A DNA stretch of 64,000 nucleotides, from NCBI GenBank assembly GCA_009782565.1, contig WRIU01000007.1, positions 62,001 through 126,000 on the forward strand, in the 5' to 3' direction. Each line of letters begins with the position of its first letter. The first letter of the stretch is position 1. The stretch is from Betaproteobacteria bacterium (lineage in GTDB: Bacteria > Pseudomonadota > Gammaproteobacteria > Burkholderiales > Rhodocyclaceae). The notes under the pieces were generated by a model. That model did not search any database. It saw only the letters and a list, made by a program, of their open reading frames with translations, and was not told the origin of the DNA. Below, piece after piece: positions 1 through 64,000 of the stretch. The position numbers were made by a program, and so were the translations under genes.

Positions 1-1455
1 GCGAACAGGATGTCGCTGGATGAAACGAGCAAGATTACTGGCATATCTGTGGAAAAACTGCAAAAGGCAGCAGAGTGGGCTTACAGACCCAAGGCGTCCG
101 GACAGTTGCCTAGGACAATGCACGCTTATGAGAAAGGTATTATCTGGGGCAACGATAATTATCTGATCCAAGCGGCCTTGGTTGATCTCGTCCTTGCCAC
201 ACGTAATGTCGGGCGTCGGGGAACGGGCGTGGTTCGCATGGGCGGTCACCAGGAGGGATATGCCCGCCCGCCATATCCAGGCAAAAGAAAAATCGACATC
301 GACCAAGAACTCATTCGTGGAAAGGGTCGGGTGATGACTTGGTGGGGATGCAACGGCTTCCAGACAAGCAACAACTCACATGCATTGCGCGAAGCGGTTA
401 TGCGCCGTTCTCAAATTGTGAAAGATGCAATATTGAAAGCGCGGAGATCGACTGAGGCGCAATTGGTCGACGCAATCTATGAGGCAACTGGCAAAGGCGG
501 CCTTTTTATTGCGTCGATAAACCTTTATCCGACCATGTTAGCCGAAGCAGCGCATCTGTTGCTGCCCGCTGCACATGCCGGTGAAACCAATCTGACATCC
601 ATGAACGGTGAGCGCCGAATGCGCCTTTCACAAAAGTTTATGGATCCGCCTGGCAGCGCGATGGCCGATTCGCTCATTGCAGCAAAAATAGCCAATACGC
701 TCAAATCGGCTTACCAAGCTGAAGGGAATGCAGCCATGGTGAACCGGTTCAGTGGGTTCGACTGGCGTACCGAGGAAGACGCATTCAATGATGGTTTCAG
801 GCAGGCAGGCCAGCCCGGTGCCAACAAGATTGACAGCCAAGGAGGTGACACAGGCAATCTCGTTACCTACGAGCGGTTGCGTGCTGCAGGTAATAACGGT
901 GTCCAGCTCCCTGTAAAGTCTTATACGAGCGGAAAACTAGTCGGTACGGAAATGCTGTACGCCGACTCGAAATTCGATACGCCAGACGGTAAAGCTCGAT
1001 TCAAACCGGCACGGTGGAATGGTTTGCCCCAAACCGTGGAGCGGCAGAAGAAGAAATATCGCTTCTGGATAAACAACGGACGGTATAACGAAGTTTGGCA
1101 AACGGCATATCACGATCAATACAACGATTTCGTCAAGAAACGGTATCCGATGGCCTACATCGAACTGAATCAGAGCGACGCAAAGGAATTGGGCGTGTCT
1201 GCCGGTGACATCGTCGAAGTATTCAACGATTTTGGCTCAACATTCGCAATGGCTTACCCAAGCAAGGATATCAAACCAAACCACACATTTATGATGTTCG
1301 GCTACATCAACGGCATTCAAGGCGATGTAACCACCGACTGGACCGACCGCAACGTGGTTCCCTATTATAAGGGTACGTGGGCAAATCTCCGCAAGGTTGG
1401 CAGCATGGATTCCTACAAACGAGACATCAGCTTCAAAGATCGTTTGTACGCATGA
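1..1455 (+). CDS. aioA: Arsenite oxidase large (molybdopterin) subunit, 3' part
   Basis: This is the C-terminal part (about 484 residues) of the catalytic subunit of arsenite oxidase, a periplasmic enzyme of the DMSO-reductase superfamily that oxidises As(III) to As(V) and passes electrons through the Rieske subunit AioB. The frame is open from base 1, so the 5' half with the iron-sulfur cysteines lies outside the window. Blocks such as [17 protein letters not shown] and [15 protein letters not shown] are typical of AioA, and the last ~120 residues form the molybdopterin-dinucleotide-binding domain. No stop or frameshift is visible. The fused arsR-arsC gene starts 78 bp downstream on the same strand. 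AioA is expected to act with AioB, normally encoded just upstream. Confidence 0.93.
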
Positions 1456-1533
1456 GCTTCAAACGCCGCTTGCGTCCAGCAGGCGGCATTTTCTATAGTT
1501 AGCTTGATTTTGCAATTCCATAACAACGGAAAT

Positions 1534-2415
1534 ATGGAAACATTAGCCGCTGCCGAACTCCTCGCTGCCCTTGGGCACGAATCCCGTTTGTCCATCTTTC
1601 GCCTGCTTGTCGAAGCGGGCGATGATGGCCTATTTGCCAACGTGATTGACGAGCAACTGGACATGGCGCCGGCTACGCTCTCGTTCCACTTAGCTCATCT
1701 GAATCGTGTCGGGTTGATTAAGGGTCAGAAGGAAGGTCGGTTTATCCGCTACTCGGCAGACTACGGTGAAATAGACGAACTAGTCGCATTCCTGACCCAG
1801 AACTGCTGCCAAGGCGGCAACTGCTTGCCGAAAACAGAAGCCTCAAACACCATGGCAAAGCGCCGTGCCAGTCTCCAGAAGACATCATCCCGAAGAGAGG
1901 GAATCATGTCAGATCGTATCTATAACGTCCTATTTTTGTGCACGGGCAATTCTGCGCGCAGCATCCTTGCGGAGTCCATCCTCAATCACATCAGTGGTGG
2001 CCGTTTCCGGGCATTCAGTGCCGGGAGCCGCCCAACCGGTGTTGTGAATCAACACGTACTCGATTTTCTCAATGAGCATGGGTTGCCAACTGAGCAACTG
2101 CGCAGCAAAAGTTGGGACGAGTTTGCACAAAACGGCGCTCCAACGATGGATTTCGTTTTTACGGTGTGCTCCTCGGCTGCTGGTGAAACCTGTCCGGTCT
2201 GGCCCGGACAACCAATGACCGCTCATTGGGGCATCGAAGACCCTGCCGCCGTAGAAGGTGATGAGCAGACAAAGCGCCATGCGGTTTCTGTTGCATTCCA
2301 TTTATTGAACCGCAGGATCGAATTGTTCAGGAATCTGCCTCTATCGAAGATTGCTCGTCTCTCCTTGCAGCAGCAGCTCGACGAAATCGGGCAACTGCCG
2401 CAGCAGGAAGATTGA
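1534..2415 (+). CDS. ArsR-ArsC fusion: arsenic repressor joined to arsenate reductase
   Basis: One 293-codon frame joins two usually separate ars proteins. Residues 1-97 are an ArsR/SmtB winged helix ending in a Cys cluster (C91, C92, C97) that resembles the As(III)-binding C-terminal cysteines of Acidithiobacillus ArsR. Residues ~125-293 are a low-molecular-weight-phosphatase-type arsenate reductase with the P-loop CTGNSARS at 136-143. A ~27-residue polar linker separates them. I chose ATG 1534 because the helix starts there; TTG 1504 is possible. An internal ATG at 1906 with a Shine-Dalgarno-like GAGAGGGA could also release ArsC alone. TTCCAT at 1516-1521 and ATGGAA at 1534-1539 form a possible operator overlapping the start. 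Fused arsRC genes have been reported in acidophiles. Confidence 0.9.
   Translation: METLAAAELLAALGHESRLSIFRLLVEAGDDGLFANVIDEQLDMAPATLSFHLAHLNRVGLIKGQKEGRFIRYSADYGEIDELVAFLTQNCCQGGNCLPKTEASNTMAKRRASLQKTSSRREGIMSDRIYNVLFLCTGNSARSILAESILNHISGGRFRAFSAGSRPTGVVNQHVLDFLNEHGLPTEQLRSKSWDEFAQNGAPTMDFVFTVCSSAAGETCPVWPGQPMTAHWGIEDPAAVEGDEQTKRHAVSVAFHLLNRRIELFRNLPLSKIARLSLQQQLDEIGQLPQQED
1895..1908 (+). promoter_or_regulatory. Internal ribosome-binding site and ATG for a free ArsC
   Basis: GAGAGGGA at 1895-1902 lies a few bases before an in-frame ATG at 1906 inside the arsR-arsC fusion. The ATG coincides with the natural first residue of an ArsC (MSDRIYNVLFLCTGN). The gene may therefore yield both the fusion and a separate reductase. 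Inferred from spacing only. Confidence 0.4.
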
Positions 2416-2541
2416 CAAGCCCGATCAATTCAACCTGAGCCACATCCGCATATTGTGGGACGAAACGGTATTTATGTCATGTATCGATATAAACAGTGGT
2501 GTTAATCAACATCGAGCAGGACGGGAAGTTGCGGCAGCCAG

Positions 2542-3714
2542 TCAATGAGTCAGGCGTTTCAACCACAGAAAAAGCAATGCTGCCGTCCAAATGACAGCAA
2601 TATAGACATACAGCGCATCCTTGCCCAATGCGTCAATGCACAAGCTGAACAGAAAAGGTGAAAACGCCTGCGTAATGCCTGCGGGTAAAAACAATAACCC
2701 CTGCCTGCGGCCATAGCCTCTTTCCCCGAAAATGCTAAGGGGCAGCGTTCCCTTGATGATGGTCAGCATTCCATTTCCGAAACCGTGCGTTACGCCAACC
2801 AGCGTAGCAGCCCATGGCCCGGACAAAATCAGCAAAACAGCACCGAGCGGGGTAATGAGAACAGCCAGTATGGCTGTGATTATGGGCGGCACCTTCCGCA
2901 GCATGGAAATCTGAAACACCCTGGCGAACACCTGCGCGGGGCCAAACGCCATCCCGGCAAAAATACTTGCAGCCACGCCAACTCCGAAGAGTTGCAGAAG
3001 CCCAGGCATATGGCTGGCCATAGCAACTGTGCAAAAACCGGACAACACAAAGGCCAGAGCCAGTACAACCATTGCCGGAATCCTGTCTCTTTCCATTTCG
3101 TGGGAAGAATCGGCATTCGGCCTTGGATGCTTCTTACTGTCGGGCGACATGGGCAGAACCAGTGACAAGTTCAGTGGCAGCGCCAAGAGCAGGTGGACAC
3201 TGGCCCATACGACCAAGGCTTGCCGCCAGCCAAAATTTGACAGGAGATAATGCGATACGGGCCAACCCACTGTGCTGGCAAAACCTGCAAAAAGGGTGAT
3301 TCCGGCTATGACGGATGGAGCGGACGAGCCACGGGACCGAACTACTGCGGCAAAGGCCATATCATAGAGTCCAGCCCCCATAGCAAAGCCCAAAAGGACC
3401 CACCCTATGAAAAGACTCAACACGCCTTGCGCCTGCGACAGAAAAACCAAACTCAGCGCGAACCAAACACTGGAAGCGGCAAGAACACGCTTCCCACCCC
3501 ATTTGTCGATGTATCTCCCCGCGAAAGGAGCGGTAAGCGCCGCGATGACAAGTGCTGCGGAAAAAGCCGCATAAACATTTGAAACAGAACATCCCAGACC
3601 TTCCGCCATTGGGCGGGCCAGAACGGCGGGAAGGTAATAGGATGAAGCCCAGGCAATCGTTTGAGTCAGACCAAGCGAAAAGATAAGGCGTAGCGCAGTT
3701 TTTTCTACGACCAT
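2542..3714 (-). CDS. Major facilitator superfamily transporter of the ars operon
   Basis: A 390-residue polytopic membrane protein with about twelve hydrophobic segments and an MFS signature loop after TM2 (GRYIDKWGGKR, near residue 70). It is the last gene of the minus-strand ars operon, 76 bp after acr3. MFS proteins in ars operons include ArsJ and ArsK, which export arsenic compounds. I cannot assign this one to either, and the partner of ArsJ (a GAPDH) is absent here. Its position suggests export of an arsenical or a metabolite linked to arsenic stress. It converges on the arsR-arsC fusion gene from the other side. Confidence 0.8.
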   Translation of the reverse strand: MVVEKTALRLIFSLGLTQTIAWASSYYLPAVLARPMAEGLGCSVSNVYAAFSAALVIAALTAPFAGRYIDKWGGKRVLAASSVWFALSLVFLSQAQGVLSLFIGWVLLGFAMGAGLYDMAFAAVVRSRGSSAPSVIAGITLFAGFASTVGWPVSHYLLSNFGWRQALVVWASVHLLLALPLNLSLVLPMSPDSKKHPRPNADSSHEMERDRIPAMVVLALAFVLSGFCTVAMASHMPGLLQLFGVGVAASIFAGMAFGPAQVFARVFQISMLRKVPPIITAILAVLITPLGAVLLILSGPWAATLVGVTHGFGNGMLTIIKGTLPLSIFGERGYGRRQGLLFLPAGITQAFSPFLFSLCIDALGKDALYVYIAVIWTAALLFLWLKRLTH

Positions 3715-3790
3715 GCTTGCCCTGCAATACGGTATTCGTTTTTTGAACTGCCAGGATTAAAAAAACGACAAGACATTGCGGCCTGCCAAG

Positions 3791-4840
3791 TCATGCCGCA
3801 TTCCACCACCGTTTTTTCAGCCACAAGGACACATTTACCAGACCAATCAACACCGGCACTTCCACCAGCGGCCCGATGACGGCCACAAACGCTTCGCCGG
3901 AGTTCAGACCGAACACGGCGATGGCAACGGCAATGGCAAGCTCGAAATTGTTGGAAGCGGCAGTGAAGGAAAGTGTGGCTGACTGTTCGTAATTCGCTCC
4001 TGCCCGCCTGGAAAGGTAGAACGAAAACAGGAACATCACCAGAAAGTAAATCAGCAAGGGAATGGCGACCTTCACCACATCCAGGGGAAGTTGCACGATG
4101 TATTCGCCCTTGAGGGAGAACATGACCAAAATGGTGAACAGTAATGCTCGCAACGTCCACGGGCTTATGCGGGGGATAAAAACCTTCTCGTACCAGTCCA
4201 GTCCTTTGACTTTGAGGCCATAGAAACGCGAGGCGACGCCCGCAAGGAACGGAATGCCGAGATAGATGAAAACGCTTTCGGCAATCTGCCCCATGCTGAT
4301 GTCCACCACCGCCCCAGACAATCCGAGCCAGCCGGGCAGCACGGTAATGAACACATAGGCGTAGACCGAAAAGAAAAGCACCTGAAACACGGCATTGAAG
4401 GCCACCAGCCCGGCGCAATACTCCCTGTCACCACCGGCAAGGTCGTTCCAGACAATGACCATCGCGATGCAGCGGGCAAGGCCAATGAGGATAAGGCCCA
4501 CCATGTAGCTGTTGTTGCCGGAAAGAAAGGCAATCGCCAGCAGGAACATGAGAACCGGGCCGATAACCCAGTTCTGCACCAGGGAAAGCAGGAGCACTTT
4601 TTTATTGCGGAATACCTGCCCAAGCTGCTCGTATTTCACCTTTGCCAGAGGCGGATACATCATCAGGATAAGCCCGATGGCGATGGGAATATTGGTCGTG
4701 CCCACCTGGAAAAAGTTGATGATGTTCTTTACGTCCGGCACAGCCCACCCAAGCCCCACGCCTATGAACATGGCGAGGAATATCCATAGGGTAAGGAAGC
4801 GGTCGAGAAAAGAGAGTTTCTTCAGTGCTGATTTGTTCAT
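3791..4840 (-). CDS. acr3: ACR3-family arsenite efflux permease
   Basis: A 349-residue inner-membrane transporter of the ACR3 (BART superfamily) type, which expels As(III) using the proton gradient. The N-terminal region ([16 protein letters not shown]) and the segment with [19 protein letters not shown], which holds the conserved functional cysteine, are characteristic. Ten hydrophobic segments are visible and the length is normal. I chose ATG 4840, where family similarity begins. A GTG at 4867, overlapping the stop of the thioredoxin gene in a translational-coupling arrangement, would add nine residues. It lies between the thioredoxin-like gene and the MFS gene in the ars operon. Confidence 0.93.
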
Positions 4841-4860
4841 TGCAGTTTGCTTACTGGGTA

Positions 4861-5151
4861 TCAGCACTTTCCGCCACAGCCGCAGCCTGGAGCGGCAGAT
4901 GTGGACGGAGCACCGGCAGCACCGTCAATCCAGGCTGCTATTTCTTCCTTGGTGGGAACCCTGCCGGTTGATTTTATGATGCCGTCGATAACAACAGCCG
5001 GGGTAGAAACGATGCCTGAAACCATCATCTCCTTGAGATCGGTTACTTTTTGCACAGTGATATTTCCACCTTTGGCAGCGGCAACCTCTTTAACAAGATC
5101 TTCCGTTGTCGTGCAGCGGGCGCAACCGGGGCCGAATACTTTGATGTGCAT
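4861..5151 (-). CDS. Small thioredoxin-fold protein (redox-active disulfide type)
   Basis: A 96-residue protein of the TM0996/MTH895-like thioredoxin-fold family. The active-site motif is PGCARC near residue 11, followed by a typical fold with a cis-Pro strand ([10 protein letters not shown]). The tail carries an extra Cys cluster, CGCGGKC, that could bind metal or arsenic. An AGGAG precedes ATG 5151. Such genes often sit beside ArsP/YraQ-type permeases, as here, 22 bp after the permease gene. A role in reducing arsenicals or supplying thiols to the permease or ArsC is inferred from context. Confidence 0.8.
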
Positions 5152-5173
5152 GATTTTCTCCTTTTCGGAATGA

Positions 5174-6319
5174 CTACATGATGTACGGGCCGATGGCGTT
5201 GAACAGCCAGCCCACGAGAGTGAGCATCACCCATAGATAGGCAATGAGAACCCCCAACAGTTTGAATGTCATCACCTGCCGCAGCATCATGAACGATGGC
5301 GGGCTGGCGACAACGGCGCTCATGCAGAAAGCCATGGTCGTGCCAAGAGGAAGGCTTTTGAGCAAAAGGCTTTCCATTATCGGGATGATGCCGGTGACGC
5401 TGGAGTACAAAGGGATGCCTGCAAGGACGGCAGCAGGCACGGTCCACCAATCCTTGGCGCTGAAATTTTCCGCGAACCAGTTTTCCGGCACAAAGCCATG
5501 CAGGGCAGCCCCGATGCTGACGCCGACAATGACCCATTTCCAGGTACGTTTGAAAATCGTGGCCGTTTCGCCATAGGCAAAAGCATGCCGCTGGCGGATC
5601 GTCGGCTTTTGTACTTCCCCGGACTCCGAAACGAGTTGATGTTCGGGAGCACCGTTCATGCCCTCCAGAACAAAAGGCTGCAACCAGCGTTCTGCCCGGA
5701 TGCGATCCATAAACCAGCCGCCAAGAATGCCAGCCAGCATACCCACAAGCACATACGCTACTGTGAACTTCCAGCCCAGCAGCCCCCAGAGCAGAACAAT
5801 CGCGACCTCGTTGATCAAAGGCGATGTGATGAGAAAGGCCATGATTATGCCCATGGGAATGCGGGCACTGAGAAAGCCAAGGAAAAGCGGGATGCTTGAA
5901 CAGGAACAGAACGGGGTCAACGAACCGAACAGAGCACCGAGAAAATAGCCAAGGCCACGGTGTTTGCCTGAAAGATAGTCACGTACCCGCTCCACATTCA
6001 TGGAGGTTCGTATCCAGGCAATACCGTAAATCAAGGCGACAAGGAGGAGCAGAATCTTGGCCGTGTCGTAAAAAAAGAATTCGATGGCCGCACCGAGATG
6101 CGAGCCAACGGTAATGCCCAAGGCATCATACGTCAGCCAGCGTGAAACAGGGATGATGTACGAGTAGGCAAGCACCCACAGTACGGCAATGCCAACGATG
6201 CTGCCCGCGTAGCGATAGTTCCACGAACGGGCGCTGTCAACAGGGGAAGATAGCTGGGTCGGCATTTCCGCTACGGAACTGCAACAACGACCCGACAGGG
6301 TTTCCTTTCCGTTAGCCAT
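5174..6319 (-). CDS. ArsP_1/YraQ-family permease, probable organoarsenical exporter
   Basis: A 381-residue polytopic membrane protein of the permease family PF03773. The hallmark TPFCSCSSIPLFLGF lies in the first transmembrane half. ArsP members confer resistance to trivalent organoarsenicals such as methylarsenite. Because arsM in the same operon would generate such compounds, this is a sensible partner, but the substrate is inferred. I chose ATG 6319 because AGGAG sits five bases upstream; GTG 6325 would add two residues. The cytoplasmic loop near residues 225-255 is long and polar. The neighbours are arsC upstream and the thioredoxin-like gene downstream. Confidence 0.82.
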   Translation of the reverse strand: MANGKETLSGRCCSSVAEMPTQLSSPVDSARSWNYRYAGSIVGIAVLWVLAYSYIIPVSRWLTYDALGITVGSHLGAAIEFFFYDTAKILLLLVALIYGIAWIRTSMNVERVRDYLSGKHRGLGYFLGALFGSLTPFCSCSSIPLFLGFLSARIPMGIIMAFLITSPLINEVAIVLLWGLLGWKFTVAYVLVGMLAGILGGWFMDRIRAERWLQPFVLEGMNGAPEHQLVSESGEVQKPTIRQRHAFAYGETATIFKRTWKWVIVGVSIGAALHGFVPENWFAENFSAKDWWTVPAAVLAGIPLYSSVTGIIPIMESLLLKSLPLGTTMAFCMSAVVASPPSFMMLRQVMTFKLLGVLIAYLWVMLTLVGWLFNAIGPYIM

Positions 6320-6378
6320 CTGCACTCCTTGATGTGGTGAAAGTTGTTGAAGAGTTGAACATTTACAGACAAAAAAAC

Positions 6379-6852
6379 TTAGATAGAAGCGATGGAATCC
6401 AGCAGTTCCTGAAACCGGGCTTCATCCATATCACCTTCCACCTTCAAACCATTCACCAGGGAACCGATGCGTCTGCGCAATACATCAAGGGTACTGGTAA
6501 AAGCCGCGCCAATAGCCGCCTCGTCACCCTCTACCTTGGCAGGGTCAGGCATCCCCCAATGACTGCGCACAACCTGTCCGAAGTACAGCGGGCACGCTTC
6601 ACCCGCTGCGTCGGCGCACAGGGTTATCACCACATCCGGCTTTTCCGGTAGCTTGTCCCATGATTTGCTGAACAAGCCTTCTGTGGCAATCCCGGCTTCC
6701 CTTAACACGGCCAGGGCGCGGGGATTCACAAACCCTGCGGGATTGCTGCCCGCGCTCTGCACGGCCACACCGGCCGGAGCCATTGACTTGAGCAGGGCTT
6801 CCGCGATGACGGAGCGGCAGGAGTTGCCAGTACAGAGGAAAAGAATGTTCAT
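6379..6852 (-). CDS. arsC: Arsenate reductase, low-molecular-weight phosphatase type
   Basis: A 157-residue cytoplasmic arsenate reductase that reduces As(V) to As(III) for export or methylation. The catalytic P-loop CTGNSCRS is at residues 7-14. A second conserved stretch, TLCADAAGEACP, supplies resolving-type cysteines, and HWGMPDP near residue 100 carries the general acid aspartate. An AAGGAA lies seven bases before the ATG. It is the second arsenate reductase of the window: the other is the C-terminal half of the fusion at 1534-2415. It lies between arsM and the ArsP-like permease in one operon. Confidence 0.92.
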   Translation of the reverse strand: MNILFLCTGNSCRSVIAEALLKSMAPAGVAVQSAGSNPAGFVNPRALAVLREAGIATEGLFSKSWDKLPEKPDVVITLCADAAGEACPLYFGQVVRSHWGMPDPAKVEGDEAAIGAAFTSTLDVLRRRIGSLVNGLKVEGDMDEARFQELLDSIASI

Positions 6853-6881
6853 CCCGTATGTTCCTTGTGGTTAAGCACGCC

Positions 6882-7724
6882 CTATTTCTTGGCTTCAATG
6901 TCCAGGCTGACAACGTAATCCGCCATTTCCCTGCCTTTCGGCAATGCTTCGGCGATTTGCTTGTACAAGGGGTCGTTCCAGTCCTGCATGTTCCGCACAT
7001 AATCCGGCTTGGGCGTCAGGACGATGGACGTAAACCCGGCCTTTTCCAGCATGACCCTGGTTTCTTCCACCAGAGCTGCCCCAACCACGCATCCCACCAG
7101 TGCCGCTGCCATTTCCTGAAGCCTGTCGGGCAGAGGCTGCAACAGGGCAAGGTCAGATACGGATACTTTGCCGCCCGGTTTCAACACACGGAAGACCTCG
7201 CGCCAGACTTGAGGCTTGTCCGGGGAAAGGTTGATGACGCAGTTGGAGAGCACCACGTCAACACTGTTATCGGACACGGGAAGGTGTTCAATCTCGCCAA
7301 GGCGGAATTCCACGTTATCCAGGCAAGTGCGCTGCCGGTACTGCTCAGTATTTTCGCGAGCCTTGGCAAGCATTTCCGAGGTCATGTCCACGCCGATAAC
7401 CCGCCCAGAGGCTTTTACCTTCTCGCCTGCCTGAAACACGTCAAAACCGCCGCCACTGCCGAGATCAAGCACAGTCTGGCCTTCCTGCAAGGCCGCGATG
7501 GCGATGGGGTTACCGCAAGAAAGCCCCATGTTCGCGCCGTCCGGCAAATTGGCAAGACTTTCTGCATCGTAGCCTACGGCCTCTGCCAACCGAATGGGGT
7601 CGGGTTGACCACAACAGCCTCCTCCTCCGCAACAGGAACCTTGCCCCGTGGCAATAGCGGCGTATCCGGCGCGAACAGTTTTTTTGACCTGTTCGTTTGA
7701 TGCGCTTTTGTCTGGCGTGTTCAT
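6882..7724 (-). CDS. arsM: Arsenite S-adenosylmethionine methyltransferase
   Basis: A 280-residue cytoplasmic methyltransferase that converts As(III) to methylated arsenicals. The SAM-binding motif DLGSGGGFD is at 87-95. Three cysteines expected to hold As(III) are visible: C70 (GLSCGNP), C162 (SNCVINL) and C212 (GCVVGAA). A Cys-rich N-terminal stretch, SCCGGGGCCG, is at 30-39. I chose ATG 7724 because AGGAGA lies seven bases upstream; longer frames would run into arsR. It follows arsR by 26 bp. Methylation can produce toxic trivalent methylarsenite, which fits the ArsP-like exporter two genes on. Confidence 0.93.
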   Translation of the reverse strand: MNTPDKSASNEQVKKTVRAGYAAIATGQGSCCGGGGCCGQPDPIRLAEAVGYDAESLANLPDGANMGLSCGNPIAIAALQEGQTVLDLGSGGGFDVFQAGEKVKASGRVIGVDMTSEMLAKARENTEQYRQRTCLDNVEFRLGEIEHLPVSDNSVDVVLSNCVINLSPDKPQVWREVFRVLKPGGKVSVSDLALLQPLPDRLQEMAAALVGCVVGAALVEETRVMLEKAGFTSIVLTPKPDYVRNMQDWNDPLYKQIAEALPKGREMADYVVSLDIEAKK

Positions 7725-7750
7725 GAACATTTCTCCTAAAGTCAAGGTTT

Positions 7751-8110
7751 CTAGCCTTCGCAACAGGCTGGCGGGATCTTCGACATAATTTCGCTTTCGG
7801 TTTGAACACCCCGACATTGCCCAAGGTTGCCGGAACAGCATTCTTCCGTCAGGTACGCGATGGTTTTCATCATCAGGGGAATATTGGCCTTGTACCGTGT
7901 ATTGCGACCTTCTCGCACCACGCTGGCCAACCCGCTGTGCACAATGTTTTTCAGGTGGAAGGAAAGATTGGTCTTCGGTATATCGAGCATCCGGGAAATC
8001 TCTCCGGCAACCAGACCGTCCGGCGCGTATTTGACCAGAAGCCGAAAGATGGCAAGACGCGCATCGGAAGTCAGGACTTCAAAGATGGTAGTGGCTGTTT
8101 TCGTTTCCAT
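7751..8110 (-). CDS. arsR: ArsR-family arsenic-responsive repressor
   Basis: A 119-residue ArsR/SmtB winged-helix repressor at the head of the seven-gene minus-strand ars operon. The recognition helix region is IPKTNLSFHLKNI (44-56). Cysteines C91, C92 and C99 after the last helix, and C116/C117 at the tail, are candidates for As(III) binding, in the style of Acidithiobacillus ArsR rather than the E. coli type. A near-perfect operator candidate lies 10 bp upstream of the start, which fits autoregulation. It differs clearly in sequence from the ArsR half of the fusion at 1534. Confidence 0.92.
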   Translation of the reverse strand: METKTATTIFEVLTSDARLAIFRLLVKYAPDGLVAGEISRMLDIPKTNLSFHLKNIVHSGLASVVREGRNTRYKANIPLMMKTIAYLTEECCSGNLGQCRGVQTESEIMSKIPPACCEG

Positions 8111-8120
8111 TCGTCAATTG

Positions 8121-8136
8121 TTCAACAACTGTTGAA
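8121..8136. promoter_or_regulatory. Probable ArsR operator upstream of the ars operon
   Basis: The palindrome TTCAACAACTGTTGAA (perfect 7-bp arms around AC) lies 10 bp before the arsR start codon, where a repressor would block transcription of the operon. The link to ArsR is inferred from position and symmetry. Confidence 0.6.
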
Positions 8137-8245
8137 ACGTGTCAAGAAGGCAAAGTGAATTTTTTCGACCCGTATACAAACCTGATTCGCTGTTGCCAGA
8201 CACAGTAAGCCTAAGCGCCGCGTCATTGAATTTTTGCTTTTTCCC

Positions 8246-8337
8246 TGTCCGCCAAACGGTCGTTTGCCGGACAAGCCGTAACTGTCCGGCAATCCCCTTG
8301 AAGACGGCAAAACGGACGAGAAGATAGACGGACAAGT
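8246..8337. other. Three-part res site for the adjacent resolvase
   Basis: Site I (8246-8273) is a 28-bp dyad beginning TGTCCG and ending CGGACA, with 13-bp arms differing at one position around a central GT. Site II spans about 8283-8318 (TGTCCGGC ... CGGACG). Site III is about 8313-8337 (CGGACA). The order, sizes and position just upstream of tnpR match Tn3-family res sites, with crossover expected in site I. Confidence 0.65.
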
Positions 8338-8358
8338 TAACGGAAAAGGGGTCAAAAA

Positions 8359-8916
8359 ATGGCATTGATTGGTTATGCACGGGTCTCGACAGCGGAGCAG
8401 GACACCGCCTTGCAGACGGACGCGCTACGCAAGGCTGGTTGTGAGCGGATTTTCGAGGACACGGTCTCGGGAGCCAAGGCCGAGCGCCTTGGCTTGGGTT
8501 CCGCGCTGGCTTACCTTCGTGACGGCGACGTGCTCATGGTGTGGCGGTTGGATCGGCTAGGGAGATCGCTGGCACACCTGATCGAAGTCGTTGCCACGCT
8601 GGAAGCAAGAGGCATTGGCTTTCGGTCACTGACGGAAGCCATCGACACCACTACATCGGGCGGGAGGCTGATTTTTCATGTGTTCGGCGCACTGGGCCAG
8701 TTCGAGCGGGATCTGATCCGCGAAAGAACCAAAGCAGGATTAACCGCTGCCGCTGCACGGGGACGCAAGGGCGGACGAAAACCCGTCATCACGGCGGAAA
8801 GATTGCAGCGTGCACGCGGCCATATCGCCAAAGGTTTGAGTGTGCGCGAGGCGGCAGCAAGGCTCAAGATCGGCAAGACCACCTTGTACGCTGCCCTCCA
8901 GGCGGTTACCCCCTGA
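8359..8916 (+). CDS. tnpR: Serine recombinase (Tn3-family resolvase type)
   Basis: A 185-residue serine recombinase. The catalytic serine is in GYARVSTAEQD (S10). The conserved block VWRLDRLGRSLAHL and the E-helix region GQFERDLIRERT follow. A C-terminal Hin-type helix-turn-helix is seen in GLSVREAAARLKIGKTTLYAAL. Length is typical of Tn3-family TnpR. An AAGGGG precedes ATG 8359, and a three-part res site lies directly upstream. No transposase is visible nearby, so it is either a remnant of a Tn3-type element or a stand-alone dimer-resolution module of the island. Confidence 0.92.
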   Translation: MALIGYARVSTAEQDTALQTDALRKAGCERIFEDTVSGAKAERLGLGSALAYLRDGDVLMVWRLDRLGRSLAHLIEVVATLEARGIGFRSLTEAIDTTTSGGRLIFHVFGALGQFERDLIRERTKAGLTAAAARGRKGGRKPVITAERLQRARGHIAKGLSVREAAARLKIGKTTLYAALQAVTP

Positions 8917-8952
8917 ACAGAAACCTGCACCATGCTCCGTTCAGGCAAAAAA

Positions 8953-9153
8953 ATGAGATTTACCCGTAGCGAGATCGCCGAATTCCGAAGAATTGGTATT
9001 GATCTCGTCGGTGTAAAAACCCAAGCCGATTGGGAAGCGGCGTTCCGCTTGTGGGTAGACACGCTTGAAGCGGAACGCCCCGACCTGCTGGAAAAGTTCG
9101 CCCGTGCCATTGCGAAGGCGAAGGGACTGGAATTCGATCAGGACTCATCCTGA
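8953..9153 (+). CDS. Small hypothetical protein beside the resolvase
   Basis: A predicted soluble, helical protein of 66 residues that I do not recognise. It is rich in charged residues and ends in EFDQDSS. ATG 8953 is preferred because an AGG lies eight bases upstream; ATG 8932 would add seven residues. It starts 36 bp after tnpR on the same strand, and its end overlaps the last 16 bp of the convergent tyrosine recombinase gene. Coding status rests on the uninterrupted frame, protein-like composition and tight packing. Confidence 0.55.
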   Translation: MRFTRSEIAEFRRIGIDLVGVKTQADWEAAFRLWVDTLEAERPDLLEKFARAIAKAKGLEFDQDSS

Positions 9154-10295
9154 TCGGCACACTGCACAAGTGGGTTTTTCTGCGCATGACGACGTATGGC
9201 AACAGGCTTGCCTACGTAGGCGGACGCAGCCCTCATGCGGTTATGCCCGGCCAGCTTCGAGGCGGAGAGTCTGGCGGCAACATCCTTTTCCCGTGACACG
9301 GGGTTTCCGCCACGCACCGGTGGCGGTTCCCCGGCCTGTTGCTGGTAATGCTCGATCATCGCCTCATGGCGCAGCCCATGTACGCTCACGCCTGAGAGCC
9401 TTTTCGTTGCACCGAATTTCTTCATCACGTAATCGAAACGGTACATATTCTGGAGCAGGCTGTAACCCGGTTGCCCCATATGCGCATCCGTGTCGCCTGC
9501 TACCGCCTGTGCATAGGCCAGTGCGCTTTTACGTTCCGAGGTATTGAGCGGAATGAACCTCTTTCTGCCGCCTTTCGCCCCGGCCTTGATGGAGATGTAC
9601 TCTTCGGCCTCTCGTTCCAGCGGGTCAAGCCCTGTCGCTTCAAACGGCACAACACAACGGTGCGGGCGAAACATGATGGATTCCTTGCGCCGCAGCCCGA
9701 AATGGCGGATCAGTTTCAGTGATGCCCCCACATAGCAATCAAAGGCGCAAACCTTTTCGATCAGTCCGTCAATGTCGATGCCCGCCGCTGACCAGCTTTT
9801 GTCGGATTGTGCGACTTCGCTTCTCCTGAATTCCGAAGGCTCCATTCCGAAGTACGCCGGGGACGGGATGAATCCGGGTTTTCCGAGCCATAAAGCCAGC
9901 CCACGCAGAAAACTAAAATAAGTCTGCACGGTAGCAGGAGCCAGTTTCTCCCGTTGCCAGACCTTGACCATTGCACGGACGTGCCGGACACCGAGGTTGC
10001 GCGGATCAGGCAAGGTCTTGAAACCGGCTTTCCCGGACAGATCACGAAAGAAGCGCCGCAGGAATTGAGCGCGTTCCCTTCTCGTCTTGAACGAGACAGT
10101 CTTTTCAAACGCCGTATGTTGGGTGTTGAAATGCTTGATGAGCATTTCCAGCACACATAGCGGGTCAACCTCACCCGGACGGTAACGGCCAAGGATGACC
10201 GTCAAGAACCATTGATCCTTGTCCGGTCGGCGGACGGGTTGCGGGTTCAGGTTGCCGGAAGTACGCCCGGCAGGGCGATAGCTGAAGCGGATCAT
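9138..10295 (-). CDS. Tyrosine recombinase (integrase domain-containing protein)
   Basis: A 385-residue tyrosine recombinase distinct from the P4-type enzyme at 11.9 kb. The catalytic set is visible: R202 (HFGLRRKES), K in KAGAKGGRK near 241, H306 and R309 (HGLRHE), H351 (AGHNR) and Y360 (SAYVG). The N-terminal ~170 residues form a core-binding domain of the kind seen in integrases of proteobacterial integrative elements (PF12834/PF12835-like, inferred from resemblance). Its start overlaps by 4 bp the stop of the 105-codon gene upstream, so the two are probably co-translated. It converges on tnpR and the small gene. Confidence 0.88.
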   Translation of the reverse strand: MIRFSYRPAGRTSGNLNPQPVRRPDKDQWFLTVILGRYRPGEVDPLCVLEMLIKHFNTQHTAFEKTVSFKTRRERAQFLRRFFRDLSGKAGFKTLPDPRNLGVRHVRAMVKVWQREKLAPATVQTYFSFLRGLALWLGKPGFIPSPAYFGMEPSEFRRSEVAQSDKSWSAAGIDIDGLIEKVCAFDCYVGASLKLIRHFGLRRKESIMFRPHRCVVPFEATGLDPLEREAEEYISIKAGAKGGRKRFIPLNTSERKSALAYAQAVAGDTDAHMGQPGYSLLQNMYRFDYVMKKFGATKRLSGVSVHGLRHEAMIEHYQQQAGEPPPVRGGNPVSREKDVAARLSASKLAGHNRMRAASAYVGKPVAIRRHAQKNPLVQCADQDES

Positions 10296-10609
10296 GATGA
10301 ATCTTCCTCAATAGGCCGTGCACCGTTCTGACGGCGCACAGCAAGCAGTTCAGAGAAACCCTTTGTCCATCGGCGGGGGCGGGTCTCGAACCCCCCGGCG
10401 TGTGTGATCGAAATTTGAGCGTGGTGCGCGATCACGGATGCGCCACGCCTGTCCAAAATTCGCCGGTTGTGCGTAACGCTCCCCGTGCTCGTCGGCATTA
10501 AAAATAGAAATTTGATCCGTCCGCGAAGGCATTTCGGCCGTGGCGGGGTTGGAGATACCGGCAGGGCGGCATCAGTGGCGCAAAAGGCGCTCTTCAATGG
10601 ATCAGACAT
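10292..10609 (-). CDS. Hypothetical protein co-encoded with the tyrosine recombinase
   Basis: A basic 105-residue protein I do not recognise. ATG 10609 is preceded by GGAGG with good spacing, and the stop overlaps the recombinase start in a 4-bp coupling arrangement. This is the main evidence that it is real and acts with the recombinase, for instance as a directionality or accessory factor. The sequence is rich in Arg, Pro and Thr with no obvious domain. A GC-rich hairpin lies immediately upstream of its ribosome-binding site. Confidence 0.55.
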   Translation of the reverse strand: MSDPLKSAFCATDAALPVSPTPPRPKCLRGRIKFLFLMPTSTGSVTHNRRILDRRGASVIAHHAQISITHAGGFETRPRRWTKGFSELLAVRRQNGARPIEEDSS

Positions 10610-10627
10610 GATGAAACCTCCAGGACT

Positions 10628-10647
10628 CCCCCCTGACGAACGGGGGG
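10628..10647 (-). promoter_or_regulatory. Hairpin in the leader of the recombinase operon
   Basis: CCCCCC at 10628-10633 pairs with GGGGGG at 10642-10647 across an 8-nt loop, ending 19 bp upstream of the start codon at 10609 and next to its GGAGG. It could limit ribosome access or act as an attenuator. Function is inferred. Confidence 0.4.
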
Positions 10648-11507
10648 TGTGAGGCCGGGCAAAAACACATGGCGAACCGATTGGCCGCTGCCATGTGCGA
10701 CGCGGATGCGTGTGCCCGACATAGGGTGGAATGACGGGTGGCAGGACGTACCACCGAATGGACAGAAGCAATAGACGCATCCCGACAGGGACGGTCAGCG
10801 CGGGAAACCCCGCCGACAAAGCCTTGCTTCACAACTTCGCTGCTGCCCTTGGGAGGGCAAGCCAAACTATTGCCCCGAAGGGCATAGACAACTCTTCTAT
10901 TGCCCTCGGAAGGGCATCACTCAATCTGAACCAACGGCTCGGGTACTTTCAAATGCGGGTAACGACCGCTACGCCGGTTGAAAACCGGACTTCATTGCGC
11001 CTAAAGGACGATGAAGGCTTGAGGGCGCGATGCCCTCGAAATGCAAGCCCAGTATAGGGCTGCCCGAAACAATCCAAAAGCGGCAAGGGAAAAAAGATAC
11101 CGTTGAAATATCCGAAAAACAGCCTTTTCCATGTATCTCTTTGAATCACTCCAGGTGCACATATTTCGGAATTCTCACCCCTGCCGGATTTGGCAAGCCT
11201 TGACGGGCAAATCTTGGGCCTCTGGTTGGAGTTAAAAATGCGTGATCAGGATGAGGCAGTCCCGGCAAGCGCCGTTTCATAGAAACACCCTCTTGAAAAG
11301 TCGCCCCCCAGTGTGACTGTGGTGATAGTTGAGATGCCCGGACAGGCCATTTTTTGGCCGATGGCAAAAAGTCGCCCCCCAGTCGCCCTCCAGTGTGACT
11401 TCAGTGGGTTGATGTCGAAATGCGCGGGTTCAAGAGGCAATTCAAGCGGTGGAGTTCGTCTCATTCTGTCTGATGTCACCCAGGTTCGTCGGTCAAAGGG
11501 AGAAGAA
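10648..11507. other. Non-coding stretch with a regular hairpin array and inverted repeats
   Basis: About 860 bp without a convincing gene. An 8-bp inverted repeat CACATGGC/GCCATGTG is at 10666-10697. Four small hairpins share a GCCCT/AGGGC core: 10844-10859, 10871-10884, 10901-10916 and 11021-11037. The first three are spaced 27 and 30 bp, the fourth 120 bp later. A direct repeat pair follows at 11297-11400. The region could be a regulatory leader, a recombination site, or an origin-like array of the mobile element. Confidence 0.5.
11297..11400. repeat. Direct repeat pair upstream of the integrase region
   Basis: AAAAGTCGCCCCCCAGT occurs at 11297-11313 and again at 11367-11383. The block AGTGTGACT also occurs twice, at 11310-11318 and 11392-11400. 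Spacing of the first pair is 70 bp. Possible recombination-protein binding sites or a duplication scar. Confidence 0.55.
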
Positions 11508-11657
11508 ATGTTTGGGAAACGTTTTAGGTTCATTCACGGATGGATCGTGGGCGTTCAGGCCAATCCGGGACATGATGTGGCTATGGTCAGTTACCTGATC
11601 GACGAAGACTACCGTCGCTGGCGCGAAGCGCGCGAGGAGGAGGAATCGCCTATCTGA
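11508..11657 (+). CDS. Very small hypothetical protein upstream of the integrase
   Basis: A 49-residue frame starting at ATG 11508, preceded by GGGAGAAG at good distance. It begins MFGKRFRFIHG and ends in an acidic-basic helix (DYRRWREAREEEE). I do not recognise it. It could be a small regulator such as an excisionase-like or antirestriction factor of the island, but nothing in the sequence proves it. Longer in-frame upstream sequence looks non-coding. Confidence 0.4.
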   Translation: MFGKRFRFIHGWIVGVQANPGHDVAMVSYLIDEDYRRWREAREEEESPI

Positions 11658-11878
11658 TGGCGAAATGCCGCAATTTCAGGGCGACTTCCGGCTGGAATGA
11701 AAAAGCTGAACCTACGATGATGTTTGGATTGTTAAGTCAGTCCTCCGACCTGCCGGATTCCTCATATTTACAGAAGAGAACAGGTTTTGAAGGGCTTGAA
11801 CGCTGCCATCCGAATGTTCAAATGAATCATCGGACTAGGCGAAAAGCCCCATATCCTCTTCTCTCAATAACAATCATC

Positions 11879-13174
11879 ATGCCGTTTTTCGAAAAACTGA
11901 CTGCTCTAAAAGTCGCACGTATTTCCAAACCGGGGAAATATAACGACGGAAAAGGTCTTTATCTCTACGTAAAGGAAAGCTTGGCGAAATGCTGGGTGTT
12001 TCGTTACAAAATTGAAGGTTTAGAACACTACATGGGCATGGGTGGTCTTGGTGAGGTGAGCCTTGCCCAAGCAAGGGAAAAAGTGCGCCAAGCTCGTGAA
12101 TCATTGGCTCAGGGAATTGATCCATTGCATGCACGCGGAGTTGCCACGCAAAAGAAGATGGGAAAAGCACACCAGACTCGTGAATCCCCGATGCGAGTAA
12201 CTGAACCCTTGCAAATACAGCAGCAAACGGAAAAAAGGAACGCCAGCGATAAAACATTCGATCAATGCGCCAAGGAATATATTGCCAAGCGCAAAGCCGA
12301 ATGGAAATGTGAAAAACACGGGAAGCAATGGGAGTACACGCTCTTTACTTATGCCTCGCCATACTTCGGAAGGATGAATGTACGGTTGATTACAACCTCT
12401 CACATCCTCAAGGCATTGGATCCGATCTGGGAAACGAAAACTGAAACAGCAACCCGCCTGCGTGAGCGCATTGAACGGGTACTGGCCTGGGCAACGACCA
12501 TCGGCTACCGTGAGGGGGACAACCCGGCACGGTGGAACAGGCATTTGCAGGAACTGTTGCCCAAACCCGAAAAGCTCAAGAAGGCTCAGCATCACCCATC
12601 CATGCCATACGATCAGGTTGGGGATTTCTTCGGGCTGCTTGAAAAGGAAAAAGGTTTAGCTGCCCGCGCCCTGGAATTGACGATCCTGAGCGCATGCCGT
12701 ACATCTGAAGTCCTGCTCGCCAAATGGAAAGAATTCGACCTTTCCCGTCGTGTCTGGATCATCCCTGGGGAAAGAATGAAGAGTGGGCGCGAGCACCGCG
12801 TTCCGTTGGTGGATGCAACACTCGCAGTCCTCGAAAAAGTGTCTGGAATGGACACCATCTGGCTGTTTCCTGGTGCCAAGGAAGGGAAACCGTTGTCGAA
12901 TATGGCGATGTCGGTTCTCTTGCGGAGGATGAACCAAAGCCATGTCACCGTTCATGGTTTCCGATCTACCTTTCGTATCTGGGCTGCCGAGAAAACACAA
13001 CACGCAAGGGAGTTGGCAGAACTCGCGCTGGCTCATTCGGTAGGGACAGCGGTAGAACAAGCCTATCTGCGTTCTGATCTTTTTGAGAAGAGGCGGGCAA
13101 TCATGCAAGACTGGGCAGAGTGGTGTACCGGTACCCAAACAGTGCTGCCTGACGAGCGCAACAAGTCAACGTAA
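11879..13174 (+). CDS. P4-type tyrosine integrase of the genomic island
   Basis: A 431-residue integrase of the P4/CP4 prophage class. The N-terminal DUF4102-type arm-binding domain begins LTALKVARISKPGKYNDG, the core-binding domain follows an unusually long polar linker near residues 85-125, and the catalytic domain shows R274 (SACRTSE), H359 and R362 (HGFRSTFR), H386 and Y396. ATG 11879 was chosen because family similarity begins there; upstream in-frame sequence is not protein-like. It ends 157 bp from the 3' end of tRNA-Ser, the usual layout for such enzymes, so it is probably the integrase that put the arsenic island into the chromosome. Confidence 0.93.
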   Translation: MPFFEKLTALKVARISKPGKYNDGKGLYLYVKESLAKCWVFRYKIEGLEHYMGMGGLGEVSLAQAREKVRQARESLAQGIDPLHARGVATQKKMGKAHQTRESPMRVTEPLQIQQQTEKRNASDKTFDQCAKEYIAKRKAEWKCEKHGKQWEYTLFTYASPYFGRMNVRLITTSHILKALDPIWETKTETATRLRERIERVLAWATTIGYREGDNPARWNRHLQELLPKPEKLKKAQHHPSMPYDQVGDFFGLLEKEKGLAARALELTILSACRTSEVLLAKWKEFDLSRRVWIIPGERMKSGREHRVPLVDATLAVLEKVSGMDTIWLFPGAKEGKPLSNMAMSVLLRRMNQSHVTVHGFRSTFRIWAAEKTQHARELAELALAHSVGTAVEQAYLRSDLFEKRRAIMQDWAEWCTGTQTVLPDERNKST

Positions 13175-13230
13175 AAATTCCTTGTTCAGTTCGTCGTGTC
13201 ACATCGTCTTAGGAAGTCTCAGTACAGGGG

Positions 13231-13264
13231 TGGGGAACCAGATGGGGAACCAAGTGGGGAACCA
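13231..13264. repeat. Three tandem TGGGGAACCA repeats between integrase and tRNA-Ser
   Basis: TGGGGAACCA occurs at 13231-13240, 13243-13252 and 13255-13264, with an exact 12-bp period. It lies between the integrase stop and the tRNA 3' end, where arm-type integrase binding sites of an attachment region are expected. Function inferred from position. Confidence 0.6.
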
Positions 13265-13330
13265 CGAAGAAAAAGACGCCAGTTGGCAGATTTTTTCTAT
13301 CTATAAATCAAAACGTTGCAAAAAAACACT

Positions 13331-13350
13331 TTGGCGGAGAGAGTGGGATT
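13331..13350. other. Inferred attachment-site core at the tRNA-Ser 3' end
   Basis: P4-type integrases normally recombine within the 3' part of a tRNA gene. The orientation here (integrase to the left, tRNA 3' end facing it) places the junction in or near these bases. No second copy was found in the window, so the other end of the island should lie to the left of base 1. The exact core length is unknown. Confidence 0.45.
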
Positions 13351-13420
13351 CGAACCCACGGTAGGCTTACACCTACGCCTGATTTCGAGTCAGGTACCTT
13401 CAACCGCTCGGCCATCTCTC
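13331..13420 (-). tRNA. tRNA-Ser(CGA)
   Basis: A 90-nt tRNA gene with a seven-base-pair acceptor stem (GGAGAGA/TCTCTCC), encoded CCA, a long variable arm typical of serine, and anticodon CGA in the loop CTCGAAA. Its 3' end faces the P4-type integrase gene, which marks it as the probable insertion site of the island. The gene remains intact, as expected when the element restores the 3' end. Confidence 0.95.
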
Positions 13421-13643
13421 CGCTCGAAGCGCGAAATTATAGGCGACCCGGCAAAAAAAGATAGGCAGTGTGCGGTTTTTCTGTAGCGCCAAAAATTACG
13501 GTAAGGGACACTCCGCGCGGTGGACGACTGTCTCTTTTCTGACCTCACCTGTCTCATGTGCGTGTGTGTTTGTTGCCTTTGTACATGCACATAACTGTCA
13601 GGACAGGCATAATCAACCAGGTTCTTGTTTTTCGGGTGTTCGC

Positions 13644-15107
13644 TTGCGTCTTTCTCACGTCATTTTTGCTAGTTTCGCCACGCTCCTGATCGCGGCCATC
13701 GTAGTGACCGCCGTCAGCCCTTCCCATTCCCGCATCGAGGATTTCCGCGAGTTGGGCGAACTGCGGGTCGCTACCCGCGTCGATACGCTCTCTTACCGTG
13801 CGGATGAACGGGGGACTTACGCGGGTTTTGAGCACGATCTGCTGGTTGCGCTTGGGAAGCGCCTTGGGGTTCCGGTGCGTTTCGTGCCTTATCCGGATAC
13901 GGCGCATGCGCTTGAAGCCGTCACCAATGGACAGGCGCATCTGGCGGCAGCCGGATTGACTCCCGACAGCCATTTGCCCTTGGCCTGGACGGCAGGGCTG
14001 CGCGAAATTGATTTCGTGCTGGTTGGCCGCATGGGTCGCCGTTCTGCCCTGCGTGACCGGGATTTGTCCGGACGGGTCGTCACGGTGCGACAGGGGACGA
14101 AACTCGCTGCGTTGATGGAAACGCTCAAGCAAAGCGTCCCTGGGCTGGAAGTCGTCCATCCTGCCCCGCATACCGACGACCAGGAGTTGCTCATGCAAAC
14201 GGCGGCTGGCCGGATTGACCTCCTGGCAACCGACCGGGTGAATTACGCGCTCGCCAAGCGTTTAGCGCCTAAGCTGGCCATCGCCTACGACCTCCCGCTC
14301 AAGAGCGCGGTATCCTGGGCGACGCCGTTGCAAGCCGACGGCGGGCTGATGGGCGAAATCAATGACTTCCTCAACGAATCGGCCGGGAACGGTTTGCTGG
14401 CTAGTACGGCGGATCATTACTTCGGCCACATCCGCCGCCTCGATCATTACGACATCACGTTCTTTCTCAAGCGTATTCAGAACCGTTTGCCGCGCTATAT
14501 CCCCATTTTCCGCGAGGCGGAGAAGAAAACCGGCATCGACTGGCGCTTTCTGGCGGCGGTTTCTTATCAGGAATCGCATTGGGACCCGGAAGCCACGTCT
14601 TACACTGGTGTGCGCGGGATGATGATGCTGACCGTCGATACCGCCAACCGGCTCGGTGTCGAAGACCGCCTGGACCCAAGGCAGTCGATCCTTGGGGGCG
14701 CGCGCTATCTCTCTATGTTGCAGGCAAAACTCCCGAAAGAGGTTCTCCACCCCGACCGTATGTGGATGACTACCGCCGCTTACAACATCGGTCCCGGAGG
14801 GCTTAACAACGCCCGTGCGCTGGCTCGCCTGCTCGGCAAGAACGACACCGCGTGGGTGGATCTGAAATCCGTGCTGCCCCTGCTGTCGCAGCCCCAGTAC
14901 GCTACTCGGTTCAAGACGGGGCCGGTACGCGGCGGCGAGGCGCTCATCATGGCGGAGAATGTCCGTAATTTTTACGACGTCCTCCTCTACTCCTATCCGG
15001 TCGAGCGCCCCCTGCTAGTCGAATCCGACGCGGAACGGCCTCCTTCCGGCCTCCATCTCAATGCCCAGGTCATGCCGGGAGTACGCCTGCCGCAACCTGC
15101 GCCTTAG
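13644..15107 (+). CDS. mltF: MltF-type membrane-bound lytic murein transglycosylase
   Basis: A periplasmic, membrane-anchored lytic transglycosylase that cleaves peptidoglycan glycan strands. After a signal anchor (SHVIFASFATLLIAAIVV) comes a solute-binding-protein-like regulatory domain (about residues 30-270, starting LGELRVATRVD). A SLT domain follows, with the catalytic glutamate in SYQESHWDP, then AYNIGPGG. I chose TTG 13644 because it gives a charged N-terminus directly before the anchor. The frame stays open up to 13470 (545 codons in all), but that extension is Cys-rich and not protein-like. The start is therefore uncertain. It is divergent from tRNA-Ser and convergent with serS. Confidence 0.88.
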   Translation: MRLSHVIFASFATLLIAAIVVTAVSPSHSRIEDFRELGELRVATRVDTLSYRADERGTYAGFEHDLLVALGKRLGVPVRFVPYPDTAHALEAVTNGQAHLAAAGLTPDSHLPLAWTAGLREIDFVLVGRMGRRSALRDRDLSGRVVTVRQGTKLAALMETLKQSVPGLEVVHPAPHTDDQELLMQTAAGRIDLLATDRVNYALAKRLAPKLAIAYDLPLKSAVSWATPLQADGGLMGEINDFLNESAGNGLLASTADHYFGHIRRLDHYDITFFLKRIQNRLPRYIPIFREAEKKTGIDWRFLAAVSYQESHWDPEATSYTGVRGMMMLTVDTANRLGVEDRLDPRQSILGGARYLSMLQAKLPKEVLHPDRMWMTTAAYNIGPGGLNNARALARLLGKNDTAWVDLKSVLPLLSQPQYATRFKTGPVRGGEALIMAENVRNFYDVLLYSYPVERPLLVESDAERPPSGLHLNAQVMPGVRLPQPAP

Positions 15108-15161
15108 CAAGTTTTTTGTTTAGCCCTATACAGACCCATGTGAGTGCGGCACACCCTTACC

Positions 15162-15183
15162 CCTCTCCCACAAGTGGGAGAGG
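15162..15183. terminator. Palindrome between convergent mltF and serS
   Basis: CCTCTCCCAC and GTGGGAGAGG form a perfect 10-bp stem around AA. It could end transcription from both sides, although a T-run is lacking. The same palindrome type occurs inside thiC and after the RND efflux operon, so it may be a dispersed repeat. Confidence 0.45.
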
Positions 15184-15189
15184 AACTTC

Positions 15190-16758
<1,569 letters not shown>

Positions 16759-17022
16759 ATGCTATCCATGCGCGATTGCCTTGATTATTGCGACCTTACG
16801 GATGATGAAGTTGCTTTGATCGCCGAATTCGAGGGGATTTCTGATGTCATGGCGGGCCAGGTGCTCTGCGGTTTGGTTCAAACCGACGAAGGGGTGCAAT
16901 TGTTGGCGCGCTGGCTCCGGGAATTGATCGAATATGCCGATGCCGCCGGGATGCCTGAAAAGGCTGCACGGGCTCGTGCGGAGTTCAACCGCTTTTCCGT
17001 TTCGCATAATCTTCCACAGTGA
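16759..17022 (+). CDS. Small hypothetical protein
   Basis: An acidic, mostly helical 87-residue protein that I do not recognise (begins MLSMRDCLDYCDLTDDEV). A purine-rich GGAAGGGGGG precedes the start; a second ATG at 16768 would shorten it by three residues. It stands alone, divergent from serS and convergent with rarA. A strong hairpin terminator follows. Composition and codon use look like the neighbouring core genes, so it is probably a genuine conserved small protein. Confidence 0.7.
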   Translation: MLSMRDCLDYCDLTDDEVALIAEFEGISDVMAGQVLCGLVQTDEGVQLLARWLRELIEYADAAGMPEKAARARAEFNRFSVSHNLPQ

Positions 17023-17066
17023 AGCGGCTTCCCCGCCGGTAGCCGCTGTCCAATTCGTTCCGTTCC

Positions 17067-17099
17067 CGATGGAGCGCCTCATGTCAAGGCGCTCCATCG
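17067..17099. terminator. Bidirectional hairpin terminator
   Basis: CGATGGAGCGCCT (17067-17079) pairs perfectly with AGGCGCTCCATCG (17087-17099) across a 7-nt loop, followed on the plus strand by a T-rich run. It ends the small plus-strand gene and overlaps the stop of convergent rarA. Confidence 0.8.
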
Positions 17100-18508
17100 T
17101 TGCTTTTTACCATTGCCGCAGCGGGTTTGCCTTCGTGCACCGCGCTCCCCGCCTGGGCGTCGAGCCGACGCAGGTGGGCGAGTTTTTCGGCGATTTTCGC
17201 TTCCATACCGCGTAATGTAGGCCGGTACCAGCCGGGTGGCTCTACGCCGTCGGGCAGGTATCGCTCCCCGGCGGCATAGCCTTGCGGTTCGTCGTGCGCG
17301 TAGCGGTAGCCGTGGCTGTAGCCGAGTTCCTTCATCAGCTTGGTTGGCGCGTTGCGTAGATGCAGCGGTACAGGCAGCGAGCCGCTTTGTTTGATGAAGC
17401 GCCGCGCCGCGCCATAGGCTACGTAGACCGCGTTCGATTTGGCGGCACAGGCCATGAATACGACGGCTTCGGCCAAGGCCAGTTCACCTTCTGGCGAACC
17501 CAGGCGCTCATAGGCGGCACAGGCATTGAGCGCAATTTCCAGGGCGCGCGGGTCGGCCAGCCCGATATCTTCCGTAGCCATCCGCACAATCCGCCGCCCA
17601 AGGTAGAGCGGGTCGGCCCCGCCGTCGAGCATGCGGCACATCCAATACAGCGCCGCGTCCGGATCGGAGCCGCGTACCGATTTGTGAAGGGCGGAAATCT
17701 GGTCGTAAAACGCCTCGCCCCCTTTGTCGAAGCGGCGCAGGTCGCGCGATAGCGTTTGCTCGACGAAGCGCGCCGTGACGGGATTTTCCCCAGTAGTCGC
17801 GGCGGCGATCTGCACCTGCTCGATGAGGTTCATCAACCGACGGGCGTCGCCATCAGCAAAGCCGGTCATGCGGCTGCGCGCGTCGTCGTCGAACGCGAGT
17901 TCCGGGCAGGCACAGCGGCAGGTACGCTCAAAAAGTTCCGCCATCGCCTCGGCATCGAGCGCTTCCAGCACATAGACCGCCGCCCTCGAAAGCAGGGCGG
18001 CGTTGACTTCAAACGAGGGGTTTTCCGTCGTTGCGCCGATGAAGGTGACAAGCCCTTGTTCCACGTAGGGGAGGAAGGCGTCCTGCTGCGCCTTGTTGAA
18101 GCGGTGGACTTCGTCAACGAAAAGAAGGGTGTGACGCCCCATTTTTCGGGCAACTTCAGCATGCGCCACGGCTTCGCGTATTTCCTTGACGCCGGAGAAT
18201 ACCGCCGACAAGGCGATGAAATCCGCGTCGAACCCTTTGGCCATCAGCCGCGCCAGCGTGGTTTTGCCCACTCCGGGAGGCCCCCAGAGGATCATCGAGT
18301 GTGGCTTGCCCGACTCGAATGCGAGCCGCAGGGGCTTTCCCGACCCGAGAAGATGCGCCTGCCCTGCGACTTCATCGAGCGAGGCCGGGCGCATGCGCTC
18401 GGCCAAGGGGATCGGCACCGGCTCGCGGGACGATCTGCCGGGGCGGGAGGTTTTTTTTCCCCGCGCGGCGGGTTCGTCCGTTCCGAAAAGATCGAGGTCG
18501 TCGCTCAT
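17084..18508 (-). CDS. rarA: Replication-associated recombination protein A (AAA+ ATPase)
   Basis: A 474-residue AAA+ ATPase (RarA/MgsA, WRNIP1 family) that acts at stalled replication forks and is related to clamp-loader subunits. Walker A is GPPGVGKTT near residue 76, and Walker B is LLFVDEVHRFNK. The C-terminal half is the MgsA tetramerisation region. Its start overlaps the lolA stop by 4 bp, giving an ftsK-lolA-rarA operon, a common arrangement in proteobacteria. The C-terminal tail is slightly longer than in E. coli and low in complexity. Confidence 0.95.
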   Translation of the reverse strand: MSDDLDLFGTDEPAARGKKTSRPGRSSREPVPIPLAERMRPASLDEVAGQAHLLGSGKPLRLAFESGKPHSMILWGPPGVGKTTLARLMAKGFDADFIALSAVFSGVKEIREAVAHAEVARKMGRHTLLFVDEVHRFNKAQQDAFLPYVEQGLVTFIGATTENPSFEVNAALLSRAAVYVLEALDAEAMAELFERTCRCACPELAFDDDARSRMTGFADGDARRLMNLIEQVQIAAATTGENPVTARFVEQTLSRDLRRFDKGGEAFYDQISALHKSVRGSDPDAALYWMCRMLDGGADPLYLGRRIVRMATEDIGLADPRALEIALNACAAYERLGSPEGELALAEAVVFMACAAKSNAVYVAYGAARRFIKQSGSLPVPLHLRNAPTKLMKELGYSHGYRYAHDEPQGYAAGERYLPDGVEPPGWYRPTLRGMEAKIAEKLAHLRRLDAQAGSAVHEGKPAAAMVKSNDGAP

Positions 18509-19197
18509 TGCGGCGGCGAGGGGTCGCCGAGGATATCCACCCCGGCGGGCGGCTCGAAATGGAAATGGTTCGAAGAAAACGTGGGGTTGAGCCGCAGGCG
18601 GGTGAACTCGATGACCGTGGTTTGCCCGAAGTTGTCGAGCAGTGTCAGACGTTGCAGGCGTTTGCCGTCGAACCCGAAACGAAAGAACTGGAAACCGCTG
18701 CTGCCGCCTTCATTGTTTGCCGTCTGGCGCGGGCGGGCCTCGACCCAGGCGAGTTTTTCGCTGCCGACCATCTCTTCAGGCGTTGCATTTTCCAGGATGA
18801 AATCGCGCTCAAGCTCTCCCTGCCCGAACAGGATTCCGGCAGGCGTCGAGCCCAGGGCGTTCCCAATCGGGCGCACCGTCACTTGCCGGAGGTCGCGATC
18901 CCACGACCATAATTGCTTGCCGTCGGCTACCAGGAGCTGCGGGTATGGAAAATCGTATTCCCACCGGAATTTGCCAGGGCGGGCAAAGGAAAACTTGCCG
19001 GAAGCCTGTTGCGCCGGTTGCCCCTCTCTTCCGCTGACGGTTTGCCGGAATTCCCCTTCAGCCCCACGGGTCGAAGCGATAAATTGCCGTAGGCTGTCTA
19101 CCGCGTTGGCCGCCGTTGCGCTGACCGCCGGAAGAAACAGGGAAACGGCGAATATGCCGACGCCGAGTGCGCCACGGAAACCTTTCATGCTGTTCAT
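18505..19197 (-). CDS. lolA: Outer-membrane lipoprotein carrier protein
   Basis: A 230-residue periplasmic chaperone that accepts lipoproteins from LolCDE and passes them to LolB in the outer membrane. An N-terminal signal peptide ([19 protein letters not shown]) precedes the mature domain with the conserved [17 protein letters not shown] block. It overlaps ftsK upstream and rarA downstream by 4 bp each, which indicates translational coupling in one operon. Confidence 0.95.
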
Positions 19198-21491
19198 TCC
19201 TCTGAGATTGGCGGAGCCAGTACTTCACGGTTGCCGCTGGCTCCCACCGGAGAGACGACCCCATTGCGTTCCATTTGCTCGATGAGGCGGGCGGCGCGGT
19301 TGTAGCCGATGCGTAAGTGGCGCTGCACCAGCGAAATCGATGGCCTGCGCGTCTTGATGACGACTTCGACGGCCTTGTCGTAAAGCTCGTCGGACTCGCC
19401 CCCGCTCCCTCCGCCTTCGCTGTCAAAGCCGAAATCATCCGAATCGTCCGAGATAGGCGTCAGGATGCCTTCCACATAATCGGGCTGTCCGGTTTTCTTG
19501 AGATAGTCGACGACCTTGTGAACCTCGCCATCGGCAACGAACGCGCCATGCACCCGCATCGGTACGCCCGTGCCCGGCGCGAGGTAGAGCATGTCGCCCA
19601 TGCCGAGCAGGGTTTCGGCTCCCATCTGGTCGAGGATGGTGCGCGAATCAATCTTGCTCGACACCTGGAAAGCGATTCGGGTCGGCACGTTGGCCTTGAT
19701 CAGCCCGGTGATGACATCGACCGATGGGCGCTGCGTGGCGAGAATCAGGTGTATCCCAGCCGCGCGCGCTTTCTGCGCCAAGCGGGCGATCAACTCCTCC
19801 ACCTTCTTGCCCACCACCATCATCATGTCGGCCAGTTCATCGACCACCACCACGATGTACGGCATGGGTTCGATCCGCTCAGGTTCCTCCGGAGTGATCG
19901 AGAACGGATTGGTAAGCGGTTCGCCGATCTTGCGCGCGTCGATCACGGCCTTGTTAAACCCAGCCAGGTTGCGAACGCCGACCGCCGCCATGAGCCGGTA
20001 ACGCCTGTCCATTTCGCCCACGCACCAGTTGAGTGCGTTGGCCGCGTGTTTCATATCCGTCACCACCGGGGCCAGCAAGTGCGGGATACCCTCGTAGATC
20101 GACAGTTCCAGCATTTTCGGGTCGACCATGATGAGGCGCACCTGATCCGGTGTGCTCTTGTAGAGCAGGGACAGGATCATGGCGTTGATCCCCACCGACT
20201 TGCCGGAGCCGGTCGTGCCCGCCACCAGCAGGTGCGGCATCTTGGCGAGATCGGCCACGAACGGTTGTCCGCTGATGTCCTTGCCCAAGGCCACGGTCAG
20301 GGTCGCACCCATGTCGTTGTAGGCTTTCGAGCCGAGAATTTCCGACAGGCGCACGACCTGGCGGCGGGCGTTTGGCAATTCAAACGCCATGCACGACTTG
20401 CCGGGTACGGTTTCGACCACCCGGATTGACACCAGCGAGAGCGCGCGCGCCAAGTCTTTGGCGAGATTGACCACTTGCGCGCCCTTGACCCCGATCGCCG
20501 GTTCGACCTCGTAACGGGTGATGACCGGCCCCGGATAGGCCGCCAGCACCTTGACCTCGACTCCGAAGTCGGCGAGTTTGGTCTCGATCAGGCGGGAAGT
20601 GAATTCAAGCGTTTCGGTCGAAGGCAACTCCCCATTGTTCGCTACGGCATCGAGCAGGTTCAGTGACGGCAGGCTGTCGGCTGAACCGGTGAAGAGCGCA
20701 CGTTGGCGCTCCTTGTCGGCACGGGGCGAACGCGGCGCTTCCGAGACGCCCGGCTCGATCCGCAATGGCGCGCTCAAGGCTTGTTCATTTTTTTTCTTGC
20801 GGCGAACCTGCACCGTTTCTTCGCGCTGCGATGCGCGCCTGCGCCCTGCCAATCTGTCGCTGCAAGCCTGTAGAAAAGCGAACACGCCCAGGACGATCCG
20901 TTCCAGTATCCCGCCGATCCCCTCGGCGATGGACAACCAGGAAATTCCGGTAAAGAGCGACAAACCCGCCGCCAGCAAAGCCACCAGCAACAATGCGCTG
21001 CCGGTAGCACCGAAATTTTGCAACATCAGTTCCCCGAACACGGAACCGAGCATCCCGCCGGGTTGCGACGGCAAACTGAAAGTCAGGTCGGTCAGACCAA
21101 GGAAACGCATGCTTTCCAGCGTACTGCTGGTCAGCAGTACTACAACAAAGCCAAGCAGGATGACGAAGAACGACCGGCGATCGAGCGTTAAGCGGTTACG
21201 CAGACGGAGAAACCCCCACACCAGCGTATAACCGAGGAAAACCACCCACCACCAGGCTGAAATCCCGTGCAGGTAGAGAAGCGCATCGGCAAGGTAGGCT
21301 CCAATGCGCCCTCCTGGATTGTTGACTACGCCTGTTGCCGGCGCATGCGACCAACCCCGATCAGCCTTGTCGTAACCGAACAGGATTAGGCCGATATAGA
21401 GCGACATGACTCCCAGCACGAGCCAGCGCGCTTCCCGTAACAGCAGGGGAATCTTTTCGGGCAAGGGGGGAGGCGAAGAGCGGGGTGGCAT
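19194..21491 (-). CDS. ftsK: DNA translocase FtsK
   Basis: A 765-residue septal DNA pump that coordinates chromosome segregation with division. The N-terminal part has four to five membrane segments (to about residue 190), then a short linker and the RecA-like motor with Walker [13 protein letters not shown]. The C-terminal gamma winged-helix domain ([21 protein letters not shown], here split by family position) reads polar KOPS sequences. ATG 21491 was chosen because MPPRSSPPP leads into the first membrane segment; an upstream in-frame ATG at 21572 would add 27 less typical residues. It heads the operon with lolA and rarA. Confidence 0.95.
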
Positions 21492-21644
21492 TGAAAGAAT
21501 ACTCGGAAAAGCGAGGCGCCTGATTATAGCGCCTTGCCCCCATGTTCCGAACTCACCAAACCGGCAGCGCAAAAACCTGACCCGGCTTCCGTCGCCATGA
21601 AAGCAGGAAGCCGGGTTGGGGTGCTGTCAAACCATGCGGCAATG

Positions 21645-22319
21645 TCAGGCGTTGCTGCCCAGGCGTTCGTGCAGGATGATGCCGTGCGGCGTCTCTTCGA
21701 TCAAACCCTGCTGGCCGAGGTCTTTCATCACCCGGCTGACCATTTCGCGGGAAGCGCCGATCATGCGGGCGATGTCCTGCTTGGAAATCTTGTGCGCCAC
21801 GACGGTTTCGCCATTGACATCCTCGGCCATCTCCAGCAGCAGACGGGCTACGCGGCCATAAACATCCATCAAGGCCAAGCTTTCGATCTTGCGGTCGGCA
21901 TCGCGCAGGCGTTCGGCAAGGTTGCACATGATGCGCCAAGCCACCTCGAAATGATCCTGCATCAACTGGCGGAAAGCTTGTTTCGTCACCGTCACCAGGT
22001 CGGAAGCCACTACCGGGACCACCGAGGCGGAACGCGGCTGGTCGCCAAACATCCCCATCTCGCCAAAAATCTGCCCTTGGCCCAGGATGGAAAGGATGAC
22101 TTCGCGCCCGTCCTCGTCGCTGACCACGACCTTGAGGCTACCGGTCAGCACAAAATAGACGTAATCGGTACGCTCGCCTGCGCGTACTACCGATTGCCCG
22201 CGCAGGTAGTGGCGCATCATGGCTACCTGGGCGATTGAACTCAACACATCGTCGGACAATCCGGCAAAGAGGGGGAAAGTTTTCAACGCAGTGGTTGAAA
22301 CGAGAGCAGGCCGATTCAT
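21645..22319 (-). CDS. Crp/Fnr-family transcriptional regulator
   Basis: A 224-residue regulator with a cyclic-nucleotide-binding-type sensor domain (residues ~15-130; IFGEMGMFGDQPRSASV phosphate-binding-like block) and a C-terminal helix-turn-helix (SKQDIARMIGASREMVSRVMKDL). It lacks an N-terminal FNR-type cysteine cluster, so oxygen sensing through an iron-sulfur cluster is unlikely. The ligand is unknown. The gene is divergent from trxB, whose promoter region it shares. Confidence 0.9.
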   Translation of the reverse strand: MNRPALVSTTALKTFPLFAGLSDDVLSSIAQVAMMRHYLRGQSVVRAGERTDYVYFVLTGSLKVVVSDEDGREVILSILGQGQIFGEMGMFGDQPRSASVVPVVASDLVTVTKQAFRQLMQDHFEVAWRIMCNLAERLRDADRKIESLALMDVYGRVARLLLEMAEDVNGETVVAHKISKQDIARMIGASREMVSRVMKDLGQQGLIEETPHGIILHERLGSNA

Positions 22320-23554
<1,235 letters not shown>

Positions 23555-23615
23555 TCCCGGCCACCGGATCGCGTGCCTGGGCGACCTTGGCCACCCAGGA
23601 CTTGGGATCAAGGGA

Positions 23616-24482
23616 TCAGCGACGGTATTGCGGCGGTGGCGCATAAGTGCCCGGAGGATCACCGGGGAAAGGATTAGGCTTGTTGCTGCGCTTTGGCCTT
23701 TGATGCTTTGGCCTTTGGTCATGCGAGCGGGTGGAGCAGGTATGGAGTTCGTCCATACATACTTCAAACAGAGCAGAACCGATCACACCTACGTTGCGCT
23801 CGTCGCCCGCAGGCATGTTGCTGGCATAGGCGAGATCCTTGGCCGAAAAGAGAAAGGCTGCCACTTCTTGCTGGCTCTTCCGAAAACCGTCGATACGCAG
23901 CGTCTCGCCAGGTTTCAGAATATAGCCCCCATTGTGTATGCTGCCCGGCTGGCCGCTGATCACGTCCAATCCGTCCACCGTGGCGATGACTTCGTAGTAG
24001 CGGTTGCTGCGGTTGGTATAGACAAGCTCGTAACGTTCGCCATCGCGACCAGCCACCATATAGTTCCGGCTACCTTGTCTGCTGTAAATGGGCAGCGGCT
24101 TGTCCTGCTCGTTTCGCACCGACCACTCCACCTTGCCGTGTGCCAGCAGCACGTTGCGCTGTTTGCTGGCTTTGTTCTTCAACGCACGGCGTATGGAGGT
24201 TTCATCGGAATACCGCATCTGTGCAACTGCCTGCGGGCTATTGGGGGTCAGGCGCGTGGCTGTCACGGAAGTGACCTTGGATTCCCGCTCTTCTCCCCAT
24301 TGCGTGCCAAGTGTGGATCTGGCCTCAGCAGCGGGTGCAGCCTCGGCGGCGGCTACGGGTTCAGGGTGCGGTTCTTGTGCCTCCATCTGCATCGGTGCCT
24401 GGCTGCATGCTGTCAGACCGACTGCCACCAGCAGGCACCACTGTCTCCAGGATGTCGCGGCACTATTCGTCTTGATACTCAT
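23616..24482 (-). CDS. Hypothetical lipoprotein
   Basis: A 288-residue predicted lipoprotein. The signal peptide ends in the lipobox LTAC (WCLLVAVGLTACSQ), so it should be anchored to a membrane on the periplasmic side. A Pro/Ala/Glu-rich linker follows, then a globular domain of about 180 residues I do not recognise (contains NRYYEVIATVDGLDVISGQ). The C-terminus is Pro/Arg-rich. ATG 24482 was preferred over the longer frame (24527) because GGGGGAAA precedes it. It converges on trxB. Confidence 0.75.
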   Translation of the reverse strand: MSIKTNSAATSWRQWCLLVAVGLTACSQAPMQMEAQEPHPEPVAAAEAAPAAEARSTLGTQWGEERESKVTSVTATRLTPNSPQAVAQMRYSDETSIRRALKNKASKQRNVLLAHGKVEWSVRNEQDKPLPIYSRQGSRNYMVAGRDGERYELVYTNRSNRYYEVIATVDGLDVISGQPGSIHNGGYILKPGETLRIDGFRKSQQEVAAFLFSAKDLAYASNMPAGDERNVGVIGSALFEVCMDELHTCSTRSHDQRPKHQRPKRSNKPNPFPGDPPGTYAPPPQYRR

Positions 24483-24569
24483 TTTGATTTCCCCCGGATG
24501 ATTTTTATGGGAGGACGAGCATAGCACGGAAAAAAACTCATTGTCGCGAATCGGCAGCGAACTGGAATA

Positions 24570-24758
24570 GTGGCGCCAATCGCGCAGCCTACTGGGGAAA
24601 ACGTTTATGAACTGCGCGGATTCTTCGGCTCAGGCTGGCGCATGTACCTCACCATGCGCGGGGAAGTGCTGATCGTAATGTTGGGCGGCGGAACAAAGGC
24701 CACACAGCAAGCCGACATCAAGCGGGCGCGCGCTATTGCTGAAACATTGGAGGATTGA
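24570..24758 (+). pseudogene. Truncated RelE/HigB-type toxin remnant
   Basis: Up to 62 codons from a GTG at 24570 match the C-terminal half of addiction-module killer proteins (RelE/ParE superfamily, phage Gp49-like). The recognisable run is GENVYELRGFFGSGWRMYL, followed by the typical end LGGGTKATQQADIKRARAIA. The N-terminal ~40 residues are missing. Sequence resembling the missing part appears just upstream in another frame and ends in a stop, which points to a frameshift or deletion. Toxin activity is therefore unlikely. Adjacent is a 13-codon antitoxin stub. Confidence 0.65.
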
Positions 24759-24761
24759 ACC

Positions 24762-24803
24762 ATGGCAAAGAAAACTATACGGGTTAGCGTTTGCATTGGC
24801 TAA
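24762..24803 (+). pseudogene. Antitoxin gene stub
   Basis: ATG 24762 follows the toxin stop by 3 bp and opens a frame of only 13 codons (MAKKTIRVSVCIG). Position and the start MAKKT resemble the beginning of HigA-type antidote proteins, the usual partner of this toxin. It is then cut short before a hairpin terminator. I read it as the residue of a deleted antitoxin gene. Confidence 0.45.
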
Positions 24804-24810
24804 AACAACA

Positions 24811-24846
24811 AAAAAAGCCCGAAACCTTGTAGTTATCGGGCTTTTT
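24811..24846. terminator. Rho-independent terminator
   Basis: AAAAAGCCCGA pairs with TCGGGCTTTTT around a 13-nt loop, with a T-run on the plus strand and an A-run on the other. It serves the toxin-antitoxin remnant (plus) and tRNA-Val (minus). Confidence 0.8.
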
Positions 24847-24877
24847 GGATGAGTTGAAACTAGTTGATACAGGCTGT

Positions 24878-24952
24878 TGGTGGGTGATACTGGGATCGAA
24901 CCAGTGACCCCTGCCGTGTGAAGGCAGTGCTCTACCGCTGAGCTAACCACCC
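24878..24952 (-). tRNA. tRNA-Val(CAC)
   Basis: A 75-nt tRNA gene with encoded CCA. The acceptor stem is GGGTGGT... paired with ATCACCC, and the anticodon loop TTCACAC has anticodon CAC. The T-arm contains GGTTCGATCCC. It lies between a terminator and the yggU-yggS gene cluster. Confidence 0.94.
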
Positions 24953-24995
24953 GGAGTATAGGGGGAGCGATTCTAAGTGAGGCTTGCCGGGCGCG

Positions 24996-25316
24996 TCAAG
25001 GCAAGTCTCGGCTCGCGGATGCTTCCAAGGCCGCGCGTAGGCGGGACAGACGGTTTGGCGCGGGGGCAATGCGTACCCGCTTGGCGCGCGAAGTTTCTCC
25101 GCTCAAAAGTTGAACGTCGGACTTCGGCGCGCCGCAAATTTCGGCCAGGAACGCGCACAGGGCGGCATTGGCCTTGCCGTCGACAGGCGGCGCGGACAGG
25201 CGAAGTTTGGCGGCTCCGCCATGAAACCCCGCAAAGCCAGTACGCTTCGCGCCGGGTTGGACATGCAGGTTCAGAATCAGGCCGCCGTCGCTGGCTTCAG
25301 TCAACCACTCATTCAT
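24996..25316 (-). CDS. DUF167/YggU family protein
   Basis: A 106-residue small protein of the YggU family (PF02594), function unknown. Characteristic blocks are LNLHVQPGAKRTGFAG near residue 15 and LRLSAPPVDGKANAAL near residue 40. It is the last gene of the run yggS-proC-yggT-yggU, a widely conserved order in proteobacteria, 10 bp after yggT. Confidence 0.9.
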   Translation of the reverse strand: MNEWLTEASDGGLILNLHVQPGAKRTGFAGFHGGAAKLRLSAPPVDGKANAALCAFLAEICGAPKSDVQLLSGETSRAKRVRIAPAPNRLSRLRAALEASASRDLP

Positions 25317-25326
25317 GCCGCATTGC

Positions 25327-25890
25327 TTAAAAAACAGAAGGCAGCGTCAGTAGGTTTCTCCGCAGTTGTGCAATGACCAGCAGTACGATCTGCAATGCCA
25401 GCAACAAGACCAGCGGTGACAGGTCGATGCCGCCGAGAGGCCGGATCAGCCTTCGGAACGGCGCGAGGAAAGGTCGTGACAGTTCATTGAATACGTGGGC
25501 TGCCGGAGCATGCGGCCCGACCCAGGACAGCAGTACCGATACGAGGACGACGCCGAAAATAAGGTAGGTCGCCATGCGCGCGAGGTCGACAAGGCCCAGG
25601 AGCGGAATGACAACTGGCGCGATCACCGGGATGCCCAGGCCTATTTCGATCAGGACGTTGAGTATTTGCGCGACCCACGCCAGCAACAGGCTGGCCATGT
25701 CCAGCCCGAACAGGCCGGGAATGACGCGGCGTGCCGGCATGACGGCCCAGTCGGTGACGGTGATGACGAAGTGCCCGATCGGGTTGCGGAACGAGACCCG
25801 CCCCCACTGCATGAAAAACCGGGCCAGCAGCGTCAGCGTGATGAAGCCGAAGACAGTGCCGGTGATGAGGAGCACGATTTGCGCGAGCAT
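25327..25890 (-). CDS. YggT family membrane protein
   Basis: A 187-residue inner-membrane protein with two YGGT repeats (PF02325), each with two membrane segments, and the conserved SFRNPIGHFVITVTDWAV-like and LNELSRPFLAPFRRLI-like stretches. The family is linked to osmotic or membrane stress, but no reaction is known. It follows proC by 33 bp in the same operon. Confidence 0.9.
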   Translation of the reverse strand: MLAQIVLLITGTVFGFITLTLLARFFMQWGRVSFRNPIGHFVITVTDWAVMPARRVIPGLFGLDMASLLLAWVAQILNVLIEIGLGIPVIAPVVIPLLGLVDLARMATYLIFGVVLVSVLLSWVGPHAPAAHVFNELSRPFLAPFRRLIRPLGGIDLSPLVLLLALQIVLLVIAQLRRNLLTLPSVF

Positions 25891-25923
25891 GTTGTTTCGT
25901 CCTTGAGTTTCCAGGGTGATTTT

Positions 25924-26748
25924 TTAATTTTGCGCGAGTTGTTCGCCTAATTCACGGCTGCGGGCAGTCGCTGCTTCCACCGCGCCGAGCAGGGCGTCAT
26001 GCCAGCCAGCGGCGGCAAGGTGTGCGAGCGCGGCGGCGGTCGTTCCTCCCTTCGAGGTCACTTTCTCGCGTAGTGTGGAGGGCGCATCTTCTGACGCTTG
26101 CGCCAGTTTGGCCGCGCCAAGCGCGGTGTCGACGGCCAGGCGGCGGGCGCTCGCCGCGTCGAGTCCTTGCACTAGCCCAGCGGCTTCCAGGGCTTCGATG
26201 AAATGGAAGACGTAGGCCGGGCCGCTGCCGGAGATGCCTGTAACCGCGTCGAGTTGGGCTTCGTTCTCTACCCACACGATACTGCCGACGGCGGAAAGGA
26301 TGCGTTCGGCAATTTCACGCCCAGGGGCATCGACTTCTGGCGCGGCAAACATCCCGGTGATGCCCGCGCCAACCAGCGCCGGGGTATTGGGCATGCAGCG
26401 CACCAATCGGGGATAGGGCGCACTCGCGCCGCCAAGCCAGCGAGCGATGTCGGTCAGACGCAACCCGGCGGCGATGCTGATAACGAGCGTTTCCCGTAAT
26501 GCTCCGGCAAAAGGAGCCAGCGCGGCTTTCATCTGCTGGGGTTTGACGGCCAGCACCAAAACGTCGCTATCGAATACGCCAAACTCTGGCGCAGCCGACA
26601 CAGACACGCCATAGCTCGATTGCAGCCGCTCGCGGGCGGAAGCGTCCAGTTCGATGACGGTGATGGCAGCGGCTTCAAAACCACGCTCGCGCATGCCTCC
26701 AATCAGGGCGGTGGCCATATTGCCCCCGCCAAGGAACGTGATTTTCAT
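25924..26748 (-). CDS. proC: Pyrroline-5-carboxylate reductase
   Basis: A 274-residue NADPH-dependent enzyme for the last step of proline synthesis. The N-terminal Rossmann motif is GGGNMATALIGG (residues 6-17). The C-terminal dimer domain carries the conserved DAVTGISGSGPAYVF and SKGGTT blocks. The start overlaps the yggS stop by 4 bp, so the two are probably co-translated. Confidence 0.96.
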   Translation of the reverse strand: MKITFLGGGNMATALIGGMRERGFEAAAITVIELDASARERLQSSYGVSVSAAPEFGVFDSDVLVLAVKPQQMKAALAPFAGALRETLVISIAAGLRLTDIARWLGGASAPYPRLVRCMPNTPALVGAGITGMFAAPEVDAPGREIAERILSAVGSIVWVENEAQLDAVTGISGSGPAYVFHFIEALEAAGLVQGLDAASARRLAVDTALGAAKLAQASEDAPSTLREKVTSKGGTTAAALAHLAAAGWHDALLGAVEAATARSRELGEQLAQN

Positions 26749-27488
26749 CGTGAAATGGTCTCTCCTGTTCTGGGCGTTTTTTCCCGTTCGCCGAAAATGG
26801 CCGTACCAACCCGCACGATGGTCGCGCCTTCGGCGATGGCCGTTTCGAGGTCATGCGACATGCCCATCGACAAGGTATCGAGCGCGAAACCTTCCGCCCG
26901 CAGTTGTTCACTTAATTGCCGCAGCAGCGCGAAACGGCGGCGCAGCAGGGACGGGTCTTCGCTCGGTTCCGGGATGCACATCAAACCACGCAGGGCGAGC
27001 CGGGGCAAGGCCGCGACGGCGCGCGCCAGCGGTGCGACCTCGTCGGGCGCTACGCCGCTTTTGCTCGCTTCGCCACTGACATTGACTTGCAGGCAGACCT
27101 GCAACGGAAGGCGGTCGGCATCGCGCTGCATGGACAGGCGCTCGGCGATTTTCAGGCGATCGATGCTGTGCACCCAATCGCAGCATTCGGCCACGAGCCG
27201 GGTCTTGTTGCCCTGCACGGGACCAATGAAATGCCATTCCAGCCCCACCCCGGCCAGCGAGGCGGCTTTTTCGGCGACTTCGTTCGCGTAGTTTTCGCCG
27301 AAAGTACGCTGCCCGGCTTCAAGCGCGGCGCGCACATCCGACGCTGGCCAGGTTTTGCTCACCGCCAGCAGGTGAATCGAAGCCGGATCGCGTCCGGCAA
27401 TCCGGGCTGCGGTGGCAATACGCGCACGCGCGGCGCGAAGGGCGACGGCTATCGGTGTCATATCGCCGAATTTTTGGCTTTTCATCAA
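26745..27488 (-). CDS. YggS family pyridoxal-phosphate homeostasis protein
   Basis: A 247-residue PLP-binding protein (PLPBP/YggS/PROSC family) thought to buffer pyridoxal phosphate. The PLP lysine lies in LLAVSKTWPASDV near residue 45. Further family blocks are FGENYANE and WHFIGPVQGNKTR. First gene of the operon with proC, yggT and yggU. It is divergent from pilT. Confidence 0.94.
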   Translation of the reverse strand: MMKSQKFGDMTPIAVALRAARARIATAARIAGRDPASIHLLAVSKTWPASDVRAALEAGQRTFGENYANEVAEKAASLAGVGLEWHFIGPVQGNKTRLVAECCDWVHSIDRLKIAERLSMQRDADRLPLQVCLQVNVSGEASKSGVAPDEVAPLARAVAALPRLALRGLMCIPEPSEDPSLLRRRFALLRQLSEQLRAEGFALDTLSMGMSHDLETAIAEGATIVRVGTAIFGEREKTPRTGETISR

Positions 27489-27567
27489 ATGAGATGGCAG
27501 TAGTATAACCGCTCTCTTTCCGATGCCTGTGCCGATATCCTCTTTCAGCCAACCATTCCCTCATATC

Positions 27568-28611
27568 ATGGACATTACCGAACTGCTTGCCTTCTCCGTC
27601 AAGAACCAGGCTTCCGACCTGCACCTTTCCGCCGGTTTGCCGCCCATGATCCGCGTCAATGGGGACGTACGAAAAATCAACCTTCCCCCCCTGGAGCACA
27701 GGGAAGTGCACGCGCTGGCTTATGACATCATGAATGACCGCCAGCGCAAGCAATACGAGGAAGCCCTGGAGTGCGATTTCGCTTTTTCCATCCCCAATCT
27801 CGCGCGCTTCCGGGTCAACGCGTTTAACCAGGAACGTGGCGCGGCGGCGGTGTTCCGGACGATCCCGTCCAAGGTACTGACGCTGGAGGCGCTTAATTGC
27901 CCGAAGATTTTCCGGGACATCGTGGAGCAACCGCGCGGCATCGTCCTCGTCACCGGCCCGACGGGGTCGGGTAAATCGACGACATTGGCGGCGATGATCG
28001 ACCATATCAATGAAAACGCCTACGCGCATATCCTCACCGTCGAGGATCCGATTGAATTCGTCCATGTGTCCAAACGTTGCCTGATTAACCAACGCGAGGT
28101 GTTCCGCGACACGCTCTCATTCAACAACGCCTTGCGCTCCGCCCTGCGCGAAGACCCGGACGTGATCCTGGTGGGCGAGTTACGCGACCTGGAAACCATC
28201 CGCCTGGCGCTGACGGCGGCGGAAACCGGGCATCTGGTATTCGGTACGCTGCATACTTCCTCGGCTTCCAAGACCGTCGACCGTATCGTCGATGTGTTTC
28301 CGGCAGCGGAAAAGGAAATGGTGCGTTCGATGCTCTCGGAGTCCCTGCGCGCGGTGATCTCGCAAGCGCTGATCAAGACCAAGGATGAATCGGGACGGAT
28401 CGCGGCGCACGAGATCATGATCGGAACCCCGGCGATCCGTAACCTGATTCGTGAAAACAAGGTGGCTCAGATGTATTCCGCGATTCAGACCGGGCAAAAC
28501 CACGGCATGCAGACGCTCGATCAATGCCTTATCGATCTCGTGCGGCGCAACGTCATCTCCGCGCCTGAAGCCCGGTCGTACGCGCAAAACAAGGACAGTT
28601 TTCTTACTTGA
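27568..28611 (+). CDS. pilT: Type IV pilus retraction ATPase PilT
   Basis: A 347-residue hexameric ATPase that depolymerises type IV pili for twitching motility. Walker A GPTGSGKSTT, Walker B, and the conserved AIRNLIRE retraction motif near residue 290 are all present. ATG 27568 gives the classical start MDITELLAFSVKNQASDLHLS; an upstream frame start at 27523 would add an atypical extension. It precedes pilU by 74 bp on the same strand. Confidence 0.96.
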   Translation: MDITELLAFSVKNQASDLHLSAGLPPMIRVNGDVRKINLPPLEHREVHALAYDIMNDRQRKQYEEALECDFAFSIPNLARFRVNAFNQERGAAAVFRTIPSKVLTLEALNCPKIFRDIVEQPRGIVLVTGPTGSGKSTTLAAMIDHINENAYAHILTVEDPIEFVHVSKRCLINQREVFRDTLSFNNALRSALREDPDVILVGELRDLETIRLALTAAETGHLVFGTLHTSSASKTVDRIVDVFPAAEKEMVRSMLSESLRAVISQALIKTKDESGRIAAHEIMIGTPAIRNLIRENKVAQMYSAIQTGQNHGMQTLDQCLIDLVRRNVISAPEARSYAQNKDSFLT

Positions 28612-28685
28612 GTAACCCAGGATTCGGCAAACGCTTTCCAGAAAAATAGTGATAGCGGGAGCAACGGCACTGCACGGGGAAAATT

Positions 28686-29822
28686 ATGGAACGGGATCAA
28701 GCACTCAAATTCATGCACGACTTGTTGCGCCTGATGCTGCAAAAAAACGGCTCCGACCTTCTGATTACTGCTGGTTTCCCTCCCGCGATCAAAATCGACG
28801 GGCGCGTTATGCCGCAATCGAACCAGCCCCTGTCCCCGACGCATACGGCAGGGCTGGCCAGAGCGGTCATGAACGACCGTCAGGCCGCCGAATTTGAAGC
28901 CACAAAAGAATGTAACTTTGCCATCTCGCCCGCCGGTATCGGGCGTTTCCGTGCCAACGCCTTCATGCAGCAGGGGCGGGTCGGGCTCGTGTTGCGGACA
29001 ATTTCAAGCAAGATACCTTCCTTGGAAGAACTACGACTGCCTCCGATCCTGAAAGACATTGCCCTGTCCAAGCGCGGGTTGGTGATCTTCGTTGGCGGAA
29101 CAGGAACAGGCAAAACCTCCTCATTGGCGGCGATGGTCGATTACCGTAACCAAAACTCCTACGGCCACATCATCACCGTCGAAGACCCGATCGAATTCGT
29201 CCATGGACACAAAAACTGCATCATCGAGCAGCGCGAAGTCGGTATCGACACCGACTCCTGGGAAGTGGCGCTGAAAAACACTTTGCGCCAGGCTCCGGAT
29301 GTCATCCTCATGGGGGAAATTCGCGATCGCGAAACGATGGACTACGCTATTGCCTTTGCCGAAACCGGCCATCTGGCTCTGGCGACACTGCACGCCAACA
29401 GCACCAATCAGGCCATCGACCGCATCATCAACTTCTTCCCCGAACAACGCCGCCCACAGTTGTTGATGGATTTATCGCTCAATGTCCGGGCCATCATTTC
29501 GCAGCGGCTGCTTCCCATCAAGGACAGCAAGGGCCGGGTTCCTGCGGTCGAGATCATGCTCAGTTCCCCGCTCATCTCCGATCTGATCTTCAAGGGCGAT
29601 ATCCCGGAGATACGTGAAGTGATGAAACGCTCGCGCGAAGAAGGCATGCAGACTTTCGACCAGGCACTGTTCGATCTTTATGAAGCCGAACTGGTTACTT
29701 ATGAAGATGCCCTTCGCAACGCGGATTCGCTCAACGACCTGCGGCTGCAAATCAAGTTGAACAGCAAGCACAGCGACCCCGGCGCGCTGACCGAAAACAT
29801 CCGTAACCTCGGCGTTGTGTAG
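28686..29822 (+). CDS. pilU: PilT-dependent retraction ATPase PilU
   Basis: A 378-residue PilT paralogue that assists pilus retraction. It starts MERDQALKFMHDLLRLM, with Walker A GGTGTGKTSS and the HxxxHxxE-like Asp/His boxes. The C-terminal tail after the conserved motor is longer than in PilT, as is usual for PilU. It forms the pilT-pilU pair and converges on the rRNA methyltransferase gene. Confidence 0.95.
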   Translation: MERDQALKFMHDLLRLMLQKNGSDLLITAGFPPAIKIDGRVMPQSNQPLSPTHTAGLARAVMNDRQAAEFEATKECNFAISPAGIGRFRANAFMQQGRVGLVLRTISSKIPSLEELRLPPILKDIALSKRGLVIFVGGTGTGKTSSLAAMVDYRNQNSYGHIITVEDPIEFVHGHKNCIIEQREVGIDTDSWEVALKNTLRQAPDVILMGEIRDRETMDYAIAFAETGHLALATLHANSTNQAIDRIINFFPEQRRPQLLMDLSLNVRAIISQRLLPIKDSKGRVPAVEIMLSSPLISDLIFKGDIPEIREVMKRSREEGMQTFDQALFDLYEAELVTYEDALRNADSLNDLRLQIKLNSKHSDPGALTENIRNLGVV

Positions 29823-29823
29823 C

Positions 29824-30981
29824 TTACTGGCGCGGCGCGCGCAGGCTACCGGCAACCATCCTGTATTCAAACAGGCGGCATTCCAGCGCACCGTTGAACA
29901 GCGGCGTGCGGCGGCTGGCCTTGAGGCCGATGGCGCGGGGCAGGTTCATGTCGGAAGAAAGAAAATGGCAGCGCCAGCCCGTCCAGCGTTGCTTGAGCGC
30001 GTCGCCGAGGCGGGGATAAAAGGCAGCGAGTTCTTCTGCCTCGCCCAGGCGCTCGCCGTAAGGCGGATTTGTCACCATGACCCCACCGGCTGCGGGCGGC
30101 AGGTATTCCAGCAGGTCGGCTTTCGTGAGGCCGACGCAGGTTTCCAACCCGGCGGCGGTAAGGTTTTCACGGGCGCGCCGCAGTTGGCTGCCCGCAATAT
30201 CCGAACCATGAATGGGCAAGGCGCGCATGGGTTTGCGCCGTGCTTCGGCGGCTTTGCGGATGGCGGCCCACGATTGGGCGTTGAAGCTGCATAAACGCTC
30301 GAATGCAAACTGCCGCCCCAGGCCGGGCGCGATGTCGAGCGCGATCTGTGCCGCTTCGATCAGGAAAGTCCCGCTGCCGCACATGGGATCGACCAGCGGT
30401 TCATCCATGTCCGCCCGCCAGCCGGACAGCCGCAGGATACCGGCGGCGAGGTTTTCCTTGAGCGGCGCTTCCACCGTACCCGGCTTGAAACCGCGCTTAT
30501 AGAGCGGCTCGCCCGAGGTATCGAGGTAGAGCGACACCGTATCGCGATCCAAAAACGCATGGATGCGTACCATCGGGCGCGCGGTATCGACACTGGGGCG
30601 GCTGCCGTGCACAGCGCGAAAGTGGTCGCATACGGCGTCCTTGATTCGCAGGGTGATGAATTCCAGGCTTTTCAGCGGCGAGTGGCGAGCCGTCACGAAG
30701 ACCCGAATGGTTTCATTCGGCGTAAACCACTTCGCCCAAGTCAGGCTGTGAGCGAGCTTGTAAATATCTGCCTCGCCGCGATAGCGTCCGTTGCCTACGC
30801 GCCACAATACACGGGTAGCAAGGCGGCTTTCAAGGTTGGCGCGCCAGCATGCGAGCCAATCGCCACGCCATTCGACGCCGCCCGGCACAGTGCGTGAATC
30901 GCTCGCCCCGAGCGCATTCAACTCTTCCGCGAGCAACCCTTCCAGTCCGCGCGGCACGGGAGAAAAGAAAGCCTCGCTCAT
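29824..30981 (-). CDS. rlmL: THUMP-domain class I RNA methyltransferase (RlmL-type)
   Basis: A 385-residue SAM-dependent RNA methyltransferase, similar to the N-terminal half of RlmL, which makes m2G2445 in 23S rRNA. The THUMP domain covers ~residues 45-155, and the methyltransferase domain has DPMCGSGTFLIEAA and the catalytic TNPPYGERLG. I chose ATG 30981 (MSEAFFSPVPRGLEGLL), where homology starts; the frame is open to 31146 but that part looks non-coding. Its stop is 2 bp from the pilU stop on the other strand. Confidence 0.9.
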   Translation of the reverse strand: MSEAFFSPVPRGLEGLLAEELNALGASDSRTVPGGVEWRGDWLACWRANLESRLATRVLWRVGNGRYRGEADIYKLAHSLTWAKWFTPNETIRVFVTARHSPLKSLEFITLRIKDAVCDHFRAVHGSRPSVDTARPMVRIHAFLDRDTVSLYLDTSGEPLYKRGFKPGTVEAPLKENLAAGILRLSGWRADMDEPLVDPMCGSGTFLIEAAQIALDIAPGLGRQFAFERLCSFNAQSWAAIRKAAEARRKPMRALPIHGSDIAGSQLRRARENLTAAGLETCVGLTKADLLEYLPPAAGGVMVTNPPYGERLGEAEELAAFYPRLGDALKQRWTGWRCHFLSSDMNLPRAIGLKASRRTPLFNGALECRLFEYRMVAGSLRAPRQ

Positions 30982-31387
30982 GGCCACGCCCGGAACGGCT
31001 TTACGTCCGCGAGTGCCGCGAGCAACGCCGATACGGGTATTTCGTTGGACATCCTGTACCAAAAAAGACACAGGGTTCTGGATGTTTTGTGCGACATGAC
31101 GATTCAGTGATTCCGACCAAGTCAGAAAAAGTCTTTCGACGCCCATCCTAACAGGACACGGAGTTCACGGCGAATCGGATGAAAAGCCTCGGCGATGCCG
31201 AACACCCGTCGAAGCAGATCCCTGCCCTGAAGGGCAAGGGTGCCTCAAAAGCCTGGAGAGCATCTACAAAAGCTTACATTTTGGTTACATCATGACAAAA
31301 TACCGCCTGTCTTGAGTGATATCGTTACCACGCATTTGAAATCCGCGCTTCGCGGAAATTCATGTAGTACCAACCAGGAGCACTATC
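30982..31387. other. Intergenic region between rRNA methyltransferase and RcnB-like genes
   Basis: About 400 bp holding the divergent promoters. A frame continuing upstream from the methyltransferase is not protein-like. An ATP-like AT-rich stretch (TTACATTTTGGTTACATCATGAC) near 31275-31297 is shown only as location; it could hold the promoter of the RcnB-like genes. No gene recognised. Confidence 0.4.
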
Positions 31388-32074
31388 ATGAAATATCGCA
31401 TCGCTTCATTGACTACCCTGCTGGCCATCGGCCTTTTCTCCAGCGCCTCGGTTCTGGCTGCCCCTCACGATCACGACAGAGGTAACGGCTATCGCTCGTC
31501 GTCCTCGCGTCCTTCCTCGCCACCTGCCCGCCAACTTCAGCGCTCAGCGCCGCCGTCTCGTGAGGTTCAGCGCTCCGCGCCACCTGCCCGCCAGCTTCAG
31601 CGCTCAGCGCCACCGTCTCGTGAGGTTCAGCGCTCCGCGCCGCCGTCTCGTGAGGTTCACCGCTCTGCGCCGCCGCCTCGCCAGGTTTACCGCTCCGCGC
31701 CGCCGCCTCGTGAGGTTCACCGCTCCGCACCGCCACCTCGTCAGGTTTACCGCTCCGCACCGCCACCTCGTCAGGTTTACCGCTCCGCGCCGCCGCCTCG
31801 CCATGTCCACTCCGCGCCGCCGCATCAATACCGCCATATGGCTCCTCTGTCGCGCAGAGCATATACCTCTCACCATCGGCCTGGACGTTCTTGGCAGATG
31901 GGTCGGGCATTGCCGCGCACGGTCGTCTATCACGAGGTTGTATCGCCGGATGTTTATTACTTAGCGCCTCCTCCCCGCAATCACCGCTATGTGCGCGTGG
32001 GTAACGACATCCTGCTGCTTGCGATCGGAACCGGCTTGATCGTCAACGCCCTGTACGACATCGGCAATTACTAG
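31388..32074 (+). CDS. RcnB-like periplasmic protein with a Pro-rich repeat domain
   Basis: A 228-residue exported protein. The signal peptide ends near residue 24 (SSASVLAAPHDHD). The middle is made of nine 10-residue repeats of RSAPPxRxVx type (about residues 52-141), encoded by 30-bp repeats. The C-terminal ~85 residues resemble the RcnB family (YYLAPPPRNHRYVRVGNDILLL ... LIVNALYDI). RcnB proteins influence nickel/cobalt homeostasis in E. coli; whether this one does is unknown. AGGAG precedes the ATG. A shorter paralogue follows 65 bp downstream. Confidence 0.8.
   Translation: MKYRIASLTTLLAIGLFSSASVLAAPHDHDRGNGYRSSSSRPSSPPARQLQRSAPPSREVQRSAPPARQLQRSAPPSREVQRSAPPSREVHRSAPPPRQVYRSAPPPREVHRSAPPPRQVYRSAPPPRQVYRSAPPPRHVHSAPPHQYRHMAPLSRRAYTSHHRPGRSWQMGRALPRTVVYHEVVSPDVYYLAPPPRNHRYVRVGNDILLLAIGTGLIVNALYDIGNY
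31541..31810 (+). repeat. Nine tandem 30-bp repeats inside the RcnB-like gene
   Basis: Units begin every 30 bp at 31541, 31571, 31601 and so on to 31781, each encoding RSAPP followed by five residues. A degenerate unit precedes at 31511. Alternating variants (SREVQ, ARQLQ, PRQVY, PREVH) suggest unequal crossing-over. Copy number could vary between strains. Confidence 0.9.
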
Positions 32075-32139
32075 TCACAAAACGTATCCAATCGTCCTAC
32101 ACATGTAGCACGGTAGTACATACAACCAGGAGCAATATC

Positions 32140-32571
32140 ATGAAATATCGCATCGTTTCACTGACCTCCCTGCTGACCATCAGCTTCCTCTCTGTTCCGG
32201 CTCTGGCTAACCCTCCCGGTCATCGTCCGCCGCCTCCGCCGCCGCCGCATCATGCTCCGCCACCGCCGCATTATGCGCCGCCGCCCCAGGTGCACCATGC
32301 CCCGCCGCCGCCTCAGTACCGCACAATGGCTCCCCTGTCGCGCAAGTCATATGCCTCTTACAACCGCAACAAGCGTCATGCTGGGCGCAGTTGGCGGATG
32401 GGGCAGAAATTGCCGCGCACGGCCGTTTATCAAGAGGTTTCAGCGCCGCAAACTTATTACCTGGCACCTCCCCCCCGCAATCACCGCTATGTGCGCGTGG
32501 GTAACGACATCCTGCTGCTCGCGATCGGGACCGGCTTGATCGTCAACGCCCTGTACGACATCGTCCACTGA
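32140..32571 (+). CDS. RcnB-like periplasmic protein, short paralogue
   Basis: A 143-residue paralogue of the preceding gene: same leader (MKYRIVSLTSLL), same C-terminal domain, but with a short Pro/His-rich spacer (HHAPPPPHYAPPPQVHH) in place of the 10-residue repeats. About 85 bp near the 3' ends (31980-32065 and 32479-32563) are almost identical, as are the ribosome-binding regions, pointing to a recent duplication or gene conversion. His-rich composition would allow metal binding; the role is unproven. Confidence 0.78.
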   Translation: MKYRIVSLTSLLTISFLSVPALANPPGHRPPPPPPPHHAPPPPHYAPPPQVHHAPPPPQYRTMAPLSRKSYASYNRNKRHAGRSWRMGQKLPRTAVYQEVSAPQTYYLAPPPRNHRYVRVGNDILLLAIGTGLIVNALYDIVH

Positions 32572-32713
32572 GCGTTTCATCCGGTGTTCCACATATGGCC
32601 GGGCTTCGTCCCGGCCGTTTTTTTTATTTTCGCCATCCCGGCCATCGAAGCCCGTCCGACGAGGCCGCGCGGGGTTTCCGTATGGGGGCAGGCAAGCCAC
32701 GATGGGCAAGCGT

Positions 32714-32787
32714 TGGAGCGGGTGAAGGGAATCGAACCCTCGTATGCAGCTTGGGAAGCTGCCGTTCTACCATTGAACTACACCCGC
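32714..32787 (-). tRNA. tRNA-Gly(CCC)
   Basis: A 74-nt tRNA gene with encoded CCA. The acceptor stem is GCGGGTG/CACCCGC, the anticodon stem is GCAGC/GCTGC with loop TTCCCAA (anticodon CCC), and the T-arm has GGTTCGATTCC. It lies between the RcnB-like gene and thiS, transcribed away from thiS. Confidence 0.95.
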
Positions 32788-32944
32788 TCTGAATCTTTGT
32801 TTGAAGGAAGGCGCAACCGTTCCCTGGGCGGGGATTGTAGCATCAACACCTTCGCGTTAACTGGACAAGCGTCTCGCCCGGAAACGGGCAAGAACTGTAT
32901 CATGGCAGACGAGCCGCCTATTCTACCGAAGCACTATCTGCCGC

Positions 32945-33148
32945 ATGATCCACATCACTGTCAACGGACAGCCCGAAACCCTGCCGACCGGCTCCAGCGT
33001 GTCAAGTCTGCTTGAACAGCGCGGGTTGTCAGGCGTGCGTCTGGCTGTTGAACGCAATGGCGAGATCGTGCCGCGCGCGCGCCACGCCGATACCCCGCTC
33101 GCCGAAAACGACACGCTGGAGATCGTCACGGCGGTGGGCGGCGGTTGA
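32945..33148 (+). CDS. thiS: Sulfur carrier protein ThiS
   Basis: A 67-residue ubiquitin-fold sulfur carrier for thiazole synthesis. It begins [18 protein letters not shown] and ends in the diglycine AVGGG that is adenylated and thiocarboxylated. It is followed by thiG, its direct partner, 26 bp downstream. thiC and thiD lie about 22 kb away. Confidence 0.94.
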
Positions 33149-33174
33149 CTTCCCCTTCGTTTTATTGACTCAAC

Positions 33175-33960
33175 ATGAACGATTTTCTGACAATCGCCGG
33201 TAAAAATTACACATCCCGCCTATTGGTTGGAACCGGCAAGTACCGGGACTTTGCCCAAACGCGCGCGGCAATTGACGCCAGCGGCGCGCAAATCGTCACC
33301 GTGGCAATCCGCCGCACCAACCTCGGCCAGGATCCGAATGAGCCCAACCTGCTCGACTTCCTGCCGCCGGAGCGTTTCACTATCCTGCCCAATACCGCCG
33401 GCTGCTTTACTGCCGATGATGCCGTTCGTACTCTGATGCTGGCGCGCGAACTGCTCGACGGCGCGGCGCTGGTCAAGCTAGAAGTGCTGGGCGATGCCCA
33501 ATCGCTTTACCCGAACATGCCCGAAACCTTGAAAGCCGCCGAAATTCTGGTCAAGGAAGGCTTTCAGGTCATGGTCTACTGCGCCGACGACCCCATTCAG
33601 GCAAAAATGCTCGAAGAACTCGGCTGCGCGGCAATCATGCCGCTGGCTTCCCTGATCGGCTCCGGCATGGGCATCCTCAATCCGTGGAACCTTGCCCTCA
33701 TCATCGAGCGGATCAGCGTACCCGTCATCGTCGATGCCGGGGTCGGCACGGCTTCCGACGCGGCCATCGCAATGGAACTGGGGTGCGATGGCGTGTTGAT
33801 GAATACTGCCATCGCCCACGCGAAAGACCCGTTGTGCATGGCGGGAGCGATGAAAAAGGCGGTCGAATCCGGGCGCGAAGCCTGGTTGGCTGGCCGGATG
33901 CCGAAAAAAACCTACCTTGCCGACCCTAGCTCTCCGCTTACGGGGCTGATCGGTTCATGA
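33175..33960 (+). CDS. thiG: Thiazole synthase ThiG
   Basis: A 261-residue TIM-barrel enzyme that joins deoxyxylulose phosphate, dehydroglycine and ThiS-thiocarboxylate sulfur into the thiamin thiazole. The Schiff-base lysine is in [10 protein letters not shown] near residue 103. The phosphate-binding [18 protein letters not shown] follows. The stop overlaps the start of trmB (ATGA), so the genes are probably coupled. Confidence 0.97.
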
Positions 33961-34700
33961 ACGCGCCACTGCGCCACGCCATCGCGGACGTGGAAACGGA
34001 ACCCGGCTCCACGCTCCCGCCCGCGCGCCACTTCTCCAGCCGCTCGATCCGCAGTTTCGTGCTGCGCCAAGGGCGCATGTCGCCCGCGCAGCAGCGCCAT
34101 CTCGACGAAATGATGCCGAAAATCGGCATTCCGTATCGACCAGAACTGCTCGATCTCACGGCGGAATTCGGGCGCGTTGCGCCGAAAATCCTTGAAATAG
34201 GCTTTGGCATGGGCGAGACCACGGCGAAAATCGCCGCTGCCCACCCCGAAACCGATTACCTCGGAATCGAAGTGCATAGCCCTGGGGTTGGCGCGCTGTG
34301 CAAACTCGTCGATGAGGGAAACATTGCAAACCTGCGTATCATCCAGCACGACGCCGTCGAAGTATTGCGCGACATGATCCCGGACGGTACGCTGGCCGGG
34401 GTGTATGTGTTTTTCCCAGACCCTTGGCGTAAGGCGCGTCACACCAAGCGCCGCCTGATTCAGCCTGATTTCGTCGAGCTTGTCACGGCGAAGCTCTCTC
34501 CCGGCGGCATTCTCCACTGTGCGACCGACTGGGAAAACTACGCCGAATGGATGCTCGAAGTCCTCTCGGCGAGCGCGTTGGAAAACACCGCTGACGGTTT
34601 CGCGCCCCGGCCCGCGTACCGGCTGCCGACCAAATTCGAGAATCGCGGCCTACGCCTCGGGCACGGGGTATGGGACATCATTTTCCGGCGACCGCAGTAA
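33957..34700 (+). CDS. trmB: tRNA (guanine-N7-)-methyltransferase
   Basis: A 247-residue methyltransferase that makes m7G46 in tRNA variable loops. The SAM-binding motif is [11 protein letters not shown]. The catalytic and tRNA-binding region contains [17 protein letters not shown]. An N-terminal extension of ~45 residues with [17 protein letters not shown] is usual. It overlaps thiG by 4 bp and is followed by sppA. Confidence 0.96.
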
Positions 34701-34719
34701 AACCACGCAGAGACCCTCC

Positions 34720-36540
34720 ATGTTCAGATTCGTTTTCCGGTTGTTGCGCTATATCTGGTCTTTCGTCGACGGTACGCGCCGTATCGTCACGAACCTCATC
34801 CTGCTGGCTATCATCGTGGCGGTCATCGTTGCCATCGCGCATCCGGGGCCACCCGTGCCAGAGGGGGGCGCGGCGCTGCTCGTGCGGCCTACCGGCACTC
34901 TGGTCGAACAGGCAAGCTTCGACTCTTCCTTAAATTTTCTCTCTGGTGAGCAGCAGAAAGAGACGGTGCTGCCTGACCTGCTCGAAGCCATACACGCAGC
35001 CCGTAACGACGCGCGCATCAAACTGCTCGTGCTCGAAACCGACGGCATGGATGCCAGCGGTCTCGCCAAATTCAGCGAACTGCGCGCCGCCATCGCCAAT
35101 TTCAAGACTTCGGGCAAGCCGGTGCTGGCGCGGGGCGAACGTTTCAGCCAAGGCCAGTATTACCTGGCCTCCGTTGCCGATGAAGTGCATCTGGCGCCCG
35201 ACGGTCTCGTGCTCCTTCAAGGGCTGGCAAGATTCACCACGTATTTTCGCGGCGCGCTCGACAAGCTCGGCATCAAGGTGCACCTGTTCCGTGCCGGGGA
35301 ATACAAATCCTTCGCCGAGCCGTTTACCCGCAACGACATGTCGGAAGAGGACCGTGAGGCAAGCCGGACGCTTCTCACCGGGCTATGGAACCGCATCCGC
35401 GAAGAGATCAGCGCCGCACGTAAGCAGACGACGGCGCAACTCGATCTTTACGTCCTCAATTACCTCGACATGCACAAGGCTACCAAGGGCAATCGCGCCG
35501 CAGTTGCCCAAGCCGCCGGGCTCATCGACCACATTTCCACCCGCGACCAATGGCGGGCACGGGTCAAAGAACGTCTCGGCGGTCAGAACGCCGAAAACGA
35601 AAAGGGTTTCCGCCATATCAACGCCAATGCCTACCTCACCGCAGTCCGCCGTGCCCGCACCGAAAACCCCAACAAGATTGCCGTGCTGGTTGCCCAGGGA
35701 GCCATTGTCGACGGTGATCAGCCTCCGGGTGCCGTCGGTGGCGATAGCTTCGCCCGCCTGATCCGCGAAGCGCGCGAAAACAAGCAAGTCAAGGCGTTGG
35801 TCATCCGCATCGACAGCCCCGGCGGAAGTGCCTGGGCATCCGAGGTCATTCGCCGTGAACTCGAACTGACCCGGCAGGCCGGAAAGCCTGTCGTTGCTTC
35901 GATGAGTTCTCTTGCAGCTTCCGGCGGTTACTGGATTGCTGCGGGAACCGAAGAGATTTTTGCCGACCCCTTTACCCTGACCGGCTCGATCGGTGTTTTC
36001 GGCATGTTTCCCGAATTTTCCGAACCGCTCGGCACACTGGGGCTGAGTGTTGACGGCGTCGCTACCGCACCCCAGGCCGCTGCGCTCGACCCGCGCCGCC
36101 CGCTCGACCCCGTAACCGCCGAAGTCCTGCAACTGGATGTCGAGCACACCTATCGCCGTTTTCTCGAACTCGTTGCCGGGGCGCGCAAAATGGAACCCGA
36201 TGCCGTTGCCAAAGTCGCCAAAGGCCGGGTCTGGAGTGGTTGGGAGGCTGTTGACCTGGGGCTTGTCGACTACGTGGGAGGGCTCGATGCCGCATTGGTT
36301 TCCGCAGCCAGCCGCGCCAAGCTGAAGAACTATACTGTTACCTGGCCGACACAGAATGTCCCATTCATGCGCCTGTTGTTGCGGCAACTATTTTCCACAA
36401 ACGACAATGAAACCCTCGCCACTGCCGTCTCCTCCCCGGTCAGCGACATCGTCAGGCGCATGACCGCCGATTTCAGGTCATTGGCGCTCTGGAACGATCC
36501 TCGTCACATCTACACACATTGCCTGTGCGAAATACCTTGA
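34720..36540 (+). CDS. sppA: Signal peptide peptidase SppA, long (67 kDa-type) form
   Basis: A 606-residue membrane-bound serine protease (S49) that degrades released signal peptides. A single N-terminal membrane anchor (IVTNLILLAIIVAVIVAIAH) precedes two tandem S49 domains. In this long form the catalytic lysine is in the first domain (GEYKSFAEPF) and the nucleophilic serine in the second (SLAASGGYW). ATG 34720 was chosen because the anchor starts there. It is 20 bp after trmB. Confidence 0.94.
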   Translation: MFRFVFRLLRYIWSFVDGTRRIVTNLILLAIIVAVIVAIAHPGPPVPEGGAALLVRPTGTLVEQASFDSSLNFLSGEQQKETVLPDLLEAIHAARNDARIKLLVLETDGMDASGLAKFSELRAAIANFKTSGKPVLARGERFSQGQYYLASVADEVHLAPDGLVLLQGLARFTTYFRGALDKLGIKVHLFRAGEYKSFAEPFTRNDMSEEDREASRTLLTGLWNRIREEISAARKQTTAQLDLYVLNYLDMHKATKGNRAAVAQAAGLIDHISTRDQWRARVKERLGGQNAENEKGFRHINANAYLTAVRRARTENPNKIAVLVAQGAIVDGDQPPGAVGGDSFARLIREARENKQVKALVIRIDSPGGSAWASEVIRRELELTRQAGKPVVASMSSLAASGGYWIAAGTEEIFADPFTLTGSIGVFGMFPEFSEPLGTLGLSVDGVATAPQAAALDPRRPLDPVTAEVLQLDVEHTYRRFLELVAGARKMEPDAVAKVAKGRVWSGWEAVDLGLVDYVGGLDAALVSAASRAKLKNYTVTWPTQNVPFMRLLLRQLFSTNDNETLATAVSSPVSDIVRRMTADFRSLALWNDPRHIYTHCLCEIP

Positions 36541-36578
36541 ACCCAATACTGCCCTTGGAATCCCTGGCCGAAAGGCCG

Positions 36579-37445
36579 ATGGGACTCAAAGCCCTCCTGT
36601 TCGTCCTGGCTCTGCTTGCCTGGCCGCTTGCGGTCGCCCAGGATTTCAGTGCCAGAGAGTACCCGTTCTGGATTGAACAGATCAAATCCTCACAAAATAT
36701 CCGGTTCGTCGCCGTCAACAACAGTCCGGCAATACTGACCGTTTTTTTCGGAATAGCCGGGAACGATTTCAATTCGGACAAAGATCTGCCGGTGACGCTC
36801 ATCATCGACCCGCATTCCAGCCAGGACATCGTTCAGATTACCCAGGCAAGGCGTTGGGAATCCATCAATTCCAACTACCGCTACTCGTTCCAACCCGGCG
36901 ACGCTTTCATGCCGCCCGACAGAGATGCCCGTTACCAGCTACCGTTCCCAAAAGGGACGCCATTTCTCGTCGTGCAGGGTCCCGGCTCCGGGCTCGGTTC
37001 GCTCATCACCCACAACAACGACCACTCCCGCTATGCCTTTGACCTTGGCGTTCCCGAAGGTACGCCCGTTGCTGCGGCGCGCGAAGGCGTCGTGATCGAC
37101 GTAAAGGACAGCTTCACCGAAGGTCGCCCCGATCCCTCGTTCAGCAGCAAGGCTAACTATGTTGCCATCATGCACATCGACAGCAGCGTTGCCTACTATG
37201 TGCATCTCGCGCCCCGTAGCGCGCTCGTCCGACCCGGCCAGCAAGTATATGCTGGCGATGTCATCGCTTATTCCGGTAACACCGGGTTTTCCTACGGCCC
37301 GCATCTTCATTTCGACGTGCGGAGAGCAGCTATTTCGGAGAGGGGCGAGGTGGTTCACCTATCGGTTCCGGTGAACTTTTACCAGCGCGACGGGTATGGC
37401 GAACAAATTGTGCTCAGGGATGGTGAGATAGTCAGGACGCAGTAG
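36579..37445 (+). CDS. M23-family (LytM-type) peptidase
   Basis: A 288-residue exported peptidase. A signal peptide (LLFVLALLAWPLAVAQ) is followed by a beta-rich N-terminal domain and a LytM domain with the metal-binding pattern: H and D in NDHSRYAFDLGVPEGT, then HLHFD near the end (GFSYGPHLHFDV). It probably cleaves peptidoglycan cross-bridges, or activates amidases if degenerate. ATG 36579 was chosen because AAAGG precedes it and it gives a clean signal peptide; TTG 36519, overlapping sppA, is less likely. Confidence 0.87.
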   Translation: MGLKALLFVLALLAWPLAVAQDFSAREYPFWIEQIKSSQNIRFVAVNNSPAILTVFFGIAGNDFNSDKDLPVTLIIDPHSSQDIVQITQARRWESINSNYRYSFQPGDAFMPPDRDARYQLPFPKGTPFLVVQGPGSGLGSLITHNNDHSRYAFDLGVPEGTPVAAAREGVVIDVKDSFTEGRPDPSFSSKANYVAIMHIDSSVAYYVHLAPRSALVRPGQQVYAGDVIAYSGNTGFSYGPHLHFDVRRAAISERGEVVHLSVPVNFYQRDGYGEQIVLRDGEIVRTQ

Positions 37446-37481
37446 CGCGCCTTCTGTGTCTTGCACCACGCGGCTCACAAC

Positions 37482-38144
37482 TTAAGCTTGGCAATACTGT
37501 GTCATCCCAATCCAGTCCGGGCTGGTGATGATCCGGCGCATCACGCGCTGCACCATGACGACCATGCGCTCGCGGTCGATCGAGGGGTTGCGGATCGCGC
37601 GCACCATGAGGCCTTCAAACATTGAGGCGATGATTTCGACCATTGCGGCAAGCGTCTCCTCGTCGTCGTTATTGCCGCCCGCCTGACGCGCGAAGCGCAG
37701 GGTTTCGGTCAGGCTCGCCATGCAGGAGGAATCGGCTGCCTGCACGATGCGGGCTACTTCTGGATTACGTGCCGCCTCGGTGACGATTTCGAGCCTGAGC
37801 CCTGCCGAAAAGGGGTCCATCGTGTCTTTCACCCCGTCGGCGGATAGTTCGACTATCGTCTCGCGCACATCCTGGGACGCCCTCAACTCGGCCCAGACCG
37901 TCACCAAGCGCTCCAAGTCACGCTGCACGATGGCGGCGATGATGGCTTCCTTGTTCTCAAAATAGTGATAGATGTGTCCGGCGCTCATCCCCGCCAGCCG
38001 TGATATCCTGGAAATGCTCGCGCCATGAAACCCGTATGCGCGGAAACAATGTGCCGCAGCGTCAAGTATCTGGGTACGCCGGATTGCCGCGCGTGAGCAC
38101 TCGGCTAAGGCGGGAGACTCTGAAACGAAAGTATTCTCTGTCAT
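37482..38144 (-). CDS. TetR-family repressor of the RND efflux operon
   Basis: A 220-residue TetR/AcrR regulator. The N-terminal helix-turn-helix (ILDAAAHCFRAYGFHGASISRISRLAGMSAGHIYHYF, residues ~27-63, given here by position) is followed by an all-helical ligand domain with a hydrophobic pocket. It is divergent from the efflux operon, and two overlapping palindromes in the shared promoter region are likely operators. The ligand is unknown and may be a drug or a solvent. Confidence 0.9.
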   Translation of the reverse strand: MTENTFVSESPALAECSRAAIRRTQILDAAAHCFRAYGFHGASISRISRLAGMSAGHIYHYFENKEAIIAAIVQRDLERLVTVWAELRASQDVRETIVELSADGVKDTMDPFSAGLRLEIVTEAARNPEVARIVQAADSSCMASLTETLRFARQAGGNNDDEETLAAMVEIIASMFEGLMVRAIRNPSIDRERMVVMVQRVMRRIITSPDWIGMTQYCQA

Positions 38145-38233
38145 GATCGTTTCCCTGGCGTTTTATATAACTACGTTGCAATGTGGCAACTGATACGCGC
38201 CAAACTTGTTAACATTTTTATCTTAACATAGCA

Positions 38234-38267
38234 TAGAATGAACGCTCATTCTAGAACGGATGTTCTA
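38234..38267. promoter_or_regulatory. Overlapping palindromic operators for the TetR regulator
   Basis: TAGAATGA-ACGC-TCATTCTA (38234-38253, perfect 8-bp arms) overlaps TAGAAC-GGAT-GTTCTA (38252-38267). They lie between the divergent tetR and efflux genes, 48-81 bp before the adaptor start. Two overlapping palindromes fit a dimeric TetR protein repressing both directions. Confidence 0.7.
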
Positions 38268-38314
38268 TACTCCGTCCCACAAACGTTCCACCCCAATCTT
38301 CCGCGAGACTTCCC

Positions 38315-39538
38315 GTGAATATCCGTTTCCATCAGCCGGTTCTTCTTGCGACGGTGCTTGCCAGTACCCTGGTTTTCACCGCCTGCGATGAAAGCAAATC
38401 ATCCTCCGCGCCCGGAAAGGGTCCAGGTCCAGGCGCGGGCATGCCGCCCGCCCCTGCGGTCAGTGTCATCGTAACATCGACCGAATCGGCTCCCCTGGTT
38501 TCCGAACTGCCGGGGCGCACGACCCCGTTCATGGTGGCCGAGTTGCGCCCCCAGGTCACAGGCATCATCCAAAAGCGGCTCTTTACCGAGGGCAGCACGG
38601 TCACGGCAGGTCAGACTCTCTATCAGATTGACCCTTCGACCTATCAGGCTGCCTATGACAGCGCCGCCGCCAACAAGGCGCGGGCTGAAGCCAATCTCTA
38701 CAATGCCCGGCTGAAGGCGGAACGCTATGCCGAACTGGTCGGCATCGAAGCCGTCAGCAAACAGGCCAACGATGACGCCGCCGCCGCGCTCAAACAGGCC
38801 GAAGCCGACGTGGCCGCCGCCCGCGCGGCGCTCGACAAGGCTCGGATCGACCTCGACTTCACCCGCGTGAAGTCACCGATTCCCGGCCGTATCGGGCGCT
38901 CTTCGGTTACGCCGGGCGCGCTCGTTACTGCTAATCAGCCTGCCGCGCTCGCTACCGTGCAGCAACTCGACCCCATCTATGTCGACCTCACCCAATCGAG
39001 CGCCGAACTTCAGCGTATGCGCCGCGATGTCGCCTCTGGCAAGATTTCGCACACTGGCGAAGACATCCCTGTGCAACTCATCCTCGAAGACGGCGGCCTC
39101 TATGAAGAATCCGGCAAACTCGCTTTCTCCGAAGTCTCAGTCGACCCCGGAACCGGCAGCGTTACCCTGCGCGCCAGCTTCCCCAATCCGAACGGCACAT
39201 TGCTCCCCGGTATGTACGTGCGCGCCCGGTTGGTACAGGGACAGACCGAACAAGCCATCATGCTGCCGCATGCAGCGTTGAGCCACGACCAGCGCGGTAC
39301 TTCAATCGTGATGGTGGTCAACGCCGAAAGCGTGGTTGAAGCGCGCCCCGTACAAACCCGTGGCATACAGGGCGACAAGTGGGTCGTCATCGACGGGCTT
39401 GCCGTCGGCGAAAAGGTCATTGTCGAAGGGCTGCAAAAGGCGCGCCCAGGCCAACCCGTCCAGGCTCAGGCCGTCGGCGGCTCGCAAGACGCCGCTCCGG
39501 CGAAGTCCGTCGCCGCCTCTGCGCCCGGCGCAAACTGA
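38315..39538 (+). CDS. RND efflux periplasmic adaptor (AcrA/MexA type)
   Basis: A 407-residue membrane-fusion lipoprotein. The lipobox FTAC ([13 protein letters not shown]) follows a signal peptide. Lipoyl, coiled-coil hairpin ([19 protein letters not shown] region) and beta-barrel domains are recognisable in order. It starts at GTG 38315. First gene of the efflux operon; the pump gene begins 13 bp after its stop. The tail is Ala/Pro-rich. Confidence 0.94.
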
Positions 39539-39551
39539 AGGATCGGCAATC

Positions 39552-42500
39552 ATGGCGCGCTTTTTCATCGACCGGCCCATCTTCGCCTGGGTGATTGCCA
39601 TCCTCATCATGATGGCGGGGGTTTTGTCCATCTCGAACCTCCCGATCCAGCAATACCCGGACATCGCCCCCCCCACGGTCGTCATCAACGCCACCTATCC
39701 CGGCGCCTCGGCCAAGGCAGTGGAAGAATCCGTCACCCAGATCATCGAACAGAAGATGACCGGCATCGACGGCCTGCTCTACATGAGTTCCACCAGCAAC
39801 TCCTACGGCCAGGCATCCGTCACGCTGACCTTCGATGCCGGCGTGAATCCCGACATCGCCCAGGTGCAAACCCAGAACAAACTGCAACTTGCCTTGCCCC
39901 TGCTGCCGCAGGCCGTGCAGCAGCAAGGTGTGCAGGTTGTCAAGTCGGCGCGCAACTTTTTGATGATTGTCGGCTTTGTATCGAATAAAGAACACTACGA
40001 GAGCGCCGACCTGGCGGATTACCTCGTCGCCAACGTGCAAGACCCGCTGACCCGCGTCACGGGCGTGGGCGAAGTGCAGGTTTTCGGCTCCCAGTACGCG
40101 ATGCGAATCTGGCTCGACCCGGACAAGCTCAATCAATTCCGTCTGACCCCTGCCGATGTACGCAATGCGCTATTGGCACAGAACACCCAGGTTTCCGCTG
40201 GGCAACTCGGCGGTACGCCCGCCTTGCCCGGACAGGGCTTTACCGCAAGCATCACCGCGCAAAGCCGCTTGCAAACGGTCGACGAGTTTGAATCCATCCT
40301 GTTACGCAGCACGCAGGACGGCGGCGAAGTGCGCCTGCGCGACGTGGCCCGCGCCGAAATCGGTCAGGAAAATTACGGTTTCCGCGCCACGAATAACGGC
40401 AAACCTTCCGGGGGTATCGGTATCAAACTCGCCGCCGGAGCCAACGCCCTGAAAACTGCCGACGCGGTCAAGGCCAGGGTCGAGGAACTCAAACCCTACT
40501 TCCCGGAAGGCGTCGAGGCCATCTATCCCTACGACACCACCCCCTTTATCCGCATCTCGATCAATGAGGTGGTCTACACCCTGATCGAAGCCATCTTCCT
40601 CGTTTTCCTGGTGATGTTCCTCTTCCTGGAAAACTTCCGCGCCACCCTGATTCCGACCATCGCCGTACCCGTGGTGCTATTGGGAACCTTCGCGGTCATG
40701 GCCGCCTTCGGGTTCTCCATCAACACGTTGACCATGTTCGGCCTCGTGCTCGCTATCGGCCTGCTCGTCGATGACGCCATCGTCGTCGTCGAGAACGTCG
40801 AGCGGATCATGCACGAAGAAGGACTCCCCCCCAAGGAAGCCACCCGCAAGTCGATGGATCAGATCACCAGTGCCCTGGTTGGCATCGCGATGGTTCTTTC
40901 TGCGGTGTTCATCCCGATGGCTTTCTTCGGCGGTTCCACCGGCGTCATCTACCGGCAATTCTCGATCACCATTGTTTCGGCAATGGCGCTTTCCGTGCTG
41001 GTAGCGATTATTCTGACCCCGGCTTTGTGCGCCAGTATTTTGAAACCGATAGAAAAAGGCCACGAAGCGGGTGAGGATAGCTGGTTCAAAGGCTTCTTCC
41101 ACTGGTTCAACGGCATGTTCGCCCGTGGCACCGAAAACTATGTGCGAACCGTTGGCAGCATCCTGCGGCACAAGGCGATCTTTCTGCTGATATACGGTTT
41201 GATCATTGCCGCGCTTGCTTGGCTCTTCCACCTTCTGCCCACCTCTTTCCTGCCGGAAGAAGACCAGGGGTTGATGCCCTCCATCGTCACGCTGCCCGCC
41301 GGGGCGACCCAGGAACGCACCTTGGCTGTGCTCGAAAAGGTGCGTAAGCACTACCAGGAGCAAGACCCGGAGAAAGAAAAAATCGACACCGTTTTCACCA
41401 TCGCCGGTTTCGGTTTTGGCGGCGTCGGACAAAACATGGGCATGGGTTTCATCCGGCTCAAACACTGGGACGAACGCAAGAAACCCTCGCAGAATGTCTG
41501 GGAGTTCGCAAAGCGGGCCAATATCGCGTTTTCGCAAATCCGCGAGGCGATGGTGTTTGCCATCATCCCCCCCGCCGTGCTGGAATTGGGCACGGCCAAC
41601 GGGTTTGACCTTCAGTTGCAGGATCGCGGCGGGCTTGGGCACGAGGCGCTGGTGGGCGCGCGCAACCAGTTTCTTGGGATGGCCATGCAGGACAAACGCC
41701 TCATGAGCGTGCGCCCCAACGGCATGGAAGACAACCCCGAATTCACGCTCGACATCGACCATGCCAAGGCCGGGGCGCTGGGCGTCACCGTGGCCGACAT
41801 CAACGACACCCTATCTACCGCCTGGGGCGGCGCTTACATCAATGACTTCCTCGACCGTGGCCGCATCAAGAAGGTCTATCTGCAAGCCGACGCCCCCGCC
41901 AGGATGATCCCGGAAGACCTTGAAAAATGGTATGTACGCAACCGCGTGGGCGACATGGTTCCCTTCTCCGCCTTCACCACTACGCGCTGGACTTTCGGCT
42001 CCCCACGGCTGGAACGCTACAACGGCCAACCTTCGCTCCAAATCCAGGGCGCCGCTGCACCGGGGCTTTCCACGGGTGAAGCGATGGCCGCTGTCGAAGA
42101 AATCGCCAGTAAACTCCCCCCAGGCATCGGCTTCTCCTGGACGGGCGTCTCCTTTGAAGAAATTCGTTCAGGCGCGCAAGCACCAATGCTCTACGCCCTC
42201 TCCATACTCGTGGTCTTCCTGTGCCTGGCAGCCCTCTATGAAAGCTGGTCGGTGCCCTTCGCCGTCATCATGATCATTCCGCTGGGCGTTATCGGCGCGT
42301 TGCTGGCTGCCACTGGGCGCGGGCTCTCGAACGACGTTTACTTCCAGGTGGGTCTGCTCGCCACCATCGGCCTGTCCGCGAAAAACGCGATTCTGATCGT
42401 CGAATTCGCCAAAGCCGAACTGGAGTCCGGCAAAAACCTGATTGAAGCCGCCCTGTCGGCTGCGCGGATGCGACTACGCCCCATCCTGATGACCTCGCTT

Positions 42501-42722
42501 GCCTTCGCGCTCGGCGTGTTGCCGCTCGCCAAAGCCACTGGCGCGGGTTCGGGCAGCCAGAACGCCATCGGAACCGGTGTACTGGGCGGAACCATCACCG
42601 CCACTACTTTCGGCATCTTGTTCGTCCCGCTGTTCTACGTCACCATCAAGCTCATCTTCAAAGATAAGTCCGCGAAACAAAATGCCGCGAACTCCTCCCT
42701 TAAAAAAGGTGTTGAATCATGA
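39552..42722 (+). CDS. RND efflux inner-membrane pump (HAE1 family, AcrB type)
   Basis: A 1056-residue proton-driven trimeric pump for hydrophobic compounds. Start [16 protein letters not shown] is classical. The two proton-relay aspartates are in [13 protein letters not shown] near residue 405. Twelve membrane segments and two large periplasmic loops are evident, and length matches AcrB. ATG 39552 was chosen over a longer in-frame start (39336) that would run through the adaptor gene. Its stop overlaps the start of the outer-membrane channel gene (ATGA). Confidence 0.97.
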
Positions 42723-44110
42723 TTTCCCCGCTCCGCGTCCTCACTGCCGCGCTGATGGCCGCCTTTGCCGCCGGGTGTACGCTCGCTCCCCGTTACGAAC
42801 GCCCCGCTCTGCCTGTCCCGTCCGCGTGGGAGGCTTCCGGTAACGAAGCGGCCACGGATACGGTCGCTTCCGATCTGCCTTGGCGCGACTATTTCGCCGA
42901 CACCCGGTTGCGCGCGATCATCGAGCTTGCGCTGACCAACAGCCGCGACTTGAGAATCGCCGCGCTCAACATCGAGCGCGCCCGCGCCATGTACCGCATC
43001 CAGCGCGCCGACCTCGTCCCTTCAGTCGACGCGGCGGGAGGGCAGAACGCCCAGCGCGTGCCGGAAAGCCTCGGAGGGGCTTACATCAACCGCCAGTTCA
43101 GCGCCACCGTTGGCGCTTCCTGGGAACTGGACTTCTTTGGGCGCGTCCGCAGCCTGAACAACCAGGCTGTCGAAGCCTACCTTGCCACCGAAGAAGCCCG
43201 TCGCAGCGCGCAGATCAGCCTTGTCGCCGAAATTGCCAATGCCTGGCTGGCGCTGGCTGCCGACCGCGAATTGCTCGAACTTGCGCGGCGAACCTTCGAC
43301 ACACAGCAGAAATCCGTCGAACTCATCCGCAAGAGTTTCACGGCGGGCGCGGCTTCCGCGCTCGACCTCGCGCAAGCGCGCACCGCAATGGAACGCGCCC
43401 GCGCCGACACCGCCCGCTATACGGCCCAGCTTGCCCGTACCCGCAACGCGCTCGCCCTGCTCGTTGGTACTCCAGTTCCTGAGAGCCTGCAAGCCGAAAC
43501 GTTGGCCGGGGCGCTTTCCACCGTTGCCGATTTGCCCGCCGGTATTCCTTCCGAAGTCCTGACGAGGCGGCCTGACGTTCTTCAGGCGGAGCACATGCTG
43601 CGCGCCGCCAACGCCAACATCGGCGCGGCCAGGGCCGCGTTCTTCCCACGCATCTCCCTGACCGCCGGATTCGGCACGGCCAGCACGACGCTGAATGAAC
43701 TGTTCGATTCAGGTACGCGGCTATGGACTTTCGCGCCCCAGATCACCTTGCCGATCTTCCACGCCGGGGCGCTGCGCGCCAGCCTCGATCGCGCCAAAAT
43801 CGAGCGCGACATCCAGATCGCACAATACGAAAAAACCATCCAGTCCGCCTTTCGCGAAGTGGCCGATGCGCTTGCCGACCGCGCCACCCTTGCCGAACAG
43901 CTCGATGCCCGTAGCGAACTCGTCAACGCCGCCAACGAAAGCTACCGCCTGTCCGAAGCCCGCTATCGTGGTGGCCTCGATAGCCACCTTGTCCTGCTCG
44001 ACGCTCAACGCTCCCAATACGGCGCCGAACAGGAGTTAATCGCCACCCGGCTATCCGAAGCCAGCAACCGGGTCATGCTCTACAAGGTTCTCGGCGGCGG
44101 CTGGAAATAG
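42719..44110 (+). CDS. Outer-membrane efflux channel, NodT/OprM family lipoprotein
   Basis: A 463-residue outer-membrane factor that completes the tripartite pump. A lipobox AAGC ([13 protein letters not shown]) follows the signal peptide. Two OEP repeats with long coiled-coil helices and family blocks such as [17 protein letters not shown] and [15 protein letters not shown] are clear. It overlaps the pump gene by 4 bp, so all three genes form one operon. Confidence 0.95.
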
Positions 44111-44151
44111 CGAAAAACGGCAAACTTCCCTCTTCTACCCCCTCGGAGCAT

Positions 44152-44171
44152 CCTCCCCGCAAGCGGGGAGG
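44152..44171. terminator. Hairpin after the RND operon
   Basis: CCTCCCCGC and GCGGGGAGG form a perfect 9-bp stem around AA, 40 bp after the operon. No T-run is present. The palindrome belongs to the same CTCCCC-type family as those at 15162 and inside thiC. Confidence 0.5.
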
Positions 44172-44286
44172 GAGAAGAATGTATCGAGAACGCTTCAATC
44201 TACAAAAGTACATATCGCAAGAACGTGTACTTTGCGGTATGGTTACGGGCTTCTGATCGGAGAAGCCGAACGAGGGACGCACAACA

Positions 44287-44718
44287 ATGAGTACAGGCAT
44301 TACATCCTATGATTTGTTAACCGAAGAAGAAATTCTGGCTGCGCCGGAGTCCGACTACATGTCGCCGCAGCAATTGGACTTTTTCCGTCAGCGTTTACAG
44401 GAAGAAAAAAGGCTGCTCCTCAACAACGCGCAAGAAACCACCACCCACTTACAGGACAACGAATCCACCCCCGACCCTTCCGACCGAGCCAGCGTGGAAG
44501 AAGAGCACACTCTGGAACTGCGGGTACGCGACCGCGAACGCAAGATGCTGAAAAAAATCGAGGAGGCCATTTCGCGCATCGGCTCAGGCAACTACGGTTA
44601 TTGCGAAGAAACGGGAGAACCCATCGGCATTGCCCGCCTGCTCGCCCGCCCCACCGCCACCCTGTCAATCGAAGCGCAGGAGCGCCGCGAAAAACTCAAG
44701 AAAATGCACGGCGGCTAA
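44287..44718 (+). CDS. dksA: RNA polymerase-binding transcription factor DksA
   Basis: A 143-residue partner of ppGpp that tunes RNA polymerase. The coiled-coil with the acidic tip is in the N-terminal half. The zinc-finger region reads [12 protein letters not shown] ... [10 protein letters not shown], so only one of four canonical cysteines remains, as is common in betaproteobacterial DksA. Family length is normal. A purine-rich GAGGGAC sits before the ATG. yidD follows 4 bp after the stop. Confidence 0.95.
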
Positions 44719-44722
44719 CGCG

Positions 44723-44962
44723 GTGGGCCGTCTGTTCCAAGGCCTTCTCCGTTTCCTGATTCGCGGCTACCAGTTAGGCATCAGTCCGCTGCTGGGGCCG
44801 CGTTGCCGTTTTTATCCAAGCTGTTCCGAATACGCGCTCGAAGCCCTTGCCGTACATGGTCTTTTCAAGGGATGTTGGCTGGCGTTCACGCGCGTCCTGC
44901 GCTGCCACCCCTGGCATCCCGGCGGGCTCGATCCCGTGCCGCCACGCCCTCAGAACGAATAA
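44723..44962 (+). CDS. yidD: Membrane protein insertion efficiency factor YidD
   Basis: A 79-residue peripheral membrane protein that helps YidC insert proteins. The motif [19 protein letters not shown], with RCRFxPSCS, and the [13 protein letters not shown] tail are diagnostic. GTG 44723 was chosen because it gives the normal N-terminus; the frame is open upstream inside dksA, but that part is a shadow. It is close-packed behind dksA. Confidence 0.92.
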
Positions 44963-44993
44963 AGATGAAGCGAGACGAGATGAAACGTATCCC

Positions 44994-45078
44994 TGGTGCC
45001 CCGGATAGGACTCGAACCTACAAGCCTTGCGGCACTTGATCCTAAGTCAAGCGTGTCTACCAATTTCACCACCGGGGC
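44994..45078 (-). tRNA. tRNA-Leu(TAG)
   Basis: An 85-nt tRNA gene with encoded CCA, a long variable arm as in leucine tRNAs, acceptor stem GCCCCGG/CCGGGGC, and anticodon TAG in the loop CTTAGGA. It lies between yidD and hpnC on the opposite strand. Confidence 0.95.
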
Positions 45079-45212
45079 AAGGTGTGCGGATTCTATCCGT
45101 TTGGAGGCTTCTCCTCCAGCGGGAAGCAAAGTGATTTTCCGGATAGGGCTTCCAATGCCGAATGATTCGTTATACTGCACCCTGGTCTTGCCCGAATTCT
45201 ATCCGTTCAGCC

Positions 45213-46049
45213 ATGCCCATCAATCATTACGAAAACTTCCCGGTCGCTTCACTGCTCCTGCCCGCCAATCTGCGCGAGCCGGTCGAAGCCATCTATGCGT
45301 TCGCCCGCAGCGCTGACGACATTGCCGATGAAGGCGACACCCCGCCCGAAAAGCGCCTGGAACAACTCGACACGTACCGCAAAGCGCTTGATGCCATCGA
45401 AAGCGGCGGGCTGGCCGGGATGTGCGGGCAGCCTCCGCTTTTCGCCCGCCTCGCCCGAACGATCCTCAACAATCACTTGCCCCTGAAGCCCTTTTACGAC
45501 TTGCTCGACGCTTTCAAACAGGACGTCAAAAAGAAACGTTACGAAGACTTCAACGATTTGGCCGATTACTGTCGCCGCTCGGCCAACCCCATCGGGCGTC
45601 TATTGCTCGTGCTCTACAGCGCGGACACGGTTGAAAACCTCCCGCTCGCCGACTGCATCTGCACCGGCCTGCAACTGGTCAACTTCTGGCAGGACGTCGC
45701 GCATGACTGGAAAAAAGGCCGTGTCTATCTGCCCCTGCAAGACCTTGCCCGTTTTCAAGTGACCGAAGAAGACATCGCCGCCTCCCGTTGCGACGAACGC
45801 TGGCAAGCCCTACTTGCCTTTGAGGTAGCGCGCACAAAAGCCATGCTGAACACGGGCGCACCACTCGCCCGCCGATTGAGCGGGCGCATCGGATGGGAAT
45901 TGCGCCTGATCGTGGCTGGCGGCCTGTACATCCTCGACCGCATCGAAGCGGTCGGCTATGACGTTTTCGCGCGCAGCCCCCGCGTCGACTCCGTCGGCAA
46001 GCTGGCCGTCGCATGGCGTGCCTTGAATTACCCGCGCCCAAGCGCATGA
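45213..46049 (+). CDS. hpnC: Hydroxysqualene synthase HpnC
   Basis: A 278-residue enzyme of the trans-isoprenyl diphosphate synthase fold. In the HpnCDE route it converts presqualene diphosphate to hydroxysqualene. Aspartate-rich motifs FARSADDIADEGD and LQLVNFWQDVAHD are present. ATG 45213 (MPINHYENFPVASLLL) is the family start. The stop overlaps the hpnD start by 4 bp. Confidence 0.93.
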   Translation: MPINHYENFPVASLLLPANLREPVEAIYAFARSADDIADEGDTPPEKRLEQLDTYRKALDAIESGGLAGMCGQPPLFARLARTILNNHLPLKPFYDLLDAFKQDVKKKRYEDFNDLADYCRRSANPIGRLLLVLYSADTVENLPLADCICTGLQLVNFWQDVAHDWKKGRVYLPLQDLARFQVTEEDIAASRCDERWQALLAFEVARTKAMLNTGAPLARRLSGRIGWELRLIVAGGLYILDRIEAVGYDVFARSPRVDSVGKLAVAWRALNYPRPSA

Positions 46050-46879
46050 CCCCGCATCAGTACTGCCAGAACAAGGCCACCGCCAGCGGATCGAGTTTTT
46101 ATTACAGCTTCATGTTCCTCGATCTGGCGCGGCGGCAGGCCATTACCGCGCTGTATGCCTTTTGCCGCGAAGTCGACGACGTGGTCGACGAATGTCGCGA
46201 CCCTGCGCTGGCTCGCGCCAAGCTCGATTGGTGGCGGCAGGAAATCGATCGCGTTTTTGACGCAACCCCCACCCACCCCGTCGGGTTCGCCTTGCAAGAA
46301 ATTTGCGGCCCCTTTGGACTCGCGCAAGAGCGCCTATCCGAGATCATCGACGGCATGGAAATGGACTTGCAGAACAGGCGTTACGCCGACTTCCCCGCCC
46401 TGCAAAATTATTGTTACCACGTCGCCGGTGTCGTGGGCCTGCTCTCCGCCACCATTTTCGGGGTTAGCGACTCCAAAACGCTCGACTACGCCCACGATCT
46501 CGGCATCGCTTTCCAACTCACCAACATCATCCGCGATGTCGGCGAAGATGCCCGCCGTGGCCGCATTTACCTGCCCATCGACGAATTGGAACGCTTCAAC
46601 GTATCCGAGGCCGACATTCTCGCCGCCCGCGCCAGCGACGACTTCCGGAACCTGATGGCTTTCCAGGCGGAACGCGCTGAAGCGTACTATGGACAGGCGC
46701 TGACAAAACTGCCCGCCGCCGACCGCAAGAACCAGCGCCCCGGCCTGGTCATGGCGGCAATCTATCGCGCCCTGCTGCGTGAAATCGTGCGTGACGGCTT
46801 TTCCGTACTCGACCGCCGCACCTCCCTCACGCCATTGCGAAAAGCCTGGCTTGCCGGCCTGACTTGGCTGAAAGGGTAA
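46046..46879 (+). CDS. hpnD: Presqualene diphosphate synthase HpnD
   Basis: A 277-residue enzyme that condenses two farnesyl diphosphates to presqualene diphosphate. Motifs SSFYYSFMFL, YAFCREVDDVVDE and LTNIIRDVGEDARRGRIYLP are conserved. ATG 46046 overlaps the hpnC stop, so the two are translationally coupled. hpnE starts 4 bp after its stop. Confidence 0.94.
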   Translation: MTPHQYCQNKATASGSSFYYSFMFLDLARRQAITALYAFCREVDDVVDECRDPALARAKLDWWRQEIDRVFDATPTHPVGFALQEICGPFGLAQERLSEIIDGMEMDLQNRRYADFPALQNYCYHVAGVVGLLSATIFGVSDSKTLDYAHDLGIAFQLTNIIRDVGEDARRGRIYLPIDELERFNVSEADILAARASDDFRNLMAFQAERAEAYYGQALTKLPAADRKNQRPGLVMAAIYRALLREIVRDGFSVLDRRTSLTPLRKAWLAGLTWLKG

Positions 46880-46883
46880 AATC

Positions 46884-48200
46884 GTGACGGCAGTCGCCAT
46901 CATCGGCGCGGGTTATGCAGGGCTTGCGTGCGCGGTAGAACTGGCTCGCCAGGATGTGGAAGTCACCGTATTTGAGCGCTCCAGAACGCTAGGTGGTCGG
47001 GCGCGGATCATCAGAAAGGACGGTTGGACAGTCGACAACGGCCAGCACTTGATGATCGGGGCTTACGCCGAACTGACCCGCCTGTTGCGCCTCACCGGCG
47101 TATCGCCGCGCCAGATCAAACATTTTCCGCTCACGCTGCACATTCCGGGGCAACTTCATCTGCAAGCCGCCGCCCTACCCGCCCCCTTGCACCTGTTCAC
47201 GGGGCTCATCTGCGCGCGGGGCTTGAGTTGGCGCGAACGGTTCGCCATTTGCGCGTTGTTGCGCCATCTCAAGCGCAGGCGTTTCCAACTCCCCGCAGAG
47301 ATGACCGTTACCGAATTACTCACCGGCTGCCACCAGCCCCCCCGGCTGCGTAACCTGCTCTGGGAACCGCTCTGTCTGGCCGCGCTCAACACCCACGCCC
47401 ATGAAGCCTCGGCTCAAATCTTCGCCAACGTCCTGCGCGACACGCTGGCCGCCACTTCGGCCTCCGCCAGCGAATTGCTGATTCCCCGCGTCGATCTCTC
47501 CGAACTCTTTCCCGTCCCGGCGGCAAGATACCTCGCCACCCGGAACGGGAACATTCTCACCGGCAACGCCATTACCGCAATCACTCCGGACAACGCAGGG
47601 TTTCGCCTCGTCGGCGCGCCGGGACATCGCATCTGGCCGCAAGTCGTCATTGCCACCGCGCCGCATCACGCCGTCCCCCTGCTCGACTCCACCGGAGCCT
47701 GTCCTCAACTCTCGGCTCAAATCGCCGCCCTGCCCTCCGAACCAATCACTACGATCTACCTCGCCTTCGGCTCCGGAGTCGCTTTGCCCGCGCCAATGAT
47801 CGGCCTAGCCGAAAAACCCGCGCAATGGGCTTTCGACCGAGGCCAATGCGGGGAGCCGGAGGGCCTGATTGCCGCAGTCATCAGCGCACCCCGCCTTGAG
47901 CCGAAAGACCGCGACGCCCTGATTCCCACCGTCATCAATCAACTCGAAAGCGCGCTTGGCCGCAAACTGCCCGAGCCCCAATGGACGCGCGTCATCACCG
48001 AAAAACGTGCAACCATCGCCTGCCGTCCCGGCCTTGCCCGCCCCAACATCGCCACGCCGCTACCCGGCCTTTGGCTGGCTGGCGATTACATCGAGAGCGA
48101 ATACCCGGCCACGCTGGAATCCGCCGTGCGTGCGGGCGTCCGGTGCGCGCGGGAGATCATGGGCGGGAAACCGCATCGAGAAGTCTCAGAAACCTCCTGA
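46884..48200 (+). CDS. hpnE: Hydroxysqualene dehydroxylase HpnE
   Basis: A 438-residue FAD-dependent amine-oxidase-fold enzyme that reduces hydroxysqualene to squalene. The dinucleotide motif is GAGYAGLACAVELA near the N-terminus, and GLWLAGDYIESEYPATLESAVRAG (positions ~390-415, given by location) closes the FAD site. It starts at GTG 46884. No squalene-hopene cyclase follows in the window; the downstream DNA is an accessory cassette. Confidence 0.92.
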   Translation: MTAVAIIGAGYAGLACAVELARQDVEVTVFERSRTLGGRARIIRKDGWTVDNGQHLMIGAYAELTRLLRLTGVSPRQIKHFPLTLHIPGQLHLQAAALPAPLHLFTGLICARGLSWRERFAICALLRHLKRRRFQLPAEMTVTELLTGCHQPPRLRNLLWEPLCLAALNTHAHEASAQIFANVLRDTLAATSASASELLIPRVDLSELFPVPAARYLATRNGNILTGNAITAITPDNAGFRLVGAPGHRIWPQVVIATAPHHAVPLLDSTGACPQLSAQIAALPSEPITTIYLAFGSGVALPAPMIGLAEKPAQWAFDRGQCGEPEGLIAAVISAPRLEPKDRDALIPTVINQLESALGRKLPEPQWTRVITEKRATIACRPGLARPNIATPLPGLWLAGDYIESEYPATLESAVRAGVRCAREIMGGKPHREVSETS

Positions 48201-48391
48201 AGCGCCACTATCTCGCGTTGGTTTCACCACTACAAGCAGGCCGGAGCAGGGAACGCCTCTTGTGTACGCTCTAGCTTTTCCCTCAAATACGTCCAATTCT
48301 GTCGCATACACGCTCTATAGTAAAAATAGGTTCGATGAAGCAGGGGTTTCCTTCTTCCCCCTTCCGCCAACGACAAGCCAGGAGCGCAGAC

Positions 48392-50425
48392 ATGATGGAC
48401 GAAAAAGAAAAACAGGTTGTTTTTTACTACCTCAACAATTTGGTGCAAAAGTCGTTCTCGAAAAGGAAAGAGGGCGACATTCTCTCGTGGGTTGAAAATA
48501 ACTCCGAGGATTTATTCGGCATAGAACTTGAGTGCAAATGGGACAAACATGGGCGCAAAAAATATCGCCTCTCCCTCAACCACGAGGATTTTGCAGAATG
48601 TGACGAAGAGCAGATGTTCGCCCGCGACATGGGGACAATCCGTGCCATTCTTTCCGGGCATAAAATAAAGAACATTGCCGCAAAAGCTTATGATAAGGGC
48701 ATTGACACGATATTCGATGTATTCGAGATTGCTTCCGATTATCAAGCAATTTTGCGGTATATGATTTACTGCGAAAAACTGCCGATGATGAACGATTTCA
48801 CTTCCAATATCACAAGTTGGCACAACAGTAGATTGGAATATCGCTTCTACGCTGCAATCGCAGACGTGGCGCACCACATTATCGAAAAATGTTTTTCTTT
48901 TGACAGCCCACTTGTGCTGAAAGGCATTATTGAAAAAGATAGCGACGGGGATATAAAACTTTCCGATTCGTTCCGCAGATTGCTTCATTCCAAACATAAC
49001 ACCAAGGCCGAAATAAGAAGGGCTATGCTTGGGGAAACCGCGAGCGCTACGCTAACCCGTAATAATTTCAAATATATCGAAGATGAATATGATTACATCC
49101 GAGCAATCCTAAGCAATGCAGTCAAGGAGCAAAAGGCCGGCATGAATATTCTGATTTATGGCATTCCCGGCACAGGTAAAACCGAGCTATGCAAGACCAT
49201 TGCGAAGGATATTGAATCAAGTCTTTATATGGTTTCGGAAACAGCAGAAAATGATAGGGGTAATCGTATTTTCGATTTAACGCTTGCTCAAACTCTGCTT
49301 GCGGATGACAAGAACGCTGTGATATTGCTTGATGAGGCGGAGGATGTTTTCTACGCCTCTCCATTTGCCCAGAAAAAGGACTCCAAGCTCTTTTTCAACC
49401 GCATGTTGGAAAAAAACAAAACCCCTGTGATATGGATTTCAAACGATATAAGGGGCATGGACGCAGCCTATATCCGCAGGTTCAAGTATGCGCTTGAGGT
49501 CAGAAAGCCCGACCAAGCCGCCACGCTGGAGATTTGGAAAAACATCTGTGCCAAACACAATGTTGAACTCCCAGCCGACATGATTGCCGAATATGCGAAA
49601 AAATACGACATCGCGCCTTCATTCATTGATACGGCGATCTGCGCTGTAAATTTCGCAAAATCTACGGATGCGATTGAGCGGACAATAGACAGCTTGCAAA
49701 AAGCGACTTTCGGATTCGTCCCAAGAAAGAAGGACACTGAGGAAGTAAATTTTGTACCCGAACTCCTGAACACGGATACGGACTTGAGCGACCTTGCCTA
49801 CAGAGTCGTCAAGAAAGGCAGTCTCAAGTTTTCGCTTTGCCTTTATGGCGCGCCGGGTACGGGAAAATCAGCCTTTGCCCGCCACCTCGCAGAAAAAATG
49901 GGTTTGAAAGTCATCCAAAAGCGGGCAAGCGACCTCTTGAGCATGTGGGTTGGCGAAACGGAAAAGAACATTGCACAGGCTTTCAATGAAGCCTATGCAA
50001 CAAAATCGCTCCTGGTGTTCGACGAGGCCGATTCGTTCCTCTGCGACCGGAAAGGGGCAGCACATAGCTGGGAAGTGTCGCAGGTCAACGAAATGCTGAC
50101 ATGGATGGAAAGCCACCCGTACCCGTTCATTTGCACGACCAACCTCATGCAGAATCTGGACGAGGCGAGCTTGCGGCGGTTCAAGTTCAAGGTCAAATAC
50201 GACTTCCTGAAACCGGAACAGGTCAGCCTTGCGTTCAAGCACTTCTTTGGGGACGAGGCTGAGGTTTTACTCTCACACCTCACGCATCTGACGCCGGGGG
50301 ATTTCGCGGTCGTCAAGAGCAAGCAGGACATCCTCGACACCATCGACCAGTCCGAGCTTGTCCATATGCTTGAGTTGGAACAGGCCGCAAAGGGTATCAG
50401 GACGACAAGACTGGGGTTTGTGTGA
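48392..50425 (+). CDS. Tandem AAA+ ATPase of the candidate defence cassette
   Basis: A 677-residue cytoplasmic protein with two AAA+ modules. The first has Walker A GIPGTGKT at 257-264 and Walker B DEAED at 314-318; the second has GAPGTGKS at 486-493 and DEAD at 544-547. The N-terminal ~245 residues show no domain I recognise and may sense or bind a target. ATG 48392 has AGGAG seven bases upstream; an earlier ATG at 48335 lacks one. It leads a three-gene cassette with a DUF262 nuclease and a WYL regulator, 191 bp after hpnE. Codon use is more AT-rich than in the core genes around it. Confidence 0.85.
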   Translation: MMDEKEKQVVFYYLNNLVQKSFSKRKEGDILSWVENNSEDLFGIELECKWDKHGRKKYRLSLNHEDFAECDEEQMFARDMGTIRAILSGHKIKNIAAKAYDKGIDTIFDVFEIASDYQAILRYMIYCEKLPMMNDFTSNITSWHNSRLEYRFYAAIADVAHHIIEKCFSFDSPLVLKGIIEKDSDGDIKLSDSFRRLLHSKHNTKAEIRRAMLGETASATLTRNNFKYIEDEYDYIRAILSNAVKEQKAGMNILIYGIPGTGKTELCKTIAKDIESSLYMVSETAENDRGNRIFDLTLAQTLLADDKNAVILLDEAEDVFYASPFAQKKDSKLFFNRMLEKNKTPVIWISNDIRGMDAAYIRRFKYALEVRKPDQAATLEIWKNICAKHNVELPADMIAEYAKKYDIAPSFIDTAICAVNFAKSTDAIERTIDSLQKATFGFVPRKKDTEEVNFVPELLNTDTDLSDLAYRVVKKGSLKFSLCLYGAPGTGKSAFARHLAEKMGLKVIQKRASDLLSMWVGETEKNIAQAFNEAYATKSLLVFDEADSFLCDRKGAAHSWEVSQVNEMLTWMESHPYPFICTTNLMQNLDEASLRRFKFKVKYDFLKPEQVSLAFKHFFGDEAEVLLSHLTHLTPGDFAVVKSKQDILDTIDQSELVHMLELEQAAKGIRTTRLGFV

Positions 50426-50552
50426 TTTTCGTCCAGAATTGACGAATCCCTCTTGACAGTACAAATCACTAAGAGCAGAGTTCTTGGAATATCCGTTTAG
50501 GGTATAAAACTGTTTCTAAGGCTTGCCGTAAAAACTAGGGAAGAAGACAAAC

Positions 50553-52760
50553 ATGTGCAATACTAATTTGTTGAATCTAATGACACTTATCAACCTTGTA
50601 GAAGGCACAGATACTGGTGAGGAGTTTAAAGGTAAAAAGTTCGACCTGCCCAATATCCAAAGAGGTTTTATTTGGAAGGCGAGTCAGATAGAAAATCTTT
50701 GGGACTCTTTATTACGAAGATTTCCGACAGGTTCTATTATTTCAGAAACAACTAAAGATAACAAAATCTTGCTACTTGATGGACAACAAAGAACTACATC
50801 CATAGCACTTGGATTTGGAGATTTGAAATCAACAAATCTTCGCTCTTCATCAGATGAAATTAGAATTTTTATTGATATGAGAAAACCAAATTCGAAAGAA
50901 GGTCGAAAGTACGCTTTTCGAGTAATTACCCGTTCACATCCATGGGGATACCAGCGCAACGATAATACAAAACCGCTTGAAGCGAATGATAAGTCTCGGG
51001 CTTTAGAGCTTTGGGACGAGGATGATCCGTTCAAAGAGAAAATATTGCAGAAAATCTATCCTTTTGATGCCATCGCTCCACTTCCACTGAATCTGTTCAC
51101 CAATGCTGTAAGGTACGGATATACAAAAGATGCGCTCAAAAAGGAATTACTCGCATGGGTAAGGAAAGTTTATAAAGACGCAACGCTCGAAACTATAACA
51201 AACTGGCTTGAATACAAACGTGGCATAAACGAAAACGAGAAGTCAGATTCGTATTCAATTGATCACATTTTCGATCAAGTAAGAATGATGTGGGATGCTT
51301 ATCAAATTCCGATGATTCCTCTTCCCTCAAACCTATTTGATAGTTCAGGCGATCTTTCTTCTTTCGATGACTCTTCTGATAAAAACACAAATGATGACGA
51401 AAATGATGAAAATGAAAAGCATGACAGTATAGAAGCGGTCTTTATACGCCTTAATTCCGCAGGCACTCCACTAGGGGGAGAAGAACTCAATTATTCATTG
51501 ATTAAATCAAAAATAGAACAATCTCTTCAAAAGAAAATAGAGCAATCTTGTGATGGAATCATGAAGCCTTCGCGTTTCATAAGCCTTGCCTATCGTCTTT
51601 ATCAGCAACAATCAGAAAGAAAATCATCTGACTCCATCGACCTTCGCGTTAGACCAAGACAATTTCAGACAGAAATGTGCGATATAGACAACAAAAATAG
51701 TTTTATAGTTTTTATTGACAAAGAGCTTTTATCTAAAAATAAAAACATTTTAGAGAAAATAAAATCTGTTCTTAAGTACGGAGAAAAAGACTTAAAAGGT
51801 TACAGCGAATCAATTAAAGACTACCGTCTCCCGTATCCACTATTTATAAAAATAGCCTCCGCATCGTATGGAGAAATAATGTTCATCCTTTTGTACAGAA
51901 TATTTATTAAAGGGGATTATTCTAAATTTGAATATGGCTCACGATGTCATCGTCATATGATTGCCATAATACTGCTACTTTTATGGAATGGAAAGGATTC
52001 AAGAAGTCGCTATGATAAGCTTATCAATAGAATATGGGAAAATGTTAAGAATGATGAGATCGATAACATGTGGGGTTCATCGCTTATTCAAAAAGCTAGC
52101 GTTGCAAGAGACGATGAAAAAGAAGCTCCTCTTAAAGCCATTCCTACTAAAACAAGCTTATTCTTGAATGTACTAAAAAACCCTCGAACCAATACCCCTT
52201 GGGAAAAAAATATAAACGATACCGATTATTCGGATTTTATCTATAATGTGATGTGCAACCGTGATCTACTTTTGTGGACGCAACGTGACTTCTTATCAGA
52301 TAAAACTTTTTTTGACGACAAATTATTTCGCCTAGATGATACAGACGTTCCATTTGACTGGGATCATATTTCGCCATATGACTATATAAAAAGCGTTAAC
52401 GGGGTTCCGTCTGTGTTCAAATTTATATATAACACTCCCGCAAACCTTAGAGTCTGGCCGTATAAATTAAACAGATCAGATCAAAATGGTGCCCCCTCAA
52501 TAAAATTGGATGCCACGAAAAATCAAACCATCATTGAATTACTTGGAGAAACCGTCAAGAAAAACAAAAACTATTTGCTTGACAAATCTTTTTGCGATAA
52601 AGAGTGGCTAAAATTGAAGGAAAGAGAAAAAGGACAAAAGAAGATAGACTTCATAATTAAAAATAGAAACTGGATTAATATTTATAATTGCATATTCAAT
52701 AGATGGAAGAAAATATATGATGCATTTGTTAGTGATCTTGAGATAAGAGATTTGCTTTAA
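50553..52760 (+). CDS. DUF262/DUF1524 GmrSD-like HNH endonuclease
   Basis: A 735-residue protein. The N-terminal DUF262 (ParB-like nuclease/NTPase) domain shows FDLPNIQRGFIWK (30-42) and LLDGQQRTTSIAL (74-86). The C-terminal DUF1524 part has an HNH-type motif FDWDHI (601-606, H605), followed by NTPANLRVWPYKLNRSD, the usual asparagine-rich finish. This domain order is that of fused GmrS-GmrD type IV restriction enzymes, which cut modified phage DNA. A highly acidic low-complexity stretch lies near 270-295. The gene is about one third G+C by eye, far below the genome, showing recent transfer. The WYL gene begins 4 bp after its stop. Confidence 0.85.
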   Translation: MCNTNLLNLMTLINLVEGTDTGEEFKGKKFDLPNIQRGFIWKASQIENLWDSLLRRFPTGSIISETTKDNKILLLDGQQRTTSIALGFGDLKSTNLRSSSDEIRIFIDMRKPNSKEGRKYAFRVITRSHPWGYQRNDNTKPLEANDKSRALELWDEDDPFKEKILQKIYPFDAIAPLPLNLFTNAVRYGYTKDALKKELLAWVRKVYKDATLETITNWLEYKRGINENEKSDSYSIDHIFDQVRMMWDAYQIPMIPLPSNLFDSSGDLSSFDDSSDKNTNDDENDENEKHDSIEAVFIRLNSAGTPLGGEELNYSLIKSKIEQSLQKKIEQSCDGIMKPSRFISLAYRLYQQQSERKSSDSIDLRVRPRQFQTEMCDIDNKNSFIVFIDKELLSKNKNILEKIKSVLKYGEKDLKGYSESIKDYRLPYPLFIKIASASYGEIMFILLYRIFIKGDYSKFEYGSRCHRHMIAIILLLLWNGKDSRSRYDKLINRIWENVKNDEIDNMWGSSLIQKASVARDDEKEAPLKAIPTKTSLFLNVLKNPRTNTPWEKNINDTDYSDFIYNVMCNRDLLLWTQRDFLSDKTFFDDKLFRLDDTDVPFDWDHISPYDYIKSVNGVPSVFKFIYNTPANLRVWPYKLNRSDQNGAPSIKLDATKNQTIIELLGETVKKNKNYLLDKSFCDKEWLKLKEREKGQKKIDFIIKNRNWINIYNCIFNRWKKIYDAFVSDLEIRDLL

Positions 52761-52764
52761 GCCC

Positions 52765-53754
52765 ATGAATCCCGGACGCGACAACTACAGCAGACTCTAC
52801 GATCTCCTGACCCTCATAAACCTGCTCCGCAACTCCATGCGCGGGTTGACCTATGATGATATACGTGAAAAGATCGGTTGGAAGCGCAGAACTGCCGAGC
52901 GGATGCTGACGCTCATAGAAACCCAATATGGTCGCAGTTTTGAAAGGAAACGAGGCGAAGAAAATAAGATGGTTTTTCGCCTACTTGGCAACGATAATTT
53001 TCCTCCAAACTATATATCCGAAAATGAAATCGTCGCCCTTAAAACCGCGCTCGGATTTGTGAAAACGAATGAAACTTTGAGGCTTCCGCTTGAGAGTTTG
53101 GCGGGAAAGCTGGAAGTATCGAAAAATGACAGAGCCAGTAATATCGAGGATTTGACTCTCGTCATCGGGACAGCCTCCGCCCCGCGTCCGCGTATTCAAA
53201 CCGATCAAAAAATAATCGAAACCTTGCAGGATGCCATCCTCGCTTGTCACATAGTAAAAATAGACTACAAACAATCTACAGACGAAGCGATTACGCAGCT
53301 TGTTTTGTGCCCGCTAGGTTTCCTTTATGGAGCACAGAACAACTATCTCGTGGCTGCGTACAAGGGCGAAGCTGGCTGGCCTCGGCATTATATTTTGAAT
53401 CAAGTATTGAGCGTTGAAGTCAGCGACAAGTATTTTGACGCAAAAGGTTTCGACATACACGAATACGCCGCAAAATCTTTCGGTGCGTGGATTTCGCACG
53501 ACGGCGGATACAAGGTCAAATGGCGCGTAAAACCCGAAGCGGCAGAACAGGCGCAGCGGTTCGTTTTCCACCCGACACAGAAAATAACACTGCAAAAGGA
53601 CGGCTCCCTCGTTGTGGAATTTTTCGCGGATGGCTTGAAAGAAATGGCTTGGCATCTTATGACATGGGAGGGAAAAATCCAGCCCATCGCACCAAAGGAA
53701 CTTATCGCCGAATATAAGAAGCAACTGAAACTAGCGGCAGAAGCATTGAAATAA
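52765..53754 (+). CDS. WYL-domain transcriptional regulator
   Basis: A 329-residue regulator. An N-terminal helix-turn-helix (MRGLTYDDIREKIGWKRRT, residues ~26-45) is followed by a WYL domain around residues 150-220 (VKIDYKQ ... VLCPLGFLYGAQNNYLVAAYKG) and a WCX-type C-terminus. WYL proteins commonly control phage-defence operons, often binding nucleic-acid fragments or nucleotides. It closes the AAA+/DUF262 cassette, only 4 bp after the nuclease gene, and is therefore its probable regulator. Composition is intermediate between the nuclease gene and the host. Confidence 0.87.
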   Translation: MNPGRDNYSRLYDLLTLINLLRNSMRGLTYDDIREKIGWKRRTAERMLTLIETQYGRSFERKRGEENKMVFRLLGNDNFPPNYISENEIVALKTALGFVKTNETLRLPLESLAGKLEVSKNDRASNIEDLTLVIGTASAPRPRIQTDQKIIETLQDAILACHIVKIDYKQSTDEAITQLVLCPLGFLYGAQNNYLVAAYKGEAGWPRHYILNQVLSVEVSDKYFDAKGFDIHEYAAKSFGAWISHDGGYKVKWRVKPEAAEQAQRFVFHPTQKITLQKDGSLVVEFFADGLKEMAWHLMTWEGKIQPIAPKELIAEYKKQLKLAAEALK

Positions 53755-53881
53755 AAACGAATGCTGCTCTCTCGAAATACGATTATATGGCAAAATGCTA
53801 AAATGAAGCGCGATGTCAAACTGATATTGTCCGCTTCCAGCACCAGTACTCATTCCGACCTTTTTGGCGAGCAGCCCCTCG

Positions 53882-55120
53882 TTACCCCCTCCCGTACCGC
53901 CCGCTCACTGATTCGGCAAAAGCGCGGCACAGGCGGTTGACCCGTCCGTCCCAATGGAATAGCTCGCCATGACGCCGGATGGCTACACGATCCCATGTCC
54001 GCGACAGCGCCAGATCAATGGCTGCACTCAGGGCAGATGGGTCGCCCAGGGAGGCGAGTTCCCCCAGTTCTGGGCGAATGAGTTCGCGATGTCCCCCCGC
54101 ATCGAAGGCGACGACCGGCAGGCCACAGGCCGTTGCTTCGAGCAACGCCGTCGCCGAGCCTTCGTGGCGCGCGGCGGACACGAATACGTCGGCAGCCGAC
54201 AGCAGGCCGGACAATCCGTCCGGCGGCAGGGCGTCAAGAAAACGCACCGTCTCTTTCAGGTTCAGCCGTTCGACCAGGGTTTCCAACTCGGCGCGCCTGT
54301 CATTCTCCAGACACTCCGGGCCGACAAGCAGGCAAACCAGCCCTGGCCACTTCCCGGTAAGCGCCGGAAGCGCCTCGATGACCCGGTTACAGCCTTTTTC
54401 CTCGGACAATCGGCCTGAACCGGAGGAAACCAGCACTGGAGCGGTCGGTGGAATCCCCAACGCAGCACGCGCCGCGTTGCGGTCACGCGGACGGAAACTT
54501 TCGGCGTCGATGCCGTTGCCAACCACTTCGACCCGATCATCCGACGCGCCTAGTTCAATAGCAAACTGGCGCAGGGATTCGCTGACGGCAAATATCCGCG
54601 CCGCTCCCTTGAACGCCTCGCGCAATTTCAAAATCAGCCGAGGATTTCGCGCACAGGCCAATTCACCGCCATGCAGGGTAATCGTGACCGGAACACCAAG
54701 CTGACGCCCCAACAGAACGCCCGCATAGCCATCCGGGTAAGCGCCATGCGCGTCGATCAAATCGAGCCGCCCCGCGCTATGCAGCGCGGCAAAACGGGGA
54801 TAGGCCCCTCTGGCCATCGCCCAGCCGTCCAGCAGCCGCAGCACATTCGGCCCCGGCACGGTTAGAAAACGGGGAAACCATACGGCAATCCCCTGCTGTT
54901 CTTCGTATTCCGGCATGCTCGGACGGAAAGCCGGATTCAGGTTCTGGCGAATCCAATCCTCCAGCGGGACCCAGGGCGTGGGCGAGACGACGAACAAAGG
55001 TAGGCGGCGCGCGACGCGGAACATGCGCTCACGGACGGACAAACCCAGGTTCGGCTGCAATCTGCTTGGGAACTGGCTGCTCAATACGCCGATATGCGGG
55101 CCTTTGGATATTTCAGCCAT
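53882..55120 (-). CDS. Glycosyltransferase family 4 protein
   Basis: A 412-residue GT-B glycosyltransferase. The N-terminal domain ends near ITLHGGE, and the C-terminal GT4 signature is HEGSATALLEATACGLPVV with the E-x7-E pair. The nucleotide-sugar-binding VGNGIDAESF lies mid-protein. Donor and acceptor are unknown; surface polysaccharide is likely. ATG 55120 was chosen because family similarity starts there. The frame is open to 56167, but that stretch is antisense to thiD. It is divergent from the TPP riboswitch and thiD. Confidence 0.9.
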   Translation of the reverse strand: MAEISKGPHIGVLSSQFPSRLQPNLGLSVRERMFRVARRLPLFVVSPTPWVPLEDWIRQNLNPAFRPSMPEYEEQQGIAVWFPRFLTVPGPNVLRLLDGWAMARGAYPRFAALHSAGRLDLIDAHGAYPDGYAGVLLGRQLGVPVTITLHGGELACARNPRLILKLREAFKGAARIFAVSESLRQFAIELGASDDRVEVVGNGIDAESFRPRDRNAARAALGIPPTAPVLVSSGSGRLSEEKGCNRVIEALPALTGKWPGLVCLLVGPECLENDRRAELETLVERLNLKETVRFLDALPPDGLSGLLSAADVFVSAARHEGSATALLEATACGLPVVAFDAGGHRELIRPELGELASLGDPSALSAAIDLALSRTWDRVAIRRHGELFHWDGRVNRLCRAFAESVSGRYGRG

Positions 55121-55296
55121 CACAAAACATCCCGCCCTGGAGACCGGGGCAAGCCGAACAATAAGGAGAAATGCCCAAACCGGGCACAGGGACAATTCGT
55201 TTTCATTGGGGGGACGATGATATGGCATGACCTCTTCCCGTAGCAAGGCCAACTCCCACGCTTGCAAGCGGGACACACATCCAGTATCGTCACGCG

Positions 55297-55385
55297 ACCG
55301 TTGGGGGTGTCCGCGCTTCGAGCAGCGCGGGCTGAGAAAGACCCCTGGAACCTGACCCGGCTCATACCGGCGTAGGGAAACGTGA
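55297..55385 (+). promoter_or_regulatory. TPP riboswitch (THI element)
   Basis: The conserved thi-box blocks are all present in order: GGGGTGTC near 55304, CTGAGAAAGACCCC near 55332, GAACCTGACCCGG near 55348 and CATACCGGCGTAGGGAAACGTG at its end (shown split by position). It sits directly before thiD and would shut off the thiamin genes when thiamin pyrophosphate is bound, probably by covering the ribosome-binding site GTAGGGA. Confidence 0.93.
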
Positions 55386-55387
55386 CC

Positions 55388-58266
<2,879 letters not shown>

Positions 58267-58323
58267 CGGAGCAAGCGTAGATGGGTTGAGCGGAGCGATT
58301 GCGGATGTAACGCCATATGTGGG

Positions 58324-58346
58324 GCGGGCGGCATCTTGCCGCCCGC
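58324..58346. terminator. Hairpin between convergent thiC and the PII gene
   Basis: GCGGGCGGCA pairs perfectly with TGCCGCCCGC around a 3-nt TCT loop. It lies between convergent genes and may stop transcription from both, although no T-run is visible. Confidence 0.55.
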
Positions 58347-58352
58347 AACTAT

Positions 58353-58718
<366 letters not shown>

Positions 58719-58894
58719 CTATGCGTTCTCGCGCTACGTGGTTATTAGGCATGCCACTGTCGCCGCTTATCGGCCTGAATTACGCGCCAATATGAGAAAG
58801 AGGTCACACGAGACGCCCCTCATGCGGTCAAAGCCGGGGAAAAATGGCCGTTACAGGCAATAGCACAACAACCCTGCATAACAGAGAAATGGTC

Positions 58895-59167
58895 ATGAAC
58901 AATCGACGCTTCGTACTCATCCAGGGCAAGCGCGAAAATAGCAAGCTCACGCCCAACAGTACGCACAGTATCGGCCATACCGTGGCCAACGCCATCCAGG
59001 CCGGTTTTCGCATCGGCAAGATCGTCCGCATCGGGCAAGTGGATGGGCGCATCGTTGGCTACAACATCGGGCACTTCGGCCTTTTCAGGGGCAAGGATTA
59101 TCCCCTGCTGGTACGTACCCGCTACGGAACCGCCAAGTGCAGCCTGGCGGAAGTGGCAGCGGCTTGA
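58895..59167 (+). CDS. Small hypothetical protein
   Basis: A 90-residue basic protein that I do not recognise (begins MNNRRFVLIQGKRENSK). It has alternating hydrophobic segments resembling a small beta-rich fold (IVRIGQVDGRIVGYNIG). ATG 58895 is preferred over in-frame ATGs at 58844 and 58889, since homology-like composition begins there. Its 3' end overlaps the convergent ubiC gene by 46 bp. Coding status is probable from composition only. Confidence 0.55.
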   Translation: MNNRRFVLIQGKRENSKLTPNSTHSIGHTVANAIQAGFRIGKIVRIGQVDGRIVGYNIGHFGLFRGKDYPLLVRTRYGTAKCSLAEVAAA

Positions 59168-59820
59168 GTCCCTCTCTCCTCTTCCGTTGAAGGGGCACGC
59201 TTCGTCACGAAAAACAAAGGTTCGGCCATCGAAGGGAAATGATTGATAGCGCTTGTTGCTTTGAACGGTCGTGAAAATGCCGCCAACTTCGGGGAAAACA
59301 CTTCAGTTACGCAAACCCGCTCGGATCGCAATGAAAAAACAGAGCGCCGCGCCCAAAAAAATGAATCCAGGCTCTCTCCCAACGCAGCGGCGCTTTTGCC
59401 GTACAGGGGATGCAAGCGGTCGATACGCTTGAAATGAATGGAGCTGCGGCAAATATCAGGATAGGAGAACAGGATGATCCCTAGTGAACCATTGCCTGCT
59501 CGCCTGAATGATCGCGCCAGAAGCCCCGATTTCCGGGTCATCAAAATACTGCGCCCGAAAACAAGCGGGACTCCATCGCAAACCAGACTGACTTCCCGCG
59601 CCAGAGCCGCTGCGCCGCTACCCGCCGAGAGTAGAAAAACCTCGTCAGGGCAGGCCTTCTCGAACCGGCTTTGATGCACGATAACCCGAAACTCTTCACA
59701 GACCGCGCACAAACGGCTGGTCATGGAACCCCGATCCGTCAGCCATGAACGCAGCGGGTCGATCAAGGGCACGGGCGGCACGTCGTGCCATCGCCAGCGC
59801 CGGTTCAAATTTCGATACAT
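59122..59820 (-). CDS. ubiC: Chorismate--pyruvate lyase with a long C-terminus
   Basis: A 232-residue protein matching UbiC, which removes pyruvate from chorismate to give 4-hydroxybenzoate for ubiquinone. Family blocks are WLTDRGSMTSRL near residue 26, FEKACPDEVFLLSAG, and REVSLVCDGVPLVFGRS, where the arginine binds chorismate. Typical UbiC is ~165-190 residues and ends after ERVCVTEVFSPKLAAF; here ~45 extra residues run on, perhaps because the normal stop was lost. The extension overlaps the 3' end of the convergent small gene. Confidence 0.85.
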   Translation of the reverse strand: MYRNLNRRWRWHDVPPVPLIDPLRSWLTDRGSMTSRLCAVCEEFRVIVHQSRFEKACPDEVFLLSAGSGAAALAREVSLVCDGVPLVFGRSILMTRKSGLLARSFRRAGNGSLGIILFSYPDICRSSIHFKRIDRLHPLYGKSAAALGESLDSFFWARRSVFSLRSERVCVTEVFSPKLAAFSRPFKATSAINHFPSMAEPLFFVTKRAPSTEEERGTQAAATSARLHLAVP

Positions 59821-59867
59821 TATTTACGAAGCAAAAAAGAAAACAAGGACATTTCATTAAATCAGTA

Positions 59868-61310
59868 TCAGAGCACTTTCCCCGGATTCATCAAACCACG
59901 CGGGTCGATGGCGTGTTTGATCGCGTGCATGAGTTCGAGTTCCAGCGCATCCTTGTAACGGCATATTGCCTCGCGCTTGAGTTGCCCCAGCCCATGTTCC
60001 GCCGAGATCGAGCCTTCATGTTCAGCGACCAGCCCATACACGATGCGATTGGCTTCGTCGGCGCGGGCGATGAACGCTGCCTCATCCTCTCCGGGCGGCG
60101 GGAACAGATTGTAGTGTAGGTTGCCGTCGCCGATGTGGCCGAAAGCGATGACGCGCACACCGGCCTGCCACGCGCGCAGGGCGGTATCGGCGCGGACGAT
60201 GAATTCGGGAATACGGCTCACGGGTACGGAAATATCGTGCTTGATGCTGAAGCCCTCGCGCTTTTGGGCTTCGTTGGCGTTTTCGCGCAAGGCCCAGAGG
60301 GCATCGGCCTGGGGCTGCGTCGTGGCGACGGCAGCATCATTCGCCTCCCCTGCCCCAATGGCCGCGTTCAAGGTTTGTTCAAGCAAGGGTGCGAGGGCGA
60401 TGTCTGCGGCGGCTTCAGTCAATTCCACCAGCACCGACCAGTCCGAGGGCGCGGGCAAGGGGGGGCGGCAGCGCGGCATGTGCCTGGAGATCAGTTTGAG
60501 CAATGAGCTCCCGACGAGTTCAAAGGCACTCACCCTGTCGCCGCAGGCGGCGCGAAAACGCGCAAGCAGCGCGACCGCCGATGCCGGGGTGGGGACGCTT
60601 ACCCAGGCCGTCGCCCTGGCTTTGGGCGCGGGAAAGAGTTTGAGGACGGCGGCGGTGATGATGCCCAACGTGCCTTCCGCACCGATGAAGAGTTGTTTGA
60701 GGTCGTAGCCGGTGTTGTCCTTGCGTAACCCCCGCAAGCCGTTCCAGACCCGGCCATCGGGCAGGACGACTTCCAGCCCAAGGGTGAGTTCGCGCATGTT
60801 GCCGTAGCGCAGCACTTGCACCCCGCCGGCGTTGGTGGAGAGATTGCCGCCGATTTCACAACTGCCGTCGGAGGCCAGCGAGAGCGGAAAGAGCCGCCCT
60901 GCGGCGGCGGCGGCTTCCCGCACGGCAGCCAGGGTACAACCGGCTTCCACGCAGAGGGTGTCGTTGGCAACATCGAGCGCGCGTATCCGGTTCAGGCGCG
61001 ACAGGCTGACGAGGACTGACCTCCCGTCCGCCAGTGGCGTTGCCCCGCCGCACAGGCCGGTATTGCCGCCCTGCGGGACGACCGGCACACCGGCCTCAGA
61101 GCAGAGTTTGACAACGGCGGAGACTTCTTCGGTGTTTGCCGGTTTGACCACGGCCAGGGCGCGCCCAAGGTAGTTACCGCGATAGTCGGTGAGATACGGC
61201 GACATCGCGGCGGTATCAGTCAGCACAAAGCCGCTGCCGACGAGGGCAACAAGACGCTCCAGCAGGCCGGACGCGCCGCTGCCGGGTTCAGTCTCCGTCT
61301 TTGTCGTCAT
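59868..61310 (-). CDS. FAD-binding oxidoreductase (D-lactate/glycolate dehydrogenase type)
   Basis: A 480-residue flavoprotein of the GlcD/D-2-hydroxyacid dehydrogenase family. The FAD_binding_4 domain contains [19 protein letters not shown], and the FAD-oxidase C domain contains [16 protein letters not shown]. It probably oxidises a D-2-hydroxy acid such as D-lactate or glycolate; the exact substrate cannot be read. ATG 61310 was chosen because it starts the family and overlaps the rimO stop by 23 bp. Confidence 0.88.
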
Positions 61311-62631
61311 CGAGGCGTTCGGCGTAGAGGTCGTGCACGTCGCAGTCGGTAATCCTGACGCGGACGAAATCGCCGGGTTCGATCCCTTCGCCATCCGGAA
61401 TGATGACCAGGCCGTCGACATCCGGGGCGTCGCCGGGCGAACGGGCAATCGCGCCCTCCTCTTCGCTGACTTCGTCGACCAATACGGTCATTTCGCGCCC
61501 GATGCGCGCTTCGAGGCATTGGGTGGAAATGTCTTCCTGGAGTTCCAGCAATTGCTGGCGGCGATCTTCCCGCACATCGTCGGGAATCGCGCCGGGCAAA
61601 GCATTGGCCGCTGCGCCTTCGACCGGGGAGTAAGCGAACGCGCCGACACGGTCAAGCCGCGCTTCTTCGAGGAAACGCAAGAGATGCTCGAAATCTTCTT
61701 CGGTTTCACCGGGGAAACCGGTAATGAAGGTAGAGCGAATGGTGATGTCCGGGCAGATGGCACGCCAGCGGCGGATGCGTTCGAGCGCGTTTTCGGCGTC
61801 CGCCGGCCGCCGCATCGCTTGCAGGATGCGGGGGCTGGCGTGCTGGAAAGGCACATCGAGGTAGGGCAGGATTTTCCCCTGGGCCATGAGTTCGACAATC
61901 TTGTCCACGGCGGGGTACGGGTACATGTAGTGCAGGCGTATCCAGACGCCGAGTTCCCCCAGGGCGTTTGCGAGTTCCAGGAGCCGCGTTTTCATTGGCC
62001 GTCCGTTCCAGAAGCCGGTACGAAAGCCGATGTCGAGGCCGTAGGCGGGCGTGTCCTGCGCGATGATGATGATTTCGCGCACACCTGCCGAGACGAGCGT
62101 TTCGGCTTCGCGCATCACTTCATGAACCGGGCGGCTTACCAGCGAGCCGCGCAACGAAGGGATGATGCAAAAGGTGCAGCCGTGATTGCAGCCTTCGGCA
62201 ATTTTCAGGTAGGCGTAGTGGCGCGGGGTAAGGCGGACTCCCTGCTGCGGCGCATCCGTATCGCCCGGCATGGGCAGATAGCAATGCACAGTTCGCATGA
62301 CTGTTTCAGTGGCATGCGGACCAATGACCGCCAGCACTTGCGGGTACGCTTCCCGCACGAATTCGGCGCGCGCGCCGAGGCAGCCAGTCACGATGACTTT
62401 ATCGTTCATGGCCAAGGCTTCGCCGATGGCATCGAGCGATTCTTCGATAGCTGCGTCGATAAAACCGCAGGTATTGATGATGACGAGATCGGCATCTTCA
62501 TTTGATGCCGTAATCTCGTACCCTTCCCCGCAAAGACGGGCCAGTATCTGTTCGGAATCGACCGTGGCCTTGGGGCAGCCGAGACTGACAAAACCCACGC
62601 GGGGAGGCTGATCAGAAAATGAAGAACTCAT
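61288..62631 (-). CDS. rimO: Ribosomal protein S12 methylthiotransferase
   Basis: A 447-residue radical-SAM enzyme that methylthiolates Asp88 of ribosomal protein S12. N-terminal UPF0004 cysteines ([20 protein letters not shown]) and the radical-SAM [15 protein letters not shown] are present, with a TRAM domain at the end. It reads into the FAD-oxidase gene with a short overlap, so both are likely co-transcribed. Confidence 0.95.
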
Positions 62632-62682
62632 ATACGCTCAATGCCGATAAAACGCCCCGCAACAGGCAAACCCGCATACCCC

Positions 62683-63270
62683 TTATTTGGACGGTGTCTT
62701 TTCGCCTTTGCCCTCGCTGCCGTCATAATGAACCGAGAACTGATTGGGAAACTGAAAACCCGTAAACATGTTGCGCGTTTGGCTTTCAACCTGTTCCTGC
62801 ATCTGCTGGAACATTTTTTTGGATTGCTCCACGTAAGCACCCATCATGTTTTGCAAGGCAGGCCCTTGGAAATTCATGAATTGCGCCCACAAATCCTTAC
62901 TGATGGAATTGTTTTCGCCATAGATGCCGCGCACCTGATCCTGCAATTTGTGCTGCATATCGGAAAAAGCCTTGATGTTGTTCTCAAGGTATTTGCCCAT
63001 CATTCCCTGCATGGCGTGGCCGTAGAAACGGATCATGTGCGAGAGCAGGTCGCTGGTAAACATCGGAATACCGCAACTTTCTTCCTCCAGGATGATTTGC
63101 AGCAGGATGCTACGGGTGAGGTCTTCGCCCGTCTTGGCGTCGACCACCTGGAAATCTTCATGCCCCAGCACGAGTTCCTTTACATCGCTGAGGGTGATGT
63201 AGGCACTTGTTCGCGTGTCGTAGAGACGGCGGTTAGGGTATTTTTTAATCAGGCGTATTTGCTCGCCCAT
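62683..63270 (-). CDS. phaR: Polyhydroxyalkanoate synthesis repressor PhaR
   Basis: A 195-residue DNA- and PHB-binding regulator. The N-terminal PHB_acc_N domain begins IRLIKKYPNRRLYDTRTSAYIT; PHB_acc repeats follow to about residue 130. The C-terminus is Gln/Lys-rich. PhaR represses phasin and PHB genes until polymer accumulates. phaB lies upstream, separated by a terminator. Confidence 0.94.
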   Translation of the reverse strand: MGEQIRLIKKYPNRRLYDTRTSAYITLSDVKELVLGHEDFQVVDAKTGEDLTRSILLQIILEEESCGIPMFTSDLLSHMIRFYGHAMQGMMGKYLENNIKAFSDMQHKLQDQVRGIYGENNSISKDLWAQFMNFQGPALQNMMGAYVEQSKKMFQQMQEQVESQTRNMFTGFQFPNQFSVHYDGSEGKGEKTPSK

Positions 63271-63333
63271 GCGTGTTCTCCTCGGCTACCGGCTCATCCT
63301 TGCGGATTATCTGATTGTCTCAAAAAGATAAAT

Positions 63334-63361
63334 GCAAACCCCGCCGTATGGCGGGGTTTGC
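63334..63361. terminator. Hairpin terminator after phaB
   Basis: GCAAACCCCGCC and GGCGGGGTTTGC form a perfect 12-bp stem with a 4-nt loop (GTAT), 36 bp after the phaB stop. On the minus strand it is followed by ATTTATCTTTTTG. Confidence 0.8.
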
Positions 63362-63397
63362 AACTCGTGAATCGTGAAATACGATGCGCCTTGCGGC

Positions 63398-64000
63398 TCA
63401 TTGATAATACAAACCGCCGTTGATGTTGAGCGTGGCGCCTGTGGTAAAGCCGGACAACTCATTGGCGAGGAAGGCCACGGCATAGCCGATTTCTTCGGGC
63501 TTGGCCAGACGTTTCATCGGAACGGAATCGACGATGCCTTTCAGGACGTCTTCACGGATCGCCATCACCATCTTGGTAGCAACGTAACCCGGAGCGATGG
63601 CATTGACGGTCACGCCCTTGGCGGCCAGTTCCTGGGCAATCGCCTTGGTGAAACCAATTACGCCCGCCTTGGCAGCCGAATAGTTGGCCTGACCGGCTTG
63701 TCCCTTGACACCGTTGATCGACGAAATGTTGATGATGCGGCCCCAGCCACGCTCGGCCATCTTGGCCGACACTTGCTTGGTGACGTTGAACAGGCTGGTC
63801 AGGTTGGTATTGATGACCGCGTCCCACTGTTCCCGTTCCATCTTGGCAAACATCTTGTCGCGGGTGATCCCGGCGTTATTGACGAGGATGTCGATGGGGC
63901 CGACTTTCTGCTCGGCCTCGGCGACCATCGCCTGCACTGAGGCCAGATCGGCCACGTCGCCAGCAACAGCAACGAAATCCTTGAATCCTTCGGCCTGTTG
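63398..64000 (-). CDS. phaB: Acetoacetyl-CoA reductase PhaB, 5' end outside the window
   Basis: About 200 residues of an NADPH-dependent short-chain dehydrogenase that makes (R)-3-hydroxybutyryl-CoA for polyhydroxybutyrate. Catalytic block INISSINGVKGQAGQANYSAAKAG has the S-Y-K set (position ~63650-63720). It ends LNINGGLYYQ. The frame stays open to base 64000 (QQAEGFKDFVAVAGD...), so the N-terminal cofactor motif lies beyond the window. Located next to phaR, it indicates a PHB locus extending to the right. Confidence 0.94.
   Translation of the reverse strand, partial: QQAEGFKDFVAVAGDVADLASVQAMVAEAEQKVGPIDILVNNAGITRDKMFAKMEREQWDAVINTNLTSLFNVTKQVSAKMAERGWGRIINISSINGVKGQAGQANYSAAKAGVIGFTKAIAQELAAKGVTVNAIAPGYVATKMVMAIREDVLKGIVDSVPMKRLAKPEEIGYAVAFLANELSGFTTGATLNINGGLYYQ

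Follow-up and report, generated by a model that had tools for sequence, protein, structure and literature searches.

The window analysed here, a stretch of 64,000 nucleotides from a betaproteobacterial contig (WRIU01000007.1), contains an island of three genes, which is read with modest confidence as a mobile core of a Cdc48-like AAA+ ATPase and a DriD/BrxR-type WYL regulator that carries a GmrSD/BrxU-like nuclease as one exchangeable effector. This reading is based on the intact protein motifs, the lineage-specific insertion, the linkage and co-divergence of AAA and WYL genes across loci, and an AAA-WYL pair without the nuclease in another phylum. The unit that recurs elsewhere is the AAA-WYL pair with changing nuclease or NAD/RNA-processing neighbours, not the trio.

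The island has a length of approximately 5.74 kb (48166 to 53905; both ends, derived from a blastn comparison of congener loci with the window and from junction alignments, are approximate). As described in the earlier note, its three genes are co-directional; all of them lie on the forward strand and are free of internal stop codons. They encode a tandem AAA+ ATPase (677 aa, 48392 to 50425, assigned by Pfam), a DUF262/GmrSD-like nuclease (735 aa, 50553 to 52760, PF03235 and PADLOC HEC-05) and a transcriptional regulator with WYL and WCX domains (329 aa, 52765 to 53754, PF13280 and PF25583). Position 48392 is an in-frame start of the ATPase ORF, whose longest version begins at 48335. The regulator gene starts 4 bp past the stop codon of the nuclease gene, and the ATPase and nuclease genes are separated by 127 bp on the same strand (50426 to 50552), in which promoter-like or operator-like signals were not above chance; a simple scan did not find a shared operator. 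The flanking hpnE ORF ends at 48200 and an ORF labelled as glycosyltransferase, which has the opposite orientation, ends at 53882; both names rest on the earlier note and on reading the translations by eye. With a GC content of 35.3%, the nuclease gene is indeed strikingly AT-rich and distinct from both of its partners (47.0% for the ATPase and 47.5% for the regulator gene), compared to 64.2% for hpnE and 58.7% for the window minus the island. In three of ten congener loci, hpnE is located directly beside the glycosyltransferase gene, with 9 bp (L131), around 92 bp (L132) or around 258 bp (L133) at the position of the island, and 20 of the 21 genus genomes, most of which are drafts, lack the ATPase (E <= 1e-40). 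The island is an acquired, lineage-specific insertion of low GC content that was gained horizontally; since relatives possess empty sites, the block is more than a chance arrangement. A tRNA insertion site was not supported, as the nearest tRNA gene (44994 to 45078) is 3 kb away from the insertion, and the border stretches that were compared share no identical run of 10 bp or longer.

The first protein is matched by PF00004 in two stretches, and both ATPase sites are intact, in agreement with the earlier description of a tandem AAA+ protein. The first ring (D1) contains a Walker A motif at residues 257-264, a Walker B motif ending at D314/E315 and an arginine pair at 362-363; the corresponding elements of the second ring (D2) are found at 486-493, D544/E545 and 595-596, and D2 additionally has the aromatic pore-loop residue W519. 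These motifs are invariant or nearly so in an alignment of 43 members: the Walker lysines, the Walker B glutamates and the arginine pairs are present in 43/43 sequences in both rings, and the pore-loop aromatic of D2 in 43/43 (W in 25, Y in 15 and F in three). An AlphaFold2 model of the ATPase has a mean pLDDT of 87.1 and a pTM of 0.74. The top PDB sequence relatives are VCP/Cdc48-like proteins (among the best 60 of 168 matches), with which the protein shares two AAA rings, intact ATPase motifs and the aromatic D2 pore loop; however, D1 lacks an aromatic pore loop, and the top-matched stretches fall mainly within the second ring and never in the N-terminal part (again among the best 60 of 168). 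PHROG 10401 covers residues 97-673 (6e-82), but is named only 'ATPase'. The top PADLOC match is IetA, whose partner IetS in the IetAS system is a subtilase; however, the top-matched stretch spans a single AAA domain and the island has no subtilase partner. An assignment to IetAS was rejected, as NCBIfam IteA scores 105 bits where the cut-off is 510, and Pfam detects no peptidase in the other two proteins. The AAA family is present in ten named phyla, in at least seven of which it is linked to WYL genes, and it is carried on plasmids and viral contigs. On viral contigs, 44 AAA loci were found at a tblastn E <= 1e-3, many of which are merely generic AAA matches, and a WYL gene adjoins the AAA gene in three of the 12 best of these loci.

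The identification of the third gene product as a WYL regulator was confirmed by Pfam, which detects WYL (PF13280) and WCX (PF25583); its PADLOC match is the generic WYL profile. The closest structure is PDB 9pfq (DriD), residues 9-322 of which align with residues 10-322 of the regulator (2.9e-31); PDB 8tp8 is presumably DriD as well. The protein thus has a wHTH-WYL-WCX architecture, in which the wHTH is placed by the DriD alignment, Pfam listing no HTH family, and it aligns with the WYL proteins linked to AAA genes elsewhere. It resembles DriD, BrxR and CapW in its WYL and WCX domains, and BrxR is likewise found in a defence-type island, but in the window the WYL gene is the last gene of the row. 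DriD is described as an activator that is itself activated by single-stranded DNA (ssDNA) (PMC12340889). The island is probably switched via a DriD-like WYL protein that would sense ssDNA.

The linkage of the two genes was analysed in a set of 97 loci, which comprises the best 80 of at least 299 confirmed relatives in species genomes and 16 of 734 plasmid records, and from whose gene-order count L038 and L039, which lack the AAA gene, were excluded; the WYL profile used was trained on the same loci. A WYL gene is located within three genes of the AAA gene in 58 of the 97 loci and absent from this range in 39. Its share falls with distance, from 42 of 187 genes directly beside the AAA gene to 11 of 619 at distances of four to nine genes. 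Some AAA members without a WYL gene sit near contig ends; even on full stretches, WYL is absent from those clades in which the linked genes are RecQ-like or Rtc-like. A second survey with Pfam models covered 70 AAA places in 59 genomes (25 + 45 places, the strongest matches only; weaker, mostly generic AAA matches were dropped, as were G068:C38, repeated matches in G026, G072 and G107 and the G616:C94 piece), in which G432, G535 and G547 count with two places each, perhaps pieces of a single gene. WYL was found within 5 kb at 15 of these places (absent at 55), compared to 0.39 expected from random placement, and DUF262 at two, compared to 0.20. In a matched control, WYL was near DUF262 in two of 36 cases, one of which is the trio of G026 (Fisher p of only 0.049 for the contrast).

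Furthermore, AAA and WYL proteins diverge together. Among the 50 of the 58 WYL-linked loci that passed the length filters, the pairwise distances of the two proteins correlate with a rho of 0.527, which was reached in 0 of 2000 permutations, and both share the nearest neighbour in 25 of 50 pairs; after thinning to 31 pairs, rho is 0.451, with a permutation maximum of 0.243. Shared host descent may account for part of this signal. Of all paired loci, L050, from a Fibrobacterota metagenome-assembled genome, has both the AAA and the WYL protein closest to those of the window; here the two genes are adjacent, separated by 72 bp instead of the 2352 bp in the window, and the nuclease is absent. DNA homology between L050 and the window (65%) extends to the stop codon of the AAA gene and restarts just inside the WYL gene.

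The trio itself is rare, and the conserved neighbourhood whose search the earlier note had suggested was not found: the order AAA-DUF262-WYL, judged from the succession of ORFs and a DGQQR-type motif, occurs in 0 of the 96 other AAA loci. It was found at one of the 70 AAA places, in G026 (locus L190), where AAA, GmrSD and WYL genes have the same order and strand and the ATPase gene is split by a frameshift. This locus, together with L112, in which the order is AAA-WYL-GmrSD, is what speaks for an obligate three-gene system that evolved as a unit. A GmrSD gene within two genes and on the same strand is present in only three of the 96 other loci (L060, L091 and L112) and in G026. Moreover, the nucleases elsewhere belong to other GmrSD subclasses: outside the window, blastp in the 97-locus set returned only local matches with an E value of 0.005 or weaker, and a profile of six other nucleases, including that of G026, aligns with the window subfamily over 60 N-terminal columns only. 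The window subfamily occurs in one of 398 genomes of the phylum, which is its own genome (E <= 1e-60). As the order is not repeated in the 96 loci, the one matching trio has a split ATPase and the AAA-WYL pair exists without a nuclease and beside other effectors, an obligate trio is very improbable.

The nuclease is a divergent GmrSD/BrxU-like protein, predicted to be type IV-like. PF03235 matches residues 26-312 (3.2e-21), so that the DUF262 part of the earlier assignment as a DUF262/HNH nuclease holds; the C-terminal HNH/DUF1524 half (PF07510) was not detected by Pfam, and the HNH part is represented by the putative residues D604-H605, N631 and N640, of which H605, N631 and N640 are invariant in 3/3 aligned sequences. 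PADLOC HEC-05 matches weakly (2.6e-18), hhalign to other GmrSD proteins aligns the N-terminus only, and a phmmer match to PDB 7p9k, which we take to be BrxU, covers residues 28-63 only. A single-sequence structure model had a pLDDT of 34 and was unusable. The motifs Q36-R37, D76-G-Q-Q-R80 and F297xxxN301 are invariant in an alignment of three sequences and correspond to the QR, DGQQR and FxxxN motifs given for DUF262 in PMC11411939. The protein thus shares with BrxU/GmrSD (HEC-05) these N-terminal motifs and a single polypeptide with a putative C-terminal H-N-N motif, and with the BrxR/BrxU island the adjacency of nuclease and WYL genes, but it is very divergent, and none of the three genes of the island belongs to BREX. 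For the nuclease, a phage origin was not supported, as none of 51 pattern matches among viral contigs was confirmed.

A rather unlikely alternative is that the nuclease is a stand-alone BrxU-like type IV restriction enzyme under WYL control and the ATPase an unrelated neighbour. The 4 bp between nuclease and WYL genes, compared to the 127 bp behind the ATPase gene, would fit this arrangement, as would the two plasmid homologues of the nuclease (L038 and L039, at 26% and 24%), whose loci contain no relative of the window AAA or WYL protein according to phmmer, and the co-localisation of BrxR-family homologues with type IV enzymes (37 of 210; PMC9122601). However, the WYL protein co-diverges with the ATPase, L050 possesses both without DUF262, and the order of the trio is seen again in G026. 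L039 does have an annotated AAA ATPase, but this protein has 412 aa and is encoded next to ParB.

Elsewhere, the AAA gene is accompanied by DUF2779/Cas4-like, AddAB-like, ADP-ribosylglycohydrolase, HEPN, Sir2 and RtcB genes, labels taken from the annotated plasmid of a cluster member or from Pfam (a PLD match stayed under its cut-off); 'AddA/AddB-like' denotes annotated pairs of UvrD-helicase and PD-(D/E)XK proteins, and the neighbour labels RtcA, RtcR, RecQ, ThrDH and PEPCK presumably apply, being our own reading of the sequence. In four loci (L037, L042, L097 and L122), a DUF2779/Cas4-like gene, so labelled by a family scan on L042 alone, lies exactly between AAA and WYL. Several relatives neighbour RtcA/RtcB/RtcR-like, AddAB-like or RecQ-like genes, and DriD, the structure to which the WYL protein is closest, is an activator in DNA damage; both would suit a stress operon for DNA or RNA damage, in which the nuclease would be a repair or suicide enzyme and phage defence no function of the pair. 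This explanation is unlikely, as the patchy presence in the genus, the carriage on plasmids and viral contigs and the many conflict-type neighbours suit defence better. Stress and defence roles may coexist. A comparable set of variable modules (WYL, ADP-ribosylglycohydrolase, phosphatases, nucleases and helicases) is described for conflict systems that are centred on ADP-ribosylglycohydrolase (ARG) and regulated by WYL or Nudix proteins (PMC9503650; compare L034, L035, L070, L076 and L078), but the window island has no ADP-ribosylglycohydrolase, and the word AAA is absent from the main text of that paper. The earlier proposal of an undescribed defence cassette is thus supported in part: the island is a horizontally gained cassette of defence type for which the PADLOC-DB profiles name no system, but the trio as a conserved unit is not supported.

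For the preferred reading of an AAA-WYL core with an exchangeable nuclease, the following sequence of events can be envisaged. Phage attack or DNA damage would generate ssDNA or a similar nucleic-acid signal, which would be bound by a WYL dimer, and the bound protein might then raise (DriD-like) or release (BrxR-like) the expression of the island genes. Foreign, probably modified DNA would be recognised by the DUF262 domain with the use of NTP and cut by the putative C-terminal HNH domain. In the least certain step, an ATPase hexamer might thread protein through its aromatic D2 pore; in this way, a nucleoprotein complex would be loaded, licensed or taken apart for the adjacent effector. In this scheme, the defence activity, the ATPase substrate and the WYL ligand are all inferred. 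WYL regulators and GmrSD nucleases are already known parts of defence islands, and the co-divergence of a Cdc48-like ATPase with a WYL protein, next to which the nuclease changes, suggests a reusable immunity core, which would escape effector-centred searches; the AAA profile offers a handle for locating more islands of this type. More tentatively, AAA and DriD-like WYL proteins could form a so far unnamed chassis for immunity or stress responses, which would move horizontally and take up plug-in effectors; the ATPase would serve all of these as actuator and the WYL protein as trigger. The effectors would include GmrSD, Cas4-like DUF2779, AddAB-like, ADP-ribosylglycohydrolase, HEPN, Sir2 and RNA-repair enzymes.

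The earlier note had placed three co-directional genes between hpnE and a glycosyltransferase gene, and the ORFs indeed occupy positions 48392-53754 on the forward strand; we take the names of both flanks from that note and from a reading of the translations. The flanking glycosyltransferase ORF lies on the opposite strand. According to Pfam, the first gene (48392-50425) encodes an ATPase with two AAA stretches, the second (50553-52760) a nuclease with an N-terminal DUF262/GmrSD domain and the third (52765-53754) a regulator with WYL and WCX domains. The nuclease gene had been described as AT-rich, which agrees with its GC content of 35.3%, compared to 47.0% for the ATPase gene, 47.5% for the WYL gene and 58.7% for the window minus the island. 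The earlier note did not recognise the trio as a named system, and PADLOC matched single parts only: IetA for the ATPase, with the best match spanning one AAA domain, HEC-05 for the nuclease (2.6e-18) and a CRISPR-associated WYL protein for the regulator. For the ATPase, no NCBIfam match among those listed (25 of 88) exceeds its family cut-off; the nuclease and the regulator have no NCBIfam match at E <= 0.1.

The island is a lineage-specific insertion. An hpnE search gave a match at E <= 0.001, in some cases a weak one, in 18 of 20 genomes including the window's own. In three of ten congeneric hpnE loci (L131, L132 and L133), hpnE is directly followed by the window's glycosyltransferase gene; homology of their DNA to the window ends at around 48160-48170 and restarts at around 53897-53913, with 9, 92 and 258 bp between the homology blocks, respectively. 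The glycosyltransferase had no blastn match in the other seven loci, whose flanks measure at most 1.5 kb (almost none in L140). Among 21 genomes of the genus, only 12 of which reach >= 90% completeness and <= 5% contamination, the ATPase is present in the window's own genome alone (E <= 1e-40), and the nuclease in the same genome and as one weak partial match at 2.5e-4.

Linkage of the ATPase and WYL genes was analyzed in 97 loci: the window, 16 from plasmids, and the top 80 of 299 confirmed relatives that a profile built from 23 AAA members detected in species genomes. A WYL gene lies within three genes of the AAA gene in 58 of these 97 loci, and WYL genes make up 42 of 187 genes at distance 1 versus 11 of 619 at distances 4-9. 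Ordered by falling AAA similarity, with the window itself as rank one, the fractions with a WYL gene within three genes are 17/20, 15/20, 10/20, 7/20 and 9/17. To check this, Pfam models were run on 59 genomes with 70 strong AAA places: WYL lies within 5 kb of 15 of these places and DUF262 of 2, where random placement expects 0.39 and 0.20. As a control, 2 of 36 DUF262 genes of the same genomes have a WYL gene within about 5 kb, one of them in the trio of genome G026; since the comparison gives a Fisher p of 0.049, WYL-AAA proximity beyond general island crowding is only modestly supported in this sample. Co-divergence is the stronger evidence: 50 pairs from the 97 loci (best 80 of 299) gave a rho of 0.527, reached in none of 2000 permutations, and 25 of the 50 share their nearest neighbour; after thinning to 31 pairs, rho is 0.451 and the highest permuted value 0.243. 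Host descent may contribute to this signal. In a quickly built tree of AAA proteins (93 sequences from ten named phyla, with WYL-linked members in at least seven), the WYL label takes 16 changes, fewer than in any of 500 shufflings, which average 29.8; the linkage clusters by clade, yet with frequent gain or loss.

Among the paired loci (best 80 of 299 relatives included), the Fibrobacterota MAG locus L050 provides both the closest AAA, with an SH-aLRT of 99 for the pair, and the closest WYL of the window. Its DNA, about 65% identical, matches the window from 49137 to the AAA stop at 50425 and again from 52778, 13 bp into the WYL gene; the gap between both blocks is 72 bp in L050 versus 2352 bp in the window, where it contains the nuclease gene. 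The nuclease was either acquired by the window's lineage or lost from that of L050, and its low GC content favours gain. In L037, L042, L097 and L122, the place right between the AAA and WYL genes is taken by a DUF2779/Cas4-like gene (family scan: L042). In the 97 loci (best 80 of 299), the clusters encountered up to six genes away from the AAA, some with presumed family labels, comprise DUF2779 (14 loci), RecQ-like (13, chiefly at a single Comamonadaceae site that lacks WYL), ADP-ribosylglycohydrolase (10), AddA-like helicase (10), AddB-like nuclease (9), RtcB, FtsZ-like and PLD-like (6 each), HEPN (5) and Sir2 (4) proteins; Pfam-confirmed GmrSD genes occur in the window, L060, L072, L091, L112 and L123. 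The AAA-WYL pair resembles a core that takes interchangeable effectors. As to the proposed three-gene cassette, order and strand recur in G026 (locus L190, outside the 97), whose AAA gene is split over two frames by a frameshift or an assembly fault; the trio is one variant within the broader AAA-WYL association.

In each of the 43 aligned ATPases, both rings retain their Walker lysine, Walker B glutamate and arginine pair. The second-ring pore-loop position is aromatic in all 43, a pattern of protein-threading AAA+ proteins, while the first ring lacks an aromatic pore loop. The closest solved relatives in a profile search are VCP/Cdc48-like, and AlphaFold2 yields a good model (mean pLDDT 87.1, pTM 0.74). 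PHROG 10401, labelled only 'ATPase', covers residues 97-673. Of 398 sampled genomes of the phylum, 42 gave a match to the ATPase family at E <= 1e-60. The nuclease subfamily is rare, with one of the 398 genomes at the same threshold, two plasmid records and no confirmed member in viral contigs. The DUF262 motifs QR, DGQQR and FxxxN (PMC11411939) are all found in the nuclease and invariant across three aligned members, as are the C-terminal D604-H605, N631 and N640, which fit the H-N-N of DUF1524. Since Pfam detects no DUF1524 in the nuclease, profile comparison with six other GmrSDs aligns the N-terminus only and a single-sequence structure model was too poor for use, the C-terminal half is a putative HNH domain by motif.

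The top solved relatives of the regulator are 9pfq (2.9e-31, residues 10-322) and 8tp8 (3.9e-31); 9PFQ is DriD with ssDNA, its trigger, and RNA polymerase (PMC12340889). By analogy, the WYL protein would be a nucleic acid-triggered switch; the GmrSD protein, judged from its motifs, might be a cutter sensing DNA modification, and the pore loop suggests that the ATPase is a protein remodeller. The context would fit joint action of the trio in defence, and a defence role of the island is plausible. ADP-ribosylglycohydrolase-centred conflict systems combine WYL regulators with variable nucleases (PMC9503650, section 3.8); the word AAA is absent from its accessible main text. BrxR-family WYL proteins adjoin type IV enzymes in 37/210 cases (Picton et al., PMC9122601). 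No description of the AAA-WYL association was found among the matches listed in open-licence literature or in the accessible parts of PMC4012209, PMC12409362, PMC12839542 and PMC10952713.

Several other neighbourhoods were observed. FtsZ/tubulin-like GTPase genes lie near the AAA in L042 (5148-6338), L061 (13543-14217), L073, L077, L092 and L096, labelled by a PF00091 match in L061 and by cluster in the others. In three sphingomonads (L081, L087 and L089), whose loci lack WYL, the AAA gene is directly 3' of what we take to be an RtcA gene, with RtcB-like and presumed RtcR genes nearby, which suggests a tie of this ATPase to RNA repair. Eleven loci without WYL (L093, L098, L099, L102, L103, L108, L116, L119, L120, L125 and L129), Comamonadaceae in the AAA tree, have the AAA beside a presumed RecQ gene and, except on the short contig of L120, also beside a presumed PEPCK gene; this looks like a resident subfamily at one fixed chromosomal place. 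In L053, two very large proteins, of 1467 aa (2509-6912) and 1454 aa (10703-15067), lie on either side of the AAA/WYL genes, the former without a Pfam match at E <= 0.001. One protein cluster, two genes away from the AAA, unites L092 (12889-14400) and L073 (7518-8357); by eye, we take the L092 protein to resemble a retron-like reverse transcriptase. In the window, an ordinary TPP riboswitch at 55293-55395 lies just 5' of a forward-strand ORF at 55382, presumably a thiamine gene.
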